A DNA stretch of 64,000 bases from Tetraselmis striata (lineage: Eukaryota; Chlorophyta; Chlorodendrophyceae; Chlorodendrales; Chlorodendraceae), in contig VCJN01002299.1 of NCBI GenBank assembly GCA_006384855.1, positions 85,699 to 149,698 of the forward strand. Direction: 5' to 3'. Shown here piece after piece: positions 1 to 64,000 of the stretch. Below the pieces are notes generated by a model, which did no database searches, was not told the DNA's origin, and saw nothing but the letters and a program-made list of their open reading frames with translations. Each line of letters begins with the position of its first letter. The first letter of the stretch is position 1. A program made the position numbers and the translations under genes.

Positions 1-199
1 AGCTTTTTTTGCCCCGTGCTGATTTATGTTGTATGACAAAGGGTTTACTACATTGCAAACCCGTGTGGTGCACATGAGACACAAAAGCAAGATGAATATT
101 GGGTATGGGGCGGAATGAGGTGTGACACCCGCGATGATCGGCCCCGGCGCCTTGCTACCCCCCGGGTAAGCAAGGTGCGCAACACCCCAAAACCTTTCC

Positions 200-1060
200 C
201 GATGGTGTTCAACCTCCCACCATAGTCAGAACAACCTCAAACTCTAAACATATTATAAGCTGCATTGATTTTGAGCTGATTGGCATGTCGTGATGTGCCG
301 TGGAAATTTGGTACGGTACGGGTCACATGTGACCTCTACCTGGGTCAAATAGACAATGATACCCGGAGCTTCAAGTCCACGCTGTTGGAGTTCAATACTA
401 TGTGGTAAATGGTCAAGTACGCTGAGGTGCCCCGGGGCCACGGCTGTGGATCGGTTTGAGCGCTCCCTGTTCGGCTACATACATACAACGGGGGTTGGCT
501 GTGCGGGATGCGGCGTGCTAGCGCAACACGGAGCCCGGACAGTGAGGCCCTCTTCGAGACATCTTGGATAAGTCGGAGTACACGGGCATGGTCGTTGGCA
601 CAATGGGTGAGGTGAGCAAGGGGTTGCGCCGCACTGTCCGCGGTGTCGCATGCCCGGCCGTGGATCGGGGTGCCCTCTCATCGCGGGGCACTCGGTGCAC
701 CACCCATGCTCACTAGAAGTCCATATACTCGCAAGATTTCCTCGGGGTCCTGAGCTTGGTGGCGACTCGAGAGCGTGTTGCTTGCTGCCTCATCGGACGG
801 CACAGATTCATCCGCCATCCCGTTGCCGAAGATGCACAACACGTCCGTTGCTCACCCTCGCACACTCTTGCACTCGTGGCCCGGACTCTGAACCGTGCGC
901 GCATCACTCATCCACCCCGCCTCGTGCGGGACGCGGGCCGCTTTTGGGCGGCTTGCTGTTTTGATCTTTTAGTACTGCTCTTAGGGTTTTGCTATGCTGA
1001 TCATTTTCGTAGGGTTGTGGATTTGTTACTGGCCATTTTGTAATTAACACCACGTAATCC
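200..1060 (+). mobile_element. 3' fragment of LINE (copy C of the RT/PD-(D/E)XK family)
   Basis: Translated pieces of the plus strand match the 3' end of the element at 32950-36832 (minus strand). Shared segments include the LLEF-type nuclease core near 375-410, AVDRFERSL near 440-470, the SEYTGM.VGT.G segment near 575-610 and RGTRC near 685-700. The reading frame is broken many times. Homology continues past the coding part through a short GC-rich hairpin (about 925-955) and ends near 1045 in a tail (TTTTGTAATTAACACCA) resembling the tandem tail of copy A. It is a dead 5'-truncated copy. Nothing else is visible in 1-200. Confidence 0.75.
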
Positions 1061-1385
1061 TTACAGTAATTCTAGCGCAGCCAGCATGTTGCATCGCGCG
1101 GGGCTGCGCCCGGCACTGGCATGCGGGCCGGCCAGCCCGCCACCAGGCAGGCCGAGCGCGCTCTGCTAGCGCACTGCCAGGAGGTATTGATATACATCAG
1201 CGCCTACCCGGGCGATAGCCGCCCGCACCCGCGCACCGGCCTCAACTGTCACCAGGCTCCAGGTCTTACGGGCGCGATATCGTTCCGACTCGAGTGGCGG
1301 CCGCGAGGGGTCCACCGTGCCGGCGGCCCCGCGTCGTCGGGGCTTGGGCGGGGGTGCGGCGGCGGCGGCCGGCCCCTCGCGCGCG

Positions 1386-2815
1386 ATGTCGGCCAAGGGC
1401 TCGCCAGCCGGGAAGCATGCCGCCGCGCTCGGGCGCTCCGCCTCGACGCCGGCGTCACCGGCCGAGAAGATGGGGCGGCCGCAGCGGCATCAGTTGATAG
1501 TGCAGGACATGGTGTTCGCGCTCCGGCTTGGCACCCACGACGAACGGGTACCACTCCCCCCCCCCCCCCCCCCCCCCCCCAGGCCGCCTTATCACTCTTA
1601 TTCGCCAACCACTCAGAATATCTTGCAATGGGAATATGGCTGAGATGAGTTTCAACTCACGAAAGACGGATAAAGGGCACATTGAAGGGTCTACATAGCC
1701 GCCCAAGTTTCTGCAACAGACATTCTGCTGCCCGCGCCTGGGCATGGGCCTTTCGGGGGCAACCCGCCGCACATGCATGCGTCACTAAGCTGGGTGGAGG
1801 CTTGGCGTGGGGGCAGACTTGGGAGTCTCACGGGGGGAATGCAAACCTATCCACACACTCCCCGCTTTGATGTACAGACACGGTGTGGCCCATCTGAGAT
1901 ACGGATACGCACACACATGCTCGTGGCTGCGCAGGTGGAGGCGGCGGTGGTGCTCGGCGGGCTAGCGACGCTGAGCGACGGCCATAGAATGCGCATCATG
2001 CAGGCCGGCGCGCTGGATGCGCTGCTCGAGTGCACAGACATCTTCCAGGACTTTGTGGTGAGAGGCTGCTCCGCGCCGATGCCCCCCCCCCCCCCCCCCG
2101 CCCCCCTTTACTGCCCCTACCTTCCCCCCTTGTCCGCTGAGTCCTCCCCTTCCTGGTGCCGTGCTCAGCTGCCGCGGTACGCGCTGCGAACTCTGGCGGA
2201 CCTGAGCGTCAACGAGAGCGTGCGGCAGGAGGTGAAGAACCGCGGCGGGCTGCCCAAGCTGGTGGACGTGGCGCGGCGGCTGGTGCTGAGCATCGAGCAG
2301 ATGCCGGCGCTGCTGGAGAACGAGCAGGTTCCGCTGGTGGCGCAGGCCATCACGGCCGCGCTGTCCGCACAGTCCAACAACGACAGCTCCAAGGTCATCA
2401 TCCGCGAGATGCAGGGCATTGAGCTCCTCATCTCCGCCCTCAAGCTGTTCACCTCCAGCGAGGAGGTGCGACCGCCCCCCACCTACCCCACCCGCTGCCT
2501 CACCATAGGCACTAGCTCAGCCACTGATGCCGTCTTTGAGCGCGCGGCATGCCCCGGGCGTCCGCAGGTGCAGCTGGAGGTATGCACCGCGCTGGCTAAC
2601 ATGTCGCTGGATCCCGCCTCTCGCGCCAAGATCACGGGCGCAAAGGGCGTGGAGGCCATCTGCGTCGTCCTGCAGGACGGCCCGCCCTCCAAGGTGCGCT
2701 GGCCCCAGTGCTCTCTGCAGCCCTTGCTCCACACCCAAGGCAATGCGCATCCATGCCAACATTCACCATCCGATGCCCACCAGCCGCCATCACAGCCGCA
2801 TGCCAGGACTGCGGA

Positions 2816-2846
<31 letters not shown>

Positions 2847-5800
2847 CCCAGTGGCCAGTGCATGGCGAGTGTCGGCATGAGGAGGATATCGGCGCGAGGC
2901 AGGGGCCAGTAGGGCGGTGGGTTGCACGCGGCGCCTCAACTTCCCTTCACCCGCCCGCTTCCCTCAGGTGGTGCTGTCCTCGATGCGGGCGCTGGCACAC
3001 GTGTCGCGCATCGACCAGGCGGCGGAGAGCTTCACGGCGGAGCAGATCGAGGCGGTCGTGCGCTGCATGACAGACCGCCCGGACCGCGAGGTCAACATGT
3101 GGGCGGCGCAGGTGCTGTCCAACCTGGCCGCGCACAAGCCGGCGAGGCCGCTGATCGAGAAGTGCGGTGGCACCAAGGCGCTGTGCGCTCTGCTGGGTGA
3201 GACCTGCACACCACAGACTTGCTGCATCCCCCCCCCCCCCCCCCCCCCCCCGGGGCTATCCCATGCCGCTCCCACCCTTTCATTGCTATACGAGCAGTCC
3301 TCAGGGCGTTGTATCTCTCGCAATATGCGTTAAGGGCTTACCTGTTTTCCCACCTGGGATGCCGTGAGGCCCTCAAACCACCAAGAGCTCCGCGTGAGAT
3401 TGGTCTCTCTCTCTCTCTCTCTCTCTCCCCCTCCCCCCCTTGCGGTGCGTCTTCTTTGCTCACCGCAGTGTCATGCGACTGGGCGGGGCTACCAGCAATG
3501 CCGTGACAACGCTCTGGGTTTGCCATACAGCATTCCGATGAAGAGGGGGTTAGGTAGGTTGATGGTACAACCCCTGGAGACTACGCCCTCAATAACCCGG
3601 CACGATGCTGCAACACGGTCCCTTGATTTCCTGACCCGCCAGCATAGTGCAGCAACGGTATCGAATGCCCGCTGATGGGCCCCGTCTCGTCATTGGCGCA
3701 CTCGCAGTGGCGGGCAATGGGACGCTCAAGCGCTCCACCAGCTGGGTCGTCACCGCGCTGAGCCGCCTCGTCAGCAACGCGGCCACAAAGATCACGATCC
3801 AGAAGGAGCAGGCCGTCAAGCCGGCGGTCTGGCTGCTCGGCAACATCATGAGCAACATGGGCAACGCCGCCATCCCGGAGGTGCTGCACCTGCTGAGCGC
3901 CATGTGCGCCATCGAGGCATGCCAGGTGGAAATCCACGACACGCACGGCACGCAGGTAGGACCCCCCCCCCCCCCCCCTTTACCGCCTCACCCCCTCCCC
4001 TCTGCTGCCATCGCGATGCGACATCGCCATTGCCGCTTTTTTGCCATTTGGCTATTCCAACTCGCTGTGGCGGTTGTCATTCCTGTTTCTGTGAGGCAGT
4101 GCCCCCCCCCCCCCCCCCCCCCTCTCATACTCCCCATGGCCATTGCCATGGCAAGTGTATAGCACTGTACTTGATGCTGCTAGTCCCGCATGCCAAATTG
4201 TCAACGCTCTGGTCACTTCTCCGTTTCCCTGACAGTGCGTGCTCATTGACACGGCTCATAGCCCGTGATCATTTCCTGCTAGGGCGGGTGTGGCGCCGAC
4301 TGACAAACTGGCTGACTGTCAAGCGAGTCGCCCCGTCTTCGCGCATCCGCCAACATGCGCCCTGTTCCAGATTGCACTTGCCATACACATCACCATCTCC
4401 CTGTTATTTGCTCCTGTAGTTTGGTAAAAGGTGGTTACAATGCACAATGACACGCGTGGCCTCCACGCCGCCGCAGCGTCTGCTGTGCTGGGCCGGCTTC
4501 CATGGCATAGGGGTGATGACTCGGCGTCTGCTGGTTGGCGGGCAACGAGCGCTCTCGCGGCCGTTGAAATAGTGCTGTGTTTCTTGGCGGGCGCTCTGTT
4601 ACTACAGTTGATGATCAGCCTGGCGGGCAGCACCTTCCCCAAGCTGATGAAGAGCGCGCTGTACACGCTCTCCATGCTGGCGGACTACCCGGAGGTGCGG
4701 AAGACCATCAGCGCGGATCAGTCCACCATGACGGTGCTGTTCAGCCACATGCAGAACAACGCGGATGTCTGCTCACTGGCGGCCGCCATCATCGCCAAAT
4801 GCACCAAGTCGGCGGTGAGCATGCGCATGAACTGCCGCCCAATACGAGGCCCACCTCCTGTTTACAGCCACGAACACTGACCGCATGGTTATGAGCGGTG
4901 ATGGAAGAGGAGGGTTTGGAATCAAGTTTCAATAATATGTATTTAGGGTATTTTTAGGGTTTTACCTGTCACCCCCCCCCCCCCCCCCTCTCCCCCCCAA
5001 TCCTCTTTCCACAAAAGAAAAGTGAGAAGAAATTGTAAACGGCACAGACTCGCTGCCGGTTGCAGCATGCGTGACTGACGTGCGGGACGGGGATGTGCGG
5101 CGTCCTCGGCCACCAGGACTGCGCGGAGCGTCTGGCGACGGAGGAGGTAATGTCCGTCATCTTCAACATCACTACCTACGGCTTGGACGACAAGACGGCG
5201 GCCTGGGCGGCCAACTCCATCCTGAACATGTGCGTCAAGCTGGGGGACCGCCTGGTGGAGAAGTGCCCAGGTGCCCCCCCCCCCCCCCCCCTCGCGCGTT
5301 TTGCTGGGCATACGGCACCCGAGCCACCACCATCGCGTGCCAAATTTATCGAAGGGCACATTGATAGTTGATGGTCTTGTCATCCTGATTCAAGACGGAC
5401 TGTTGATTTGGCACGCGCGTCCAATAGCACATGTACGAGATGCCTCTAGATACAAAACAGTCGCAGCATACAAGTAAATGCTACGTGTGATCAGCAGGTA
5501 ATTACGGGCGGATTACACAGTCCATACTTGCAGCATGTGTGTGCCTACTCATCACCAACTCGCTGCGCGTGCAACGTTGGGTTCCTGTGTGTGCATGCAG
5601 AAATGTATGGGAATTCTGTATCAACACAACACATTAAATACAAGACATGAGCTCTTAACAGTCTTTTCAATGGTAGAGCTACCGATGTGGAGTATCACCT
5701 TCTATGTTGTGCAGTGGGAGCACATCTATAGTACATAAGTTGCTGACGGTGTTTCCATTGGAATCGCGAATTTCCTGCTGGTGCGCTCAAGCGTGCTCGG

Positions 5801-8800
5801 ATGCTAATTGACGCCCCCCTGCGTGACCCTGGTCTAGGGTTAAGAAGGGTGCGCACAGTGCCGCTGCCTTTGCCGCGACGAAACTGTGCGCTAATCCGAT
5901 CCCCCCGGTCCGCCTCGCAGGTGTGGTGGTGAACATCATGAGCACCCTGGTGAAGGACACCAGCAACGACGTGCGCGTCTGGCTGATGGGCGCGCTGGCA
6001 GAGCTGTCGCAGAACGACAACTGCGCCAGCGCCATTGTGGACATGAGCGGCATAACGCTCATGGCGCAGTACATCTCCACCTCCACCGACGGCCAGGTGC
6101 GTGCGGGCCCCCGCAGCCATCAGCCTCACCCTTTTTCTCCAATGAGCGGGGGTCAACCGCTCGCTTAAATTGCTCCACGGGCGCTGATTCCTCCCTCGTT
6201 TGCCATCGAAGCCGACCACGCGCGTGCCCAAGTACTGGCGGAGCACCGCCGCCAGGGAAGTTGACGTTGTCGTTCAACTGGGCGTCGCTGCACTCGAATT
6301 CAGCACCAGAGCCCACCGCTTCCCCTGTGTAGAGGAGAATACTATGAGCGGGTCATCATATAAGAAACACAATTGCAAGGATCTACGGGTGCTGACGCGG
6401 TACTAAGAACACTACGACTAGGAACCTGGCCTGCCTGCCAGAGATCACATGTAGACGGAACTATAACGAGTGTTGTTATAGGTTGCATGCAAGACCAATT
6501 GAGGGTTATAATAAGAGATCGTGCAGGTGCGTTGGCACCCGTATATGTCACGGGGGCTGTAGCCAGGACCCCATATCTGATAGACCAGGCGATGCCCATG
6601 AGCCATCCTGACTAAGGTCGGTTTACTGGCTGGGCGCGCTTGACGCCAGTTGGCGCTGGTGTTTCTTTTCCATTGCCCAGTGAAATTGCGCTTTCTTTCC
6701 GGCGCGCCCCGTGGAGAATGGGACTGGCGGGGGCTGACGTTTCTTTTCTCCCCGCCCGCCCGTGCGCGCAGTGCATTGAGATGGCGGCCAAGGTGCTGCG
6801 GAACCTGGCCGCCAAGGGCGACCCGCGCGGCGAGTTCAACAGTCAGGGGGCCATCCGCCCGATGGTCAACCTGCTGCGCCTGAGCCAGGAGAACAACGAC
6901 CTGGAGAACACGCGCAACGTGGTCACCTGCATGGAGCACCTCTCTGAGAGCCCCGACAACGGCTGCGCGCTACGGTGTGCCGCCGCCGCCAGATGCTCCC
7001 CCCCCTCTCCCCCCCCCTTCCCCTCATGCCGCTCGCTGTCTGCCCGCCGATGCAAGGCGTGGGACTGCCGTTACGCGCTGCCATCCGACTGAGTAGCCGC
7101 CCCGTGGCTGTCTCTGCGCAGGCAATCCGGAGCCATTCCATTGCTGGTGTACTTGCTGGGCAACCAGGTGCACACTCGCCGCATGGATGCATCCCCCTAG
7201 GCAGCAACCCTGAAGCCCCTGCCGCCCATCCAGCTCGGTTGCTGCCATGCTTCGTCGTGCCCAAATTTGATATTTCATTGCCACGTACATACGGACGCCG
7301 GCCTACAACAACAACAACAACAATAGTAATAGTAATAATGATAATAATTGTAAATTATATATATATTTATTTAATAATAGTGTTAATAGTTATAATAATC
7401 ATAATGATAATCCTCATCACAAGCCTCGCATTGGGCTTGCGTGCAACCGATAAGTACATTCACTGATAAAGATCTGCTATGACTCCGTCAACATTTGACC
7501 TCTGACAGGCAGGGCAGGTTCCTATTCGCAGTGCTCTTGAATTTTTGAATTAAAGTTTTTTCCTGTGCGGGGGGTCAAAATCGTTATTATCCGCGGACCG
7601 TTTGTGTTTGTACGATATAATTGAATTGAACAGTCACAATCAAGCTGAATTGGCGCTCCTCAACTGCAAGTCCGCGCAGCTGCGCTCGAGTCCCTCCGGC
7701 CATCGGCACACATACCTCGCAACGCCCCCTAAAAAGTATTCACAAGAAAGCGCCCTCCCTTTGCCCACATCATCCCTAACAAATACATAACCAACATGCT
7801 ACGAAGCTACATAGGTGCCATCGGGCACCCCCCCGAAAGCCTATTTTTACCAGTTTCTTATTAGTGTGTCGGCGCCTGTACGGGAATACAATGAGTTTGC
7901 CAAAATCTCAAGCCATGCAGGAGGGGGGGGACTGTTTAAAACCCGGCAGTCTCCATGTTGGCCCCACAAGCAGTGGCGCCGCCTGCGCTGTGTGACGCTG
8001 ACACTGCCCTCTGTCGTCACGCTGGGTCGGCGGCGCCCGCTCAGGTGGGAGCGGCGTTCGTGGACCTCGAGTCCGAGGCGGCCGCCACACTGGCGCACCT
8101 TGCGCAGCACGACCCTGGCTCGCTCAACATCATCCGCCAAGCGGGCGCCGTGCCCAAGCTGCTGGCCATGCTGTCCATCGCCAACCACGGCATCAACGCG
8201 TACAACATTCCCACGGCGGTGACCAAAGCCGTGGAGGTGCCCCCCCCCCCCCCCCCCCCACCGCTCGCGCCCACCCAGCTGTCTTACGCGCAATACATTA
8301 CAACACACAATGCAATGGCTGTACATCGATTATAATTGTGGTGCAAAGACAGTCTTGATGTGTAGAATTATTGTGCCATTGCTCAGACTGATTGCTGCCA
8401 CGAGCGGATTGCCTCGAGGCTGTTTGCTTTCTTATTTTATTATGGATGAAATGGATGTGGCGTCTTACCTTCAGTTAAACAATGAGCACAATGGAATGTT
8501 CATTGCGGGATTAGGTTGGGTTAGAATAGATTGAATTGGATTGGATGCAATGCGAGTGGATGCTATTGGATTGTCTTGGATGTGACGGGATGCGGTTGGA
8601 ATGAGCTGTGTTGTATTAGATCGGACTAGAACAGATTGGATTAGGATCATAGATTAGATTGCATTGGATTAGATTAGATTAGATTAGATTAGATTAGATT
8701 AGATTAGATTAGAGTAGATTGGATGCGATGGGATTGGTTTGAGCTGTGTTATATTAGATTGAATTGGATTGGATTATTTTGGATTTAGTTTGATGTGATG

Positions 8801-11475
8801 CGATACGATTGGATTGACCTACTTCGGAGATACATTTCTACTCCTGGGTATGGGCCGCCTTCCGCCGCCTCGCCCTCCATCCCCCCCTCCCCCTCCCCCC
8901 AGCTTCATCTTGCCGCCGCACGGAAGAAGTCCCGGCCGCTGCCCCGCCGCGGGGCCGCCCTTCCGCAACAACCTGACAGACATGGGTCCTCCGCTTGGCG
9001 CTGCCCTGTGACAGTGCCTGCGGGCTGTGTGCGAGGACAACGACCTCAACCGCAAGGCGGTGCTCAACTCCTCAAACTTTTACGCCGTGGAGGCGCTGCG
9101 GATGCGGGAGCTGGTGCGCACCCGCGTTGCTTCATCCCATGCCCCCCCCCCCCCCCCCCGGGGCTAAAAGCCCGTATTTGTTGCGCGTGCACCATCTTGC
9201 GTTGCTGCAGTCCTTGCGTTTGGGGGGAGGAGGGGGGGGGGGGGGGGGGGGCAGTGTTTACAGCGCCTCCTGCTTCTACAAATACCTCCTCCCCCCCTCA
9301 GCCGCCTTGACGAATGTCGGCGGAACACAGATGGCCTGGCTTGCATTGGTACGCGAGTAGCCCGCCTGCAGTAAGGATTACACCTTAATCATAGCCGCTG
9401 TCACCACGCTGCCTGTAATGATTACGATCTCGGCCTCATGGGGTTTTGGGTTGCGACACATATCACCTGACCCCCCTACCCTGCCGACCGCCCCCCCCCC
9501 CCCTTTCCCCGCCCATGTCCCCGCTCCCTTTCTCCTCCCGGACCCTCCCCCCCGTTCGTACTTGCAGGAGCTGCAGTCCACAATAATCAGCGACACGGTG
9601 GCGCCGCTCCTGGAGGCACTACGCCTCAACCAGGACTGGCTGAAGGACACGCCCCGGCCCTTGCCGCGGCGGCGCAACACCAAAAACTTCATTGCGCGGC
9701 CCGAGAGCGACAGCCCCGACCACGCGCCCGTGGGCAACGGCAGCGTCATGCAGGACACGTCGGATCGCGGTGTGCGAGGCTGCGGGCCGCCCGTGGGTGG
9801 GCCCCCCCTGGGAGGCCCGCCGCTGGGCGGCGCGGCGAAGAAGGAGGTGTCATGGAAGAGCGGCCAGATGGCGGCCGCCGCGGAGGCGTCGGTCTATGAT
9901 GAGGAGCCGGTGGAGAAAAAGATTGTCTTCACCAACACGTTTTCCACGCGCAGTCCGGTGCCCCCGGCCAGCGGCCCCATCGCGGCGCTGCTGCAGGAGC
10001 TGGGCAAACCGCCGCCAAATGACAGCAACCAGAATGGGGGCGGGCAGGGGTGAGCGCTTGCCTCCCCCCCCCCCCCCCCCCTTCCCTCTTTGCACCCTCC
10101 CCCCCCCCCCCCCCCCCTTAGCTTCTCGCCCTCCCCTTTCAACTTCCCCCGTGCCGCGCATTGTCATGTCTAGTAGGTGCCATGTAGTGTTTGGCCGTGT
10201 CGTGTCGAGTCGTGTCCCGGGATTGGGCATGTGTTCATCCGGCTCTATTCTGTTCTTGTGGTCCCATGGCAAGCGGTCAAGTGCTGTGTCCCCCATGTGC
10301 TTACGCATACTGCATGCATATCAACGCTAATCTTTTTCCGTGTTTGGTCACTGCATGTTTCGTCCGAGCATGAGGCATGTGGAAGTGCGTGTTTTGCTCT
10401 ACCCTGCTGTGTGATATCATGCAGTGCCGTGCAGCGCCATGCTTTCACAAGTGCATGTCCTCTCATGTCGTACCGTACCGTTTCAAGGCGTGGCATGTCA
10501 GCCGTGCCCAGTCGAGTCGTGTCGTGTCGTATCAGCTGGTCTCGTCCCGTGCCATGTCGTGTCATCTCGTCCCATGACGCGGCATGCCGTGTCGTCTAAT
10601 GTCATGCTGTGTCGGTGCCGTGTCATGTCGTGTCGTGCGATGTCATGTCATGTTGTCTTGTCTCTTGTCATGGCATGTCGCGCTATGCTGTGTCGCATCA
10701 TACCGTCTCGCCTGGTCCCATGTCATGTCGTGTGATGTCAAATCATGGCGTGGCGTGTCATGTCTCGTCTCGTCCCGTGTCATGTCATGCCGCAACGTGT
10801 CATGTCATGATGTGTCATTTCATGTCAAGGTGTGTCATGTCATGTCATGGCGCATCGTGTCATGGCATGTCAAGATGGGTAATATTATGTCGTGTAGCAC
10901 CGTTATATGCACTTGGAACACCTATTTTTGGTTTTGTCTGTGTCGTGTTATGCCATCTTCTGCCACACAGAGCCCCTGGCCTGTGACCCATGGGCGAGAC
11001 TCCAACCCACACGTGATGGAGGAGATGACCACCCACTAAGCCCATTTTCTTTTTCGAAAGCTCACCGGAACCGTGCTAGCTGCATGCCTTCCAATTGGGT
11101 GCGCTGACGGGCCTGTTCCGCATGGCGTTGTGCAGGCGGAAACCCACGCGAGTCGACTCCTTCCCGGTGCTGGATGATGCTGCAGGTGCGGTCAAGCTGT
11201 CACGAGGGCGGCGTGCGGTCAAGGGGGCTGGGTGTGCCTGCCTGGATCGCCGATTATTCGTTTGCCGGCACTATTGAGAAGTGCCGCCTGTAGTCATTCA
11301 CTTTTTTCTTCTCCAGCTGCACATGATGGGGACTGACAAAGCCCGCTACTTACCACGCGCAGATGAGCGGGCGTACTCCAACTCGTATGCAACCACAGAG
11401 GCACGGTCCGAGACCTCCCAGGCCAGCCTGGACTATTTTCTGGCGCAGCAGTGCGCGCAAAACTTGTTAGATTAG
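1386..11475 (+). CDS. Armadillo-repeat protein, about 985 aa, ~16 exons
   Basis: Exons that join in phase: 1386-1547, 1935-2057, 2169-2465, 2568-2693, 2968-3196, 3708-3955, 4608-4814, 5117-5270, 5921-6096, 6772-6974, 7122-7167, 8045-8236, 9015-9113, 9568-10049, and less surely 11136-11190 and 11317-11475. The product is a chain of armadillo-type helices (for example ALRTLADLSVNESVRQEV, VWLLGNIMSNMGNAAIPEV, AAKVLRNLAAKG, QSGAIPLLVYLLGNQ). This fits a superhelical protein-binding scaffold. After about residue 750 the tail is Gly/Pro/Arg-rich and probably disordered. The start is the ATG at 1386, followed by a low-complexity leader of about 30 residues. If the GTGAGC donor at 10050 is not used, the protein ends at TGA 10051-10053. 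The last splice needs a weak GTCAAG donor. No specific family is recognised; binding partner and role are unknown. Confidence 0.78.
1555..1580 (+). repeat. Intronic poly-C run (first of many in the window)
   Basis: This long C homopolymer begins about 7 nt after the 5' splice site of the armadillo gene's first intron. Comparable runs occur near 2083, 3228, 3961, 4103, 4971, 5274, 8240, 9139, 9490, 10065, 10098, 19763, 21481, 31110, 44309, 51049, 60244 and 61580 (C), and near 2819, 9229, 14402, 15854, 17217, 18703, 20415, 30461, 36397, 49417, 60197, 60941, 61407, 63571 and 63698 (G). Those in minus-strand genes read as C on the sense strand. Confidence 0.95.
3404..3426 (+). repeat. (CT)n microsatellite in an intron
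   Basis: A run of TC dinucleotides followed by a C-rich stretch, inside the intron between 3196 and 3708. Confidence 0.9.
7300..7425 (+). repeat. AT-rich simple-sequence tract in an intron
   Basis: ACA, then TAG/TAA/ATA trinucleotide-like repeats and a short (TA)n run, inside the 7168-8044 intron. No coding signal. Confidence 0.9.
8505..8815 (+). repeat. Degenerate (AGATT/GGATT)n minisatellite in an intron
   Basis: About 300 bp of pentanucleotide variants with a pure AGATT core at about 8668-8712, flanked by decayed GGATT-type units. It lies in the 8237-9014 intron of the armadillo gene. Confidence 0.92.
10185..10905 (+). repeat. Degenerate TGTCGTGTCATG-type minisatellite
   Basis: About 700 bp of drifting 5-mers (TGTCG, TGTCA, CATGT, CGTGC) in the intron or 3' region of the armadillo gene. 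All three plus frames stay partly open and give Cys/His/Ser/Val-rich translations, which are artefacts of the repeat. Confidence 0.92.
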
Positions 11476-13795
11476 CGACCCCCCTTCCCCCACCGCCCCC
11501 TCCTCCCCAGCAAGGTGTCTGCCCGCACGCTACGCCAGCCATGTAGACATATCAGAATGTGGTTTCTGCCCCGATGGCCCCGCGCCCTTCTCCTCCCCCC
11601 TCCCGCCTCCCCGTCGCCTCTGTATTCCCCTGTTGCTGCCTTTGCCAGTCCGCCCTAATACATTGTAAGTTGTGCCGTATGGTGGGAGTGGTGCGACAGC
11701 GTTTCACTGTGTTGTACACGCACCCCGCTCATTTTGACATGGCAAAACGCTGATGACCGGTGGCTGAGCGTTACCACCTCCGGCAACATCCGTCATTGGA
11801 TATTCAATAGTATATGTTTATTGTTGCTATACACCAAATCTTGGGCAGATGGCTTGAATCAGGATGTAGGCCTGCTGCTGCCGTGACACGCGCATATTCA
11901 GGCTCGCGTAGTGCGCCTTGCTATATACTGTTGCTTTCAGTGCTACCTGGTACTGACGGGCCGCGGAACACGTTATCCGATTATGTGCATGGCCCACATG
12001 GCCACAAGAAACTGTACTGGATCAGCCACGACGACTGCTGAAGTGCTGATGATATGATCCAAAACAATTGCCGCTGCGGCCCGTGGTCATGCATGGGTAA
12101 ATTTATTTTTTGGGCATCACAGCGCATTAGTAGTAGCGCGGTAGGCCTAGCGCCCTTGCTATATAAGACGTGGTGCATGTGTGCGCTTGCTGAAGCGAAC
12201 CGTGTTGGAATAAACCGGCACAGCACATCTTCCATGACGATCATCGATTCGGGTAGCAAGAATGAATGACAGATGTGGCATGCTGTAAACAAATAGTAGT
12301 ATATTCACTACACTATTACATATGCTGACAAATGCAATTACCGCGTATATTAATGACAACCATCATAGGCTGGTGGCGGACTCGGACTCGCAACTCGGTA
12401 TATTCGTAGTCAATTGCTATAATCATTAACTCGCATGATATCAGTATTTTATTGTATATCTACGTATTGTTATTCTCATCTCGTGCTACCTATACACTGG
12501 TCCACATTGATTCCCATTTTGCCTGCAGCCCAGCCTCCATATTTTGCGCAAGTACACTGTTCCAATATTGCACGTACATTCACTACCTGCATGCCCACAT
12601 ATCACATAGAATCGAATCACTGCGACATCAGCAGATCCGCCTGAGGTGCAGCAGCACCTACAACTACGCAGTTGCTTTGTACCGCATAGCGTTGAATCGT
12701 TGTCGGTATTATTATTGTATGTACTTGATGCTCGCAAGCAATCGCATGAGACAAGGTTTCCGGCGGCGGTTCAGCATGCGGTATGGGAATGATATGACGA
12801 ATATAAATCCATGGGAACGAATATATTCATGGGAATACATGGGTATCAATAGGAATGGATGACAGGAATATAAATACATACATATATATATATACATACA
12901 TACATGTGTACATATGAATATATTTTTATATATACATATGGGGAAGAATCCACGGCTGAGTCAGCATGTGCAGGGCGGCCTGATGCTGTGCATCATTTGG
13001 CGCAGTTCATCAACGAAACCCAGCAGCACAGTACATTGTGCGACCGCTCGAGAGTACAGAATGGGCCCCTAACAAATGTTGCTATAGTTGCATGTCATGT
13101 TTTCCAACGACAGATTAATTATCACATCTTTACCGGTAAAGGCGTTTTTTATTTTGGCATATCTTTATGATTACATGGGGTTCCACAGCACCAGCCCGAG
13201 GGAGCAAAATGACACACGCCACATATCTTCAGAGATGCTAGGCGTGTAGCAGGCAGTCGGATATTAGGGTTTTAGGTTTAGTAAAAAAACCCCATTGACT
13301 ACCCATACTACACAGACAGACGTATTCTCGGATTCTCGGTTGGCTCGAACATGTCAGCCCGATGGGCTTTGAATGTCTGCGCTGTCGCACGGTAATTTGT
13401 CATCATGGGTGCCTCACAAGCGCCCTACAGGGGCAGCTGGCGGCTAGCCCCGATGTGGCGATGGCCGCGGGCGGGTCAAAAGGCCCTCTGTGCAAAATAT
13501 TTGGCATTGATGCCACATGGCAAACAATAGCGACTGGCCGCATTGCCCGGCACGAAGCGCCGGAACACGACAACTTCAAAGGAGAGCTGGTGAAGAGCCG
13601 ACGCAGCCCTGAAGACCCGCAATTCTGTGTACGTACGGTAGCCCCATCCCATAGCACTGGATCCCGCCCCATTTTCCCGCCTAGGATCCGTTTTCCTTTA
13701 CATGGCCCATTGTCCGTGATGCATTTCTTGGTAGGGCGTGTGTATCACCGACTGGGCGGCTTCCCCATTGTGGGCCCCTCGATGGGGCCCCGGCC
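11476..13795. other. Intergenic region, no gene seen
   Basis: AT-richer than its flanks, with no exon-like stretch of protein similarity that I can recognise. Contains a (TA/CATA)n microsatellite at about 12858-12945 and a short TTAGGG-like stretch near 13264. Confidence 0.6.
12858..12945 (+). repeat. TACA/TATA microsatellite
   Basis: Alternating CATA and TA dinucleotide repeats between the armadillo gene and the NSE2-like gene. Confidence 0.85.
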
Positions 13796-16700
13796 TCACT
13801 CGATCTCCACGGCGTCCGACTCCGCGCGCTTCACCTGCGGCCGCGACTTGAGCACTTTCTGCTTGCGGATCACGCGGCGCGCCGGCTTGAGCTGCGCGGC
13901 CGTGATGAAGTAGGAGGCGCCTGCGGTGGTGTGGGGCAAACGTCAGGGTGTTGCTCGTGCCAAGGTTTTCAAGGTCAGAGCTATTCAACGTTATACTAGG
14001 GTTTCGAACCCTATATGATAAACCCGGTTACCAGGGGCAGCCCTGCCTCAGGGCCACTGGCAACGTAGGATAATTATCAGGGTGTTTAAAGCTCTTGGCG
14101 GTGTGGCATGCAATTTCAGGGTTTCGAAAGAACCTAGGTCCTGCACCTGCAATCATCACTTGTCAGGGTACTGTTTTTTTTTTAGTATTTTGGCTTTCGG
14201 AGGACTAATGCCAAGGTGTTGCCCTTCCAAGGTGCTGCCTTTCCATACACACCCTTGGGGCTCGGGCACGTCGTTTTAGGGTTTCAGAGCGCCCGGAGGT
14301 AAACCTCTAATTATAAAGCCTCCGCGTACCTCTGGCACTTTGCTTCAAGTTGTTGCCACTGCTACCATAAGAGGGTCGGAGGATGAGTATGAGGAGGAGG
14401 GAGGGGGGGGGGGACGGGGGGGGGGGGGGATAGGGGGGGCATTGCCTGCGATGGGGGAGGGAACGGGCTGGCCGCCTCGCCCCTTGCTGGCGATGTACGC
14501 CATGATGGGCTGCTTCTCGTACACGTAGCCGCTCTGGTCCTCCACCGGCTCCAGCAGCTCCAGCACCTGCGGGCCGCCAAAACAGTGACTCAGTCGCAGG
14601 CAGTGAAACCCTACGGAACCCATTCAACGGCATGGCATCCTAATGTATGCATCCTAATGTCGACCTTGTCCCACTGCCACCGCTGCCACCGCCGCCAGGA
14701 CGCTGTGGTCCGGCGGCGGAGGAACATTGACGTCCGGACTCGAACAATACATAGGTAAAAGAGGCAGCCATCTGAAAGTCCCTAGCTTGGCCGAGACTCC
14801 GAAGTGTGCACCCAGGACTTGGGCTGCGGCATCCCGTACAGTACAGCGTTGTTCTACGCGTGCCGGCGCGGTCACCTACTACAGGCCGCAAAATAACAGG
14901 GACAACGGTACAAATCCGTGCGAAGGCTGCCCGCCACATGGCATCGAATCGCTTCCTGCAGTTTGCGGGCTTGGCATGGTGCACCCTCGAACTAGTAGCC
15001 CATGCCCATCGTCGCATGGATGCGGTGGCGCGTGCTAGCGAAAAACGCTAATGGGAGTGGTGTTGGCGAATCGTTTGCATGTGAGACGGCTCGCCGCGTT
15101 ACATCAAACGCACACAGTGTACACCCAGGGTCCGTTGGGTTATTTATATGCACCACATTTATACAGCATGTAGGTCTGTGTGGTGCCTCTCGTGCGTCAC
15201 GAGCCCGTGCCCTCGCAGATCGCTGGGGCTCCAAAGTGGCGTAACATTCGGTTGCTAGTGTCCGCACGCGGCGGGTATTTTGCTTGTACGTTAAAATTAG
15301 TGCACGAAACATAGAAGGCGGCGCGGCTGCAAGTATCCGGGTCTCTACCTCTGCTCGACCCGAAGGACTTGGGCAGCGCGCGATCGGTGCGCGCAACGTG
15401 TGCGCGTGTGCGCGTCATGGTCACGGGCAGGATTCGAACCTGTCGCCCGTTGCGCACGAGGCAAGTGTCTTACACTCGCCCCTACCTGTAGGCGGGATAA
15501 CGCCACATACCCACATTTTCTAGTATCTTTTTTTTCTGTTTATATCCTCTCCCAATTGGTGCGGCCTCTGCCACGCGCCGCAGTAGCAATTGTTTGCGAG
15601 TACAGAGCGTCGGTGTGATTTTGTGGACTGTAGTATAAGAACGCCGCGAATACCGGTAGGAAAACTGCGCTACCTGCCAGAGGTCAACGGTAGACTAAAC
15701 TATAGCAGCGAGACTGCAGCAAATGTTGCTGTAGGTTACCCGCAAGCGCACTGAGAGGCCTATGATAGGGGCTCTCACACGCGAGTCTGCACCCGCAAGT
15801 CGCAACTGCTCTGTAGGGGCGGGGCGGGGAAGATGGAGGAATAGGGAGACAAGGGGGGGGGGGGGGGGGGGGGCTCTCACCGGCCTGAGGGTCAGCGGGC
15901 AGGCCTGGTTGACGGACACCTCGTTGCTGTCGTCGGCCATGACAAGATCGGCGTCGGGGTCCTCCTCACCGCCGTTGGGGTCCACCACCGCCCGCAGCTC
16001 GCGATCAAAGCGCACCATGTGCTCGCTGGTGCTGGGGTCGAACCTGGTCAATGGAGGAGGGGAAGGGGGCAATGAGTCAACGCACGCAGCAGACAGGAAC
16101 TCTCCGGGGTCCGTACCGCTCTTGCATTCGCTGCACCCATTCGTGTGGGAGCAATGTGACAAGTCCGATGTCTGCATACGGTACAATTAAATACGGTCCG
16201 CAAGCCCCTAAAAATGTGAATTGTTTTGCACCTTTGGGTCGGAATATTCGTGTTGTATTCAAGCCCTGTTCTGACCGATTTCTCCGTTTTAATACTTTCT
16301 TTGCTCTGCACAGGGGGTCAGAAACGTTGTTTATCCGCACACAGTTTGTGTTTGTACGGTATGCCACGGTTACGGGAACGATGTGTGCCTGAGATTTTTA
16401 AAGGGCGGGTACAGGAACGATACCGCACTGCCGGGTGGAAAGCGCTGTGCTTCTGAGGCGCATGTTGTCTCGATTGTTACCTTGGCTTTGCGAGCCATCC
16501 GTGCCCAAGGCGCGACGCTCGCCACACGGCAGCGTGATATCGCATATATACCCGGCGTAACCCCAGATACACATTGTGCGTGTACTCGGAAAAACCCCTA
16601 AAACTTTAAACTACCCCCCCCCCCCCCCCCCGGAGACTTCAACTGTAGGTTTCATTGTGGATCGATGCAGCGATCTACAGATCCTCAAATCGGGAACACC

Positions 16701-18657
16701 AAGCTCCGAAACCAGTGCGACACTCTAGCTGAGGAGGGTAGTTCAATCAATCTTGCTTTCTCGTCTCTGCACTTCCCGATCGCGCACTGCACCACCCACC
16801 CGACTGACCAAATGACTCCCTAAGGCAGAAGTGCCGCGGCGAGCGCATACGTACAGTACTTTCTGGGCTGCGGCAACTTGGATAAGCGTCCCTGCGGTGA
16901 GGGTTGACCGGATGTAGCGACTTGACAGTGGTGACAAGCTGCAAAGAGGGCTACGCCATTTACCCACTCGGGAGGCGGGTAATCAGTGGCGCCCGTCCAA
17001 CCCCCTGCAGCTCTATGTAAGCACTCCCTAACCCCCTCCCCCCCCCCCCACTCTCTCTCTCCCCCGCCCTCTCCCTCTGTGACAAGCTGTCCTGAGATAG
17101 GCTTCCCGGGAATTCCACCAATAATTGCGCCTTGTCCCGAGGGCATCTAAGGTTTATGTTTATGGCCAATGCCAAACCCTACTTCGTAAACCCCTCAAAG
17201 ACCCTTGATTTTGGGTGGGTGGGGGGGGGGGGGGGGGGGGAACAGCGCTCACCCAGAAGCGGCCAGCATCTCCTCCCGCATGCGTGCCAGCTCCGCCTCA
17301 AAGTTGGTGGCCACCACTACCTCGCCGCTATTGACAGCCGGGGCCACGTAGGCCGAGGCCAGCTGGCGCAGCGCGCTCGCCTGCGCGCCCAGCTCCGCGT
17401 CGATGCGCAGCATCTCCTCCACCGCGGCGCGCACCGCCGCCACGTTATCCTTCTGCCCGGGTGAGGCCGCGAGGTACTTGGCGCTCTCGATGAAATTGGT
17501 GTCAAAGTCGCTCATCTGCGAGAGATAGGGGCATCGCGGCCGACAGTGCTTCCCACCTTTAACAACCCCGCGCCAACTACTCGCGAGCGCCCCTCTTGGC
17601 TACCAACGCTCAAGGCCACTCCCTCCCGTTCTCTCTGTTGCGCTATTTCTCATGGATTGCAGCAGCGCCGACTGGCTCGCGGGCCGCAATGAGGCCCAGT
17701 CTGAGGTGCTCACATGATGTCAGCAAGCCCCCGCTACACAGTGATGCCTTTCCACCTTGTAGGTACATGGCGTAAGACAGCCCCCCCTTGCGGCACCCTC
17801 ACATTCCAAACTGCCGCTCTACCATTGACCCCCCCCAAAAAAACAGACACACACAATACACACCTTGTTATCTCCCTCCATCTCTCTCTCATGCTTTTTT
17901 ATCCCATCCCTCATACCCTGTCGCCGCACACTGGTTGTCGCTGTTGTCTTGCCGCCGTGTAGGCAAAATGCAGTCCAAATTGCCCCCGGTGTCTGCCGCC
18001 CTCTCTCTCTCACATGCTATCCCTTTCATGGGTCGTAGCCGTACGCCAGTTGACTCGCTTATAGCAAACGGGCGCAGCCTGATTTCACCCTCACCCGAAT
18101 AAGAAGTGGATGAAGGGCGCATCTGCCTAGCGGGTGATTGTATACAGCGCAGTGGCAGTGGCAATGTGTGGGGCTACCAACATGACGCTGACACGCTGAC
18201 AGCTGCACCAGAGACTGCCCTCGTCATGCATCCTCGTTGGAGGGGCACGGACCGTATCCAAACCCTATCCACCTCACATGCAGTTGCGTATAAACGTAGG
18301 CACATTACTGAAGCATTCGTCGAGGAGGCGCCCAGGTGCCGGTAGGGCGATAGCGATAGCCGTGGCAGCAGCCTCGCTGGCGGGCCCGAGGCGGCGCACG
18401 CAGCCGGCATGGCATGAATATCCGCCCAGCCCCGCTTCCTTACATATCACACGACTAAGCACACATTTCCGACTCCCGCCCGCGTGTGCTCTCGCGGGGG
18501 GCAGGGGCGGCAAGGGAGGGGATATGAGGGGGGCGACATCGTCGCGGCGGTGCTGGTGGTGGTGGCTACTCGCCTGCATGGTTCTGAGCTGCTCCACGCG
18601 CGACGCGCCGTTGTCCGCGATGTGGCGAAGCGTGTTTGTATCCATCGAGGTCGCCAT
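13796..18657 (-). CDS. NSE2: NSE2/MMS21-like SMC5/6 SUMO ligase with altered SP-RING
   Basis: Minus-strand exons 18657-18574, 17515-17253, 16043-15881, 14566-14446 and 13920-13796 join in phase to 251 aa, a normal length for NSE2/MMS21. The N-terminal half is helical (QLRTMQ|MSDFDTNFIESAKY). The SP-RING begins with NQACPLTLRPV and continues EPVEDQSGYVYEKQPIMAYI, which aligns with the plant-type segment ending ...YEKKAIM.YI. Family role: a SUMO E3 ligase of the SMC5/6 complex acting in DNA repair and replication. Oddities: the expected zinc ligands Cys-x-His are Ser-Gly-Tyr, and the distal Cys pair is absent in QPVPSPIAGASYF. Introns 1 and 4 need GC donors (CAG|GCGAGT, CAG|GCAATG), the only choices that keep phase. 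Introns 2-4 carry sense-strand poly-C runs. The gene could instead encode another U-box-like ligase. No sequence supports expression. Confidence 0.7.
14690..14860 (-). other. tRNA-like relic in an NSE2 intron
   Basis: On the minus strand a B-box-like TGTTCGAGTCC lies near 14730-14742, about 60 nt downstream of an A-box-like GGCCAAGCTAGGG. No acceptor stem can be folded, so it is at best a tRNA-derived fragment. Confidence 0.2.
15405..15500 (-). other. tRNA-derived element (Thr-CGT-like 3' half) in an NSE2 intron
   Basis: The minus strand shows a good T arm (CAGGTTCGAATCCTG) and a possible anticodon arm TTGC-CTCGTGC-GCAA. The loop has 7 nt, T at position 33 and anticodon CGT. The 5' half does not pair with the 3' acceptor strand. 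This is a tRNA pseudogene or the head of a SINE, not a functional tRNA as it stands. Confidence 0.3.
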
Positions 18658-18698
18658 GGCGAGCCCGCTTGTGTAGGTGGCGGGGTGGGGTCCGAGAG

Positions 18699-18729
<31 letters not shown>

Positions 18730-19693
18730 GATTCTCGATTTCTCGGACGACGATCCGAGAAGACGGCCCTCGGGCTGTCGTGGCGCTGTGCGGGTGTGCG
18801 GCCGTAAGACACGCGCCGTGCAAGCGACGACTCGGTGCGCTTCGTGAGGGTTAAAGACGGGAGCGAGGAGGTTTTCAGAGGGCGTCGTGAGAGGTGGTGC
18901 TGGCCTTGAGTTGTAGCGAGTGCGCGACCAGTCGTCTCCGTCTATCGCGACACTTCGAACCTCGCGGCGCACAAATTCAAAGCTGCGCCCGCTGATGCTC
19001 CAAGCAGGCGGGTTTCACTTCTGCCAGTCCTGTCCCGGGGGCGGGAAAAATGTCGGCGTGTTCTCGACGACTACCCCCAAAAAACAAAATATAGTCGCTA
19101 TAGCCACATGAGCTAGCTGCAAAAGGCGATCAGGAAGCCACCCGAAGAGGAAATACAAAACGTCCACAACAGCAATTGCGCGGTGGACTATACCAACATG
19201 AATGCATAACTTTCAATTTTCAAATATAACTGCTGCAGCCGCCTGCTGTAATCCTTATGTACTGTAAACTAGCGACTACGGGTACCCGTACTTCTGAAAA
19301 GAAAACCTATTGTCCACCACCGGTCGTACGGGTACTAACGACAACCCGTACAGTGGTTGGTACTGGTACTACCTACTTACACGTACCGTGATACTCATAA
19401 TGTACTACCGGCGGGCTCAATATCAAAATAAATTATGTAAAAGTACAAGAATCAGTTTCGCGCCGCTCAATGTAGCAGTCGCTAGTCGCTATCCTGAGCA
19501 GCTGCGCGCCCGCTAGCGACTAAGGATTAGTCGCTATATGCTGAGGATCATTATCATCATGCACATCGGCGCGCCGGCTGCCCAAATCAATTGGCACTCT
19601 CTCGTCGTCGATCCGACCCATCGCCAGCCAGACCAAGACAACGATCGCCTGCTTTGCTGCTATACCTTCCCAAACGCTTGCGGCCTGCTAGTG
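18658..19693. other. Intergenic region between divergent genes
   Basis: Separates the divergently transcribed NSE2-like and chloroplast-protein genes, so it should hold both promoters; I see no clear TATA box. A G run lies at about 18703-18727, in the putative NSE2 5' leader (C on its sense strand). Copy 1 of a short dispersed repeat is at about 19012-19056. TAGTCGCTA and GTACTGGTAC motifs recur at 19250-19530. Confidence 0.5.
19012..19056 (+). repeat. Short dispersed repeat, copy 1 (copy 2 at about 22940-22984)
   Basis: Both copies read GGTTTCACT...TGCCAGTCCTGTCCCGGGG followed by a G/A-rich end. They are about 45 bp long with few mismatches and the same orientation. No coding sense is evident. 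Confidence 0.75.
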
Positions 19694-21441
19694 ATGGCTC
19701 TCGCCGCGTGTGCTGCAGCTACTGGGGCCACCGCCACCTTCCAGACCGGCCGCATCGGAGTAACCCCCCCCCCCCCCCCCCCCCCACACACACACACATA
19801 CCGCCCCGCCCCGCCTGCTACCCGTACTGCACTAAATGTTGCCGTAGTACGGACATAGATTATGACAGGATAAGGAAGTCGCAATTTGTTAAATCTATCG
19901 ATGTACCGCAGATGCCAGTAGGGATTAAAATGCGCCACATCGGATAAGGTGGCGGGGAAAAATGAAATTGCGGTCAGATTTTGATGTAGATGTGCTGCGA
20001 GTGACCGAATATTAACGCCCCAGACCCCCCTTTTCCTTGCAGCTGGCTGCCTCGCTGCGAGCTAGCAGCCCCAGCTGCCCCAAGCCGTCGCTGCGCCTGT
20101 CGCACCGCGGTCAGCTCTGCGCCAACCCGCTGCGAGCGGCGTCGCGCCACGTTGGTGCTGCTCGTCCTGCCGCACGGGTTGCCGGCTCCCGGAGCGCTGT
20201 GATGGCGTCCGCAGCGGTCACTCCCGCCATCATCGTCGGCAAGGGGCGTGTGGGGCAGGCCCTGCTGGACATGGGCGCCGGTGAGGACGTTATTCTCGGT
20301 CGTGGGGAGGCGATCGCCGGACCTGAGGGTCCCATCATCGTCTGCACTCGCAACAACGACCTCCAAGGTAGCCCCCTTCCGCCCTATCCCATCCTCAATA
20401 TATGTGTGTGGTGGTGGGGGGGCGGGGGTGGGGGGGGGGGGGGGGAGAGCCGCGCCAAAGGATTCAGCACTGCCACGAAGTGGCACAGGCGCTGACCATG
20501 GGCTTGATTTCTTGTCCGTGCGGGAAGGCGTCGTGGACGCCACTCCTGCGGAACGCCGGGAGGATCTAGTCTTCATCCAGAACGTGAGCGCCGAATGCTA
20601 GGCACTGCTCCCACCTACAGTAATGCCATGGATGGTCGCACATCGGGGTGACTTGTGCAGGCTCCCTGTTGGCGCATTCTACCTTCTGCAATCAGTGCAT
20701 GGTAGTGCCTGCAACCTCAGCCTGTGCAGGTGATGGTGTTGTTCTCCGTCCGCGCAGCATCCTGCAGATGCACTTCTGCAACATTACATGGTGAAGACAT
20801 ACGCCCATTCTGAGTGCAATTGGGCGCACCCCTGCTGATGGCTGGTCTGCTGGGCGCACCCCCACCCACAGGGCATGCTGCAGCCCTGGCTGGACGCCGC
20901 CGGGCTGGGCGACAACACGCAGGTGCTGGTGTTCTTTGCGGTGGCCAAGCTAGGCGACAAGCCCATGGACGGCAAGACAGACGTCAACCCAGAGGGCCTC
21001 ACCGCCGCGTACGGTAAGCACGCGCAAAACGTGGCGGACCGCCTGGCGTGCGACGGGCTATCCTGCAAGGTGCTTGACCAGGAAGAGTTCAAGAAGGCCA
21101 TGCTGGAGAAGCTTATCTGGATCTCCGCTTTCATGCTGGTTGGCGCGAAGCACGGCGGCACCGTCGGTGACGTCGAGGCGAAGCATACGGCTGATGTCAC
21201 CGCTCTGATCAACGAGCTGGCGGCCGCAGGTGCGGCTGAGCTAAACGTCACCCTGGACGATGGCGTGGTGGACCGCCTCAATGCGTATGCCCGCACGGTT
21301 GCGCATTTCCCGACGGCGGTGAAGGAGTTTGAGTGGCGCAACGGCTGGTTCTACGCCATCTCGGAGCGGGCGCTGCAGGCGGGCAAGGACGACCCCTGCC
21401 CCATGCACACCGCTTGGCTGAAGGAAGTGGGCGCTATCTAA
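19694..21441 (+). CDS. Conserved plastid-targeted green-lineage protein, 338 aa
   Basis: Exons 19694-19759, 20043-20367, 20528-20583 and 20872-21441 splice in phase to about 338 aa. The first 65 or so residues (MALAACAAATGATATFQTG..., then Ser/Arg/Ala-rich) look like a chloroplast transit peptide. The mature part opens with a Rossmann-like nucleotide-binding segment (PAIIVGKGRVGQALLDMG) and continues with GPIIVCTRNNDL, EDLVFIQN|GMLQPW, DGKTDVNPEGLTAAYGKHA, KMLEKLIW-type helices and PTAVKEFEWRNGWFY. This order matches a conserved plant and algal chloroplast protein of unknown function; from memory Arabidopsis At1g16080 is a member. A ketopantoate-reductase-like NAD(P)-binding fold is an inference. 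Intron 1 carries a poly-C run plus (CA)n; intron 2 carries a poly-G run. The start is the only ATG giving a phase-0 first exon. Confidence 0.82.
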
Positions 21442-24065
21442 GCAACAGCGGCAGAATCCCAAAAGCGGCATGTAAGCATGCCCCCCCCCCCCCCCCCCCC
21501 CCCCCCACCTTTCCCTGCCGTCAGCCGCTCGGCTAGACGTACTATTTGCCGCCTGTTGGCTGTACGCCGAACTTTGAGAGATCGTCCTATCCCTTCCCAG
21601 CCCCCTTCCCGTTCCCACTTGGCCCTCGGCCTGCGGATGATGCACATTCCCCCCAGCAACACCACATGTCTGCTGCATGCTTGACGCAAGTTGGCTACGC
21701 AGCTCGCGGTGTTATATGTCCAGCATGTGCATGGCACGCACCTGATGAGGCGACAGTGGTATCCCCATGGATTCGGGATACTCGCCTTGTGTGCACCATC
21801 GCATACCTGCTGGGCAAGGGGGGCTCATCTTGGAGTATATATGACTGTTGTAGGAACTGCTAAGACACCCACTGAGCATAAAGGGGAGGAAGCGCGGGGG
21901 TTGGGGAGTCAGATGCCCTTCGTAAGAAGAGTCTGTGCAGGATCATGAGCTGTACCTGGAGAGTCAATCATGGTTTCAACATCGATCATCTGGCACATGT
22001 TATGGTCTCGAGAAAGGGAGCTGCCGGGGTAATTGCGGAAGTCTACCACTTGAATGAAGCGGTTGCCCAGGCTTGTGAAAGGTCAGCCCGGTTATACCAG
22101 CCGAGTGGGGTGATTGGCCACGGCAGGATAACGTGTCATCACTCGATCATCACGTCACGAGTACTCGCAGCGCACCGGATGTTCCGGGTGTCTCTATCAG
22201 TCTCTATCTGCAACCTTGCACCCGAACCGCCCCACCGCCTTTACTGCCTCCTTCCCGGAGAACCGGGCTGGCTCGCCCACTGCTAGAATATTTTACTATT
22301 CATTTATTCAAGCATGTCTATATAAAGTGGCATATCCTACAATCCATATTGAAATTTGTATTTCATTTTATGCATGCTGGGGGCTACAGCTGCATAGCCA
22401 GTCAGGATGCGGTTCTATCGCCCCTCAGCCGCCGTCCTTTCTACGACTGCGCCTATATTTAACTCCCTGCTGATATATTCGACAGGTCTCTCTCTTCGTC
22501 TTTGGAACAATTGAAACAAGGCAGGGTCTCAGATATGCTGAAACGTGGCTTTCCGCCGGATGGTGGGGCGTGCCGCGCGCTAAACTACGTGCTTTATTTG
22601 TGGAATTATGTAGCAATACATATTCATCCGCGAAACGATGATCCAAGCGCAACGAGTAAGTAAGAAAAAAATTATGCGTAGCGACTATATATATTCGCTA
22701 TTTCACTGCTGCTGACGACGACGACGATAAAATAAAAATTCGCTGCTTTGCTATTACGAGAAATACGAGCGGTGTGAATTACAAACAGACCAGTAGTTAA
22801 CGCCCCCGCAAAAAGCTGCCATACTAAACGACAACACCATAGCCGAGAACTGCTGGTAGTATCCCGTCGCGTCGCCTACCCAGGGCTTTCCGTAACTGGA
22901 TTGCTGCGTGCCTAAACGGCCGTTGTAGAGACGCTGCAAGGGTTTCACTGGTGCCAGTCCTGTCCCGGGGACGGGGAAAAACCAAAAAAAGTACCCCGAT
23001 GAGCCGCAGGCGGTAGTCGCGCATCGCGCGCCCGCTCCATCGCCCCGCGCTGTCCGTCGCTGTCCGTCGCGCCTCAAAACAAAGACATAATGTACGGTAC
23101 GATGGCGGACACTACTCTGCGCGGACACTACGACGACTAAGGATCCTCTTGGGATTTTGGATCGTAGAGTATCGTCAGGGTTTCTGCGGGGACACCGTGT
23201 CGGGGACACTTGAGTGCCTGTATGCTGCGGCGGAACAGCAACAGCGACGGAGCACCTGGCCACCACGGCACGGACGTCGCGAGCGAGTCAGCGGCGCTCG
23301 GTGCTCGCGAGACGCGACAGCGGTACCTTTAAGACGGACGCGCGGCACCGGCGGACAGCCACAACCCTCGCCTGACCTTCACGAACGACGCTTCTACCGC
23401 GGCCTGACGAGACATTGCCGGCGGATCGGGCTCGGCCTGTAAACATATTACGTCAGAACAACCCGACTCCGAAGAGTACGTCAACTCGGGGAGTCCGGGA
23501 CGTGTCCGAGCGCCCAGAAGACGACCGCCAGCCAGTATCCATTCCGCGGACTTCGAACCTGCATCCTTGAATCGGAGGACTCCACCGTATTGCCATGGTG
23601 CGACTACAGCGAAAGTCCGCTCGGAAGGCCTCAGCCGGTGAGCGAATCGAGCCCGCCGCTCTTCGTGAGCACAACAAATATGCCCCGCCACCTTGTCAGA
23701 CTGCCATGCAGCAACTAGTTCGTAGGTGTACTAGTGCTGGAGGTTGCCTCCGGAAAGAAAAATTCTTTGCGAGGGCTCGCTCGATATCGTTGTCGTTCTC
23801 GACTCGGTCCCAGCAGTAACAAGCAATGAATAAGCAACGTCTCATTTGCCGGTATATGGCAAAGTCGCACGTCTCGTCACTGCTGCTATATTAGTCGAGT
23901 AAGAACAGCAGCTCGGGGCTACACGCTACACCGATACACAATTGTAGCGCTGATGGCGTCGAAGTACCAATCATAAGCTACCCACAAAAGCCTCGACGTC
24001 TTGTCCACTTCATAACATTGCCACAATTGCGTGCCATGAAGAAGTAGTACGATCCTCCTGCATGT
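21442..24065. other. Intergenic region, no gene seen
   Basis: Holds a poly-C run (about 21481-21506) just after the upstream stop, copy 2 of the 45-bp dispersed repeat (about 22940-22984), a GTGTGAATTACAAA stretch near 22775 resembling the LINE tail, and a tRNA-like stretch near 23540-23620. No convincing exon. Confidence 0.55.
23535..23625 (-). other. tRNA-like stretch
   Basis: The minus strand reads TAGTCGCACCATGG (A-box-like), then a TCCT...AGGA anticodon-like hairpin with an 8-nt loop, then GCAGGTTCGAAGTCC (B-box-like). Acceptor pairing is poor and the loop is one base too long. Probably a tRNA pseudogene or SINE head. Confidence 0.25.
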
Positions 24066-26267
24066 ATGCATGCATATGTGCCACGTGTGCGTGCAACGCG
24101 TGTGGCCGCGTTTTTGATGAGATATGCACTTACGCAGTGGTGTTTTGCTTACCTGTTGGAAGGCTGCGCGGCAGCGGCACTCGCGCTCGCTCTGCTGCTG
24201 GCCGCCCTGTTGGTGTTTGCTGCATGCGCCGCTGATGATGGATCGACGAGCCCGACCGACTCGGCCGTCTCCGGCACCGTGATCGGCATCGATCTTGGGA
24301 CCACATATTCGTGTGTCGCCGTCTACAAGAACGGGCGCGTGGAGGTGATCGCTAACGACCAGGGCAACCGGATCACGCCCTCTTACGTCGCTTTCACGGA
24401 TGCCGAACGCCTGATCGGCGAGGCTGCCAAGAACCAGGCGACGAGCAACCCGGAGGGCACGGTGTACGACGTCAAGCGGCTCATCGGGCGCCGGTACGCT
24501 GACAAGGAGGTGCAACGCGACCGCAAGCTCGTCTCGTACAACATCGTCGACCGTGATGGGAAGCCCAACGTGCGGGTGTCGGTCAAGGGCGAGGCAAAGA
24601 CGTTTTCGCCCGAGGAAGTCAGCGCCATGGTGCTGGGCAAGATGAAGGCCACCGCGGAGGCGTACCTGGGCAAGCCAGTCAAGCACGCCGTCGTCACGGT
24701 ACCCGCGTACTTTAACGACGCGCAGCGGCAGGCCACCAAGGACGCGGGCGTGATCGCCGGCCTCTCCGTGGAGCGCATCATCAACGAGCCCACCGCCGCG
24801 GCACTCGCGTACGGCCTGGATCAAAAGGGTCCCGAGAAGAACATCCTGGTCTTTGACCTCGGCGGCGGTACCTTCGACGTTTCGGTGCTGACCATCGAAG
24901 ACGGCGTGTTCGAGGTGCTTTCCACCAGCGGCGACACCCACCTGGGCGGCGAAGACTTTGACCAGCGCGTGATGGAGTACCTGATCAAGCTGGTGAAGAA
25001 GAAGCACGGCAAGGACGTGAGCAGCGACGCGCGCGCCAAGCAGAAGCTGAGACGCGAGGCGGAGCGCGTCAAGCGCGCGCTGTCGACCCAGCACCAGACC
25101 CGCGTGGAGATCGAGTCGCTCGCAGAGGGCGTCGATCTGTCGGAACCTCTCACCCGCGCTCGTTTCGAGGAGCTCAACGCTGATTTGTTCAAGAAAACCA
25201 TGGGACCGGTCAAGCAGGTACACCAATTATGAGCACGGACGCCCAGTGCATGCGTTGAGTTTATGCGACTCGGTGAACGCGCGTGGTCGTAGTGGGGAGG
25301 ATCCCACTTATACAGCAGCGAAATGACAGTGCTTATCGCTGCACAGGCGCTAGCGGGTGCAAAGCTGAAAAAGTCGGACATCGACGAGATCGTGCTTGTC
25401 GGCGGCTCGACGCGCATCCCGAAAGTGCAGCAGCTGTTGAAAGAGTTTTTCGACGGCAAGGAGCCCAGCCAGGGGGTCAACCCAGACGAAGCGGTGGCGT
25501 ACGGTGCGGCGGTGCAGGGCGGCATCCTGTCGGGCGAGGGCGGCGAGGACGTGAGCGGCGTCATCTTGCTGGACGTCGCGCCGCTTACGCTGGGCATCGA
25601 GACGGTTGGCGGCGTGATGGCGAAGCTCATCCCGCGCGACACCACCATCCCCACCAAGCGCTCGCAGGTCTTCACCACCAACCAGGACCAGCAGTCCACG
25701 GTCTCCATCCAGGTCTTTGAGGGCGAGCGCGCCATGACCAAGGACAACCACCCGCTGGGCAAGTTCGACCTCCAGGGGATCCCCCCAGCCCCGCGTGGCG
25801 TGCCCCAGATCGAAGTGACCTTCGAGGTGGATGCAAACGGCATCTTGAGCGTCAGCGCGGAGGACAAGGGCAGTGGGAAGAGGGAGAAGATCACCATCAC
25901 CAACGACAAGGGGCGCTTCAGCAAGGAAGAGATCGAGCGCATGGTGGCGGAGGCTGAGGAGTACGCGGAGGAGGATCGGATGGCGAAGGAGCGCATCGAC
26001 GCGCGCAACACGCTGGAGACGTACTGCTACAGCACGCGGAGCCGCATGGAGGACGAGGACATGAAGCTGGGCAAGGGTGACAGGGAAGCGGCAGCTGAAG
26101 CGGTGAGCGAGACGCTGGAGTGGATGGAGGACAACCCGGAGGCAGAGGCGGAGGAGTATAGCGAGAAGCTCCGCGAGCTGCAAGACATATGCGGTCCCAT
26201 CCTGGCGCAGGGGCAGCCGGGGGAGGATGACAACGGCGACGATCTGGGAGACCTCGACGAGCTGTAG
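24066..26267 (+). CDS. BIP: ER Hsp70 chaperone BiP/GRP78
   Basis: Two exons, 24066-25217 and 25347-26267, with a 129-nt GT-AG intron that restores the Hsp70 phrase ...[24 protein letters not shown]. Up to 690 aa. The ATPase domain has the phosphate-1 loop [17 protein letters not shown] (about residues 74-90), the [12 protein letters not shown] loop and [13 protein letters not shown]. The substrate-binding domain has [22 protein letters not shown]. The leader contains a hydrophobic run ([21 protein letters not shown]) fitting a signal peptide; translation may start at the ATG at 24117 rather than 24066. The C terminus is acidic and ends LDEL, an HDEL/KDEL-like retrieval signal, so the ER lumen is the likely site. 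Family role: ATP-driven folding and regulation of UPR sensors. The stop is TAG. It converges on the IRE1-like remnant about 1.1 kb downstream. Confidence 0.95.
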
Positions 26268-27327
26268 GCAGGGCGGTGCTGGAAAGCGCGCTTGGCAGCT
26301 CACGAATAACCCTGCAAGCGTTTCAGTCTGTGGCGGCACAACCGGCGGCATCAGGTTGCTGTGTAAGGATTAATCCAGTTTCTTAGTCAGTCTCCTTGCA
26401 AGATTAGGAAAGATGGATTTCGGCATCGCCAGGCAGGGGCCCACGCTGCCGCTGTGGCACTTCAGGAATCGAACGTAAACTATCTAATAGACAAACGAAC
26501 GGTGTGTGATGCATGTAGATATATGTACAGTATAAGCACGGGTGCACGCAAACCTACAGCAACCCTGACTATAAGCCAAAAACTGGGCTTGAGTGCACCC
26601 TCTGCAAATACTCGCTATAGTTCCACTATGGTTTCGTTTCCTTTGGCAGGCAGGGCGGGTTCTTGTTGGCGGCGTTCTTACATCAACGTCCGCACCGGTA
26701 TTTATATAATGTGCGGAATGTATTATGATAATTGTCGGTATAAATTTGTTACGGGGTTGCACTCGTCGCTGATAAAGCTACAGGGTGAGGCGCTGTTGCA
26801 GGGCTGCCATGGCCGGCAGGTGAGCAACTTTTCTCGTGAGACTGCGCCAAGGGATGCACTGGAGGGAGCACAAGCGGATATGTACGCACATATATGCATG
26901 TATGCACCCCCGAGGCGGCGTAGCAGTATGGCACGTCGCATTGGCCTCCCTCTGCTTGCTGTTGCAACAAACTGTGAGGTGGAGAGTCTCCTAAAGCAGA
27001 GGCCTGGTGATACTACAGAGACGCTCAGAATATGCGCTACCCGCATACTTACACAGGGCCATGCCGCGCAGAACAACAACTCCCTGTGTGTACGACAACC
27101 TCATGCACCACTTGTTGCACCGCTGCATCTCAGTTTTTTTGCATTGCCTATATGGTATCACAGAATCAGTTCCGTAAATAGAGAAGAATAAATTATGTCC
27201 TGGTGTGCACCGCCACTTCGCACTTCTGCGGCGGGACTTTACTCTCATTAGTTTTTCTACTAGGTATGGCGACCAATGTCCTAACATCCTCAGCTGGCGA
27301 AGCAAGACACACCCATCGCATACTACT
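26268..27327. other. Intergenic region between convergent BiP and IRE1 remnant
   Basis: No exon recognised. Some frames stay open by chance. Confidence 0.5.
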
Positions 27328-28325
27328 TCACCGGTGGCACTCAGGTGCCTCGGCTGCCGCATCTTGCGTGGCGCTGCACTGAACCGCGGTACCGCCCCCC
27401 TGCAGTAGAGGCATCCCCTTGCCACAGCTGGCCCATTGCCGCTCCGCCAGATACGGCTCCACTACGCGGGGCGCTGCGCCGCACGCCCACCGCCACACAG
27501 TAGGGAACAGCCGCGGAAATTGGGCGTGAAAATACGCGTGGACCGCCGGCTTGCCCTTCCCGCCCAGATCGGCCAAAGCCCTCCACGGCCGCTGGTGCGC
27601 ATGGTACCGCGTGTTCTACAGCAGCTGCGGCACCGAGTCCCCACACAGCATGCTGTGCGGCGGCCGCTGCAGCCCATCTTCGGCGGCGCCGTCCACCGCC
27701 TCCGTCCAGCCGCTGCCACCTCTTTCCGCAGCCAATGCAACCGCCTTCGATACCAGTATGCACGGCCTTCACCAGCCAAAGGTCCCAACAATCCACCACG
27801 GGCTATACAGCGCGGTGGTACGAGCACTGCGACAAAAAAACTGCGCCCTATCATGAAAGGTCAATGTTTACGGAACTACAGCGGAACTACATTGAATGTT
27901 TTTGCACGTTGCTTGAAAGTTGCACGCAAGCCCACTTTGCGTCTTGGAATAAGAGTTTTAATGGGTGCGTTGGCACCCGCACGCACCCTTGTCTGAGCGC
28001 CTCCATTCCCGCATGTGCAAAGGTGCCGATCGCACGCTTGCGGCACTGTCAAAAGGCTACACCACGACAGACTTGGCATGCAAGTACATGGCAGTGCATT
28101 GCAAATGGAATGCAAGTGCAAGTACATGGCAGCTGGGCAGCACTCAGCATCCTCACCTATCACGAACGAGCCGCGGGCGCCGTGCAGCAGGTAGCGCAGC
28201 CCGCCGCGACCCTTCCCCGCCGGCAAGTGGCACAGCCGAGACAGGCTGCCCAGCCGCTGCTCTGGGCCCCACCACGCAGGGTGAGCCAGCACCGCCTCCA
28301 TGTGGGGCCGCGCCTTCGGGTCCGC
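27328..28325 (-). pseudogene. IRE1-like 3' remnant: kinase C-tail plus KEN RNase domain
   Basis: The minus-strand exon 28325-28157 encodes ADPKARPHMEAVLAHPAWWG plus PEQRLGSLSRL. This matches the end of an IRE1-type kinase (RP...VL.HP..W.PE.RL.FL). A GT-AG intron leads in phase to 27719, giving GGSGWTEAVDG, CGDSVPQLL, then, after an in-frame TAG at 27618-27616, NTRYHAHQRPWRALADLG and VHAYFHAQFPRLFPTVWRW. These follow the KEN-domain order (W..D, Y.G.SV..LL, RN....H, LG, YF..RFP.L). In IRE1 this domain splices UPR mRNAs. The residues equivalent to the catalytic Asn and His can be aligned, but about three residues are missing around the TAG. No kinase core is seen upstream: a (TG)n intron and then a retroelement fragment follow. 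Most likely a broken or interrupted gene. Confidence 0.62.
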
Positions 28326-28336
28326 CTGCCGCCGGT

Positions 28337-28341
28337 GTCAC

Positions 28342-28381
<40 letters not shown>
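28337..28381 (+). repeat. (CA)n microsatellite
   Basis: About 20 CA repeats immediately upstream (minus sense) of the acceptor of the IRE1-like exon, so it reads (TG)n within that intron. Confidence 0.95.
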
Positions 28382-28383
<2 letters not shown>

Positions 28384-28825
28384 TCTGTTGTTTTATTCCA
28401 CCAATGCAGACCAACATCTGATAGGGGATGGCACCCAGGGTCACTGTATTATTTTAAGACATCATTATCTTATTGAAATAGAGTCTCCCAATGCCGGTAC
28501 TCAAGCACAATGTCAGATGCCTGAAGGGGAGGGCGTAATCCTAGGTACAAGGGCGTCCACATACAGCATGTGTAGGCAACTCATGGCATTTGTGTTCAGC
28601 TGTCCTAAGCTGCCAGAGAGGAATCATCAGAACACGCCAATGCAAGTATGTGTGCAACTGTGCATTCGCGGGTGCTGGTGCACATGACATACAGAATTAG
28701 CTATAAAAAACGCGCACTACCCTTTGCCGATGTGGCAGTGTGGAACAGGTAGGTACCCGCGGGGTAGGAATGGAGTCGTTAGTACTTTTCAGTATAGGGG
28801 TCCAAGATTTCCCTAGGTCAGAAGA
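28382..28825. other. No recognisable feature
   Basis: The missing upstream IRE1-like kinase exons would be expected here or beyond, but none is recognised. Confidence 0.5.
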
Positions 28826-30385
28826 TCAGCGGGGCAAAATGATTATAGCACGAGTGTCATAAGGTGATTCCGGGCGTTGAGACTCAAAATGTTCGAGAAT
28901 TGGCAATACTGATTCGTCGTACGGTGGATTTATTAGTGCAGTATGACGAATTGCTGAAGTGGAGGTAAAGGGTTTATCCTTAGAACGGTACTCAGGGCAA
29001 ACAGCGTCAAACGCTGAGGCACAACAAGCGTCCAGAGTTATGGGACCATATTCAGAGTTTAGTCGAGACATTTCAGTTTTATCAAAACGAATGGAGTCAG
29101 GTGGGCAGGCAGTTGGTCGGTCAATATTCTTTTTAGCCTGCCGTTGTTTAGCGTACTGGCGTTGACGGAACAGGCGAATAGCAGAACGTTTCTCAGTACG
29201 AGACAAGCCCTCGGTTGAATTGTCCGCAGGGATGGCAAAGTCAGCGGCAGGACCTACGAATTTACTCGCCGGTGAGCGCCACTGGTTCGTACGACTCGGT
29301 GGCAATACCGAGGAGGCCTCAGCGTGCGCATCAGCCACTAGGGCGGCGGTAGCTGGGCTATTCTCGTCCGGATGCAGTGCCATTGGAGATCGGGCCTCAA
29401 GAGGTCGGGGGATAACACGGCGGAGCTGGGACAAATTCGATTGAATTAAAATTCGAACGCCTGACGGCATACTCCGCCCCAACCCGTCATTGGTCATTCA
29501 GGTTCATGGCCTTTAGACCCTTAGAGGTTTTGGTGGCAGCCACTTTAGTTTGCCAAGCCTTTTTGTCAGCGAGGCTAGTCTCAGGGCAGACCATAATAGA
29601 ATGGCCTGCTTTACCACAGCCAGAGCAGATTCCAGTATAACGGCCATATCCATCCAAGCCGGGAATCGGCCTAGTGCATGAGCCAAAGGCCGTTGGCACG
29701 GCGCTTGGCAACAGCAGCCATAGCGGCGAACTCGGCGTCGACAGCTTCGAGGTGGCGACGAAGGGTGTCCAGGGTTGTTAGCTCCTCGCGGGCGACCATC
29801 GCTGCTGCCTCCACGCGGGCGTTGGTCTGCTCCGGGAGCTGAGACAAGATGAGTCCAACCATAGCAGATTCGTTGGGGCGGTCCGCCTCGGGGAGCAGCT
29901 GGAAGGCTCGGACGATCTTGGACGCAAGATCGACCGAGTTGCGCGCCACAGACGGGTTGATGGGGGCGATCTTGAGGTTCTTGACACGCTTGTGGACGAG
30001 GGAGTTAGAGGTCGCGCAGCCGTGCAGTTTCTTGATAAGCTTGCTCCTGAAGTCGGAAGATTCGGCGCAGTAGGTAGCAAGGGTGATGCCGGTGGTCACT
30101 TCACGGTCGACAGAAGTCGGGGAGTCGATGAGGGCACGGTAGAGGACTCCGGTCTCGTTGTCGGAGTCGAACTCGCGGAGCAGCCATGCTCAGAGCAGGG
30201 GTCCAGTAGAGGCCGTGGACAGTTTCGGCAATGGTAGAAAGGAAGCGGTTGAGAGCAGACAGGTCACGACGGTCAGAGATGCGTCAATCGACAGGGATGT
30301 CGTTGGCAGGGGCGCGAATAGCGAACTTGGAGAGCTCAGCTTGGACAACACGAGAGACCGGGTCGATATCCATAGGTTGAGTCAT
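28826..30385 (-). pseudogene. Decayed retroelement gag plus start of pol with Dam-like domain
   Basis: Reading on the minus strand from an ATG at 30385 (MTQPMDIDPVSR...), the frame shifts after about 33 codons, resumes as a helical gag-like segment (30099-29671), shifts again and gives a zinc knuckle CSGCGKAGHSIMVC (CX2CX4HX4C) near 29620. A further frame (29497-28826) runs through a Lys/Arg-rich stretch into EYGPITLDACCASAFDA and ALINPPYDES...AIIILP. The NPPY motif and flanking pattern match phage-type (Dam-like) adenine methyltransferase domains. The fragment stops there; no protease, RT or integrase follows. It is a dead 5' part of a retroelement that, like the Ty3 element at 51833-58529, placed a Dam-like domain directly after gag. 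Confidence 0.6.
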
Positions 30386-30830
30386 GGTAGAAGGTTGAGC
30401 AGGGAGAGCGGTAGATAGCTAGGCTGCGGGTTGATACGGGCATAAGCTGAGAAGCGCGAGGGGGGGGGGGGGGGGGGGGGGGCGACCAAGACTCGCGAAA
30501 CCAATGTGAGGTACAATGTTGCCCTAATGCAATTAGAGGCAAGAAGGCAAAAGTTGTGAGGAAACAGTATCGAAATGTTACAAGATCATCAGCTGGTTCC
30601 GCTATTTATGTGTCCCTACTATGGTTAGAGATGGCAGGCCCTAAGAGCAACTCAGTCTGGGCGGTTGAGAGCAGCAGACTAGCATGTTGTCGTCAATTTC
30701 AATTTGCTAAGGGACTTCATATCGTATATGAGCAGATGAGTAGTACAGGTTTGAGAATATATAGATATACGAGCATGCATGTGTTTACTAGTATTGTGGG
30801 TATGAGTATACAAGGAGGGTTACAGTGGTA
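30386..30830 (-). mobile_element. Possible leader and 5' LTR of the decayed retroelement
   Basis: On the minus strand TGGTTTCGCGAGTC, a PBS-like sequence beginning with TGG, lies just 3' of ...CCTCACA near 30500. This could be the end of an LTR that starts near 30826 with TGTAACC. A G run (about 30461-30482) sits between it and gag. No second LTR copy is present for comparison. Confidence 0.25.
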
Positions 30831-31288
30831 ACCTTATTCGCCAACGGTCGTTGTAGCGGTCCCGGCTACATGTAAAGCTTACTGCGTAATGCATTCTCTC
30901 CCTGACGGCCCGGCTATCGCCGACGCGGCACGCTCCAATGGCGCGCGGGAAGGACGAACGAGGAGGTGGAGGCCGGGTCCGCGGTACCTCAGCTAGAGGC
31001 CGGGGGATGGGGAAAGGGACTAGTGTTGCTTCCGCGCAATTTCGCGCACCCGCGCCCGCGGGCAGCCGCACCGCCAAGCGCCGAACCGACTCCACTCGCG
31101 CCCCAGCCGACCCCCCCCCCCCCCCCCCCCCCCGTTTTTTTGACGAGGCCTCGACGCCTGCTTAAACAACTAAAACCCCCTCGGCAGTTGTCGATTCCTC
31201 CAGCAAGCTTGAATCAGACGACGATCATGACCCCTTCGACTATGGTGGATCTAAAGATCTGCAACCGGCGGGCGGGCTCGACTTCGAA

Positions 31289-32092
31289 ATGCCTGAGAGC
31301 GACGGCGATAAGGAAGATGGGGAGGAAGAGCAAGGATTGCTGCTCGATTATGACGAGGGTGAAGAAGAGGAGCCGGAGACTGGTGCCTTCCCTGGCGCCG
31401 AGTCGTCCCCGGCGAAAACTTCCTGCCCTATCGGAGAATCGGCGAACACATCCGAGGTGGAGGCGACGCAAGTGGTGCATGATCCGAACAAGATGGTGCT
31501 AGAGCTCCCTGAGAAATGCCCATTTCAGCTGCCTCCTCTCGAGAAGTGGACGGGCCCGCCGATACCAGCGGCAACCGGCACATCCGAAGATCGATGGAGC
31601 AAGCCGAAACGATTCACGCTTTCACCGCCATCGGCGGGGTGTGGAAAATTATACCAAATTCTCACAGCCGCCAGGATCTCACCCTCAAGGTGAACCCTTG
31701 GGACGTCATTGCGTATATATACAACCACCCATCCTTCAAGCCTTGCGTACCAAACTGCCTTGTCGAACAGAGCAAGGCAGAGCAGCACCCAGCTTTAAGG
31801 TCACCCTGGCTGATGTTGTCCGGACTGCTAGCCCAACAGTGTTTGACGCTATGCGATCAGCTTGTACGCTCAAGTTGCAGTGGAATCTCGTCAAGAAGGA
31901 TATCACTCGATGGGCGCTAACTACAAGCAATCTGAGTCCTACAATCCGGACAAGGGAGACTACTCCCTGTCGCCAGCAAGCAAGAGCAAGAGGAAAGACA
32001 AAGGCATGTGGTACGTGTGGCTGTTGCTGAGCGCCGAGAACCTGGCGGACGCCGTGGCGATGACTTTTGCGGAGGCGGAGGTGGCTGCATAA
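31289..32092 (+). pseudogene. Frameshifted coding unit of unknown function
   Basis: An acidic N-terminal segment (MPESDGDKEDGEEEQG) runs into LPPLEKWTGPPIPA; then the sense frame changes to GGVWKIIPNSHSRQDLTLKV and NPWDVIAYIYNHPSFKPC, changes again to FKVTLADVVRTASPTVFDAM, and finally to ESYNPDKGDYSLSP, ending at TAA 32090-32092. Each piece has normal protein character, so this looks like one coding region with at least three frameshifts, or several very short exons. No family is recognised. A C run lies just upstream at about 31110-31132. Confidence 0.4.
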
Positions 32093-32233
32093 GTCGGCAT
32101 GCCATGTATGGGCGACGCCTGCATGTATGCAAGGCAGCAAACACACAACATATGTAATGTAATTTATGAATGACGCATTCCTAACTAATCATAGTGTGTG
32201 TGCGCGCCACATGTACCGTGAGGTACCGTCAAC

Positions 32234-32348
32234 GTGCTGGAGGATGCAAAGGAGGCCATTGGGAAGAAGAGGATAGAGGTTGAGCAGCAACCGCGGCCGC
32301 TAACATCCGGCAGAAGCGATGAGGCAATCGAAGAGGAGCAGGAAATGG
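32234..32348 (+). CDS. Possible single exon, unknown
   Basis: An open frame of charged residues (LEDAKEAIGKKRIEVEQQPR ...DEAIEEEQEM) ends exactly at a strong donor, ATG|GTAAGT, at 32348/32349. The reading before 32234 and any next exon are not identified. Low confidence. Confidence 0.2.
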
Positions 32349-32610
32349 TAAGTGTTGTCACCAAAGCAGAGGCCTCTTTCCATCGCTCTATCTATCCAAC
32401 ACATAGGGCCCGACAGCAATGTTGATGTCTAGCGCGCCCACATAGGAATGATCCCAAACCAACGAAGTGTTACGTTCACTGAATATGCTGTCCAAAAATG
32501 ACGACCCTTATATCAAGAGCATTGCCGATGGCTATTTGCTGAAGGCGCTCTAAAATATGCAAAAGCAATATGGTGTTGCTGGTAACTCAGATGCCCTCTG
32601 AATAATGTAA

Positions 32611-32636
32611 TTCAGCGAAGCGTCGATTTTTCGGCG
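32611..32636 (+). repeat. Inverted-repeat arm, left (partner about 37115-37140)
   Basis: AATTCAGCGAAGCGTCGATT plus TTTCGG is the near-perfect reverse complement of the stretch at 37115-37140. Together they bracket LINE copy A and its flanks. Confidence 0.5.
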
Positions 32637-32807
32637 GTGAGCTTTCTTTCCGTACGGGTACCCGTATAGTGCGGATCGGGCCTATAGGTGCATGACTAAA
32701 GCGCTTATCTACTGGCATGTACTACTAAGTACTATAATCCATCCGCCCGCCCACCCACGGTTCTTAATTACACCGCCGTCCGATTACGATCTCACGGTTG
32801 GGAGGTA

Positions 32808-32960
32808 CTGGTGTGAAATACAAAAAGGCAGTTCCCTAGAACTGCTGGTGTGAATTACAAAACGGGCAGTTCCCCAGAATTAGAAAATCAACACAGCATA
32901 CAGTACTGGTGTGAATTACAAAAAGGGCAGTTCCCCATAATTAGAAAATCAACACAGCAA
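32808..32960 (-). repeat. Tandem ~60-bp repeat forming the 3' tail of LINE copy A
   Basis: About 2.5 units of CTGGTGTGAATTACAAA...GGCAGTTCCC...AATTAGAAAATCAACACAGC. On the element's strand (minus) this follows the coding region and a hairpin, where some non-LTR elements carry tandem 3' tails. Confidence 0.8.
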
Positions 32961-33135
32961 GGCCCCTAAAAGCGGCCCGCATCCCGCATAAGGCGGGATG
33001 GATAGTGATGCGCACACGGTTCAGAGTCCGGGCCATGCGTGCACGTGTGTGTGTGGGTGATCCTCGGACGTGCTGTGCAGCTTCAGCAACGGGATGGCAG
33101 ACGAATCTGCGCCGTCTGATGAGGCAGCGAGCGCG

Positions 33136-33642
33136 CTATCGAGCGGCCACCAAGCTCAGGACCCCGATAAAATCTCTTGCGAGCAAGGCCTCCTTGTGGG
33201 CCCGGGTGATGCACCGAGTGCCCCGCGATGAGAGGGCACCCCGATCCGCAGCCAAGCATGCGATACCACGCACTGTGCGGCGCACCCCCTTGCTCACGTC
33301 ACCCACTGTGCCGAAGACCATGCCCGTGTACTCCGACATATTTAGGATGTCTCGAAGAGGACCCTTCTGTCCGGGCTCCGTGCTGTGCCACGCCGCATCC
33401 CGCGCAGCCAGCCCCCGTTGTATGTCGCCTAACAGGGAGCGCTCAAACCGATCCACAGCCGTGGCCCGGGGCACTGCAGTGTACTTGACACCGTACCGAA
33501 TAGTCTTGAACTCTAGCAGCGTGGACTTCAAGCTCCGGGGATCAGAACTCCCGGTCACGACGTTGAACGCCGGAAGGGAGAGCTCTGCGTCCGGCACTAG
33601 GTCCTTGAGTTCATCCCTGGGCACGGTGTTGCCGAGAGGCAC
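33136..33642 (-). pseudogene. LINE copy A ORF: C-terminal PD-(D/E)XK-like nuclease
   Basis: 168 codons. LKDLVPDAELSLP followed about 20 residues later by STLLEFKTIRYG gives the spaced PD...ExK signature of restriction-like nucleases. Then come AVDRFERSLLGDI and SEYTGMVFGTVGDVSKGVR, which follow the nuclease in related algal elements as I recall them. The likely role is target nicking for reverse transcription (inference). A TAG near 33650 precedes this segment. Confidence 0.6.
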
Positions 33643-34116
33643 TGCCTGCTAGAACAAGTCATCCACCTCCCGCCGTACCGCGATACCTAGGTCGTGAACA
33701 CAGTGATCGCGGAAGGCATCTGCGATAGCGTCGTGCTGTACACGCCAGTGAGCGTCTCTAGCGCCGGGAGGTTCATGAGCGCGTCGCCGTATAGGTCAAT
33801 AGTGACGGGGTTGTGCTCCGTCGAGGGCAGAATGATCTGGCTCCCAACCACCGGGGCCAAGCACAGGCTAGGCGGAAGGAAGTACCCGGCAGCGACCTCC
33901 CGCAGCTCATGCGGAGTCATGGCTATCCGCGCGGTGGGGATGGCCATTGTCCACATGCCTGACGCCGCGTCGAGCTGGTTGAACAAGATCCGTTCCCTAC
34001 ATGTGGCAGGGAGAGCGCACACCTCATTTCGAAGCCGAGCGTTGTTGGCCTGGTCTAGAAATGCCGTCAGCTCCTTTTGCGAGCCCGACGCAGCCTCCAC
34101 CTCCCGCTCCATCTGG

Positions 34117-34968
34117 CTACTGCTGGCCATCTTGGCGACGGCCCCACGCCTCGCGCATCTCCGCGGCATAGCTGTCCGACCCATGAGCATCGTTGAGGAA
34201 GTGGGCATGCTGGCGGGCGGAAGAAGTTGCGTTGAAGCTGCCTCGGCCAAGTACGGACCCGAGCTGTGGGTCGAAGAAACCAGGGGTGGGGGTGTTGGTG
34301 CCGGAGTTCCTAGTCATGAACCTTGGAAGGATGGCATTCATGCAGCCGATAAAGGCGGCATCACGAACGGTAGCCATGCGGCGGATGCCAGCTCCCTTCA
34401 ACCGAGTGGGGAGGTGAAGCCTGCTGCGCGCCCTGGCCACTGCATCCTCGCTCAAGGTAGCCGCCTCCGCTGCCATGGGGTCGGGGTCGTGCAAAAGCTC
34501 CGCCAAGAAATCGGTGACCACCGGATTGGTTGCGGTGCCGTACGTTGAGGGATCAAAAGAGACCCCTAGCACCCGTTTGACCGCCGCGAGGATGGTGGCG
34601 TCCACCGCCTCCGCAAAGGCCTCCACCTCGGACGGAAGACAATTGCGGAGCCAATACCCCGCCTTGTGTTGCATGGAATGCTTGAGCAGGGCCCATGCGT
34701 GGTGATGCAAGGCGTGGGTGTACCGACGGCTGGGCTTGGCAGATAGAAGCTTGCTCAGGCTAGCGTCCACCTCCTCTCGTAGCTCCTCCGCCTTGCAGCG
34801 CATGTACGCTTGCACATACTCTGGCGATCCGAGCGGCACGTTGAGGACCGTGATGCCGTGATGGCCATCTAGCTCGGGCCACTCGATGTCGGCCGGAGCC
34901 TCACGCCGCACGGCCTCCATGTCTGCGTTGTACGCATGCATCTTGTCGAAGCGCACCTCAAGCCCCAC
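34117..34968 (-). pseudogene. LINE copy A ORF: RT thumb/connector region
   Basis: 283 codons beginning GLEVRFDKMHAY. Contains the post-palm phrase GITVLNVPLGSPEYVQAYM, where related retroelements read a VLG.P.G segment, then long helices (KLLSAKPSRRYTHALHHHAW). Continues in other frames to IPTARIAMTPHELREVAAG near 33930. Separated from the RT palm by a stop near 34975. Confidence 0.7.
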
Positions 34969-34974
34969 GGACGC

Positions 34975-36711
34975 CTAACTTGATGGACGTGCGGAAGGCG
35001 TGAAGAGCCGGCCAAACATGCTCCGGAAGGCCCACCAAAAATCCATCGTCGGCGTTGAAGCCCCGTCATTGACCTCTAATGTGGTATCACACTGCTGCAC
35101 CTCGGGGTGAATCGCGACGCAAAAGGAAGTCGTGGCCAAAGGTGCGCCCCGTTGCACGTCGTCCTCCGACCGCAGAGGAGCTGAGCGGTCGTCCACGACC
35201 AGATACGAATCCGTGGAGAGGGAGGCTAGGAGCGCAGGGATGACAGGGTGTAGTGGAAAGCAATCGATGTGGCGTTGGATGATGGTGCGGCGCCATGCCT
35301 CGTTGTAAGCGTTGCGAAGGTCTGTGTGGACGATGACGGCACGTGGGCCAAGCTTCTCCGCGATGAGCCGGACGCCGTGGATGAGCATAGAGTCGCCCGG
35401 GGGAATGCCAACGCCGAGCTGAGATGGAGCGAGCACCGACACGTATGCCTCCTTCATGTTGTCCACCACTGCCCGCTCCGCTGCGCGTCGCTCCGCCTCC
35501 CCGACTGCCAGAGGCCGCACGTCCGGGGCCCTCCCTTCGCCTAGCTTCTTGACGGGTGCCACGAGCCTAGCAGAGGCGAAGAGCCGGTTGAACCACCCGG
35601 GCAAGCGACCTTGGAGGTACATGGAGGCAATCTCCGACATGGCGCGGACTGCCGCAGGCCCCGACCCCAAGGCGTATTCGCCCACCAAGCAGCGGAGATA
35701 CTCGTTGCGCATGCCTGAGGGCCCCGCCGCCACGTGCTGCTTGACCTGCTGGTACGGCACGCGCATGTCCACCGTCAGGGCGGCCTCGTCCACCGGAATG
35801 TCATACGCGGCGTATGGGATCGGGTGGCTACGGGACGGGTGCTTGTCGCGCAGCTGGGCGAGGATGTCAGGATCGGACAAGTCGCCCATACCCTTGGAAG
35901 ACAGTCGGCCCGCCGCTCGGGAGAGCTCTCCGTCCTCCACCAACGCCACAACGGTATCCGCGGTGCCCACGAGCAGCGCCGCAAAGAGATCGGCGTCCGT
36001 TCGACGCTGGCGGGCGTGTCCGGTGTAGAACGCCTCAGTGCGCGCGTCGTCCCATGCGCGCACGAGTTCGGTCATGCGCCTCTCCGCGAAAGCGCGGAAG
36101 CGCCACGCCAAGGCTTGTAGCCGCCGCCGCCCGCCTCGGCTCGGGGCCCTAAGCAACAATTGCTGCAGCAGGTACTTCCACTTCAACGCCCTATCCAACA
36201 CCACGGGGTCACCGGCCTCCACCGCCGCCACCACCCGCTCATTCACGCAGTGTTGTGCCTCCGCCCACGCTTCTTGAAAGTCAATAGGCACCGCCGTCTC
36301 CTGGACATCTCCGCCGGCATGTGCACCATGTCCACGTCGGAGAGGTGGTCCACCGCACCCCACCCCACCCCGTCGCCGGCTAGAGATGGGCGAGTAGGGG
36401 GGGGGGGGGGGGGGGGGCGGATACCGAACCCGTGAGGCCTGGCTACCGGGGTGGCCGGCCGGTGCACCCACCTCTGGCGGCGTGGGGGCAACAACCGGGG
36501 GCGCTGCGACGCCTCGAAACGCAGCGACGGACGGCAATGCGGGCGACGGTAGCACTGACGATTGTCCAGCTCCACCGGCGTGGCGCGCCCCCCGACGGCG
36601 GTGCCGCTCGGCCAGCACGGTGCGCACCTTGGCTAGCCACGCGGCGGCGACCTCAGTGAAAGCCACCACGTCGGCCGGGTGGTGCCTGATGCGGGCGGGT
36701 TGGAGCGACAT
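34975..36711 (-). pseudogene. LINE copy A ORF: N-terminal region and RT fingers/palm
   Basis: 578 codons. RT features: KKLGEGRAPDVRPLAVGEAE (motif 1/2 region), QLGVGIPPGDSMLIHGVRL, and motif A as HTDLRNAYNEAWR with its catalytic Asp. After QRGAPLATTSF (motif B-like, normally QG.PL) the ORF reads out of frame into MDFWWAF. The same DNA in the next frame gives NADDGFLVGLPEHVW, the catalytic DD of motif C, so a one- or two-base lesion separates motifs A and C. Upstream is ...RYPPPPPPPPYSP, encoded by the homopolymer at about 36397-36418. Confidence 0.8.
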
Positions 36712-36832
36712 GGCTGCGGCGTCAATCCTCGGCGCCCACGCGGCGCCCGCGGCGACGCCAGCGACTGAAAGCGCGTCGGCGACTTTCCAAGCCGCTGCCG
36801 GCGCTACGCCCCGCCGCGCCGGCCCGCTGTCG

Positions 36833-37311
36833 TGTTGCCTACCAGTACCAGCATATAGTACTGGTATTGGTACTCGCTACTCGCTGTTGGTAATGGAAAA
36901 AAAATGGTACTCGCTAGTCGTCACAAGCGCTTATCTGCTGACATGTACCACTAAGTACTATAATCCGTGGAGCCGCCGGTCGAAACACTGATGCGCCAGA
37001 TGACTTCTATACTATACAAGCCACACGCGAGTTCCTAGTCGCTACTTCAAAGCGCTGGCAATGCAATTCATGGAACTGTAGGCCAGTGATATAGAACCCG
37101 TTCCTTTAGAATTTTCTGAAAAATCGACGCATCGCTGATTCAACTGTCAAGTTACTTCATACATTTATGTTTGCTGATGCTGTATGATTGTTTGCGATGA
37201 CGTGTTTGGTTGTTGCTGCTGCTTGCTATACGGCTACTGATAATTGTTGCTGCGGTGTATATGTATAGGATAAACAATGCATTGCACTTCACATAATCAT
37301 ATCACACACCA
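36833..37311. other. Repeat-flank region, no gene
   Basis: GTACTGGTAC/TACTCGCTA motifs near 36850-36915, the right 46-bp direct repeat (36926-36971) and the right inverted-repeat arm (37115-37140). Confidence 0.6.
37115..37140 (-). repeat. Inverted-repeat arm, right (partner 32611-32636)
   Basis: CTGAAAAATCGACGCATCGC plus TGATTC; the reverse complement matches the left arm with about three differences. Confidence 0.5.
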
Positions 37312-38210
37312 TCAAAATATGAACTTTGATGAGATACTGATCCTATTGATGCCCCTTTCACGCAAGCTATCTAGCAACCACTGTCGTTGTAACGGTGGCG
37401 AGCATGCCACATCCTTCAGCTCGGCTTTAAAGCCAAATTTAAAGCCAAATTTGGTCATGTCGTTGAATAAACCTTCGGGCTCGTCGCATGGCTGCTCATC
37501 GGACATGTCAAAGGTTGTGCCACGAAAGCGACTGGAGCTGCCATCCAAGAATCTCTGATGACGACGCATACTCTCCCCCACTGTGTTGGCATCAAACCCA
37601 TCTTGATCATCTATGTTCATGTTGTGCATGATCATGGTAGCCAGCACCATTTGATTGAAAAGCGAGAGCGCAATACCAGATGGGCAGTGGAACACTCCCC
37701 AACGCTTCTTCCAGACTCCAACGGCGCGCTCAATGGTGATGCGGCAGCGGCTCAAGTAGAAATTGAACGCAGTTTCAGACTCAGAAAGATTCACACCAGG
37801 GAGTGGAGTCACAATCTGCATGCTGGTCTTGTACGCATCATCACATGCCAACCAACAGTGTTGTTGGGACAAAGGGTGAGTGTGCAAATAGCGCGACATG
37901 CCAAGAGTCTCCCATGCCAAGGCATCATTAGTGTTGCCGGTTGTCTTCGCTGCCGCTCATCGACACCGCAGGCGTGCATCGCGCATGGCTTGAAATACCA
38001 CAGCGAAGCAGGACTTGCAGTTTCTCATGTCATTGGTGTTTTCAGCCTCACCGTAACGATGCAACTCGACGGGTAAAACTATGCCATCGACTTAGCCTGC
38101 GCACCCGGACATTGTGCGTCTCTCCGCTGAGCTCCCAGAACTCCTTGGCCATGGCGTCCCCGACTTCTCAGAGTCATTGAGTGGGGTGTTGATCCATTTG
38201 TCTTGGGAGT
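37312..38210 (-). pseudogene. Harbinger/PIF (HARBI1-like) DDE transposase, broken
   Basis: The minus strand gives VDGIVLPVELHRYGEAEN..DMRNCKSCFAV with the first catalytic Asp region, then MRDARLRCR followed by a TGA, then KTTGNTNDALAWETLGMSRY (second Asp). An intact 202-codon ORF follows, with ESETAFNFYLSRCRITIERA and a W..RWGVF helix typical of the PIF/Harbinger C terminus. At least two in-frame stops lie between 38090 and 37930. A cut-and-paste transposase relic. No terminal inverted repeats identified. Confidence 0.72.
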
Positions 38211-38454
38211 GCTTCAGCAACGGCTTGATGACAAGGGCGACGGAGAGCTGCACTGCCTAAGGAGCCACTCTGTGCAGGTCCGCTATGTCGAGGTAGTGCC
38301 CACCGGCGAAGTTGCGGAGAGCCATCAATAGCCGCAACTCTACGGAAATCACTCCACCGCTGCCACGCCCGCCTATACTGCGGGGTCTGATAGTGTTCCC
38401 GGTATGGGTATGGGGTATGGGGTCTGATAGTGTTCCCGGGGCCACCCTGTCCTG
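38211..38454. other. Junction region between two transposon relics
   Basis: Contains two copies of a GGTCTGATAGTGTTCCCGG unit (about 38382-38438) separated by a GTATGG repeat. No gene. Confidence 0.5.
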
Positions 38455-40262
38455 ACCCGAACCATACTATCCATGTATAAAGTTTTAATGAAGGTAAGCA
38501 TATGACCCATACCTCCTATGACTTGTAGTTTTAGGAATAAAAGCTCATGAGGCACGGTGTCATATCTTCATAAAGTCAATAAAACCCGTGTACGTGGGTA
38601 GACTTGCCGCTTGGCGAGGAGCCGCGATATCTAACAAGCTGGCGACTTGCATGGGGCCCTCCTCATTCCGCATAAAACCCGCTTGCCAACGGCGGATTAT
38701 CCCTTTAGCTTGGCAGACGTCTTGCCAGCGCTGGGCAATGACGGTCATAAGGAGTTTCATAGCAGCACCCATAATCGAAATACCCCTATAATTGTCCATA
38801 ACGGCCGCGTCGCCTTTCGTGGGCACCGATACTATGGCCGAGCTACGCCACTGCTGGGGGATATATATAGTTCTTAGTCAATATCCCGTTAATTAAGGTC
38901 AGCAATGCCTTGCCAGAATGGCTATTTGGGGCGTATATCGCCAATTTTAAAGCCTCCGCAGTAATCCCATCCTGCCCCTGGGCCTTCTTATTTTTAAAGG
39001 TCATAAGAGCCTTGACTAGTTCCTCCCGTGTTAGTTGCCCATAAATCCCGTTTAGTGCGGGGGCAATGGGTGGCGATGTACCATGGCGGCGTTCCCACGC
39101 CGCACGGTATATCGCAACCCGTTGTGCTAGGGGGTGGGGGTCACGCATATCAGCTCCCGATAGTGCCGCGCCCAACACGAATTGATTTCGCCCGGTTCGG
39201 TATGAAGTACCCCCGATACCGGATCGCTGAACTGGCTGGTCGTTTGCGCCCTCGAATGAACCATGCCCCTTGCGGAGAGAGCGCGCCCACTTACAGAACT
39301 CCCGTCTCCCACCACCCTTCTTAAAATCCTGAACCGCTTTTTGCACGGCCCGCTCCCTCTGGCGGCGGCGGTTATTACGTACTAGTGTCCGGGCCCTAAG
39401 CCGTGCAGCAACATAATGTGCCGACGCTAGAGCGGCATCCCGAAAGCCCCTAGTCTCACGGCACGCCATAAAGGCCATGCGCCGACGATTAATCGCACCT
39501 AGGATAGACCGTTGCAGCGGCGGCCCTAGGGCTTGGTAACACCTGGGCTTGGTAAAAGCCCCTACTAACCCCACGCGCCGCCGACCATATTGCCTGGATA
39601 AAGTGGTCGGCGCCGGTGTCTAGGGATCCCCCCCTCCCGAGGGCCCGCCGTCTACAGGCGGGTCATCTAGAGGGATGAGCACCGCGAACGGATTAGCGGT
39701 GACAAAATCGTGGAACGGCTTCGACCATTCAGAGGGAGAGTCACCGTGGGCCGGTTTGGGAATGGACCTTGCAGACAAGCGTTCATGCAGGGGAGGTGGA
39801 CAAGTATCCTCACGGATGGCGCCCACGGGGAAAGAAGACAAGACATGGAAGTGATCGGAGGTGTCCCAAGAGTAGTCCACCCATGCCGAGGGCGAGAGAG
39901 GGGGGGGGGGGGTATGGTGGGAGGCCATGCGATGGAGTGGTCGAGAACGCGGCAGCTGCCCCTCCGACAAATACTTCGTTCGCGCGCCACTGCATCCCGC
40001 GATCACACGGGCTTACCGCCGGGAAGGCACCGCCACCGCCTCAGTAGAGCCGTGAACTCCCTTTCATCCATGTTCCAATCTCCCCCCACCACGATCATAT
40101 CCCTCGGATAACTCGTACGAAGCCGCGCCGACTCTTCGCGCAGGCGGTTCCCCTGTGAGCCGGTGGGCAAATAGGCCGAGATAAATATATAGTGGCCGCG
40201 GAGTCACTGCAACCTCCCCCCACAAGGACACAGGTCCAACATGGGTGGGGCGCGCCGACAGG
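38455..40262 (-). mobile_element. Fragment of an APE-endonuclease-type LINE
   Basis: The minus strand reads THVGPVSLWGEVAVTPR, IFISAYLPTGSQGNRLREE, then DMIVVGGDWNMDEREF (the GD.N endonuclease motif) and SDHFHVLSSFP (the SDH motif). A linker with VQKAVQDFKKGGGRREFCKW and TREELVKALMTFKNKKAQGQ is followed by the RT start (MDNYRGISIMGAAMKLLMTV) and motif A FIDFMK|YDTVPHELL, where the frame shifts near 38562. It breaks off near 38455, before motif C. It is 5'- and 3'-truncated with several frameshifts, and from a different clade than copies A-C. Confidence 0.75.
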
Positions 40263-42336
40263 TGAGGGCGTCATGCTTATGCATCCTTATTCATTATTGA
40301 TTCATGTAGCGAGTAGTGGCCGTACGATTTATCGGTCGGTAATCGTACAGTCTCGATGAAAAGTTTATTAAAACGCGAAGACAATGAGCAATAAGCGGCG
40401 TAGCACCAGTATTATCCATACTATATACCTGTAGTCCTACCGTGACGGGGCGGCGGCGGCCGTTGCACAGCAGCATCTGCCACATCACAGCGACATGCCG
40501 TGGCACGGAGGAGCCGAGTTTCACTGTCCCTACACGAGTGCAAACCGATAAGGTTATCTCGCTGTCGCAACTGCGTAGGCAGCTGCCAGCCGTCGCGCAG
40601 ACAGGATGGTTGTTAGGCCACGAGATAAAGGCGCTCCCGACGACAAGGCGACAAATCCTTCCAAGACATCACCCCTCGCGGCGCCCTCTCGCTCCCAGTC
40701 TTTCTGAAGTTTAGGGCGACCGCATTCAGGCGACCTACTGACGTACGCAAGTACGGAGCGGCTGCTGGTGCGCAGACATTGGCGCAGGCCTGTCTGGGGT
40801 ACGGAGCGTTACATCTCTCTCTGATTGCCAGCACCAGTCCAAGCCTACTTTTGGTCGGCGGGTGGAAGGCAGTGCTAACCAGCTGGCTCTCTGCAACATG
40901 TCGCAGGGTCAGAATTCAGATGGGCTGCAGAGTTTCCAGAGGCGCTACTCTTGCACCCGTAGTTGAAGAATCTGCTATACAAGACCGCCGCTTCTATGCA
41001 ACTTCATCGGAAAAGCTTCGGGCGAAACCGGTCACTTTCGTCTCCACAGCATTTTGGGTTGAGCTGCGAGAAGAATCTGACTATGTAGGAGCAAGCCAAG
41101 AGGTAGGAGTGCCCACCACCAATATGCGAGCTGCCTGACACCGCAGGCACACGTGCTACGCCACATAGCATATGTACTACACCATATAGCGCATGTGTGT
41201 TTCCGTTACGATTGAAATGACTTTGAATGTGTGCATGAACACATTGTCATCACCAGTGTTGTATAATACTGAAATTCGTGTTTTGCATTCGGCATACATA
41301 GCTTCACATCTTCACTCCTAACCAATCGGCTGTGACCATCATGTAATAGGCTGTGGAAGTCATACATTGAAAATCAGGAGTGATAGTGTGGCGGATTGAA
41401 GGTTTTGTTTTTGCTCGCTTCGTCCCTCCCCCTCCCGCCCTTTAATCTGAGCATTGTGCAATCAAGGACATAATGAGGCATTTTGTCATCATTGTGGAAA
41501 GTTCTTGACAGCACCTGCTTTCTTTACAATGTCAAACAGCCAGCGTTACCCCTCATCCGAGAATGTCTGGAAATTCTACGAAGCAAAAAGAGGTGATGCG
41601 GTCTCGACTGCTCAAAAGACAGTGTCTGATTTTCCAGAAACATGCATTCCACGCTCCGCCATGTATGCAAAGACGGTGGTTGCAGTTTCATCACGATTTC
41701 TAGCAAACATCGAGTTCTCAGGTATACTTCGTCGATGATACACAGTTTCGACACGTTGGATTGCGTTGGATACTTGTCTGTCATATTTCGACGCAGCCAT
41801 AACGAAGTTTTTGATATTGATAAAATGCATATTTAACACACTGCCGGGGCAGTAAAACAGCAATTCATTGAAAGCAGCACTGAACTTCTGGGGATGGCAC
41901 ATAACAAACATCCCCATCTGTTAGGGCACGGTTCTGCGATGATGGGCCGGTATCAAACATTTGTATTCTAGGTGCAAGGCCGCTCAAGATTGCCCGGCAA
42001 CTCGCAATAAAATACATACTTCAGCCCAGGTGCACCCAGCAGCACCAGGAACATTTGTAATGCTGCGGTTAGACATGATATCGGCAAATATCTTTGGGCT
42101 CGTAGCGGTGCCAAAACGGGCTTTGATGCTGCTGCTGCCTCGTTCACATGTATCTATCCATTAATTACTCATAGATTGAGCGGACCGATGCAACCTATTG
42201 CTATACATCCATACATTCATGCACACACCGCAGCATATATTTGAGACCCGGGTTGTGCCTTTTATAGTTGCTTGTCATGTGGTGTGCAAGTATCGTCTCT
42301 GTGGTTCCCCAGGCGCCTTCAAAGTAGACCCTGCAG
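40263..42336. other. Upstream region of the kinesin-HET gene; possible 5' exon
   Basis: Mostly without recognised content. One open stretch on the plus strand (ending ESDYVGASQE) stops at a good donor GAG|GTAGGA at 41102/41103 in phase 0, which would fit the phase-0 acceptor at 42336, so it may be an upstream exon of the kinesin gene. 41454-41738 (+) and 41612-41917 (-) are open but unrecognised. Confidence 0.3.
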
Positions 42337-45300
42337 GTGATTGAGTACGTTGCGCCATATTTTCATGTGGTTTGTCAACAGATCCTCAGTTTGAACAACA
42401 CAGAGTCCCCACCAGTGCGTCAAGGGTATCTCCAAGACGCCTATCGCAAGCAATTTGGGCCGGTGTCCCCAGCCGATTCAAGGCTTTGGCAAAATGCTAG
42501 GGCCAAAAAGCGCGCCAATGGACTTCAACCGGCACTTCAACCTGCACTTCAACCGGCCTGGAATCAAGGCCTCAGTTCCACAGCAGCCGAGACTCCAGCT
42601 TATGACCAGCAGCCAGGGCAGCCGCAAGTGGTGAAGAGTGATAGCCAACGGAATGGAAAGCCCCAAGCTGATCCTGGAGACCATGTCACGGAAGACAAAA
42701 CCGATGATGTCCGGACGCAGATGAAGAGTGTCCATGAGCGGTCGTCCGCAGCAACACCTGATGTGATGGTGTATGCCAGGATCCGTCCAGTTCTTGAGCA
42801 TGACGTAGGCGCAGGTCGCAATCTCCAAGAGAATCAGACCGTGGCTGTGACGCAGTCCACAAGCAACGCCTCGACGCTGCTGCTCGACGAGCCTTTTGGA
42901 GCTGACTACAAGCCACCGAAGCTCTTCAACTTCGACCATGTGTTCGATGGCACCATAGGTAACAACGGTGTCTTTCAGGAAGCTGTGCTCCCAGCGGTGC
43001 AGCAGGCCGTGAGACGGGGCGTCAATGCTGCAGTAATTGCCTACGGACAGACGGGCTCGGGCAAAACTCACACCTTGGGCACAACCGAAGCGTTGCTCGG
43101 GGACACCACCAGGAAAGGGGTGGCTGCGCTCTCTGTCGAGGCGCTGTGGCGCGAACTTTCACTTCGTCAGCAAGCAGAGGAGATGCACGACAGCACTGCC
43201 AGCCACAAGATCGAATACAAGATAGCCTGCAGCATGTACCAGGTGTACCTCGGCAACGTGTATGACCTGCTTGCCGAGAACAGCACCAGAAAGATGATGC
43301 TGGCTACCAGGGAGCGCGCCAGGAACGAGGTCGACGCGGGGGGCATGGAGACCGTGGCATTCCATCTGTTGAGGCATGGACGCGGCAAGGACGCAAGCCG
43401 TACTGAGCTTACCAAGGTGCCCGTATCTAGTCCGAGTGAAGCAATTGCCGTGTTGCGCACTGGCCTCCAAAAGCGAGACACAGGGTTTGTCATCTCCACT
43501 GCCATGAATGAGACATCCTCCCGCAGCCACTGTGTCATCAGCCTCGAAATCTGCCGCCGCTACTCAGTGGACAGCAGCGAATCGCCGTTGTGCTCCCTGT
43601 TGGTGATAGACCTCGCTGGCAATGAGCACGGCAAGACCCGGCTGGATGCCATCAGCAGATCAACAAAGGAGTCCGGACCAGAGGTCTCTGACAGCCGAGA
43701 TCCGGGCGTTCCCCGCACTGACACGCCCCCCCTCCGGGACAAGTCTGGTGACTTGTCCACAGTCTGGGCACAGGCAACCGATATCAATGAGTCCCTCCTA
43801 TCTTTGATGCGCTACTTGCAGCTGGCCAGCAAGAAATACAGCACCAGGCAATGTCCTGGCTCTTGGGTGCTGAGAGGCCATGCTCTCACGCGAATGCTCC
43901 ACTACCCGCTGCAGCAAGCCAAGATTGTCATGATCGGCACCCTGAATCCCCTTCACCAGCACCGTGTTTTGACAAAGCGGACGCTGACCTATGTGCAAGG
44001 GGCCAAGTCCATCACGAACAGCTCCGAGTGCCACCAGAAGCTCATGATCGAGGCCATGGCGCTCCACAACGTGAAGTTTATCAAACTCACCGCCATGGAG
44101 ACGACAGAGGAGATCCTTCGCTCCGATGTCGCGATGAACCCTGCGCTATGGGGGAAGAAGCGGGAATCCTGCGAGGACCCTACCTGTGGCAACTGCCTGC
44201 TGCACGTCGCCCCGCCTCTGCTGCGCCTCCACCAGCTCCGTGCGGATGTGGTGAAGATATTCTTCTCACGTGAGCCGCCACCCCATTGCTTGGCGCATCT
44301 CTTCTCCCCCCCCCCCCCCCCCCCCCACACACAAATCTTGCCCCTTTCTCTGTGTTTTGAGGGGAGGATCTTTGGCAGTGACATTTCTCTTTCATGCAGA
44401 TCGCTGGCTGACACCTGAGAAGCAAGCCTGGTATCATACAGCGCACCCAGATGCCGAAGGGCACCCGAAGTGCAAGCTTCTGGTGTCAGCGGTGCGCAGG
44501 ATGCAGAACTCCCACTGGATACCGCCCTCGTCGGAGGTGGTGGTCTGGGCAGATTTTAGCTGTATGAATCAAGATGGCAACCCTCGTGAGGAGCTGGATG
44601 GCCGGCTGGTGGAGATCATCGCAGGCTGTGACTTCGTGCTGACATGCGTTGTGGACCCGGAATGGCAAGCTTGGGGCGATGGCATGGACCGCTCCCAGCT
44701 CCAGGGCGGCGATGACGAAACGACCGACCCGTTCACAGTGTACGGAGCAGCAGGTTGGCAGGACTATGCTACCCGGGCCTGGTGCCGGCTCGAGGCTTTC
44801 ATCGGGGCCACCGCAGCCCTGCCGCCTCACAGGACGCTGAAGCTGGGAGAGGAACTGAAACGCAAGGCCTCGAGCAGGCGGCCTCACCTCCTTTATGGAA
44901 CGCGCGAGCACGCGATGGGCGAGCTGCCCATCATTCTGCCGGTCATGCGCCCGAGGCACTTCAACACGTACCATCCCGGAGCAGGGGGCTGTCGCCCCGA
45001 GGACAAGCCGTGCATTAACGGCTACGTGGATGCGCTCTACGAAATCAACGCAGAATTGAAAGAGGTGCGCGCCCTCGATGCAGATGCATGGCCTCTACTG
45101 CCATCTCCATTCATGCCGCGCACTCTGGTGTTCATGGAGTCACTGGTGTTGTGCTGCTTTGCCAGGTGGCGGACTTTCCGCTGCATGCAGCTCTGAAAGC
45201 CGGGCGCGGGCTGAAGGAATGTCAAGAGTTCTTGCAACGGGATCCAGCGTGCGCCAAGAAATCTGACTCTGCAGGCATGCTTCCCCTTCATGTTGCTGCT

Positions 45301-47128
45301 GCTGAGAAAGCTGCTCTGGAGGTTATGCGACTCATTGTGGATCAGCATCCGGAAGCCAAGACCATAAGAGACAAGCAGGGCTGCTTTCCACTGCATCATG
45401 CCAAACAGTCAGGCGCCGAAGGCAACATTCTCGATTTGCTGCGAGACCCAACCATCGATGAGGTAATCCGTTTCTTCAAATGCCCATTCAAACTTTGCCC
45501 TGTGTGCATGCTGCAGTATTCCTTGTAGTCGCAGCGAGGTCGGCCTGAGCAAATCGTACTTGACTAACGAGCTCACGCTGCGTACCACCTGAAATCTGTA
45601 GGACCTATTCCGACTCCCACCACACCCATCAGACCGCGGCGTGCCAGTGCGCTGGTTCCTGGAGACCTTCGTGCCTCTTGTGGAGGAAACATTGGGAGGG
45701 AAGTTGGATGACGCGCTGGAAGATCTCACTACCGAAGAGGTGGTTGATGGGGTGGTGAAGCCGATGACCGCTGACAAGCGGTGTACCTTCGTGGAGCTCG
45801 TAGACGGCTGTCAGCCGCCTGACTTCGAAGTGTCATTTGCACGGAAAGCGCCCTTTCGCGAGTTGGTGCATTGCCTGCGGAAGCGTTTCCAGAGCTCGCT
45901 GGACAGCGTCGTGTGGATTGATGCCATGGCGCTCAACCAGCATTCGAGTGGACAACTGTCACATGAACTTCCGTTGGTTGCTGAGAGGATGGCGCACACG
46001 CGGGGCATGCTAATGGTGGCTGACTCGAAGGGCATCTATTTGGCGCATATTTGGGCATTGTTCGAGGCGTTTGCGGCGTACAAGGCGGCCGGCTGTCGCC
46101 TAGGTGACCCTGGGAAGTTTGAGATCATGCCTTATTGCCTGAACATCGGCGATATGGAGTTGGCGTCCATGATGTATGGCATTCAGGCTGAGAAGGCAGG
46201 AGCGTACAGTCAAGGGGACAAGGAAATGATCCTGGCAGAGATAGAAGCTTGCGAGGGGGGAGTTTCAAGGTTCAACACATGGTTGAAGGCCGCGCTGCGC
46301 AACGCAGTGGGGCGCATGGTGGAGCAGTACGAGCCCGGCACCCCAGACCACGCGAACCAGATGAGCCTTGCTGGGCGACTCCACATGAAAGGAGGGGATT
46401 ATGAAAGAGCGCAGCCCCTGCTTGAGGATGCGCTGGAAGAGAGGAGGGCCCTGCTTGGCGAGGCTCACCCGGACCTGCTGACCTCCATGGTCGACCTTGG
46501 GGATGTGTTCCTGGCCAAAGGCGACGCTGCAGCCGCAGAGCCGCTGTGCCAGCAAGCACTGGAGGGCAGACGGGCCGCGTTTGGGGAGGCCCACCCGGAT
46601 ACGCTGGCATCCATCCAGACACTCGCTGACGTATGCCTGGCCAAGGGTGACCATGGAGTCGCAGAGCCGCTGTGCCAGCAAGCGCTGGAGGGCAGAAGGG
46701 CTGCGCTTGGCGAGGCCCACCCGGACACGCTGGCATCCATCCAGACGCTCGCTGACATATGCCTGGCCAAGGGCGACCATGGAGTCGCAGAGCCGCTGTG
46801 CCAGCAAGCGCTGGAGGGCAGAAGGGCTGCGCTTGGCGAGGCCCACCCGGACACGCTGGTGTCCATCCACGGCCTCGGGTGTCTATACCTGGCCAAGGGT
46901 GATCATGCAGCTGCCAAGCCGCTGTTGAAGCAGGCATTCGAAGGCAGGCAGGGTGCGCTCGGTGATGTGCATCCGGACACGCTTGAATCATTGAGGAGGA
47001 TGGAGGAGGTGGAGGAGGAAGATGATGAGGACGAGGAGGACGAGGAAGAAGATGACGATGATGAGGAGGAGGAGGAGGAGGAGGAGGAGGAGGAGGAAGA
47101 TGATGAGGAGGACGATGACGAGGAGTAG
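42337..47128 (+). CDS. Kinesin motor-HET-ankyrin-HET-TPR fusion protein, at least 1473 aa
   Basis: Exons 42337-44269, 44400-45064, 45166-45462 and 45602-47128 join in phase (the first begins at an acceptor, so the N terminus is upstream). Residues 143-565: kinesin motor with VYARIRP, P-loop AYGQTGSGKTHT (235-246), NETSSRSH (391-398), switch II DLAGNE (425-430) and ALTRMLHYPL (516-525). About 45 residues are inserted between switch II and INESLLSL. Residues ~646-866: HET-like core VVWADFSCMNQDG and WCRLEAF. ~867-965: ankyrin-like (DFPLHAALKAG, MLPLHVAAAEK, CFPLHHAKQSG). ~966-1170: second HET-like core VVWIDAMALNQHS. ~1215-1430: 42-residue kinesin-light-chain-type TPRs (A.GEAHPDTLASIQTLADVCL). 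Then a Glu/Asp tail from a GAG/GAT repeat. HET domains act in fungal nonself recognition; ANK/TPR arrays bind partners. Its function here is unknown. TAG stop. The intron at 44270 has a poly-C run. Confidence 0.82.
46536..46960 (+). repeat. Coding 126-bp tandem repeat (TPR units)
   Basis: Near-identical 126-bp units starting about 46536, 46662 and 46788, plus a diverged one at 46914, encode 42-residue TPRs. The DNA identity of the middle units suggests recent duplication or conversion. Confidence 0.9.
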
Positions 47129-48719
47129 GAGGGTGGGGCACCCGCAGATCAGCTTTTATGTGCGATAATCGTGTTGTTATGTTATCAAGTATGGCTACAA
47201 TCATGAACATGCCCTGACTGGCACCCTGAATAATTTAGGTAACAAGAACAGCGTGGGGCGCTTTTTGGCATCGCAGCGGTTGCATGGCTGGCAAAGTGAT
47301 TGGTGGATGATGGAATGGGCTTTGTGGGCTCCGCAGCAACCTAGGCCGCTGCAGTAGCGTCAGCAAATGCGCACTCATGCCGATATGTGGCTTATGCCAC
47401 TGCTTAGAATTTTTGGCGCACATGTCATCACGAGGCAAGAACATGTGAGGACATCGCCGCTCTTGCAGGATAACAGCTTGTCGGCAACCCATAGTTTACA
47501 TAGCCAGCAGCAGTGGGCCAGGCGGAGCGCCGTGACCTGCCCCTAAATGCTCGCAACTTGTGGGGCTCTTCCCCGAAGCTACTTGGTCCGCGTCAGTCAA
47601 CTCACAGCAGCAGCAGGCCTGCCACCTGCTTCATCACATTGTGCATCAAGGGGACATCAAGGGGATATAAAGCTGCTATGGACCTGCACCTCTATACCAG
47701 GCCGATGGTCGCAAAACGCTAGTACTTGAAAAGAACCGCAGGTACATGCCCAGCTTTTTCAGGCGGTACCCGATACCTGTCGATCTTGATCGCACGGTGG
47801 CGGTACTCGCAAAGTGGATAAACTCTTCATGATCAATGTACTGAAATTAAGATGGACCAACAGGAATATTGTTAAAAGTCACAAACTCTGTCTGTTCTGG
47901 TGCGATGATTTTTATTTGTCTGTTTGATTGTTTGTCTGTTCTGTCTGTCCGTACTTTGTACTTATCCGCAACATATCTGTATATTCGCATTATGCTCCGT
48001 TGTGTATTCGCGAGCATATCGCTTCGCAATACTAAAACACGAGTACGGGTACTGATGCGAGTGCGCTCGTATGACGTGGTAGTCGCTATTATGTACGAGG
48101 TAATGCAAAATTAGTAGCGCGTGCAGGTATAGGAGCCTTTCGTGTACAAATAAGGTACGTACGGGTACAACCTCCAGGTACGCAACCAATATCCGTAAGA
48201 GTACTTGTACTGGTACCTATACAAGTGCATGCGATAGTCAGACAGACCTCATAGCTAATCAAGATTGTATTATTACATGAGGGCTTTCACAAAAGCGCAC
48301 TACAAACAGAACTAACAACAACTTAGAAAGGTTGCCAGCAAAAGAGAGACACAAGCCTTAAACCAAGGTCGAGCAGGAGGACAGGGAGCCAAGAACCAAG
48401 AAGGAGACAAGGGAACCACGAAGTCACTTAGCTGCCAGGAACCAAAGGGACCCCCGCCTCGGGGTAGGCTATCAGCCGCGGCGAGGACGCGTGCAGCCAA
48501 TGACCCGGGTCATAGCAACACATGCCGACGAGCGACGCGAAGCAGGCGCAGGAGCACCATCACGTGCCGCACGCGCGGCCGCGACCCCGCCAAGAACGTT
48601 GTCTGCATGTGCCATGTTGATGAGCAAGGAGAAACGGCGGCGCCACGCATACAAGAGCTAATCAAGATAATCGTCATGTTGGATGCCGGCGGTCCCGAGC
48701 GTACGCTAACAAGGTAGAC
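47129..48719. other. Intergenic region, no gene seen
   Basis: No exon recognised. Scattered GTACGGGTAC-type motifs near 48035-48230. Confidence 0.55.
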
Positions 48720-48721
48720 AA

Positions 48722-48785
48722 GGTAAGCTAACAAGGTGACCGCACGTTGCTGACACGGTGACCGCACGTTGCTGGCAAGGTAATC
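48722..48785 (+). repeat. Short tandem repeat AAGGTGACCGCACGTTGCTG
   Basis: Two close copies plus partial ones (CTAACAAGGTA / GACCGCACGTTGCTG). Confidence 0.75.
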
Positions 48786-48935
48786 GGACCTTGAGGTCGA
48801 CCATGATCATCTTGTCACATGCCCCGCCCCGCCCGCCCGGTGTGTCGATGTAGTCCGGCCACCTCATAGTGCGTCCGCGGATGCAGCCCGGCAGGACTAC
48901 TCGCCGGCGCGCTTTCCAGCGCACCCCACTGCCCG

Positions 48936-49990
48936 CCCGGCCTCTACATTACCCATCTCCGCCCCGCGATGCTTCAACTAGACATCCGTTTCCAGTGCTG
49001 TATCCGTAAGCCCCCCTCCTGTCTCCCCATTCGTCGTCCAGTATCTACCATCGGGCGGATGGCGATCATGTAGGCACGTGATGTCATCCGTAGCGCCGGC
49101 GTGGCGCCGACGACCTGCCGACCTCCCACCCGCACCTCGGCAGCACGGACGCGCGGGCAAGCAGTCGCTAACATTTGAATTGCCCATACACATGGGCGTA
49201 TGTCTAGTGGGCGATATGGGGAGTAGCGGCCTATTGCGTCAACTGATGGCCCGTCAGCGCGGCACTGCCGGCTCGGCCTGTCCATTACCCATTTCCGCAC
49301 TGCGCTGCTGAAACTATACATCCTTTGCCAGTACCTGGAAGCCTCCCTCCCCCTTCTTCCCTTTGTCTTCCAGTGTCTAGCCTGTCTACCAATATGGATT
49401 GTGTTCGCGGGTGGCGGGGGGGGGGGGGGGGGGGGCTTGTCCGACGGCGCGTGTGTAGGTCCGTGGTGTCCGTGGTGCCTACGTCCTGCCGACCTCCTCC
49501 CCGCACCTCGGCATCACGTACGCACGCGCGGACACGCAGTCACAAACTTTTGAATAGCCCGCCATACGTATGGGCGTATGTCTGGTGGGCGATGTGGGGA
49601 GTAGCGGCCTATTGCGTCTCTATATTGATGGCCCGTCGGCGGGTCATGCTCGGATCGTGCGTAGTATTTTCTGACTTGACGCTAGGCAAAGCTAGGGTGG
49701 AGCGGCGCATACTGCGCGGTGCGCGTGGTCGCTGCCCGCGGGAGTAGGGCTACCTACCAGCCGGTGGGAGTCGGGATGTCGCACCGCGGATGGCATGGAG
49801 CTGTGTTCCAAGGGCCCGGGCGGCATTTGCCGCCCAGTGGGAGGGCCGCGGCGGGTGTCAGTCGTCCGATACGCCCCATTCCGATACGGGCAAGGCGTGG
49901 GGCCTCCTATGTCTTGTGGGCGATGTGATAAGTCGCGGCCTATTGCGTTAACTATTGGCCCGCCGGCAGGTCATCCTCGGATAGATGCGC
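48936..49990 (+). repeat. Tandem array of ~335-375-bp units
   Basis: Unit 1 (about 48936-49272) and unit 2 (about 49273-49645) share, in order, CGGCCT.T.CATTACCCAT, CCGACCTCC..CCGCACCTCG, CATGGGCGTATGTCT-like and GGGGAGTAGCGGCCTATTGC. A partial, diverged third copy is at about 49850-49990. Unit 2 has gained a poly-G run (about 49417-49436). Confidence 0.75.
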
Positions 49991-50449
49991 TCACGCCATA
50001 GACCGTCCATGCTATCGGAGGGATTGCATGGACTTTCAGGGAGAATGCCTTCGGAAGGGGCACGAGTTTCATACTTGGTGGTTGCAGCTGCGCGAGTGGG
50101 GCATGATGTGCTCAGGTGGTTGTGACACGTAGAATATTGTGCCTTCATCGACACTAGGTACCCGATGACTACCCTCCAGCGTGTGCTGCGGAAGGGGGGC
50201 ACATCCGTGTATTGGATTGGATGTGGCTGAAGCATGTGGACTTTTCGGATGCGATCCACTATGGACTTCGCGCCGGGCAAGGGGCAACCATAAGATGGGG
50301 CATCCATCGCGGCCTCAACACTTGGAATCCAGAATTGCCGCACGACTGTTGGAAGCAACTTACGCTGTATGGGAACTTGCGTAACTTACGTTGCCCATCC
50401 GGCTCCCACGTACGCCCAGGCGGAGAGCCGGTCGAGTAGTCCCGAGTCC
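49991..50449. other. No recognisable feature
   Basis: The plus frame opens from 50369 into LINE copy B, but where the element starts is not visible because copy A is shorter. Confidence 0.4.
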
Positions 50450-51827
50450 GCGATGGGCGTGGCAAGTACGACCGGCGCGCGCGCTGCTTCGCCTGCGTCG
50501 TCGCCTCGCCGCAGTACTTTCAGCAGTATTTCGGGGCCCGGCGCGTCGCATCGCGATCATGAGGGCGTTCCGACCGGCCAGGAAGTCTCCAAGCGGCCTC
50601 AGCCGCGGCCGCGCGGTGGCAACCGCGGCCTAGCGCTCGCCGGCCTTGATGCTCTCGCCCGCCTGCATTCCAGGCTACACAGCATCGGGCCGGCGCGGCG
50701 GGGCGTAGCGCCGGCGGCGGCTTGGACAGTCGCCGACGCGCTTTCAGTTGCTCGCGTCGCCGCGGACGCCGCGTGGGCGCCGAGGATCGACGCCGCAGCC
50801 ATGTCCCTCCACCCCGCTCGCCTCAGGCACCACCCGGCCGAGGTGGTGGCCTTCGCTGAGGTCGCCGCCGCGTGGCTAGCCAAGGCGCGCGCCGGTGGAG
50901 CGGAACAATCGTCAGTGCTGTCGTCGCCCGCATTGCCGTCCATCGCTGCATTCCGGGCGTCGCAGCGCCCCCGGTTGTTGCTCCCGCGGCGCCAGAGGTG
51001 GGTGCACCGGCCGGCCGCCCCGGTAGCCAGGCCTCACGGGCTCGATATCTCCCCCCCCCCCCCCCCCCCCTACTCGCCCACTTCCAGCCGGCGACGGGGT
51101 GGGGTGGGGTGCGGTGGACCACCTCTCCGATGTGGACATGGTGCACATGCCGGCAGAAATGTCCATGGAGACGGCGGTGCCTATTGACTTTCAAGAAGCG
51201 TGGGCGGAGGCACAGCGCTGCGTGAATGAGCGGGTGGTGGCGGCGGTGGAGGGCGATGACCCCGTGGTGTTGGATAGGGCGTTGAAGTGGAAGTACCTGC
51301 TGCCGCAATTGTTGCTTAGGGCCCCGAGCCGAGGCGGGCGGCGGCGGCAACAAGCCATGTCGTGGCGCTTCCGCACTTTCGCGGAGAGGCGCATGACCGA
51401 ACTCGTGCGCTCATGAGACGACGTGCGCACTGAGGCGTTCTACACCGGACATGCCCGCAAGCGTCGAACGGACGCTGACCTCTTTGCAGCGCTACTCGTA
51501 GGCACCGCGGACACCTTTGTGGCGTTGGTGGAGGACGCAGAGCTCTCCCGAGCGGCGGGCCGACTATCTTCTAAGGGTATGGGCGACCTATCCGATCCTG
51601 CCATCCTCGCCGAGCCGCGCCACAAGCACCCGTCCCGTAGCCACCTGACCCCATATGACATTCCGGTCGACGAGGCCGCCTTGACGGCGGTGGACATGCG
51701 TGTCCCGTACCAACAACTCAAGCAACACGTGGCGGCGGGGCCCTCGGGCATGCGCAACGAGTATCTCCGCTGCTTGGTGGGCGAATACGCCCCGGCGTCG
51801 GGGCCTGCGGCGGTCAACGCCATGTCG

Positions 51828-51832
51828 GAGGT
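51828..51832. repeat. Target-site duplication GAGGT (left)
   Basis: Five bases directly before the left LTR, repeated exactly at 58530-58534. Confidence 0.92.
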
Positions 51833-52243
51833 TGTTAGGCTCTAGCTTAAGCCTGTTCTTTAGGCCCTTTAGGATGCAGCGGAAGGATTTAGAAAGTATG
51901 GCCAATCTCTTCTGGTTACAGGGGTTCCTGGGTTATAGTTCTGTCTCTGAATTCTCCTAGTAGACTAGTCCGAGGCGGTATTTATACCCGCCGAGGTCAT
52001 AGTCATACCTGTGCTATGTTAGCCGGGTGTCATGGGATACCCGTGCTGTGTTAGCCACGTAAGGCTTGAGTCAGAGAACTCTAGAGAATTCCAGAACAGT
52101 CCTCGGCCTTATACTACTAATATTTACGCCCGCAATACTAATATGTACAGCGACTCCGCGGATGCGTAGTCGTACTACCTTTGCGGGGGTTATACCTGCT
52201 AGTATAGCAGAACATTATGGCTATAGGGAAATGGAGTATAACA
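51833..52243 (-). repeat. 3' LTR of the Ty3 element
   Basis: 411 bp with TGTTA...TAACA ends; the same length as, and apparently identical to, 58119-58529. Confidence 0.95.
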
Positions 52244-52256
52244 CTCTCTCCCCCTT
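52244..52256 (-). promoter_or_regulatory. Polypurine tract
   Basis: Minus-strand AAGGGGGAGAG directly abuts the 3' LTR, the expected plus-strand primer site. Confidence 0.75.
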
Positions 52257-52331
52257 AAGCACAAGCGTCCTCGCTGTGCAGGTGTCACAGAACTACAGGA
52301 AACTACAGTCTTGGTCTTGATTTTTTGAAGT

Positions 52332-52748
52332 TCAGGCGGAAGGTACTCGGCTTGGGTAGCGATTCCGGAACCGAATGAAGTCTGGGCTCTCAGTAAACTG
52401 TCGGTATGGTTTAGACAGTAAGAACGACCGGAAAATGTCCAGGTGCTTGACTCCGCGTAGGGGCTCCCAGGTGTCTTCGCTTGGTACGTTGTACGGGAAC
52501 GCCCATCGCACTCGAAACAGTAGTCCAGTGCCATTGTTGTTGAAGGCAACATCGAGTATGTCCTGAACATGGAATCGGTTTGCGTCATGGACAATCGGTA
52601 CTCGTTCAGACTTCGCCGGTTGGTCAGGGTCGTCATACCACTTCTCCAGCATACTCGCGTGCACCACGTCGTGGACTCGTACGCCCGCAGGTAGTTGCAA
52701 TCGGAAAGCAACTGGCGAGATCTGCTCTGTAATGACGAAGGGGCCCAC
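52332..52748 (-). pseudogene. Displaced C terminus of Pol: GPF region and chromodomain
   Basis: In the frame next to pol the minus strand continues QQPCAKLRDRYVGPFVITEQ, FRLQLPAGVRVHDVVHASML, then a chromodomain-like FHVQDILDVAFNNNGTGLLF, RVRWAFPYNVPSEDTWEPL. Chromodomains at the integrase C terminus direct chromoviruses to marked chromatin. Here it is separated from pol by a single extra G (AAAGGCG) near 52800-52806. Confidence 0.78.
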
Positions 52749-52764
52749 GTAGCGATCGCGTAGC

Positions 52765-55700
52765 TTAGCACAGGGTTGCTGAATAAACTTCAGATGAGAC
52801 GCCTTTCAGCTTAACTCTGTCGCCGGTCTTGAATGGTACGGGTAGTCGTTTACGATTAGCTGCAGTCTGCATACGAGTTTGAGCCTCCAGTACGCAATCA
52901 TGCGCGAAGCGATGAAGCTCCTGTACATACTTGACGTGTTCCGGAAGAGCTCGAGTTGGCTCGGTTGCGAGTTGAGTAGTAGCAGGTGTAGTCGGCTCGA
53001 ATCCCAAAGTCGCCTTGAAAGGGGACATAGTAGTCGAAGTCGACTGAGCAGCGTTGATCGCAAACTCCACGTTGGTGAGGTGGTTGACCCAATCATCGTG
53101 CAGGGGGTGCACGTAGCAGCGTAGCACTTGCTCCCAAGTTTGGTTAGTCCGTTCCGTCTGGCCATCGGTTGCTGGATGAAAAGCTGTAGAGATGTTCAGC
53201 TTAGTACCCATGGTCTTGAACATATCTTGCCAGAATTCCGACATAAATCTGGGGTCTCGGTCAGAGATGAGTTTAGCCGGTAGGCCGAAATGACGAAAAA
53301 CTGAGCGATGCATAATCTCCGCCAGGCCTTCAGCAGTAACTGTCTTCGTAGTTGGCTCAACAATTACTCGCTTTGACAGTAGACATACGAAAATCACTAC
53401 TGAGTCATACCCCTGGCACTCCGGAAGATCTGTGATTAAATCCAGGGATATTACCTCAAATGGTCGTGACGGTACGTCATGGGGCTGAAGTAAGCCGTAT
53501 GGCTTATGCCGGGCCGCCTTAGTACGTTGACAGGTAGGGCAGCGTCGCACGTAGTTAGTGACAGTCTGTTTCATACGGGGCCACCAGTACAGTTCCACAG
53601 TACGCGCCAGTAGTCGTCGTCCTCCTGGGTGTCCAGCAGTAGGCGCGTCATGTAGTTCGTACAGTGCTCGTTGTCGCAGGTCCGCCACATTTGGTACGTA
53701 AAGTCGTGAGCCGTAGGCGTACAGTAGACCATTACTGTGACGTACTAGCCAGGATGGTAAAGCTTTCCGCGATTTCAGGTACTCGTCGGAGTCATATGCG
53801 GTCTTGATTTCGTCATAAAACTTGTTGTCCGCCTGTAGTCGCGACTCCATAGCAAATAAAACTGAATTTATTTCGCAGTCAGCCTCGTCTTCTGACCAGT
53901 TGTTCAGCAGATCTAGCTTCTGTAGCGCATCCTTCAAGTCGGGTCGCCGAGAGAGGGCGTCCGCATGATTGGCAGCTCCTCGCTTGTAGACGATGTCCAT
54001 ATGTCGTTGGTAAGGCGCAAACACTTGCAGCCATCGTACTTGCCGCGTCGACAAATCGCGTTGGCGAAAGAAGTGCCGTAGCGTGTCATGGTCGGTGATG
54101 ACCGTAAAGCCCGCCGCTCCATCAAGGTAGCATCGGAACTTGATGAGTGCATCACGAACCGCTAACAACTCTTGCTCATGTACCGGGTAGTGAACTTCGT
54201 GTTTGTTCATCTTGCGTGCATGGTACGCGACAGGTCGAAGTCCTGAGCCTTGATCTTGCAGCAGCACAGCTCCCACTGCAAATCCAGAAGCATCTGTATA
54301 CAATGTGTAACGGGCGTCCGCAGATGTGTCCGGTATACTCAGTACAGGTGCTCGTACCATTGCGTCCTTTAATGCACGAAACGCCGCATCAGCACGAGGC
54401 GTCCACACAAACTCCGGTTGATTCTTCGTCAGGTCATGTAGTGGCGCCGCAATAGCCGCGAAGTTATGGATGAACTTGCGGTAATAGCCAGCAAGGCCGA
54501 GAAAACCTCGTACGTCCTTTACTGTCTTCGGCACGGGCCACTGTTGAACTGCTTCCACCTTCCGGGGGTCCATCTTGATCTGTCCTGCTTCGACGATATG
54601 GCCCAAAAACTCCACGCTAGTACGGCCGAACGAACACTTCGACAGCTTGATATGCAAGTGGTGTCGTTGCAACTCCCGTAGCACCAATCTGATGTGCTCG
54701 AGATGCTCTTCAGCTGTCTTGCTGTAGATCAGCACGTCGTCCAGGTATACCACGCAGAATTTGCCGAGATATGGGCTCAAAACACGGTTCATCATAGTCT
54801 GGAATCCAGCTGGGGCGTTTGTCAAGCCGAAAGGTAACACACAGTACTCGTAGAGTCCATAGTGTGTCCGGAACGCTGTTTTGTGGATGTCTTCCGGTTT
54901 AATTCGTACTTGATGGTAGCCTTTGTACAGGTCCAGAGTACTGAAAATAGTCGCACCATGCAATGAGTCCAATAATTCGTCGATGCGAGGAAGCGGGGTC
55001 CGGTCTTTCTTCGTAAGGTCATTCAATTTACGGTAGTCCACACACATACGCAGAGTGCCGTCTTTCTTACGCACAAATAAAATTGGGGCGCCGTAGTTTG
55101 ACTTGGACGGACGAATCCACCCTTTTGCCAACAATTCCTCCAGTTGTGACCGTACCTCTTGCAACTCCGCTGGTGACATACGGTACGTTCGTTCCTTGGG
55201 GGGTTCATCACTCTCCAGGTTGATCTCAAAGTCGAACTCGCGCTCCGGTGGCAGGTCAGTAGGCTCCGCGATGATGTCTGCAAACTCCATAAGGGACTCC
55301 TTGAGCTCCTCGGTCCACTCGGTCGACTGGTCCGTGCGCAGCTCAGCTACCGCATCGAACACCTCGCGTACCGCAACAGCAAACAGTTCCTCGCCGCGAC
55401 TCTTCCTCAGTTCCTTCGCCATCTTAGCCGCGTCCAGGTGGTAAACCGTCGTAGGTACTGTATACTGTTCCGCTGTAGCAATGTGTTGTCCAGTCTTCCG
55501 GTGTTTAATAATTTTAGCAGTCCAGTCGATGTCAGGATTAACTGTTTCCAGCCAAGGTTGTCCGAGAATAATGTCGAATTTCTCCAGGTCTGTAACTATA
55601 GCGTCCAATTTATAGTCGAAAGCTCCTACGGTAAGTACTTCGCTCCTCAGCCGTTTGGTACTGGTACTCATACTGCCGTTCGCCAGTTTTATACGGTGTT

Positions 55701-56778
55701 TTCCTCCGGATACTGTAGGGCACTGATGCAATTGCACCCATTCGGTACTCGCAAAATTTTCGGTTGCACCAGAGTCCACCAGTATTTTACAGTGTCGTCC
55801 TCGCAATTCGCCAGTAATAGTCAGCAGTCGGGTACCACTCGGTGAAGATACGTTGCACAAACGCGATGTGGAGTCTTCGCCAGGTAGTCGGACGTTACGG
55901 TTGACATATTCATCAATTTGTTCGCCGAAGCTTTCGTACCGTAGTGGGTAGCGTACTGTCTCCGTCTCCAGATAACCCGTACTTCGTGCCTCCAATAATT
56001 TCTTCCATGTTGTCCATAGTGCACGGTTCAAAGGGGTTTTCGCAGGTACAGTATTACGACGAACGCGATACAGGTATACAGGACACCGGTTGTCTCCCGT
56101 CCGCTGAGTGCCGAGGTACCGTAGATTGCTCTCCTGTACCCGGTACCCAGTTTGCTCGAGTAATCGTCGTACTGCTGTTGTCTCCGGCGTCGCGTCCGTG
56201 TCGCCGCGCTTGCCTTCTGGAAACCAAATCAGTCCGCTGTCTTCTACAGTCAGAAGCACTCGTCTTCCATCGGTTACTAGAACCTTCGAGTGCGTCCACT
56301 CAGGCTTCGGTGGGGTTCTCAGGTGCTGCGGTAGAAACCGTACGCCGGCGCCATCGTCAGCGTAGATCTGTGTCGCCCATCGAGTGGGGCCAACATCTTG
56401 TCTCGCACCTTCTATGCCATCGTTCGTTGGACACGTAAACACAGAAGTCTCCGCTGGCAACTCATCCACCAGACGAAAATTTCTAAGTAGTCGAAACCAC
56501 GGCTTACGCGACCATTTTGGGACCACAATAATTGCTCGTAGATGCGGATGCAATAACTTCTGTCGAAGGTAGTGGCCCAAAAATTCTTCAATTCGGTCAT
56601 ACGGGGCATTTAGCCAAATACGCCGATATTCTCCGAGATCCTGTTCCTGAAATGGGCGCGTCGGACAGCAAAAACTACCAGAAACTTGAGAATTCAGGCC
56701 GTCATTATCGCAAGCTCCGTCCAGGTCGCAGGGTCCGTATTTCTTCGTGTACTCGTGAAATAATTCGCGATGTACCAT
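52765..56778 (-). CDS. pol: Ty3 Pol polyprotein with Dam-like and Nudix-like N-terminal domains
   Basis: 1337 codons from an internal ATG; the frame is open back to the slippery site. Residues ~10-115: Dam-like methyltransferase fold (YGPCDLDGACDNDGLNS, IWLNAPYDRIEEFLGHYL, IIVVPKW). ~160-245: Nudix-like (KVLVTDGRRVLLT, GLIWFPEGK, PETTAVRRLLEQTGY, CPVYLYRV). ~334-342: aspartic protease VDSGATENF. ~520-700: RT with VVYLDDVLIYS (678-681 YLDD). ~826-840: RNase H TDASGFAVGAVLL. ~1050-1100: HHCC zinc-binding (ELHDAPTAGHPG, CPTCQ). ~1120-1220: DDE integrase (SLDLITDLP, ISDRDPRF, HPATDGQTERTN). In the Dam-like domain the usual NPPY is NAPY, and the Nudix box REx2EE is RRx2EQ, so catalysis by either is doubtful. 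The ORF ends early at TAG 52765, after a one-base shift near 52802. Confidence 0.9.
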   Translation of the reverse strand: MVHRELFHEYTKKYGPCDLDGACDNDGLNSQVSGSFCCPTRPFQEQDLGEYRRIWLNAPYDRIEEFLGHYLRQKLLHPHLRAIIVVPKWSRKPWFRLLRNFRLVDELPAETSVFTCPTNDGIEGARQDVGPTRWATQIYADDGAGVRFLPQHLRTPPKPEWTHSKVLVTDGRRVLLTVEDSGLIWFPEGKRGDTDATPETTAVRRLLEQTGYRVQESNLRYLGTQRTGDNRCPVYLYRVRRNTVPAKTPLNRALWTTWKKLLEARSTGYLETETVRYPLRYESFGEQIDEYVNRNVRLPGEDSTSRLCNVSSPSGTRLLTITGELRGRHCKILVDSGATENFASTEWVQLHQCPTVSGGKHRIKLANGSMSTSTKRLRSEVLTVGAFDYKLDAIVTDLEKFDIILGQPWLETVNPDIDWTAKIIKHRKTGQHIATAEQYTVPTTVYHLDAAKMAKELRKSRGEELFAVAVREVFDAVAELRTDQSTEWTEELKESLMEFADIIAEPTDLPPEREFDFEINLESDEPPKERTYRMSPAELQEVRSQLEELLAKGWIRPSKSNYGAPILFVRKKDGTLRMCVDYRKLNDLTKKDRTPLPRIDELLDSLHGATIFSTLDLYKGYHQVRIKPEDIHKTAFRTHYGLYEYCVLPFGLTNAPAGFQTMMNRVLSPYLGKFCVVYLDDVLIYSKTAEEHLEHIRLVLRELQRHHLHIKLSKCSFGRTSVEFLGHIVEAGQIKMDPRKVEAVQQWPVPKTVKDVRGFLGLAGYYRKFIHNFAAIAAPLHDLTKNQPEFVWTPRADAAFRALKDAMVRAPVLSIPDTSADARYTLYTDASGFAVGAVLLQDQGSGLRPVAYHARKMNKHEVHYPVHEQELLAVRDALIKFRCYLDGAAGFTVITDHDTLRHFFRQRDLSTRQVRWLQVFAPYQRHMDIVYKRGAANHADALSRRPDLKDALQKLDLLNNWSEDEADCEINSVLFAMESRLQADNKFYDEIKTAYDSDEYLKSRKALPSWLVRHSNGLLYAYGSRLYVPNVADLRQRALYELHDAPTAGHPGGRRLLARTVELYWWPRMKQTVTNYVRRCPTCQRTKAARHKPYGLLQPHDVPSRPFEVISLDLITDLPECQGYDSVVIFVCLLSKRVIVEPTTKTVTAEGLAEIMHRSVFRHFGLPAKLISDRDPRFMSEFWQDMFKTMGTKLNISTAFHPATDGQTERTNQTWEQVLRCYVHPLHDDWVNHLTNVEFAINAAQSTSTTMSPFKATLGFEPTTPATTQLATEPTRALPEHVKYVQELHRFAHDCVLEAQTRMQTAANRKRLPVPFKTGDRVKLKGVSSEVYSATLC

Positions 56779-56918
56779 CCAGTCGCTGAAATCCTTGTGG
56801 AGGAAATCAGGCCTCAGTGTCGTTCGAGGATACGAGGGCTGTACTTCTGTAGTCTCGCGAGCCGTTTTAGGGGACAGTCCTTCACCCTGTCGCGCGCCGC
56901 GCGCGGCCGACTCACGTC

Positions 56919-58079
56919 TTAGTTTCCCGGCCGGGTCTTTCTGGGTCGATATTCAGAAATCTTCTTCTTCTTGCTCGGGCACGCGGACGCAACATGACCT
57001 TTCGCCCTGCAGATAAAGCAGCGACCTTCCTTCTTAAATCTCTCAAACTCCTCCTCGGTCAATCGCCGCGCCATCAACAGGTCGTCTTCTTGTTCTGTAG
57101 CTTCACCCTCAGCACTGCTGTAGTACTGCTCGTCGTCGTCGCCATCGTCGTCCATGATGTTTAGGCGCTCGCGACGGATCTCGCGGTGCACATCTGTCTC
57201 CCGCTCCGCAGCTTCAACAGCCAGGGCTGCCTGTACAGCTTCTGCCAGGGTCTTAGGGTTTTTCAGGGCAACTTCCTTTCGAATATGGGGTTTCAGTCCG
57301 CGCTGGAAGTCATGTACATTATCTTCCTCGTGACGATGGGGTAACTCCAGTAGTTGCTCGCGGAAATAATTCGCGTACTTCTGTACTGTAGTCCGCTGTG
57401 TCGCGCGATCCAGATTGATACGAGCTTGCTTCGCCGGTGTACGTCCACAGAATTCGGTGATTAGTGCCGCCTCCATGTGCGTAATACCGGTAAAACCGCC
57501 GCCAATTTCGTCGTGCGTACTCGCCACTTGCGCGTACCACCACTTGGATACAGGTCCGTGAAAATAGCCAGATGCCCAGTACACGCTACGAGGTTCCTCC
57601 GGGTTTACATTGTGATATTTCAGGTAACCCCGTGCATGACGAAACCAGTTCCGTAGCTCGTCGATATTCGTAGTCGATAGCTTCTCGATCTTCGCTGGTT
57701 TCACATCGCTCGGCATGAGCCCAGGCATGTCGCTGGTCCGGGCAGAACGAAGCTGGTCTCGCATCTGCTGCTCTACAACTCGGCTCCGGTTCACTCGGTC
57801 GTCGAAATGACTGAAGCCTTGTCGCACGTACTCGTCCAAGCGGCGAATCTCCGCCGTTGCCGCCGTTGTAGCTTGCGCTACATCTTGCATCCTCGCTTGC
57901 TCCGTCGACATAGTCTCGACTCGGTCGGCTAGTCGTTGAAGCATGCTCATCATGGTTGCGAGGGTCGGTTGCGTGCCCTCTTGACCTCCTTCGAGCGGAA
58001 TCGGCTGTGCTTCGCCGGCAGTGGCCGCTACCGGAAAGCTTCCGCTGTCCTCAGGTGGTGTCTCTCCTGGTGTAGCCAT
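56919..58079 (-). CDS. gag: Ty3 Gag (capsid/nucleocapsid), 386 aa
   Basis: Starts at an ATG 40 bp inside the 5' LTR. An acidic and Gln-rich N-terminal segment is followed by a coiled-coil-like region (MSMLQRLADRVETMSTEQAR) and a capsid-like domain (WFRHARGYLKYHNV, YFHGPVSKWWYAQV, YANYFREQLLELPHR) typical of the retrotransposon gag family. The zinc knuckle is CFICRAKGHVASAC (CX2CX4HX4C), near residue 357. It assembles the particle that packages element RNA. The ORF is intact. It ends ...RPGN at TAA 56919-56921, immediately after the slippery heptamer used to reach pol. Confidence 0.92.
   Translation of the reverse strand: MATPGETPPEDSGSFPVAATAGEAQPIPLEGGQEGTQPTLATMMSMLQRLADRVETMSTEQARMQDVAQATTAATAEIRRLDEYVRQGFSHFDDRVNRSRVVEQQMRDQLRSARTSDMPGLMPSDVKPAKIEKLSTTNIDELRNWFRHARGYLKYHNVNPEEPRSVYWASGYFHGPVSKWWYAQVASTHDEIGGGFTGITHMEAALITEFCGRTPAKQARINLDRATQRTTVQKYANYFREQLLELPHRHEEDNVHDFQRGLKPHIRKEVALKNPKTLAEAVQAALAVEAAERETDVHREIRRERLNIMDDDGDDDEQYYSSAEGEATEQEDDLLMARRLTEEEFERFKKEGRCFICRAKGHVASACPSKKKKISEYRPRKTRPGN
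56922..56928 (-). promoter_or_regulatory. -1 frameshift slippery site GGGAAAC at the gag/pol junction
   Basis: On the minus strand the gag frame reads CCG-GGA-AAC-TAA, giving the X XXY YYZ heptamer G GGA AAC in the correct phase, directly before the gag stop. The -1 frame is open from here without a stop to the pol ATG at 56778 and beyond. A self-complementary GCCGCGCGCGGC lies 14 nt downstream (56907-56896) and could provide the stimulatory structure. GGGAAAC is a known heptamer in some retroviral gag-pro shifts. Confidence 0.75.
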
Positions 58080-58104
58080 CTTTACGTCGCTTACCGCTGT
58101 CTAA

Positions 58105-58116
58105 GCTCCGAAACCA
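58105..58116 (-). promoter_or_regulatory. Primer-binding site (candidate)
   Basis: TGGTTTCGGAGC on the minus strand begins two bases after the 5' LTR. It starts with TGG, as expected for pairing with the CCA end of a tRNA. The tRNA is not identified. Confidence 0.6.
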
Positions 58117-58118
58117 AG

Positions 58119-58529
58119 TGTTAGGCTCTAGCTTAAGCCTGTTCTTTAGGCCCTTTAGGATGCAGCGGAAGGATTTAGAAAGTATGGCCAATCTCTTCTG
58201 GTTACAGGGGTTCCTGGGTTATAGTTCTGTCTCTGAATTCTCCTAGTAGACTAGTCCGAGGCGGTATTTATACCCGCCGAGGTCATAGTCATACCTGTGC
58301 TATGTTAGCCGGGTGTCATGGGATACCCGTGCTGTGTTAGCCACGTAAGGCTTGAGTCAGAGAACTCTAGAGAATTCCAGAACAGTCCTCGGCCTTATAC
58401 TACTAATATTTACGCCCGCAATACTAATATGTACAGCGACTCCGCGGATGCGTAGTCGTACTACCTTTGCGGGGGTTATACCTGCTAGTATAGCAGAACA
58501 TTATGGCTATAGGGAAATGGAGTATAACA
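58119..58529 (-). repeat. 5' LTR of the Ty3 element
   Basis: 411 bp, TGTTA...TAACA ends. It should hold the element promoter on the minus strand. Confidence 0.95.
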
Positions 58530-58534
58530 GAGGT
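58530..58534. repeat. Target-site duplication GAGGT (right)
   Basis: Five bases directly after the right LTR, matching 51828-51832. Confidence 0.92.
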
Positions 58535-59612
58535 TGCCTCCATGTACCTCCAAGGTCGCCCGCCCGGGCGGTTCAACCGGCTCTTCGCCTCTGCTAGGCT
58601 CGTGGCACCTGTCAAGAAGCTAGGCGAGGGGAGGGCCCCGGACGTGCGGCTTGTGGCAGTCCGGGAGGCAGAGCGGCGCGCAGCGGAGCGGGCAGTGGTG
58701 GACAACATGAAGGAGGCATACGTGTCGGTGCTTGCTCCATCTCAGCTCGGCGTTGGCATTCCCGCGGGCGAATCTATGCTCATCCACGGCGTCCGGCTCA
58801 TCGCAAAGAAGCTTGGCCCACGCGCCGTCATCGTTCACACCGACCTTCGCAACGCTTACAACGAGGAATGGCGCCGCACCATCATCCAACGCACATCGAT
58901 TGCTCTCCACTAAACCATGTCATCCCTGCGCGCCCAGCCTCCCTCTCCACGGATTCGTATCTGGTCGTGGACGATCGGTCCGCCCCTTTGCGGTCGGAGG
59001 ACGGCGTGCAACAGGGCGCACCCTTGGCCACGACTTCCTTTTGCGTCGCGATTCACCCCGAGGAGCAACAGTGTGACAACACGTTGGAGGTCACAGACAG
59101 GGCGGCGTGCTTAAACGCCGACGATGGATTTTTGGTGGGCCTCCCAGAGCACGTTTGGCCGACTCTTCACGCCTTCCGCACGTCCATCAAGGCGTCCCAT
59201 GGGGCTTGAGGTGCGCTTCGACAAGATGCACGCGTACATCGCAGACATGGAGGCCGCGCGGCGTGAGGCTCCGGCCGACATCGAGTGGCCCGAGCTAGAT
59301 GGCCACCACGGCATCCCGGTCCTCAACGTGCCGCTCGGATCTGATTCCAGAGTATGTGCAGGCGTACATGCGCGGCAAGGCGGAGGAGCTACGAGAGGAG
59401 GTGGATGCTAGCCTGAGCAAGTTTCTATCTGCCAAGCCCAGCCGTCGGTACACCCACGCCATGCATCACCACGCATGTGCCATGCTCAAGCATTGCATGC
59501 AAAACAAGGCGGGGTATCGGCTCCGCAATTGTCTTCCGTCCGAGGTGGAGGCCTTTGCGGAGGCGGTGGATGCCACCGTCCTCGCGGCGGTCGAGCGGGT
59601 GCTACACTGTGA

Positions 59613-60251
59613 GATTCAGATGTGACATACGGTGACGAAGCACTACTACTAGCGACTATTATTTATCCGTGAAGGCTGCTGCTGGTGGCGGCACGTCCAT
59701 CCAGTTACGTGCGAGTACATCCGGCGTTATTGCCGGCGGGCGATAAATCCTTTTTGTCATCATTCTGGTAGTCGTACCAGCCCGGTGAAGCGTTACATGG
59801 CACTGACGTATAAGGTACAAGGTTGTCCGTGTAGTACCGGGTAGTACGCGATATATTTATTAAGCCGGTACCGGGTATCTAGTACGAACCCGGGCGCGAT
59901 GACGAGTCGTCCTGTGGATAACTACGACTATTAGTACATGGGAGCGCAAATCGCAGCCGTACGTATTTGGTAACACTGGGGAATTTTGTGTACATTATAG
60001 CTAGTACTGATGAACGGGCCTGCCAGCCGTCCGATCAAAGGTCATCAGATGGGCGGTTTGGCTGCCATGTTTTGCCAAAGAGTGCTCACGTTACATAAAT
60101 ATTCGCGAGGGGGAGGGCGGGGGCAGGCAGCGGTTTGCCGAAGAATGTTTGAATTACAATATTCGCGACAGCTGCCATCGGGGAATGTGGCCCCGGGGGG
60201 GGGGGGGGGGGGGGGGGGGGGGAGGCGGGCGGGCGTGGTCCCCCCGCCCCG

Positions 60252-60283
<32 letters not shown>

Positions 60284-60341
60284 CCCCGCCGCCCGCCGCT
60301 CCCGCCGGGGGAGTGAGGGGAGGGGGGTAAGGGGGCGGGGG
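59613..60341. other. Intergenic, no gene seen
   Basis: GTACCGGGTA-type motifs near 59780-59900; then adjoining poly-G (about 60197-60222) and poly-C (about 60244-60282) runs, which could pair as a G/C hairpin. Confidence 0.5.
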
Positions 60342-60557
60342 CTACTGCTTGTTCTTGTTCTTGCGTGCCCGGGGGACCCTCCGCTTCGACGATCTCGCTG
60401 CCTCCGCCTCCGCCTCCGCCTCCGTCTCCGACTCCGCCTCCGACTCCGCGACCGTCAGTTTCTTACCTCGGCGCTTCTTCACTGGCCTCTTTCGCTTCTT
60501 GTCTTCCGTCAGTGTCTTCACCACCCCAGGAGGCTGTGCCGTCGACGACGCCGCCAT
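60342..60557 (-). CDS. Small Lys/Arg- and Glu-rich protein, unknown
   Basis: From ATG 60557 the minus strand encodes 71 aa: MAASSTAQPPGVVKTLTEDK, a basic cluster (KKRKRPVKKRRGKK), a Glu/Ala run (ESEAESETEAEAEAEA) from a GAG-rich repeat, and a basic end (KRRVPRARKNKNKQ). The basic clusters resemble nuclear localisation signals. The reading frame is open to 60611, where a GTAAGG donor-like site also occurs, so it may be part of a larger gene. No family recognised. Confidence 0.3.
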   Translation of the reverse strand: MAASSTAQPPGVVKTLTEDKKRKRPVKKRRGKKLTVAESEAESETEAEAEAEAARSSKRRVPRARKNKNKQ

Positions 60558-60629
60558 GAGCTTCCTTACCTTGGCGTCGGGACGGCCCCTGCGCCCAGAC
60601 GCCCACAACAAGCCACAATCGTTTCGCCT

Positions 60630-60930
60630 TTAAGCGGCTGAGGATGCGGCCTCCTCGGCCACCACGAGTTGCGCCGCTGGCACTGTGGAAGCCTTGGCGT
60701 TGAGGTGGGCCTTACGGCGCTCCCGGACGAACCTGCGCGCGGCACAAGTTAGCCACGAGTGGGTGCGTGCTAATGTGGAGGGTGGAGTGTTTTGTTGCGC
60801 GCCCACCTTCTCACGCGTTTCCTCATGTCTTTCTCGTCCTCCTCGATGCCGGCGGCGTGGACACGCGAGACAACAAGGCTCGCCGCCCACTTTTGCCCGG
60901 GGGGCGAGGTCTGCCATGGCGCTGTGAGCG
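60630..60930 (-). CDS. Two-exon C-terminal fragment of an unknown protein
   Basis: On the minus strand an acceptor (GGCAG) near 60918 leads into PPGQKWAASLVVSRVHAAGI and EEDEKDMRKRVRR, ending at a GT donor (AG|GTGGGC). A GT-AG intron (about 60810-60738) joins it in phase to FVRERRKAHLNAKASTVPAA, QLVVAEEAASSAA and a stop at 60630. Poly-C on the sense strand lies just upstream, as in this window's other introns. The 5' exons are not identified. Confidence 0.35.
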
Positions 60931-61204
60931 GCGAAGGGGCGGGGGGGGGGGGGGGGGGGGGGGGCGGCCGAGGTGGAGAAACTAACACCCAGTCGACGAC
61001 CGCCTTCCGCAGCAGTCAACGACACATCGGAGGCGAGGAGCAGCGCGCCACTACTATTTATATGCACGTATTGTCAAGAGCTAGTCGGTGCGGCATTGTG
61101 TCGGTGTAATTTCGCAATGTTTATTGTTGAAGTAGCACGTCGTAATGAATACGCGGTTTCACCGAGTGAATCCGGGATCATATGTGCGGTAGGGCGCGCG
61201 TATA

Positions 61205-61270
61205 TGTGCGCGACGAATGTGCGCGCGCAGCGTTGTGCGGCGGTGTGCGGCGGTGTGCGGCGGTGTGCAC
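61205..61270 (+). repeat. GTGTGCGGCG short tandem repeat
   Basis: Four copies of a GTGCGGCG(GT) unit, followed by TTAATATAGTGTGAATATTA, which recurs in every unit of the downstream satellite. Confidence 0.8.
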
Positions 61271-61349
61271 CGATGTTAATATAGTGTGAATATTATATCG
61301 GCCGTAGACGATCGGGTCTGGCAGCACCGCCCGTGCTTGTAATAAGCGA

Positions 61350-61560
61350 CAATGGATCACGTCATGCTCCGGTTGTACTCCTACACTTCCTCCACTTTGG
61401 CGGGTGGGGGGGGGGGGGGGGCGGGGAGGGTCCTGTCCTTATTACTTGCATCGGTGGACGTGCTGGATATGGAGGTCACCGGGCACATCGCGTGGTTGCG
61501 GAGCAGTTCATTCGCGCCTCCTCGTCTTGTTTGCAATCGTCGCCCTAATCCAATGCAGGG
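61350..61560 (+). CDS. Possible exon(s), unknown
   Basis: An open frame (for example DVLDMEVTGHIAWLRSSSF) runs to a strong donor GCAGG|GTGAGT near 61558, followed by a poly-C run at 61580, the pattern seen at real introns here. No homology recognised, and the downstream DNA is satellite, so any gene would be disrupted. Confidence 0.2.
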
Positions 61561-61740
61561 TGAGTAGCGGGACACTGTGCCCCCCCCCCCCCCCCCCCCG
61601 GTTTATGTAAACAATATCTAGCCGTGCCATGCGCCGCAATCGGTACCCAATGAGCGGGGTATGTGGCAGTTGTTTCGGAGCAGTGCAAGCATTTCCGTGC
61701 GTGTGCACAAGCACGTACGACTGGGAATGAGGCGGGGGTT

Positions 61741-63478
61741 GCGGATGAAGTGCATTGGCGGTGCATAGAATAGCGTGTTCCTGGGTTTTGGCTGCATCAG
61801 ACGCCGTATTCCCATCCATCCGGCACGGAATGTCCGGTTTTCACACATTTGTGTGTTAATATAGTGTGAATATTACGTACGCGTCTTTTACGCCAGGTGG
61901 ATGGGCATCCGGCGTCCGATGCACCCCAAGTATTTGCAGCACGCTACTCTACGCACCGCCAATGCACTCCGCCAGCCCCGCCTCCATCCGCGTCGGAACC
62001 GGTAGTAAGTGTTGTTGTGTGCGCACATCGTGACAACATTACACGGTGGCAATTGCAATTAGCGGTGGATAATGTGAAGGCGTTTTCGAAATCGACAGAG
62101 AATGAGGCGGTGCTTGCGGAGTGCATTGGCGGTGCATAGAATAGCGTGTTGCTGGGGTTTTGGCTGCATCGGACGCCGTATTCCCATCAATCCGGCACGG
62201 AATGTCCGGTTTTCACACATTTGTGTGTTAATATAGTGTGAATATTACGCGTCTTTTACGCTGGGTGGATGGGCATCCGGCGTCCGATGCACCCCAATTA
62301 TTTGCAGCACGCTAGTCTGTGCACCGCCAGTACACTCCGCAAGCCTCGCCTCCATCCGCGTCGGAACCGGTAGTAAGTGTTGTTGTGTGCGCACATCGTG
62401 ACAACGTTACACGGTGGCAATTGCAATTATTAGCGGTGGATTAATGTGAAGGCGTTTTCGAAATCGACAGAGAATGAGGCGGTGCTTGCGGAGTGCATTG
62501 GCGGTGCATAGAATAGCGTGTCCCTGGGGCTTTGGCTGCATCGGACGCCGTATTCCCACCCATCCGGCACGGAATGTCCGGTTTTCACACATTTGTGTGT
62601 TAATACAGTGTGAATATTACGCGTCTTTTACGCCGGGTGGATGGGCATCCGGCGTCCGATGCACCCCAATTATTTGCAGCACGCTACTCTACGCACCCCC
62701 AACGCACTCCGCAAGCCCCGCCTCCATCCGCGTCGGAACCGATAGTACGTGTTGTTGTGTGCGCACATCGTGACAACATTACACGGTGGCAATTGCAATT
62801 ATTAGCGGTGGATAATGTGAAGGCGTTTTCGAAATCGACAGAGAATGAGGCGGTGCTTGCGGAGTGCATTGGCGGTGCATAGAATAGCGTGTCCCTGGGG
62901 CTTTGGCTGCATCGGACGCCGTATTCCCACCCATCCGGCACGGAATGTCCGGTTTTCACACATTTGTGTGTTAATATAGTGTGAATATTACGCGTCTTTT
63001 ACGCCGGGTGGATGGGCATCCGGCGTCCGATGCACCCCAATTATTTGCAGCACGCTACTCTACGCACCCCCAACGCACTCCGCAAGCCTCGCCTCCATCC
63101 GCGTCGGAACCGATAGTAAGTGTTGTTGTGTGCGCACATCGTGACAACATTACACGGTGGCAATTGCAATATTAGCGGTGGATAATGTGAAGGCGTTTTC
63201 GAAATCGACAGAGAATGAGGCGGTGCTTGCGGAGTGCATTGGCGGTGCATAGAATAGCGTGTTGCTGGGGTTTTGGCTGCATCGGACGCCGTATTCCCAC
63301 CCATCCGGCACGGAATGTCCGGTTTTTCACACATTTGTGTGTTAATACAGTGTGAATATTACGTACGCGTCTTTTACGCTGGGTGGATGGGCATCCGGCG
63401 TCCGATGCACCCCGAATCTCACCAACACGCTACTCTACGCACCCCCAACGCACTCCGCCAGCCCCGCCTCTTTCCGCG
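61741..63478 (+). repeat. 371-bp satellite, five units, each a large palindrome
   Basis: The marker GTGCATTGGCGGTGCATAG recurs at 61750, 62121, 62493, 62864 and 63234 (period 370-372). Within each unit the left arm (GCGGAGTGCATTGGCGGTGC ... GCATCGGACGCCG ... CCATCC) is repeated inverted in the right arm (GGATGGGCATCCGGCGTCCG ... ACTCTACGCACC.CCAA.GCACTCCGC). The centre has CACACATTTGTGTG and TAATATAGTGTGAATATTA. Units differ by a few substitutions and 1-4-bp indels. The first unit's left flank and the last unit's right end are diverged. Confidence 0.92.
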
Positions 63479-64000
63479 CAGGTCCTACGTTCCATTGTAT
63501 GTATATACATACGTACATGTACTGCTCAGAAAACCAGCCCAAACTTAATGAGTGCACAAGTGTAAAAGGGGGGGGGGGGGAGGGGGGGATGTGGCGGCGG
63601 GGGCAATCCACTCACACATACCCCGGCGATGCATGACAGATAAACTACCGTGGCGGGCGGGAGGCGGGCCGACCCGCGGGCCGACCCGGGCGGGGGTGGG
63701 GGGGGGGGGGGGGGGGGGGGGTCTATTCAATCTACACGTGCCACAGTGTCGGTTTCGTGGAGCAGTATATGTGCCCGGCCTCATTTATACCGCCCCTACC
63801 TGCGCTGCATGGTCCACCCCTACGAATACTTAGCACCAAAACCGCCATTACTTAATAGGAACCCAGCACAGCCAGGCTTATATGCCCGCTTTGCCGATCA
63901 ACTTCTACGCACTTTCCGTCCCTCAACCGCCGGACATGGGGTTAAGCCGCCAGCCTCGGCAGTTGCTTAGCCAGACTTGGCATCCCGTACGTGTCCATGG
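63479..64000. other. No gene recognised
   Basis: Contains G runs at about 63571 and 63698-63721 and unremarkable flanks up to the end of the window. Confidence 0.5.

Follow-up and report, generated by a model that had tools for sequence, protein, structure and literature searches.

Whether a single gene can join a motor to an immune-type signalling module is the question raised by one locus in the 64,000-nt stretch of Tetraselmis striata DNA analysed here (the window). To our knowledge, a motor and a signalling domain of the innate-immune type sit on different proteins. A first-pass annotation had placed both at 42337..47128, as one chain with a kinesin motor, a HET-like core, ankyrin-like (ANK) repeats, a second HET-like core and TPRs.

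Gene model and splicing

Four exons on the + strand, joined in frame by predicted splicing, give a 1473-residue reading from 42337 with a stop at its end and neither frameshifts nor internal stops over the 1473 codons. The introns annotated at 44270, 45065 and 45463 were confirmed in the sequence at their donors: they are predicted to be 130, 101 and 139 bp long, all GT-AG, all three junctions preserve the phase, and in-frame read-through is closed by stops at 44418, 45196 and 45528. By codon bias (table built from a single HSP70 gene of 695 codons), the predicted frame is the best scoring of the three in every exon, the bias being weakest in exon 3. While the exon chain of the proposed span stood, its left border did not: 42337 is not a start codon, and the earliest Met in this frame, at 42721, is encoded by codon 129. 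The gene frame shows codon bias from 42721 onward and none in 42337-42720 (-0.53 vs. -0.36 bits per codon in the adjacent frame). A start at Met129, giving 1345 residues, is the more likely one as judged from sequence, and an additional exon may lie upstream of 42721.

42721..44269, + strand: exon 1, taken from Met129 (in-frame Met, codon bias); motor and start of HET-like domain 1
44270..44399, + strand: intron 1, GT-AG, phase 1, inside VVKIFFSHRWLTP
44400..45064, + strand: exon 2, remainder of HET-like domain 1, motifs intact
45065..45165, + strand: intron 2, GT-AG, phase 0
45166..45462, + strand: exon 3, ankyrin-like stretch, Ank_2 below cut-off
45463..45601, + strand: intron 3, GT-AG, phase 0
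45602..47128, + strand: exon 4, probably degenerate HET-like domain 2, TPRs, acidic tail and stop

Splicing of exons 1 and 2 restores VVKIFFSHRWLTP, a conserved block with intron 1 inside it, and the 13 residues remade at this junction are identical and unbroken in the database proteins P0012 and P0013. At the place of intron 2, P0016 encodes a valine (GTN codon) that comes immediately behind the conserved EINAEL stretch. Exon 4 is unable to start alone, because there is a stop ahead of it and the first Met it encodes sits within HET-like domain 2. The polyadenylation signals TGTAA and AATAAA are absent from 44200-47900, so neither candidate gene end has a signal of this kind, which is not decisive. 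Protein database searches returned no published gene model of the locus, the assembly holds no second copy or allele of the fused gene, and neither a tRNA nor an Rfam match was found anywhere in the 64-kb window.

The kinesin motor and HET-like domain 1

42760..44013, + strand: kinesin motor domain (PF00225), residues 142-559, approximate borders
43039..43068, + strand: P-loop AYGQTGSGKT, residues 235-244
43507..43530, + strand: switch I NETSSRSH, residues 391-398
43609..43626, + strand: switch II DLAGNE, residues 425-430
44059..44269, + strand: N-terminal part of HET-like domain 1, residues about 575-644, ending in VVKIFFS (alignment to P0012, P0013, P0016 and MORN-fused relatives)
44546-44575, 44774-44794 and 44879-44908, + strand: domain 1 motifs in exon 2, WADFSCMNQD, RAWCRLE and RPHLLYGTRE, plus HRWLTP and HPD

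The motor matches the Pfam kinesin family PF00225 with an E-value of 7.7e-48 and 163.6 bits (gathering score 29.3), and the nucleotide-binding motifs reported at first pass, P-loop, switch I and switch II, are all intact. In the PDB, 154 distinct sequences match it at E<=0.001, and the 60 listed are kinesins; the best among the matches listed were KIF3B (1.9e-18), Klp61F (4.5e-18) and KIF4 (1.3e-17), several families being about equal, with no clear preference for any one of the 14 named kinesin families. This protein and the kinesin superfamily have in common an N-terminal motor that contains P-loop, switch I and switch II, whereas the long insert that separates switch II from the helix after it and the tail of HET-like domain, ANK and TPR set the fused gene apart. 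In many kinesins a neck coiled coil follows the motor; here HET-like domain 1 adjoins the motor directly.

Three HET motif blocks stand in order in domain 1 (SHRW, WADFSCMNQD, RAWCRLE). The core WADFSCMNQDG noted earlier in exon 2 is present, with WADFSCMNQD at residues 694-703, but the domain itself begins in exon 1, at about 44059. We found the same pairing of motor and HET-like domain 1 in three database proteins from at least two lineages. In P0012 and P0013 the motor runs unbroken into IFFSHRWLTP..HPDAEGHPKC..WYDFAC (E 4.6e-58 and 2.8e-55), and P0016 aligns to residues 118-868, that is, to the motor and the entire domain (E 2.7e-55; by parts, 26% identity and E 9e-18 for the motor, 30% and E 3e-39 for the domain), with Q replacing E at one position where the domain commonly has an acidic residue. 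None of the three shows ANK or TPR, the records stopping before that point. Taken with the block restored between exons 1 and 2, this pairing indicates that motor plus HET-like domain 1 is a conserved protein family and not a gene-calling artefact, and the relatives thus back the claim that both lie in one gene.

Domain 1 is also joined to MORN repeats, in 9 of the 27 proteins found (P0020-P0026, P0028, P0034) and at locus L010 of the T. striata genome (MORN E 2e-23). These SHxW plus MORN proteins share the same HET-like domain, 31-36% identical to that of the window, and differ in having MORN repeats where the fused gene has the motor; in a structure search, the MORN part of one of these relatives was matched to axonemal structures and to MORN1. 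In the domain tree the motor-fused copies cluster (bootstrap 92 with 18 rows, 80 with 16 rows), separate from the MORN-fused copy of T. striata. Viral origin of the motor and domain pair was considered and rejected, as no relative turned up among the viral contigs scanned. Domain 1, P0012 and domain 2 were also searched against NCBIfam and PADLOC, and none of them had a match there. By proximity, C1126 is a candidate second case of a motor next to a HET domain.

HET likeness, HET-like domain 2 and the C-terminal repeats

45602..46351, + strand: HET-like domain 2, residues 966-1215, with WIDAMALNQH at 45914-45943
45833-45844 and within 46046-46066, + strand: lost motifs of domain 2, SHTW changed to SFAR and RAWC to HIWA (alignment)
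46355..46984, + strand: five 42-residue TPRs of kinesin-light-chain type, TPR_12 E 6.9e-44
46985..47128, + strand: acidic tail at the C-terminus, from a GAG-type trinucleotide array

The description of the WxDxxxxNQ segments as HET-like was examined at the level of single domains and of families. Domain 1 of the window has no Pfam match at E<=10, and domain 2 matches HET over residues 1052-1091 with E 0.046 and 14.5 bits against a cut-off of 22.5. Seven of the 16 members of the domain-1 alignment match PF06985 at E<=0.1 (best 0.0024), all under the curated cut-off (best relative scanned, 18.6 vs. 22.5 bits). In hhalign comparisons, the domain-1 and domain-2 families matched each other with a probability of 94.3 and E 9.6e-8 (reversed control 0.1 and E 0.6; earlier, with unedited alignments, 49.6 and E 1.7e-4). 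Against a HET profile made from nine HET loci of the T. striata genome, which holds 46 HET matches (42 over cut-off), the domain-1 family gave E 7.8e-4 vs. 0.56 for the reversed and 0.49 for a kinesin profile, at a probability of only 24.8; the probability was 8.1 for the domain-2 family. Taken alone, domain 2 of the window reached a probability of only 2.6 with the domain-1 family and of only 3.8 with HET. These profile comparisons suggest that the two families are clearly related and that their likeness to HET, under the Pfam cut-off, is weak but beyond controls, and the earlier description holds to that extent.

Like fungal HET (PF06985), the fused gene has the motif blocks S[HY]xW, WxDxxxxxQ and RxW, all three in that order; it differs in domains under the Pfam cut-off, in an extended C-terminal block (RPHLLYGTRE..PIILP) and in the union with a motor. 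Homologues of HET are reported beyond the fungi, among others in green algae, and so is a similarity to TIR (PMC4986451; PMC10197012). The predicted model of the relative P0020 has strands at 77-82, 129-134 and 161-166 and helices at 108-123, 152-158 and 201-212, with low confidence between them, and MORN repeats filled the matches listed in its fold search (Foldseek, VIA); no TIR or HET structure stood among those matches, which has no bearing either way. Structure prediction for domain 2 was unusable (pLDDT 44.6, two-row alignment), and its single PDB match by sequence was nitric oxide synthase (E 0.33).

The second core named at first pass, WIDAMALNQH, is present at residues 1070-1079, but it does not belong to an intact module. 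Since 28 of 78 otherwise invariant residues are altered, SHTW and RxWC among them, domain 2 of the fused gene is probably degenerate; the middle block is best kept, and of the third block only W and E remain. Its family has 49 matches in the genome, and the nine closest further copies all come with TPRs. Exon 4 shares 52% identity with P0001, starting at residue 968 and reaching through the last TPR, and it is domain 2 plus TPRs that the fused gene has in common with P0001 and the loci L014-L024. In contrast to the fused gene, ten aligned rows of these genes keep SHTW and RxWC intact, and neither motor, HET-like domain 1 nor ANK was matched within 1.5 kb at 29 further loci. No motor was found within 1.5 kb on each side at any of 29 loci with the domain-2 family, and the same test finds 8/8 kinesin loci. 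By these alignments, domain 2 appears to be a degenerate relative of HET-like plus TPR genes of the same genome. An MGCSASK-type N-terminus, by its consensus a lipid-anchor signal, is present in P0001 and is matched by candidate upstream reading frames at 3 of 11 sister loci (L016, L021, L024); it was not seen at the other eight. Another five stretches that lie upstream at sister loci were negative as well, and a lipid anchor as a trait of all sister genes was discarded.

For the ankyrin-like repeats of exon 3, Pfam gave Ank_2 at E 9.1e-5; this agrees with the annotation, but the 23.4 bits fall under the cut-off of 27.3 and codon bias is weak. The 42-residue TPRs were confirmed as being of the kinesin-light-chain kind, five in number, with their consensus retained and 98% DNA identity between repeats 3 and 4. 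The fused gene shares such an array with kinesin light chain and differs in that the TPRs are in one predicted chain with a motor; sister loci with domain 2 show no motor nearby. With no motor seen within 1.5 kb of the sister loci that carry domain and TPRs, such TPRs are not specific to a light chain. The hint at microtubules earlier drawn from them was given up: 0/29 sister loci show a motor within that distance, and kinesin light chain 2 also served as the template on which TPRs in a fungal NLR were modelled (PMC4986451).

The fused protein shares with NLRs C-terminal superstructure-forming repeats, in the form of five TPRs. NB-ARC and NACHT are absent among the 19 Pfam families matched at E<=1, so it is not an NLR and the NLR-type framing of the locus was dropped.

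Possible role of the fused protein

We favour, at a probability of roughly 45%, a predicted four-exon gene for a HET-family signalling protein that would be carried along microtubules by its own motor to its site of action. As the pairing with the motor recurs in three database proteins, an immune-type signalling domain would likely be carried in this way. In the proposed mechanism, the motor would move the intact HET-like domain 1 along microtubules, TPR and ANK may bind ligand or cargo, and the degenerate domain 2 could be a scaffold or decoy for active HET-like plus TPR proteins. Crowding of motors on the microtubule, or cargo binding, would gather intact HET-like domains and so activate them. 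Oligomerisation switches on TIR domains, and the same is assumed for the HET-like domain. Counting against a signalling reading, the MORN partners of domain 1 equally fit a plain cytoskeletal or membrane role.

Such a role is at the centre of a different reading, possible though doubtful, of a cargo-transport kinesin whose single polypeptide unites heavy and light chain: the SHxW domain would be no more than a protein- or membrane-binding module, the cargo flagellar or membranous, and immune-type signalling absent. The light-chain type of the TPRs, the MORN fusions of domain 1 (9/27 proteins and L010) and the resemblance of one MORN part to axonemal and MORN1 structures fit it, as does domain 2, whose signature residues would be expected to be lost if binding alone matters; TPR and MORN also stand among the domain abbreviations in a figure legend of a 2006 kinesin survey (PMC1434745). 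Conserved blocks of domain 1 kept in both the window and P0016 suggest more than a passive linker, however, and the sister loci, at which no motor was seen within 1.5 kb, deprive the TPRs of light-chain specificity.

The locus might instead hold two head-to-tail genes, motor plus HET-like 1 ending at 45196 and then ANK, HET-like 2 and TPR from an ATG in intron 2 or an unseen exon. Exon 2 does read through in frame to 45196, the exon 3 frame is open upstream with a possible Met, the short database protein P0015 (a mechanical reading of the locus) has this unspliced form, and domain 2 plus TPRs make a separate gene elsewhere in the genome. Yet the two genes would overlap, intron 2 has good GT-AG borders among junctions that all preserve phase, P0016 carries its GTN codon at just that site behind EINAEL, and the N-terminus of P0001 has no match in 40001-48500 (best E 0.42); the missing TGTAA and AATAAA point the same way, not decisively. 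We consider two genes improbable. Least credible to us is an exon-shuffled chimera losing its function, to which the 28/78 altered sites of domain 2, the weak ANK exon, the low-complexity acidic tail from the GAG array and the single copy in the assembly could be ascribed; 1473 codons free of frameshift or stop, intact motifs in motor and domain 1, the best-scoring frame in every exon and the retained TPR consensus speak against decay.

The four-exon signalling protein might be taken further, to a self-propelled HET/TIR-type receptor. A HET-family domain welded to kinesin in green algae and relatives would then form a conserved motor-driven recognition family, and in Tetraselmis it would have captured a HET-like plus TPR tail, with the lipid anchor swapped for the motor and the captured domain a silent bait. 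We hold this extension to be unlikely.

The complete order of motor, HET-like, ANK, HET-like and TPR was found nowhere else in the sequences searched, in line with the earlier remark that no protein with this order had been described. A fusion of kinesin with HET or TIR is not named in the titles and abstract starts searched, nor is one shown in the portions seen of PMC4986451 and PMC6652019. According to a review (PMC8578992), mammalian NLRP3 borrows dynein via the adaptor HDAC6, and a 2023 review describes HET domain activity as still in need of characterisation (PMC10197012). A single conserved chain with motor and HET-like domain would make a link of microtubule transport to HET/TIR-type signalling directly testable, and the fused family offers HET domains a biochemical handle in a culturable alga. 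If the self-propelled receptor were true, green algae and their relatives would possess a family of recognition proteins driven by a motor.

Exon structure and motor of the fused gene

The four exons that the first-pass annotation had assembled into one gene (42337-44269, 44400-45064, 45166-45462 and 45602-47128, forward strand) are in frame when joined, and are separated by GT-AG introns of 130, 101 and 139 bp. There is no start codon at position 42337, taken there as the beginning of the gene; the earliest in-frame methionine is residue 129 (42721) of the 1473-residue reading that begins at 42337 and provides the numbering used here. Codon scoring, for which a table was built from one HSP70 gene (695 codons), revealed no in-frame coding bias upstream of residue 129 (42721), and the predicted frame scored best for exon 1 (from 42721) and for each of exons 2, 3 and 4, with exon 3 the weakest. 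The 224-Mb assembly contains one copy of the fused gene.

The predicted kinesin motor was confirmed (Pfam Kinesin, E 7.7e-48), with the nucleotide-binding P-loop, switch I and switch II motifs all intact; among PDB kinesins there was no clear family match. Other Pfam matches in the fused protein were to TPR families, to Ank_2 (E 9.1e-5) and, at residues 1052-1091, to HET, the latter two under the cut-off. The evidence used here is genomic DNA together with database proteins, mostly metagenomic gene calls. No published gene model of the locus was returned by the protein database searches, while that of a paralogue was; the database is uneven for eukaryotes, and the searches were limited by word and length, two of the three scoring only candidates that share most words.

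Other features of the window
24048-26267, forward strand: HSP70/BiP-like gene with two or more exons (HSP70 match in the first part, E 1.1e-145; second part assigned by eye)
28829-29497, reverse strand: second Dam-like fragment (E 0.0023, under cut-off)
37315-37956, reverse strand: DDE_Tnp_4 transposase piece (E 9.1e-14), which we take to be of PIF/Harbinger type
52768-58100, reverse strand: Ty3/gypsy retrotransposon, with gag at 56922-58100

Before the protease, the pol frame of the Ty3/gypsy element carries a NUDIX domain (E 1.2e-5, over the cut-off) and a stretch resembling Dam adenine methyltransferase (E 4e-5, under the cut-off). The fragment at 28829-29497 may be what is left of a similar element.

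Motor and domain 1 in other proteins

Sequence comparisons indicate that the fusion of the motor with the HET-like domain directly after it (domain 1) is real and conserved. Searching with the post-motor part located two database proteins, P0012 and P0013 (mutual identity 78%), in which the C-terminal half of a kinesin motor runs uninterrupted into RVKVVKIFFSHRWLTP...AHPDAEGHPKC...WYDFAC; their identity to the window protein is 35% by BLAST and 46-47% in multiple alignments. In the window, intron 1 splits this conserved block, and VVKIFFSHRWLTP is exactly rebuilt on splicing. A third protein, P0016, added by profile search, aligns to residues 118-868, covering motor and domain 1 in full (E 2.7e-55, 26%; by parts, motor E 9e-18 and domain E 3e-39). 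Directly after the conserved EINAEL, where the window has its donor at 45065, P0016 has a valine (GTN codon), which, judged from the protein sequence, would be compatible with an intron at the corresponding position. A 51-residue stretch within P0016 resembles a retained intron.

The profile search gave 27 proteins, comprising a piece of the window's own locus (P0015, a mechanical reading), three with motor and domain, nine with domain and MORN repeats, three short pieces with the domain alone, and 11 matched in the TPR or ANK part. In an unrooted tree of the domain, the four motor-fused sequences cluster apart from the MORN-fused ones, including Tetraselmis locus L010, with support of 92 (18 rows) and 80 (16 rows, after removal of P0034 and P0030). 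The window, P0012 and P0013 group together with support of 99 and 97, the latter two proteins spanning only about half of domain 1. The simplest reading of these sequences is a single old fusion of motor and domain. The annotated order of motor, HET-like, ANK, HET-like and TPR was itself found only here, and P0012, P0013 and P0016 end before the ANK position.

HET-like domains and decay of domain 2

Four matches to domain 1 were found in the same genome at E<=0.01, namely the window, L010 and two distant loci, L011 and L012; at L010 (1030-2430, reverse strand) the domain is fused with MORN repeats (E 2e-23) in one open frame. The family shares F[FI]SHxW, HPD, WxDxxCxxQD, RxWCRxE, RPHLLYGTRE and PIILPPL. 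Pfam HET matched 7 of the 16 members of the domain-1 alignment at E<=0.1, and since the best (0.0024) scores 18.6 bits vs. a cut-off of 22.5, all lie under it; the window's own domain 1 had no HET match at E<=10. Profile comparison of the domain-1 family with the family of the exon-4 domain (domain 2) gave E 9.6e-8 and a probability of 94.3 (1.7e-4 and 49.6 with unedited alignments), with nine Tetraselmis HET loci E 7.8e-4 (probability 24.8), and of the exon-4-type family with HET E 0.0043 (8.1). Reversed controls of these three family-level comparisons gave E 0.56-0.62, and a kinesin profile as an extra control 0.19-0.49. Window domain 2 alone matched its own family (E 6.1e-59), the domain-1 family (E 0.018, probability 2.6; reversed 0.21) and HET (E 0.011, probability 3.8; reversed 0.57). 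The HET-like cores of the first-pass annotation stand in part: by profiles the families resemble each other, and HET weakly, beyond the controls, but the HET scores are under the Pfam cut-off. Both domains are therefore named HET-like, not HET.

PF06985 gave 46 matches in the genome at E<=0.1, of which 42 are marked above the cut-off, and the HET loci read contain SYRW and W[IM]D..Q blocks, most of them also the RxW block; genuine HET proteins are thus numerous in Tetraselmis. PMC4986451 already reports green-algal HET homologues and a HET-TIR link. By eye, several long reading frames at HET loci such as L051-L060 are hydrophobic and membrane-like in their N-terminal part. In C1126:16290-24984 (reverse strand), kinesin exons are preceded at a distance of about 4 kb by a sub-cut-off HET match (20.1 bits) on the same strand, which may represent a further motor-linked case or belong to a gene of its own.

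Exon 4 is 52% identical to P0001, a Tetraselmis HET-like and TPR model, beginning at residue 968, two residues past the exon start. Domain 2 has 49 matches in the genome, nine of them, besides the window, at 50-55% identity. Within 1.5 kb on each side of 29 further loci (L014-L042), no motor, domain-1 or ANK match was found; as a control, the motor query recovered 8/8 kinesin loci of the same genome (L001-L008). A TPR scan of L014-L024 and L026 detected TPRs in the nine close copies (L014-L022) and in L023-L024, and at L026 only a match under the cut-off. In an alignment of 11 rows (ten besides the window; P0001 corresponds to the genes at L020 and L022), window domain 2 keeps 50 of the 78 columns invariant in the other rows and has changed 28, including SHTW to SFAR, FAFNQH to MALNQH and FTRAWC to LAHIWA. 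By the same count L023 alone has changed 17/67, L024 9/59, and the rest 0 or 1. The second HET-like core has therefore lost the signature of the captured domain, with SHTW and FTRAWC replaced.

The 42-residue TPRs, as annotated, form an array of five units; the DNA of units 3 and 4 agrees at 98% of positions, which points to a recent duplication. A GAG-type array encodes the acidic C-terminal tail. The N-terminus of P0001 reads MGCSASK, and similar readings occur in frames upstream of L016, L021 and L024 (3 of 11 loci) and in none of five further upstream stretches of sister loci. The P0001 model (Tetstr1/442187) merges two neighbouring HET-like and TPR genes: its residues 156-760 and 812-1467 are letter-identical to two adjoining genes in the assembly, with domains at 221359 (L022) and 227508 (L020) of C2091.

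Possible role of the fused protein

The DNA shows the predicted anatomy of the gene, and sequence comparison the conservation of motor and domain 1 and the decay of domain 2. The main rival explanation takes the protein for a transport kinesin that has light-chain-like TPRs and a HET-like domain serving solely to bind. In the mechanism that we propose, the motor would place domain 1 on microtubules, as dynein is used by the NLRP3 inflammasome via HDAC6 according to a review (PMC8578992). TPR and ANK would recognise a ligand or cargo, while domain 2 may act as scaffold or bait, and clustering of domain 1 would set off signalling.
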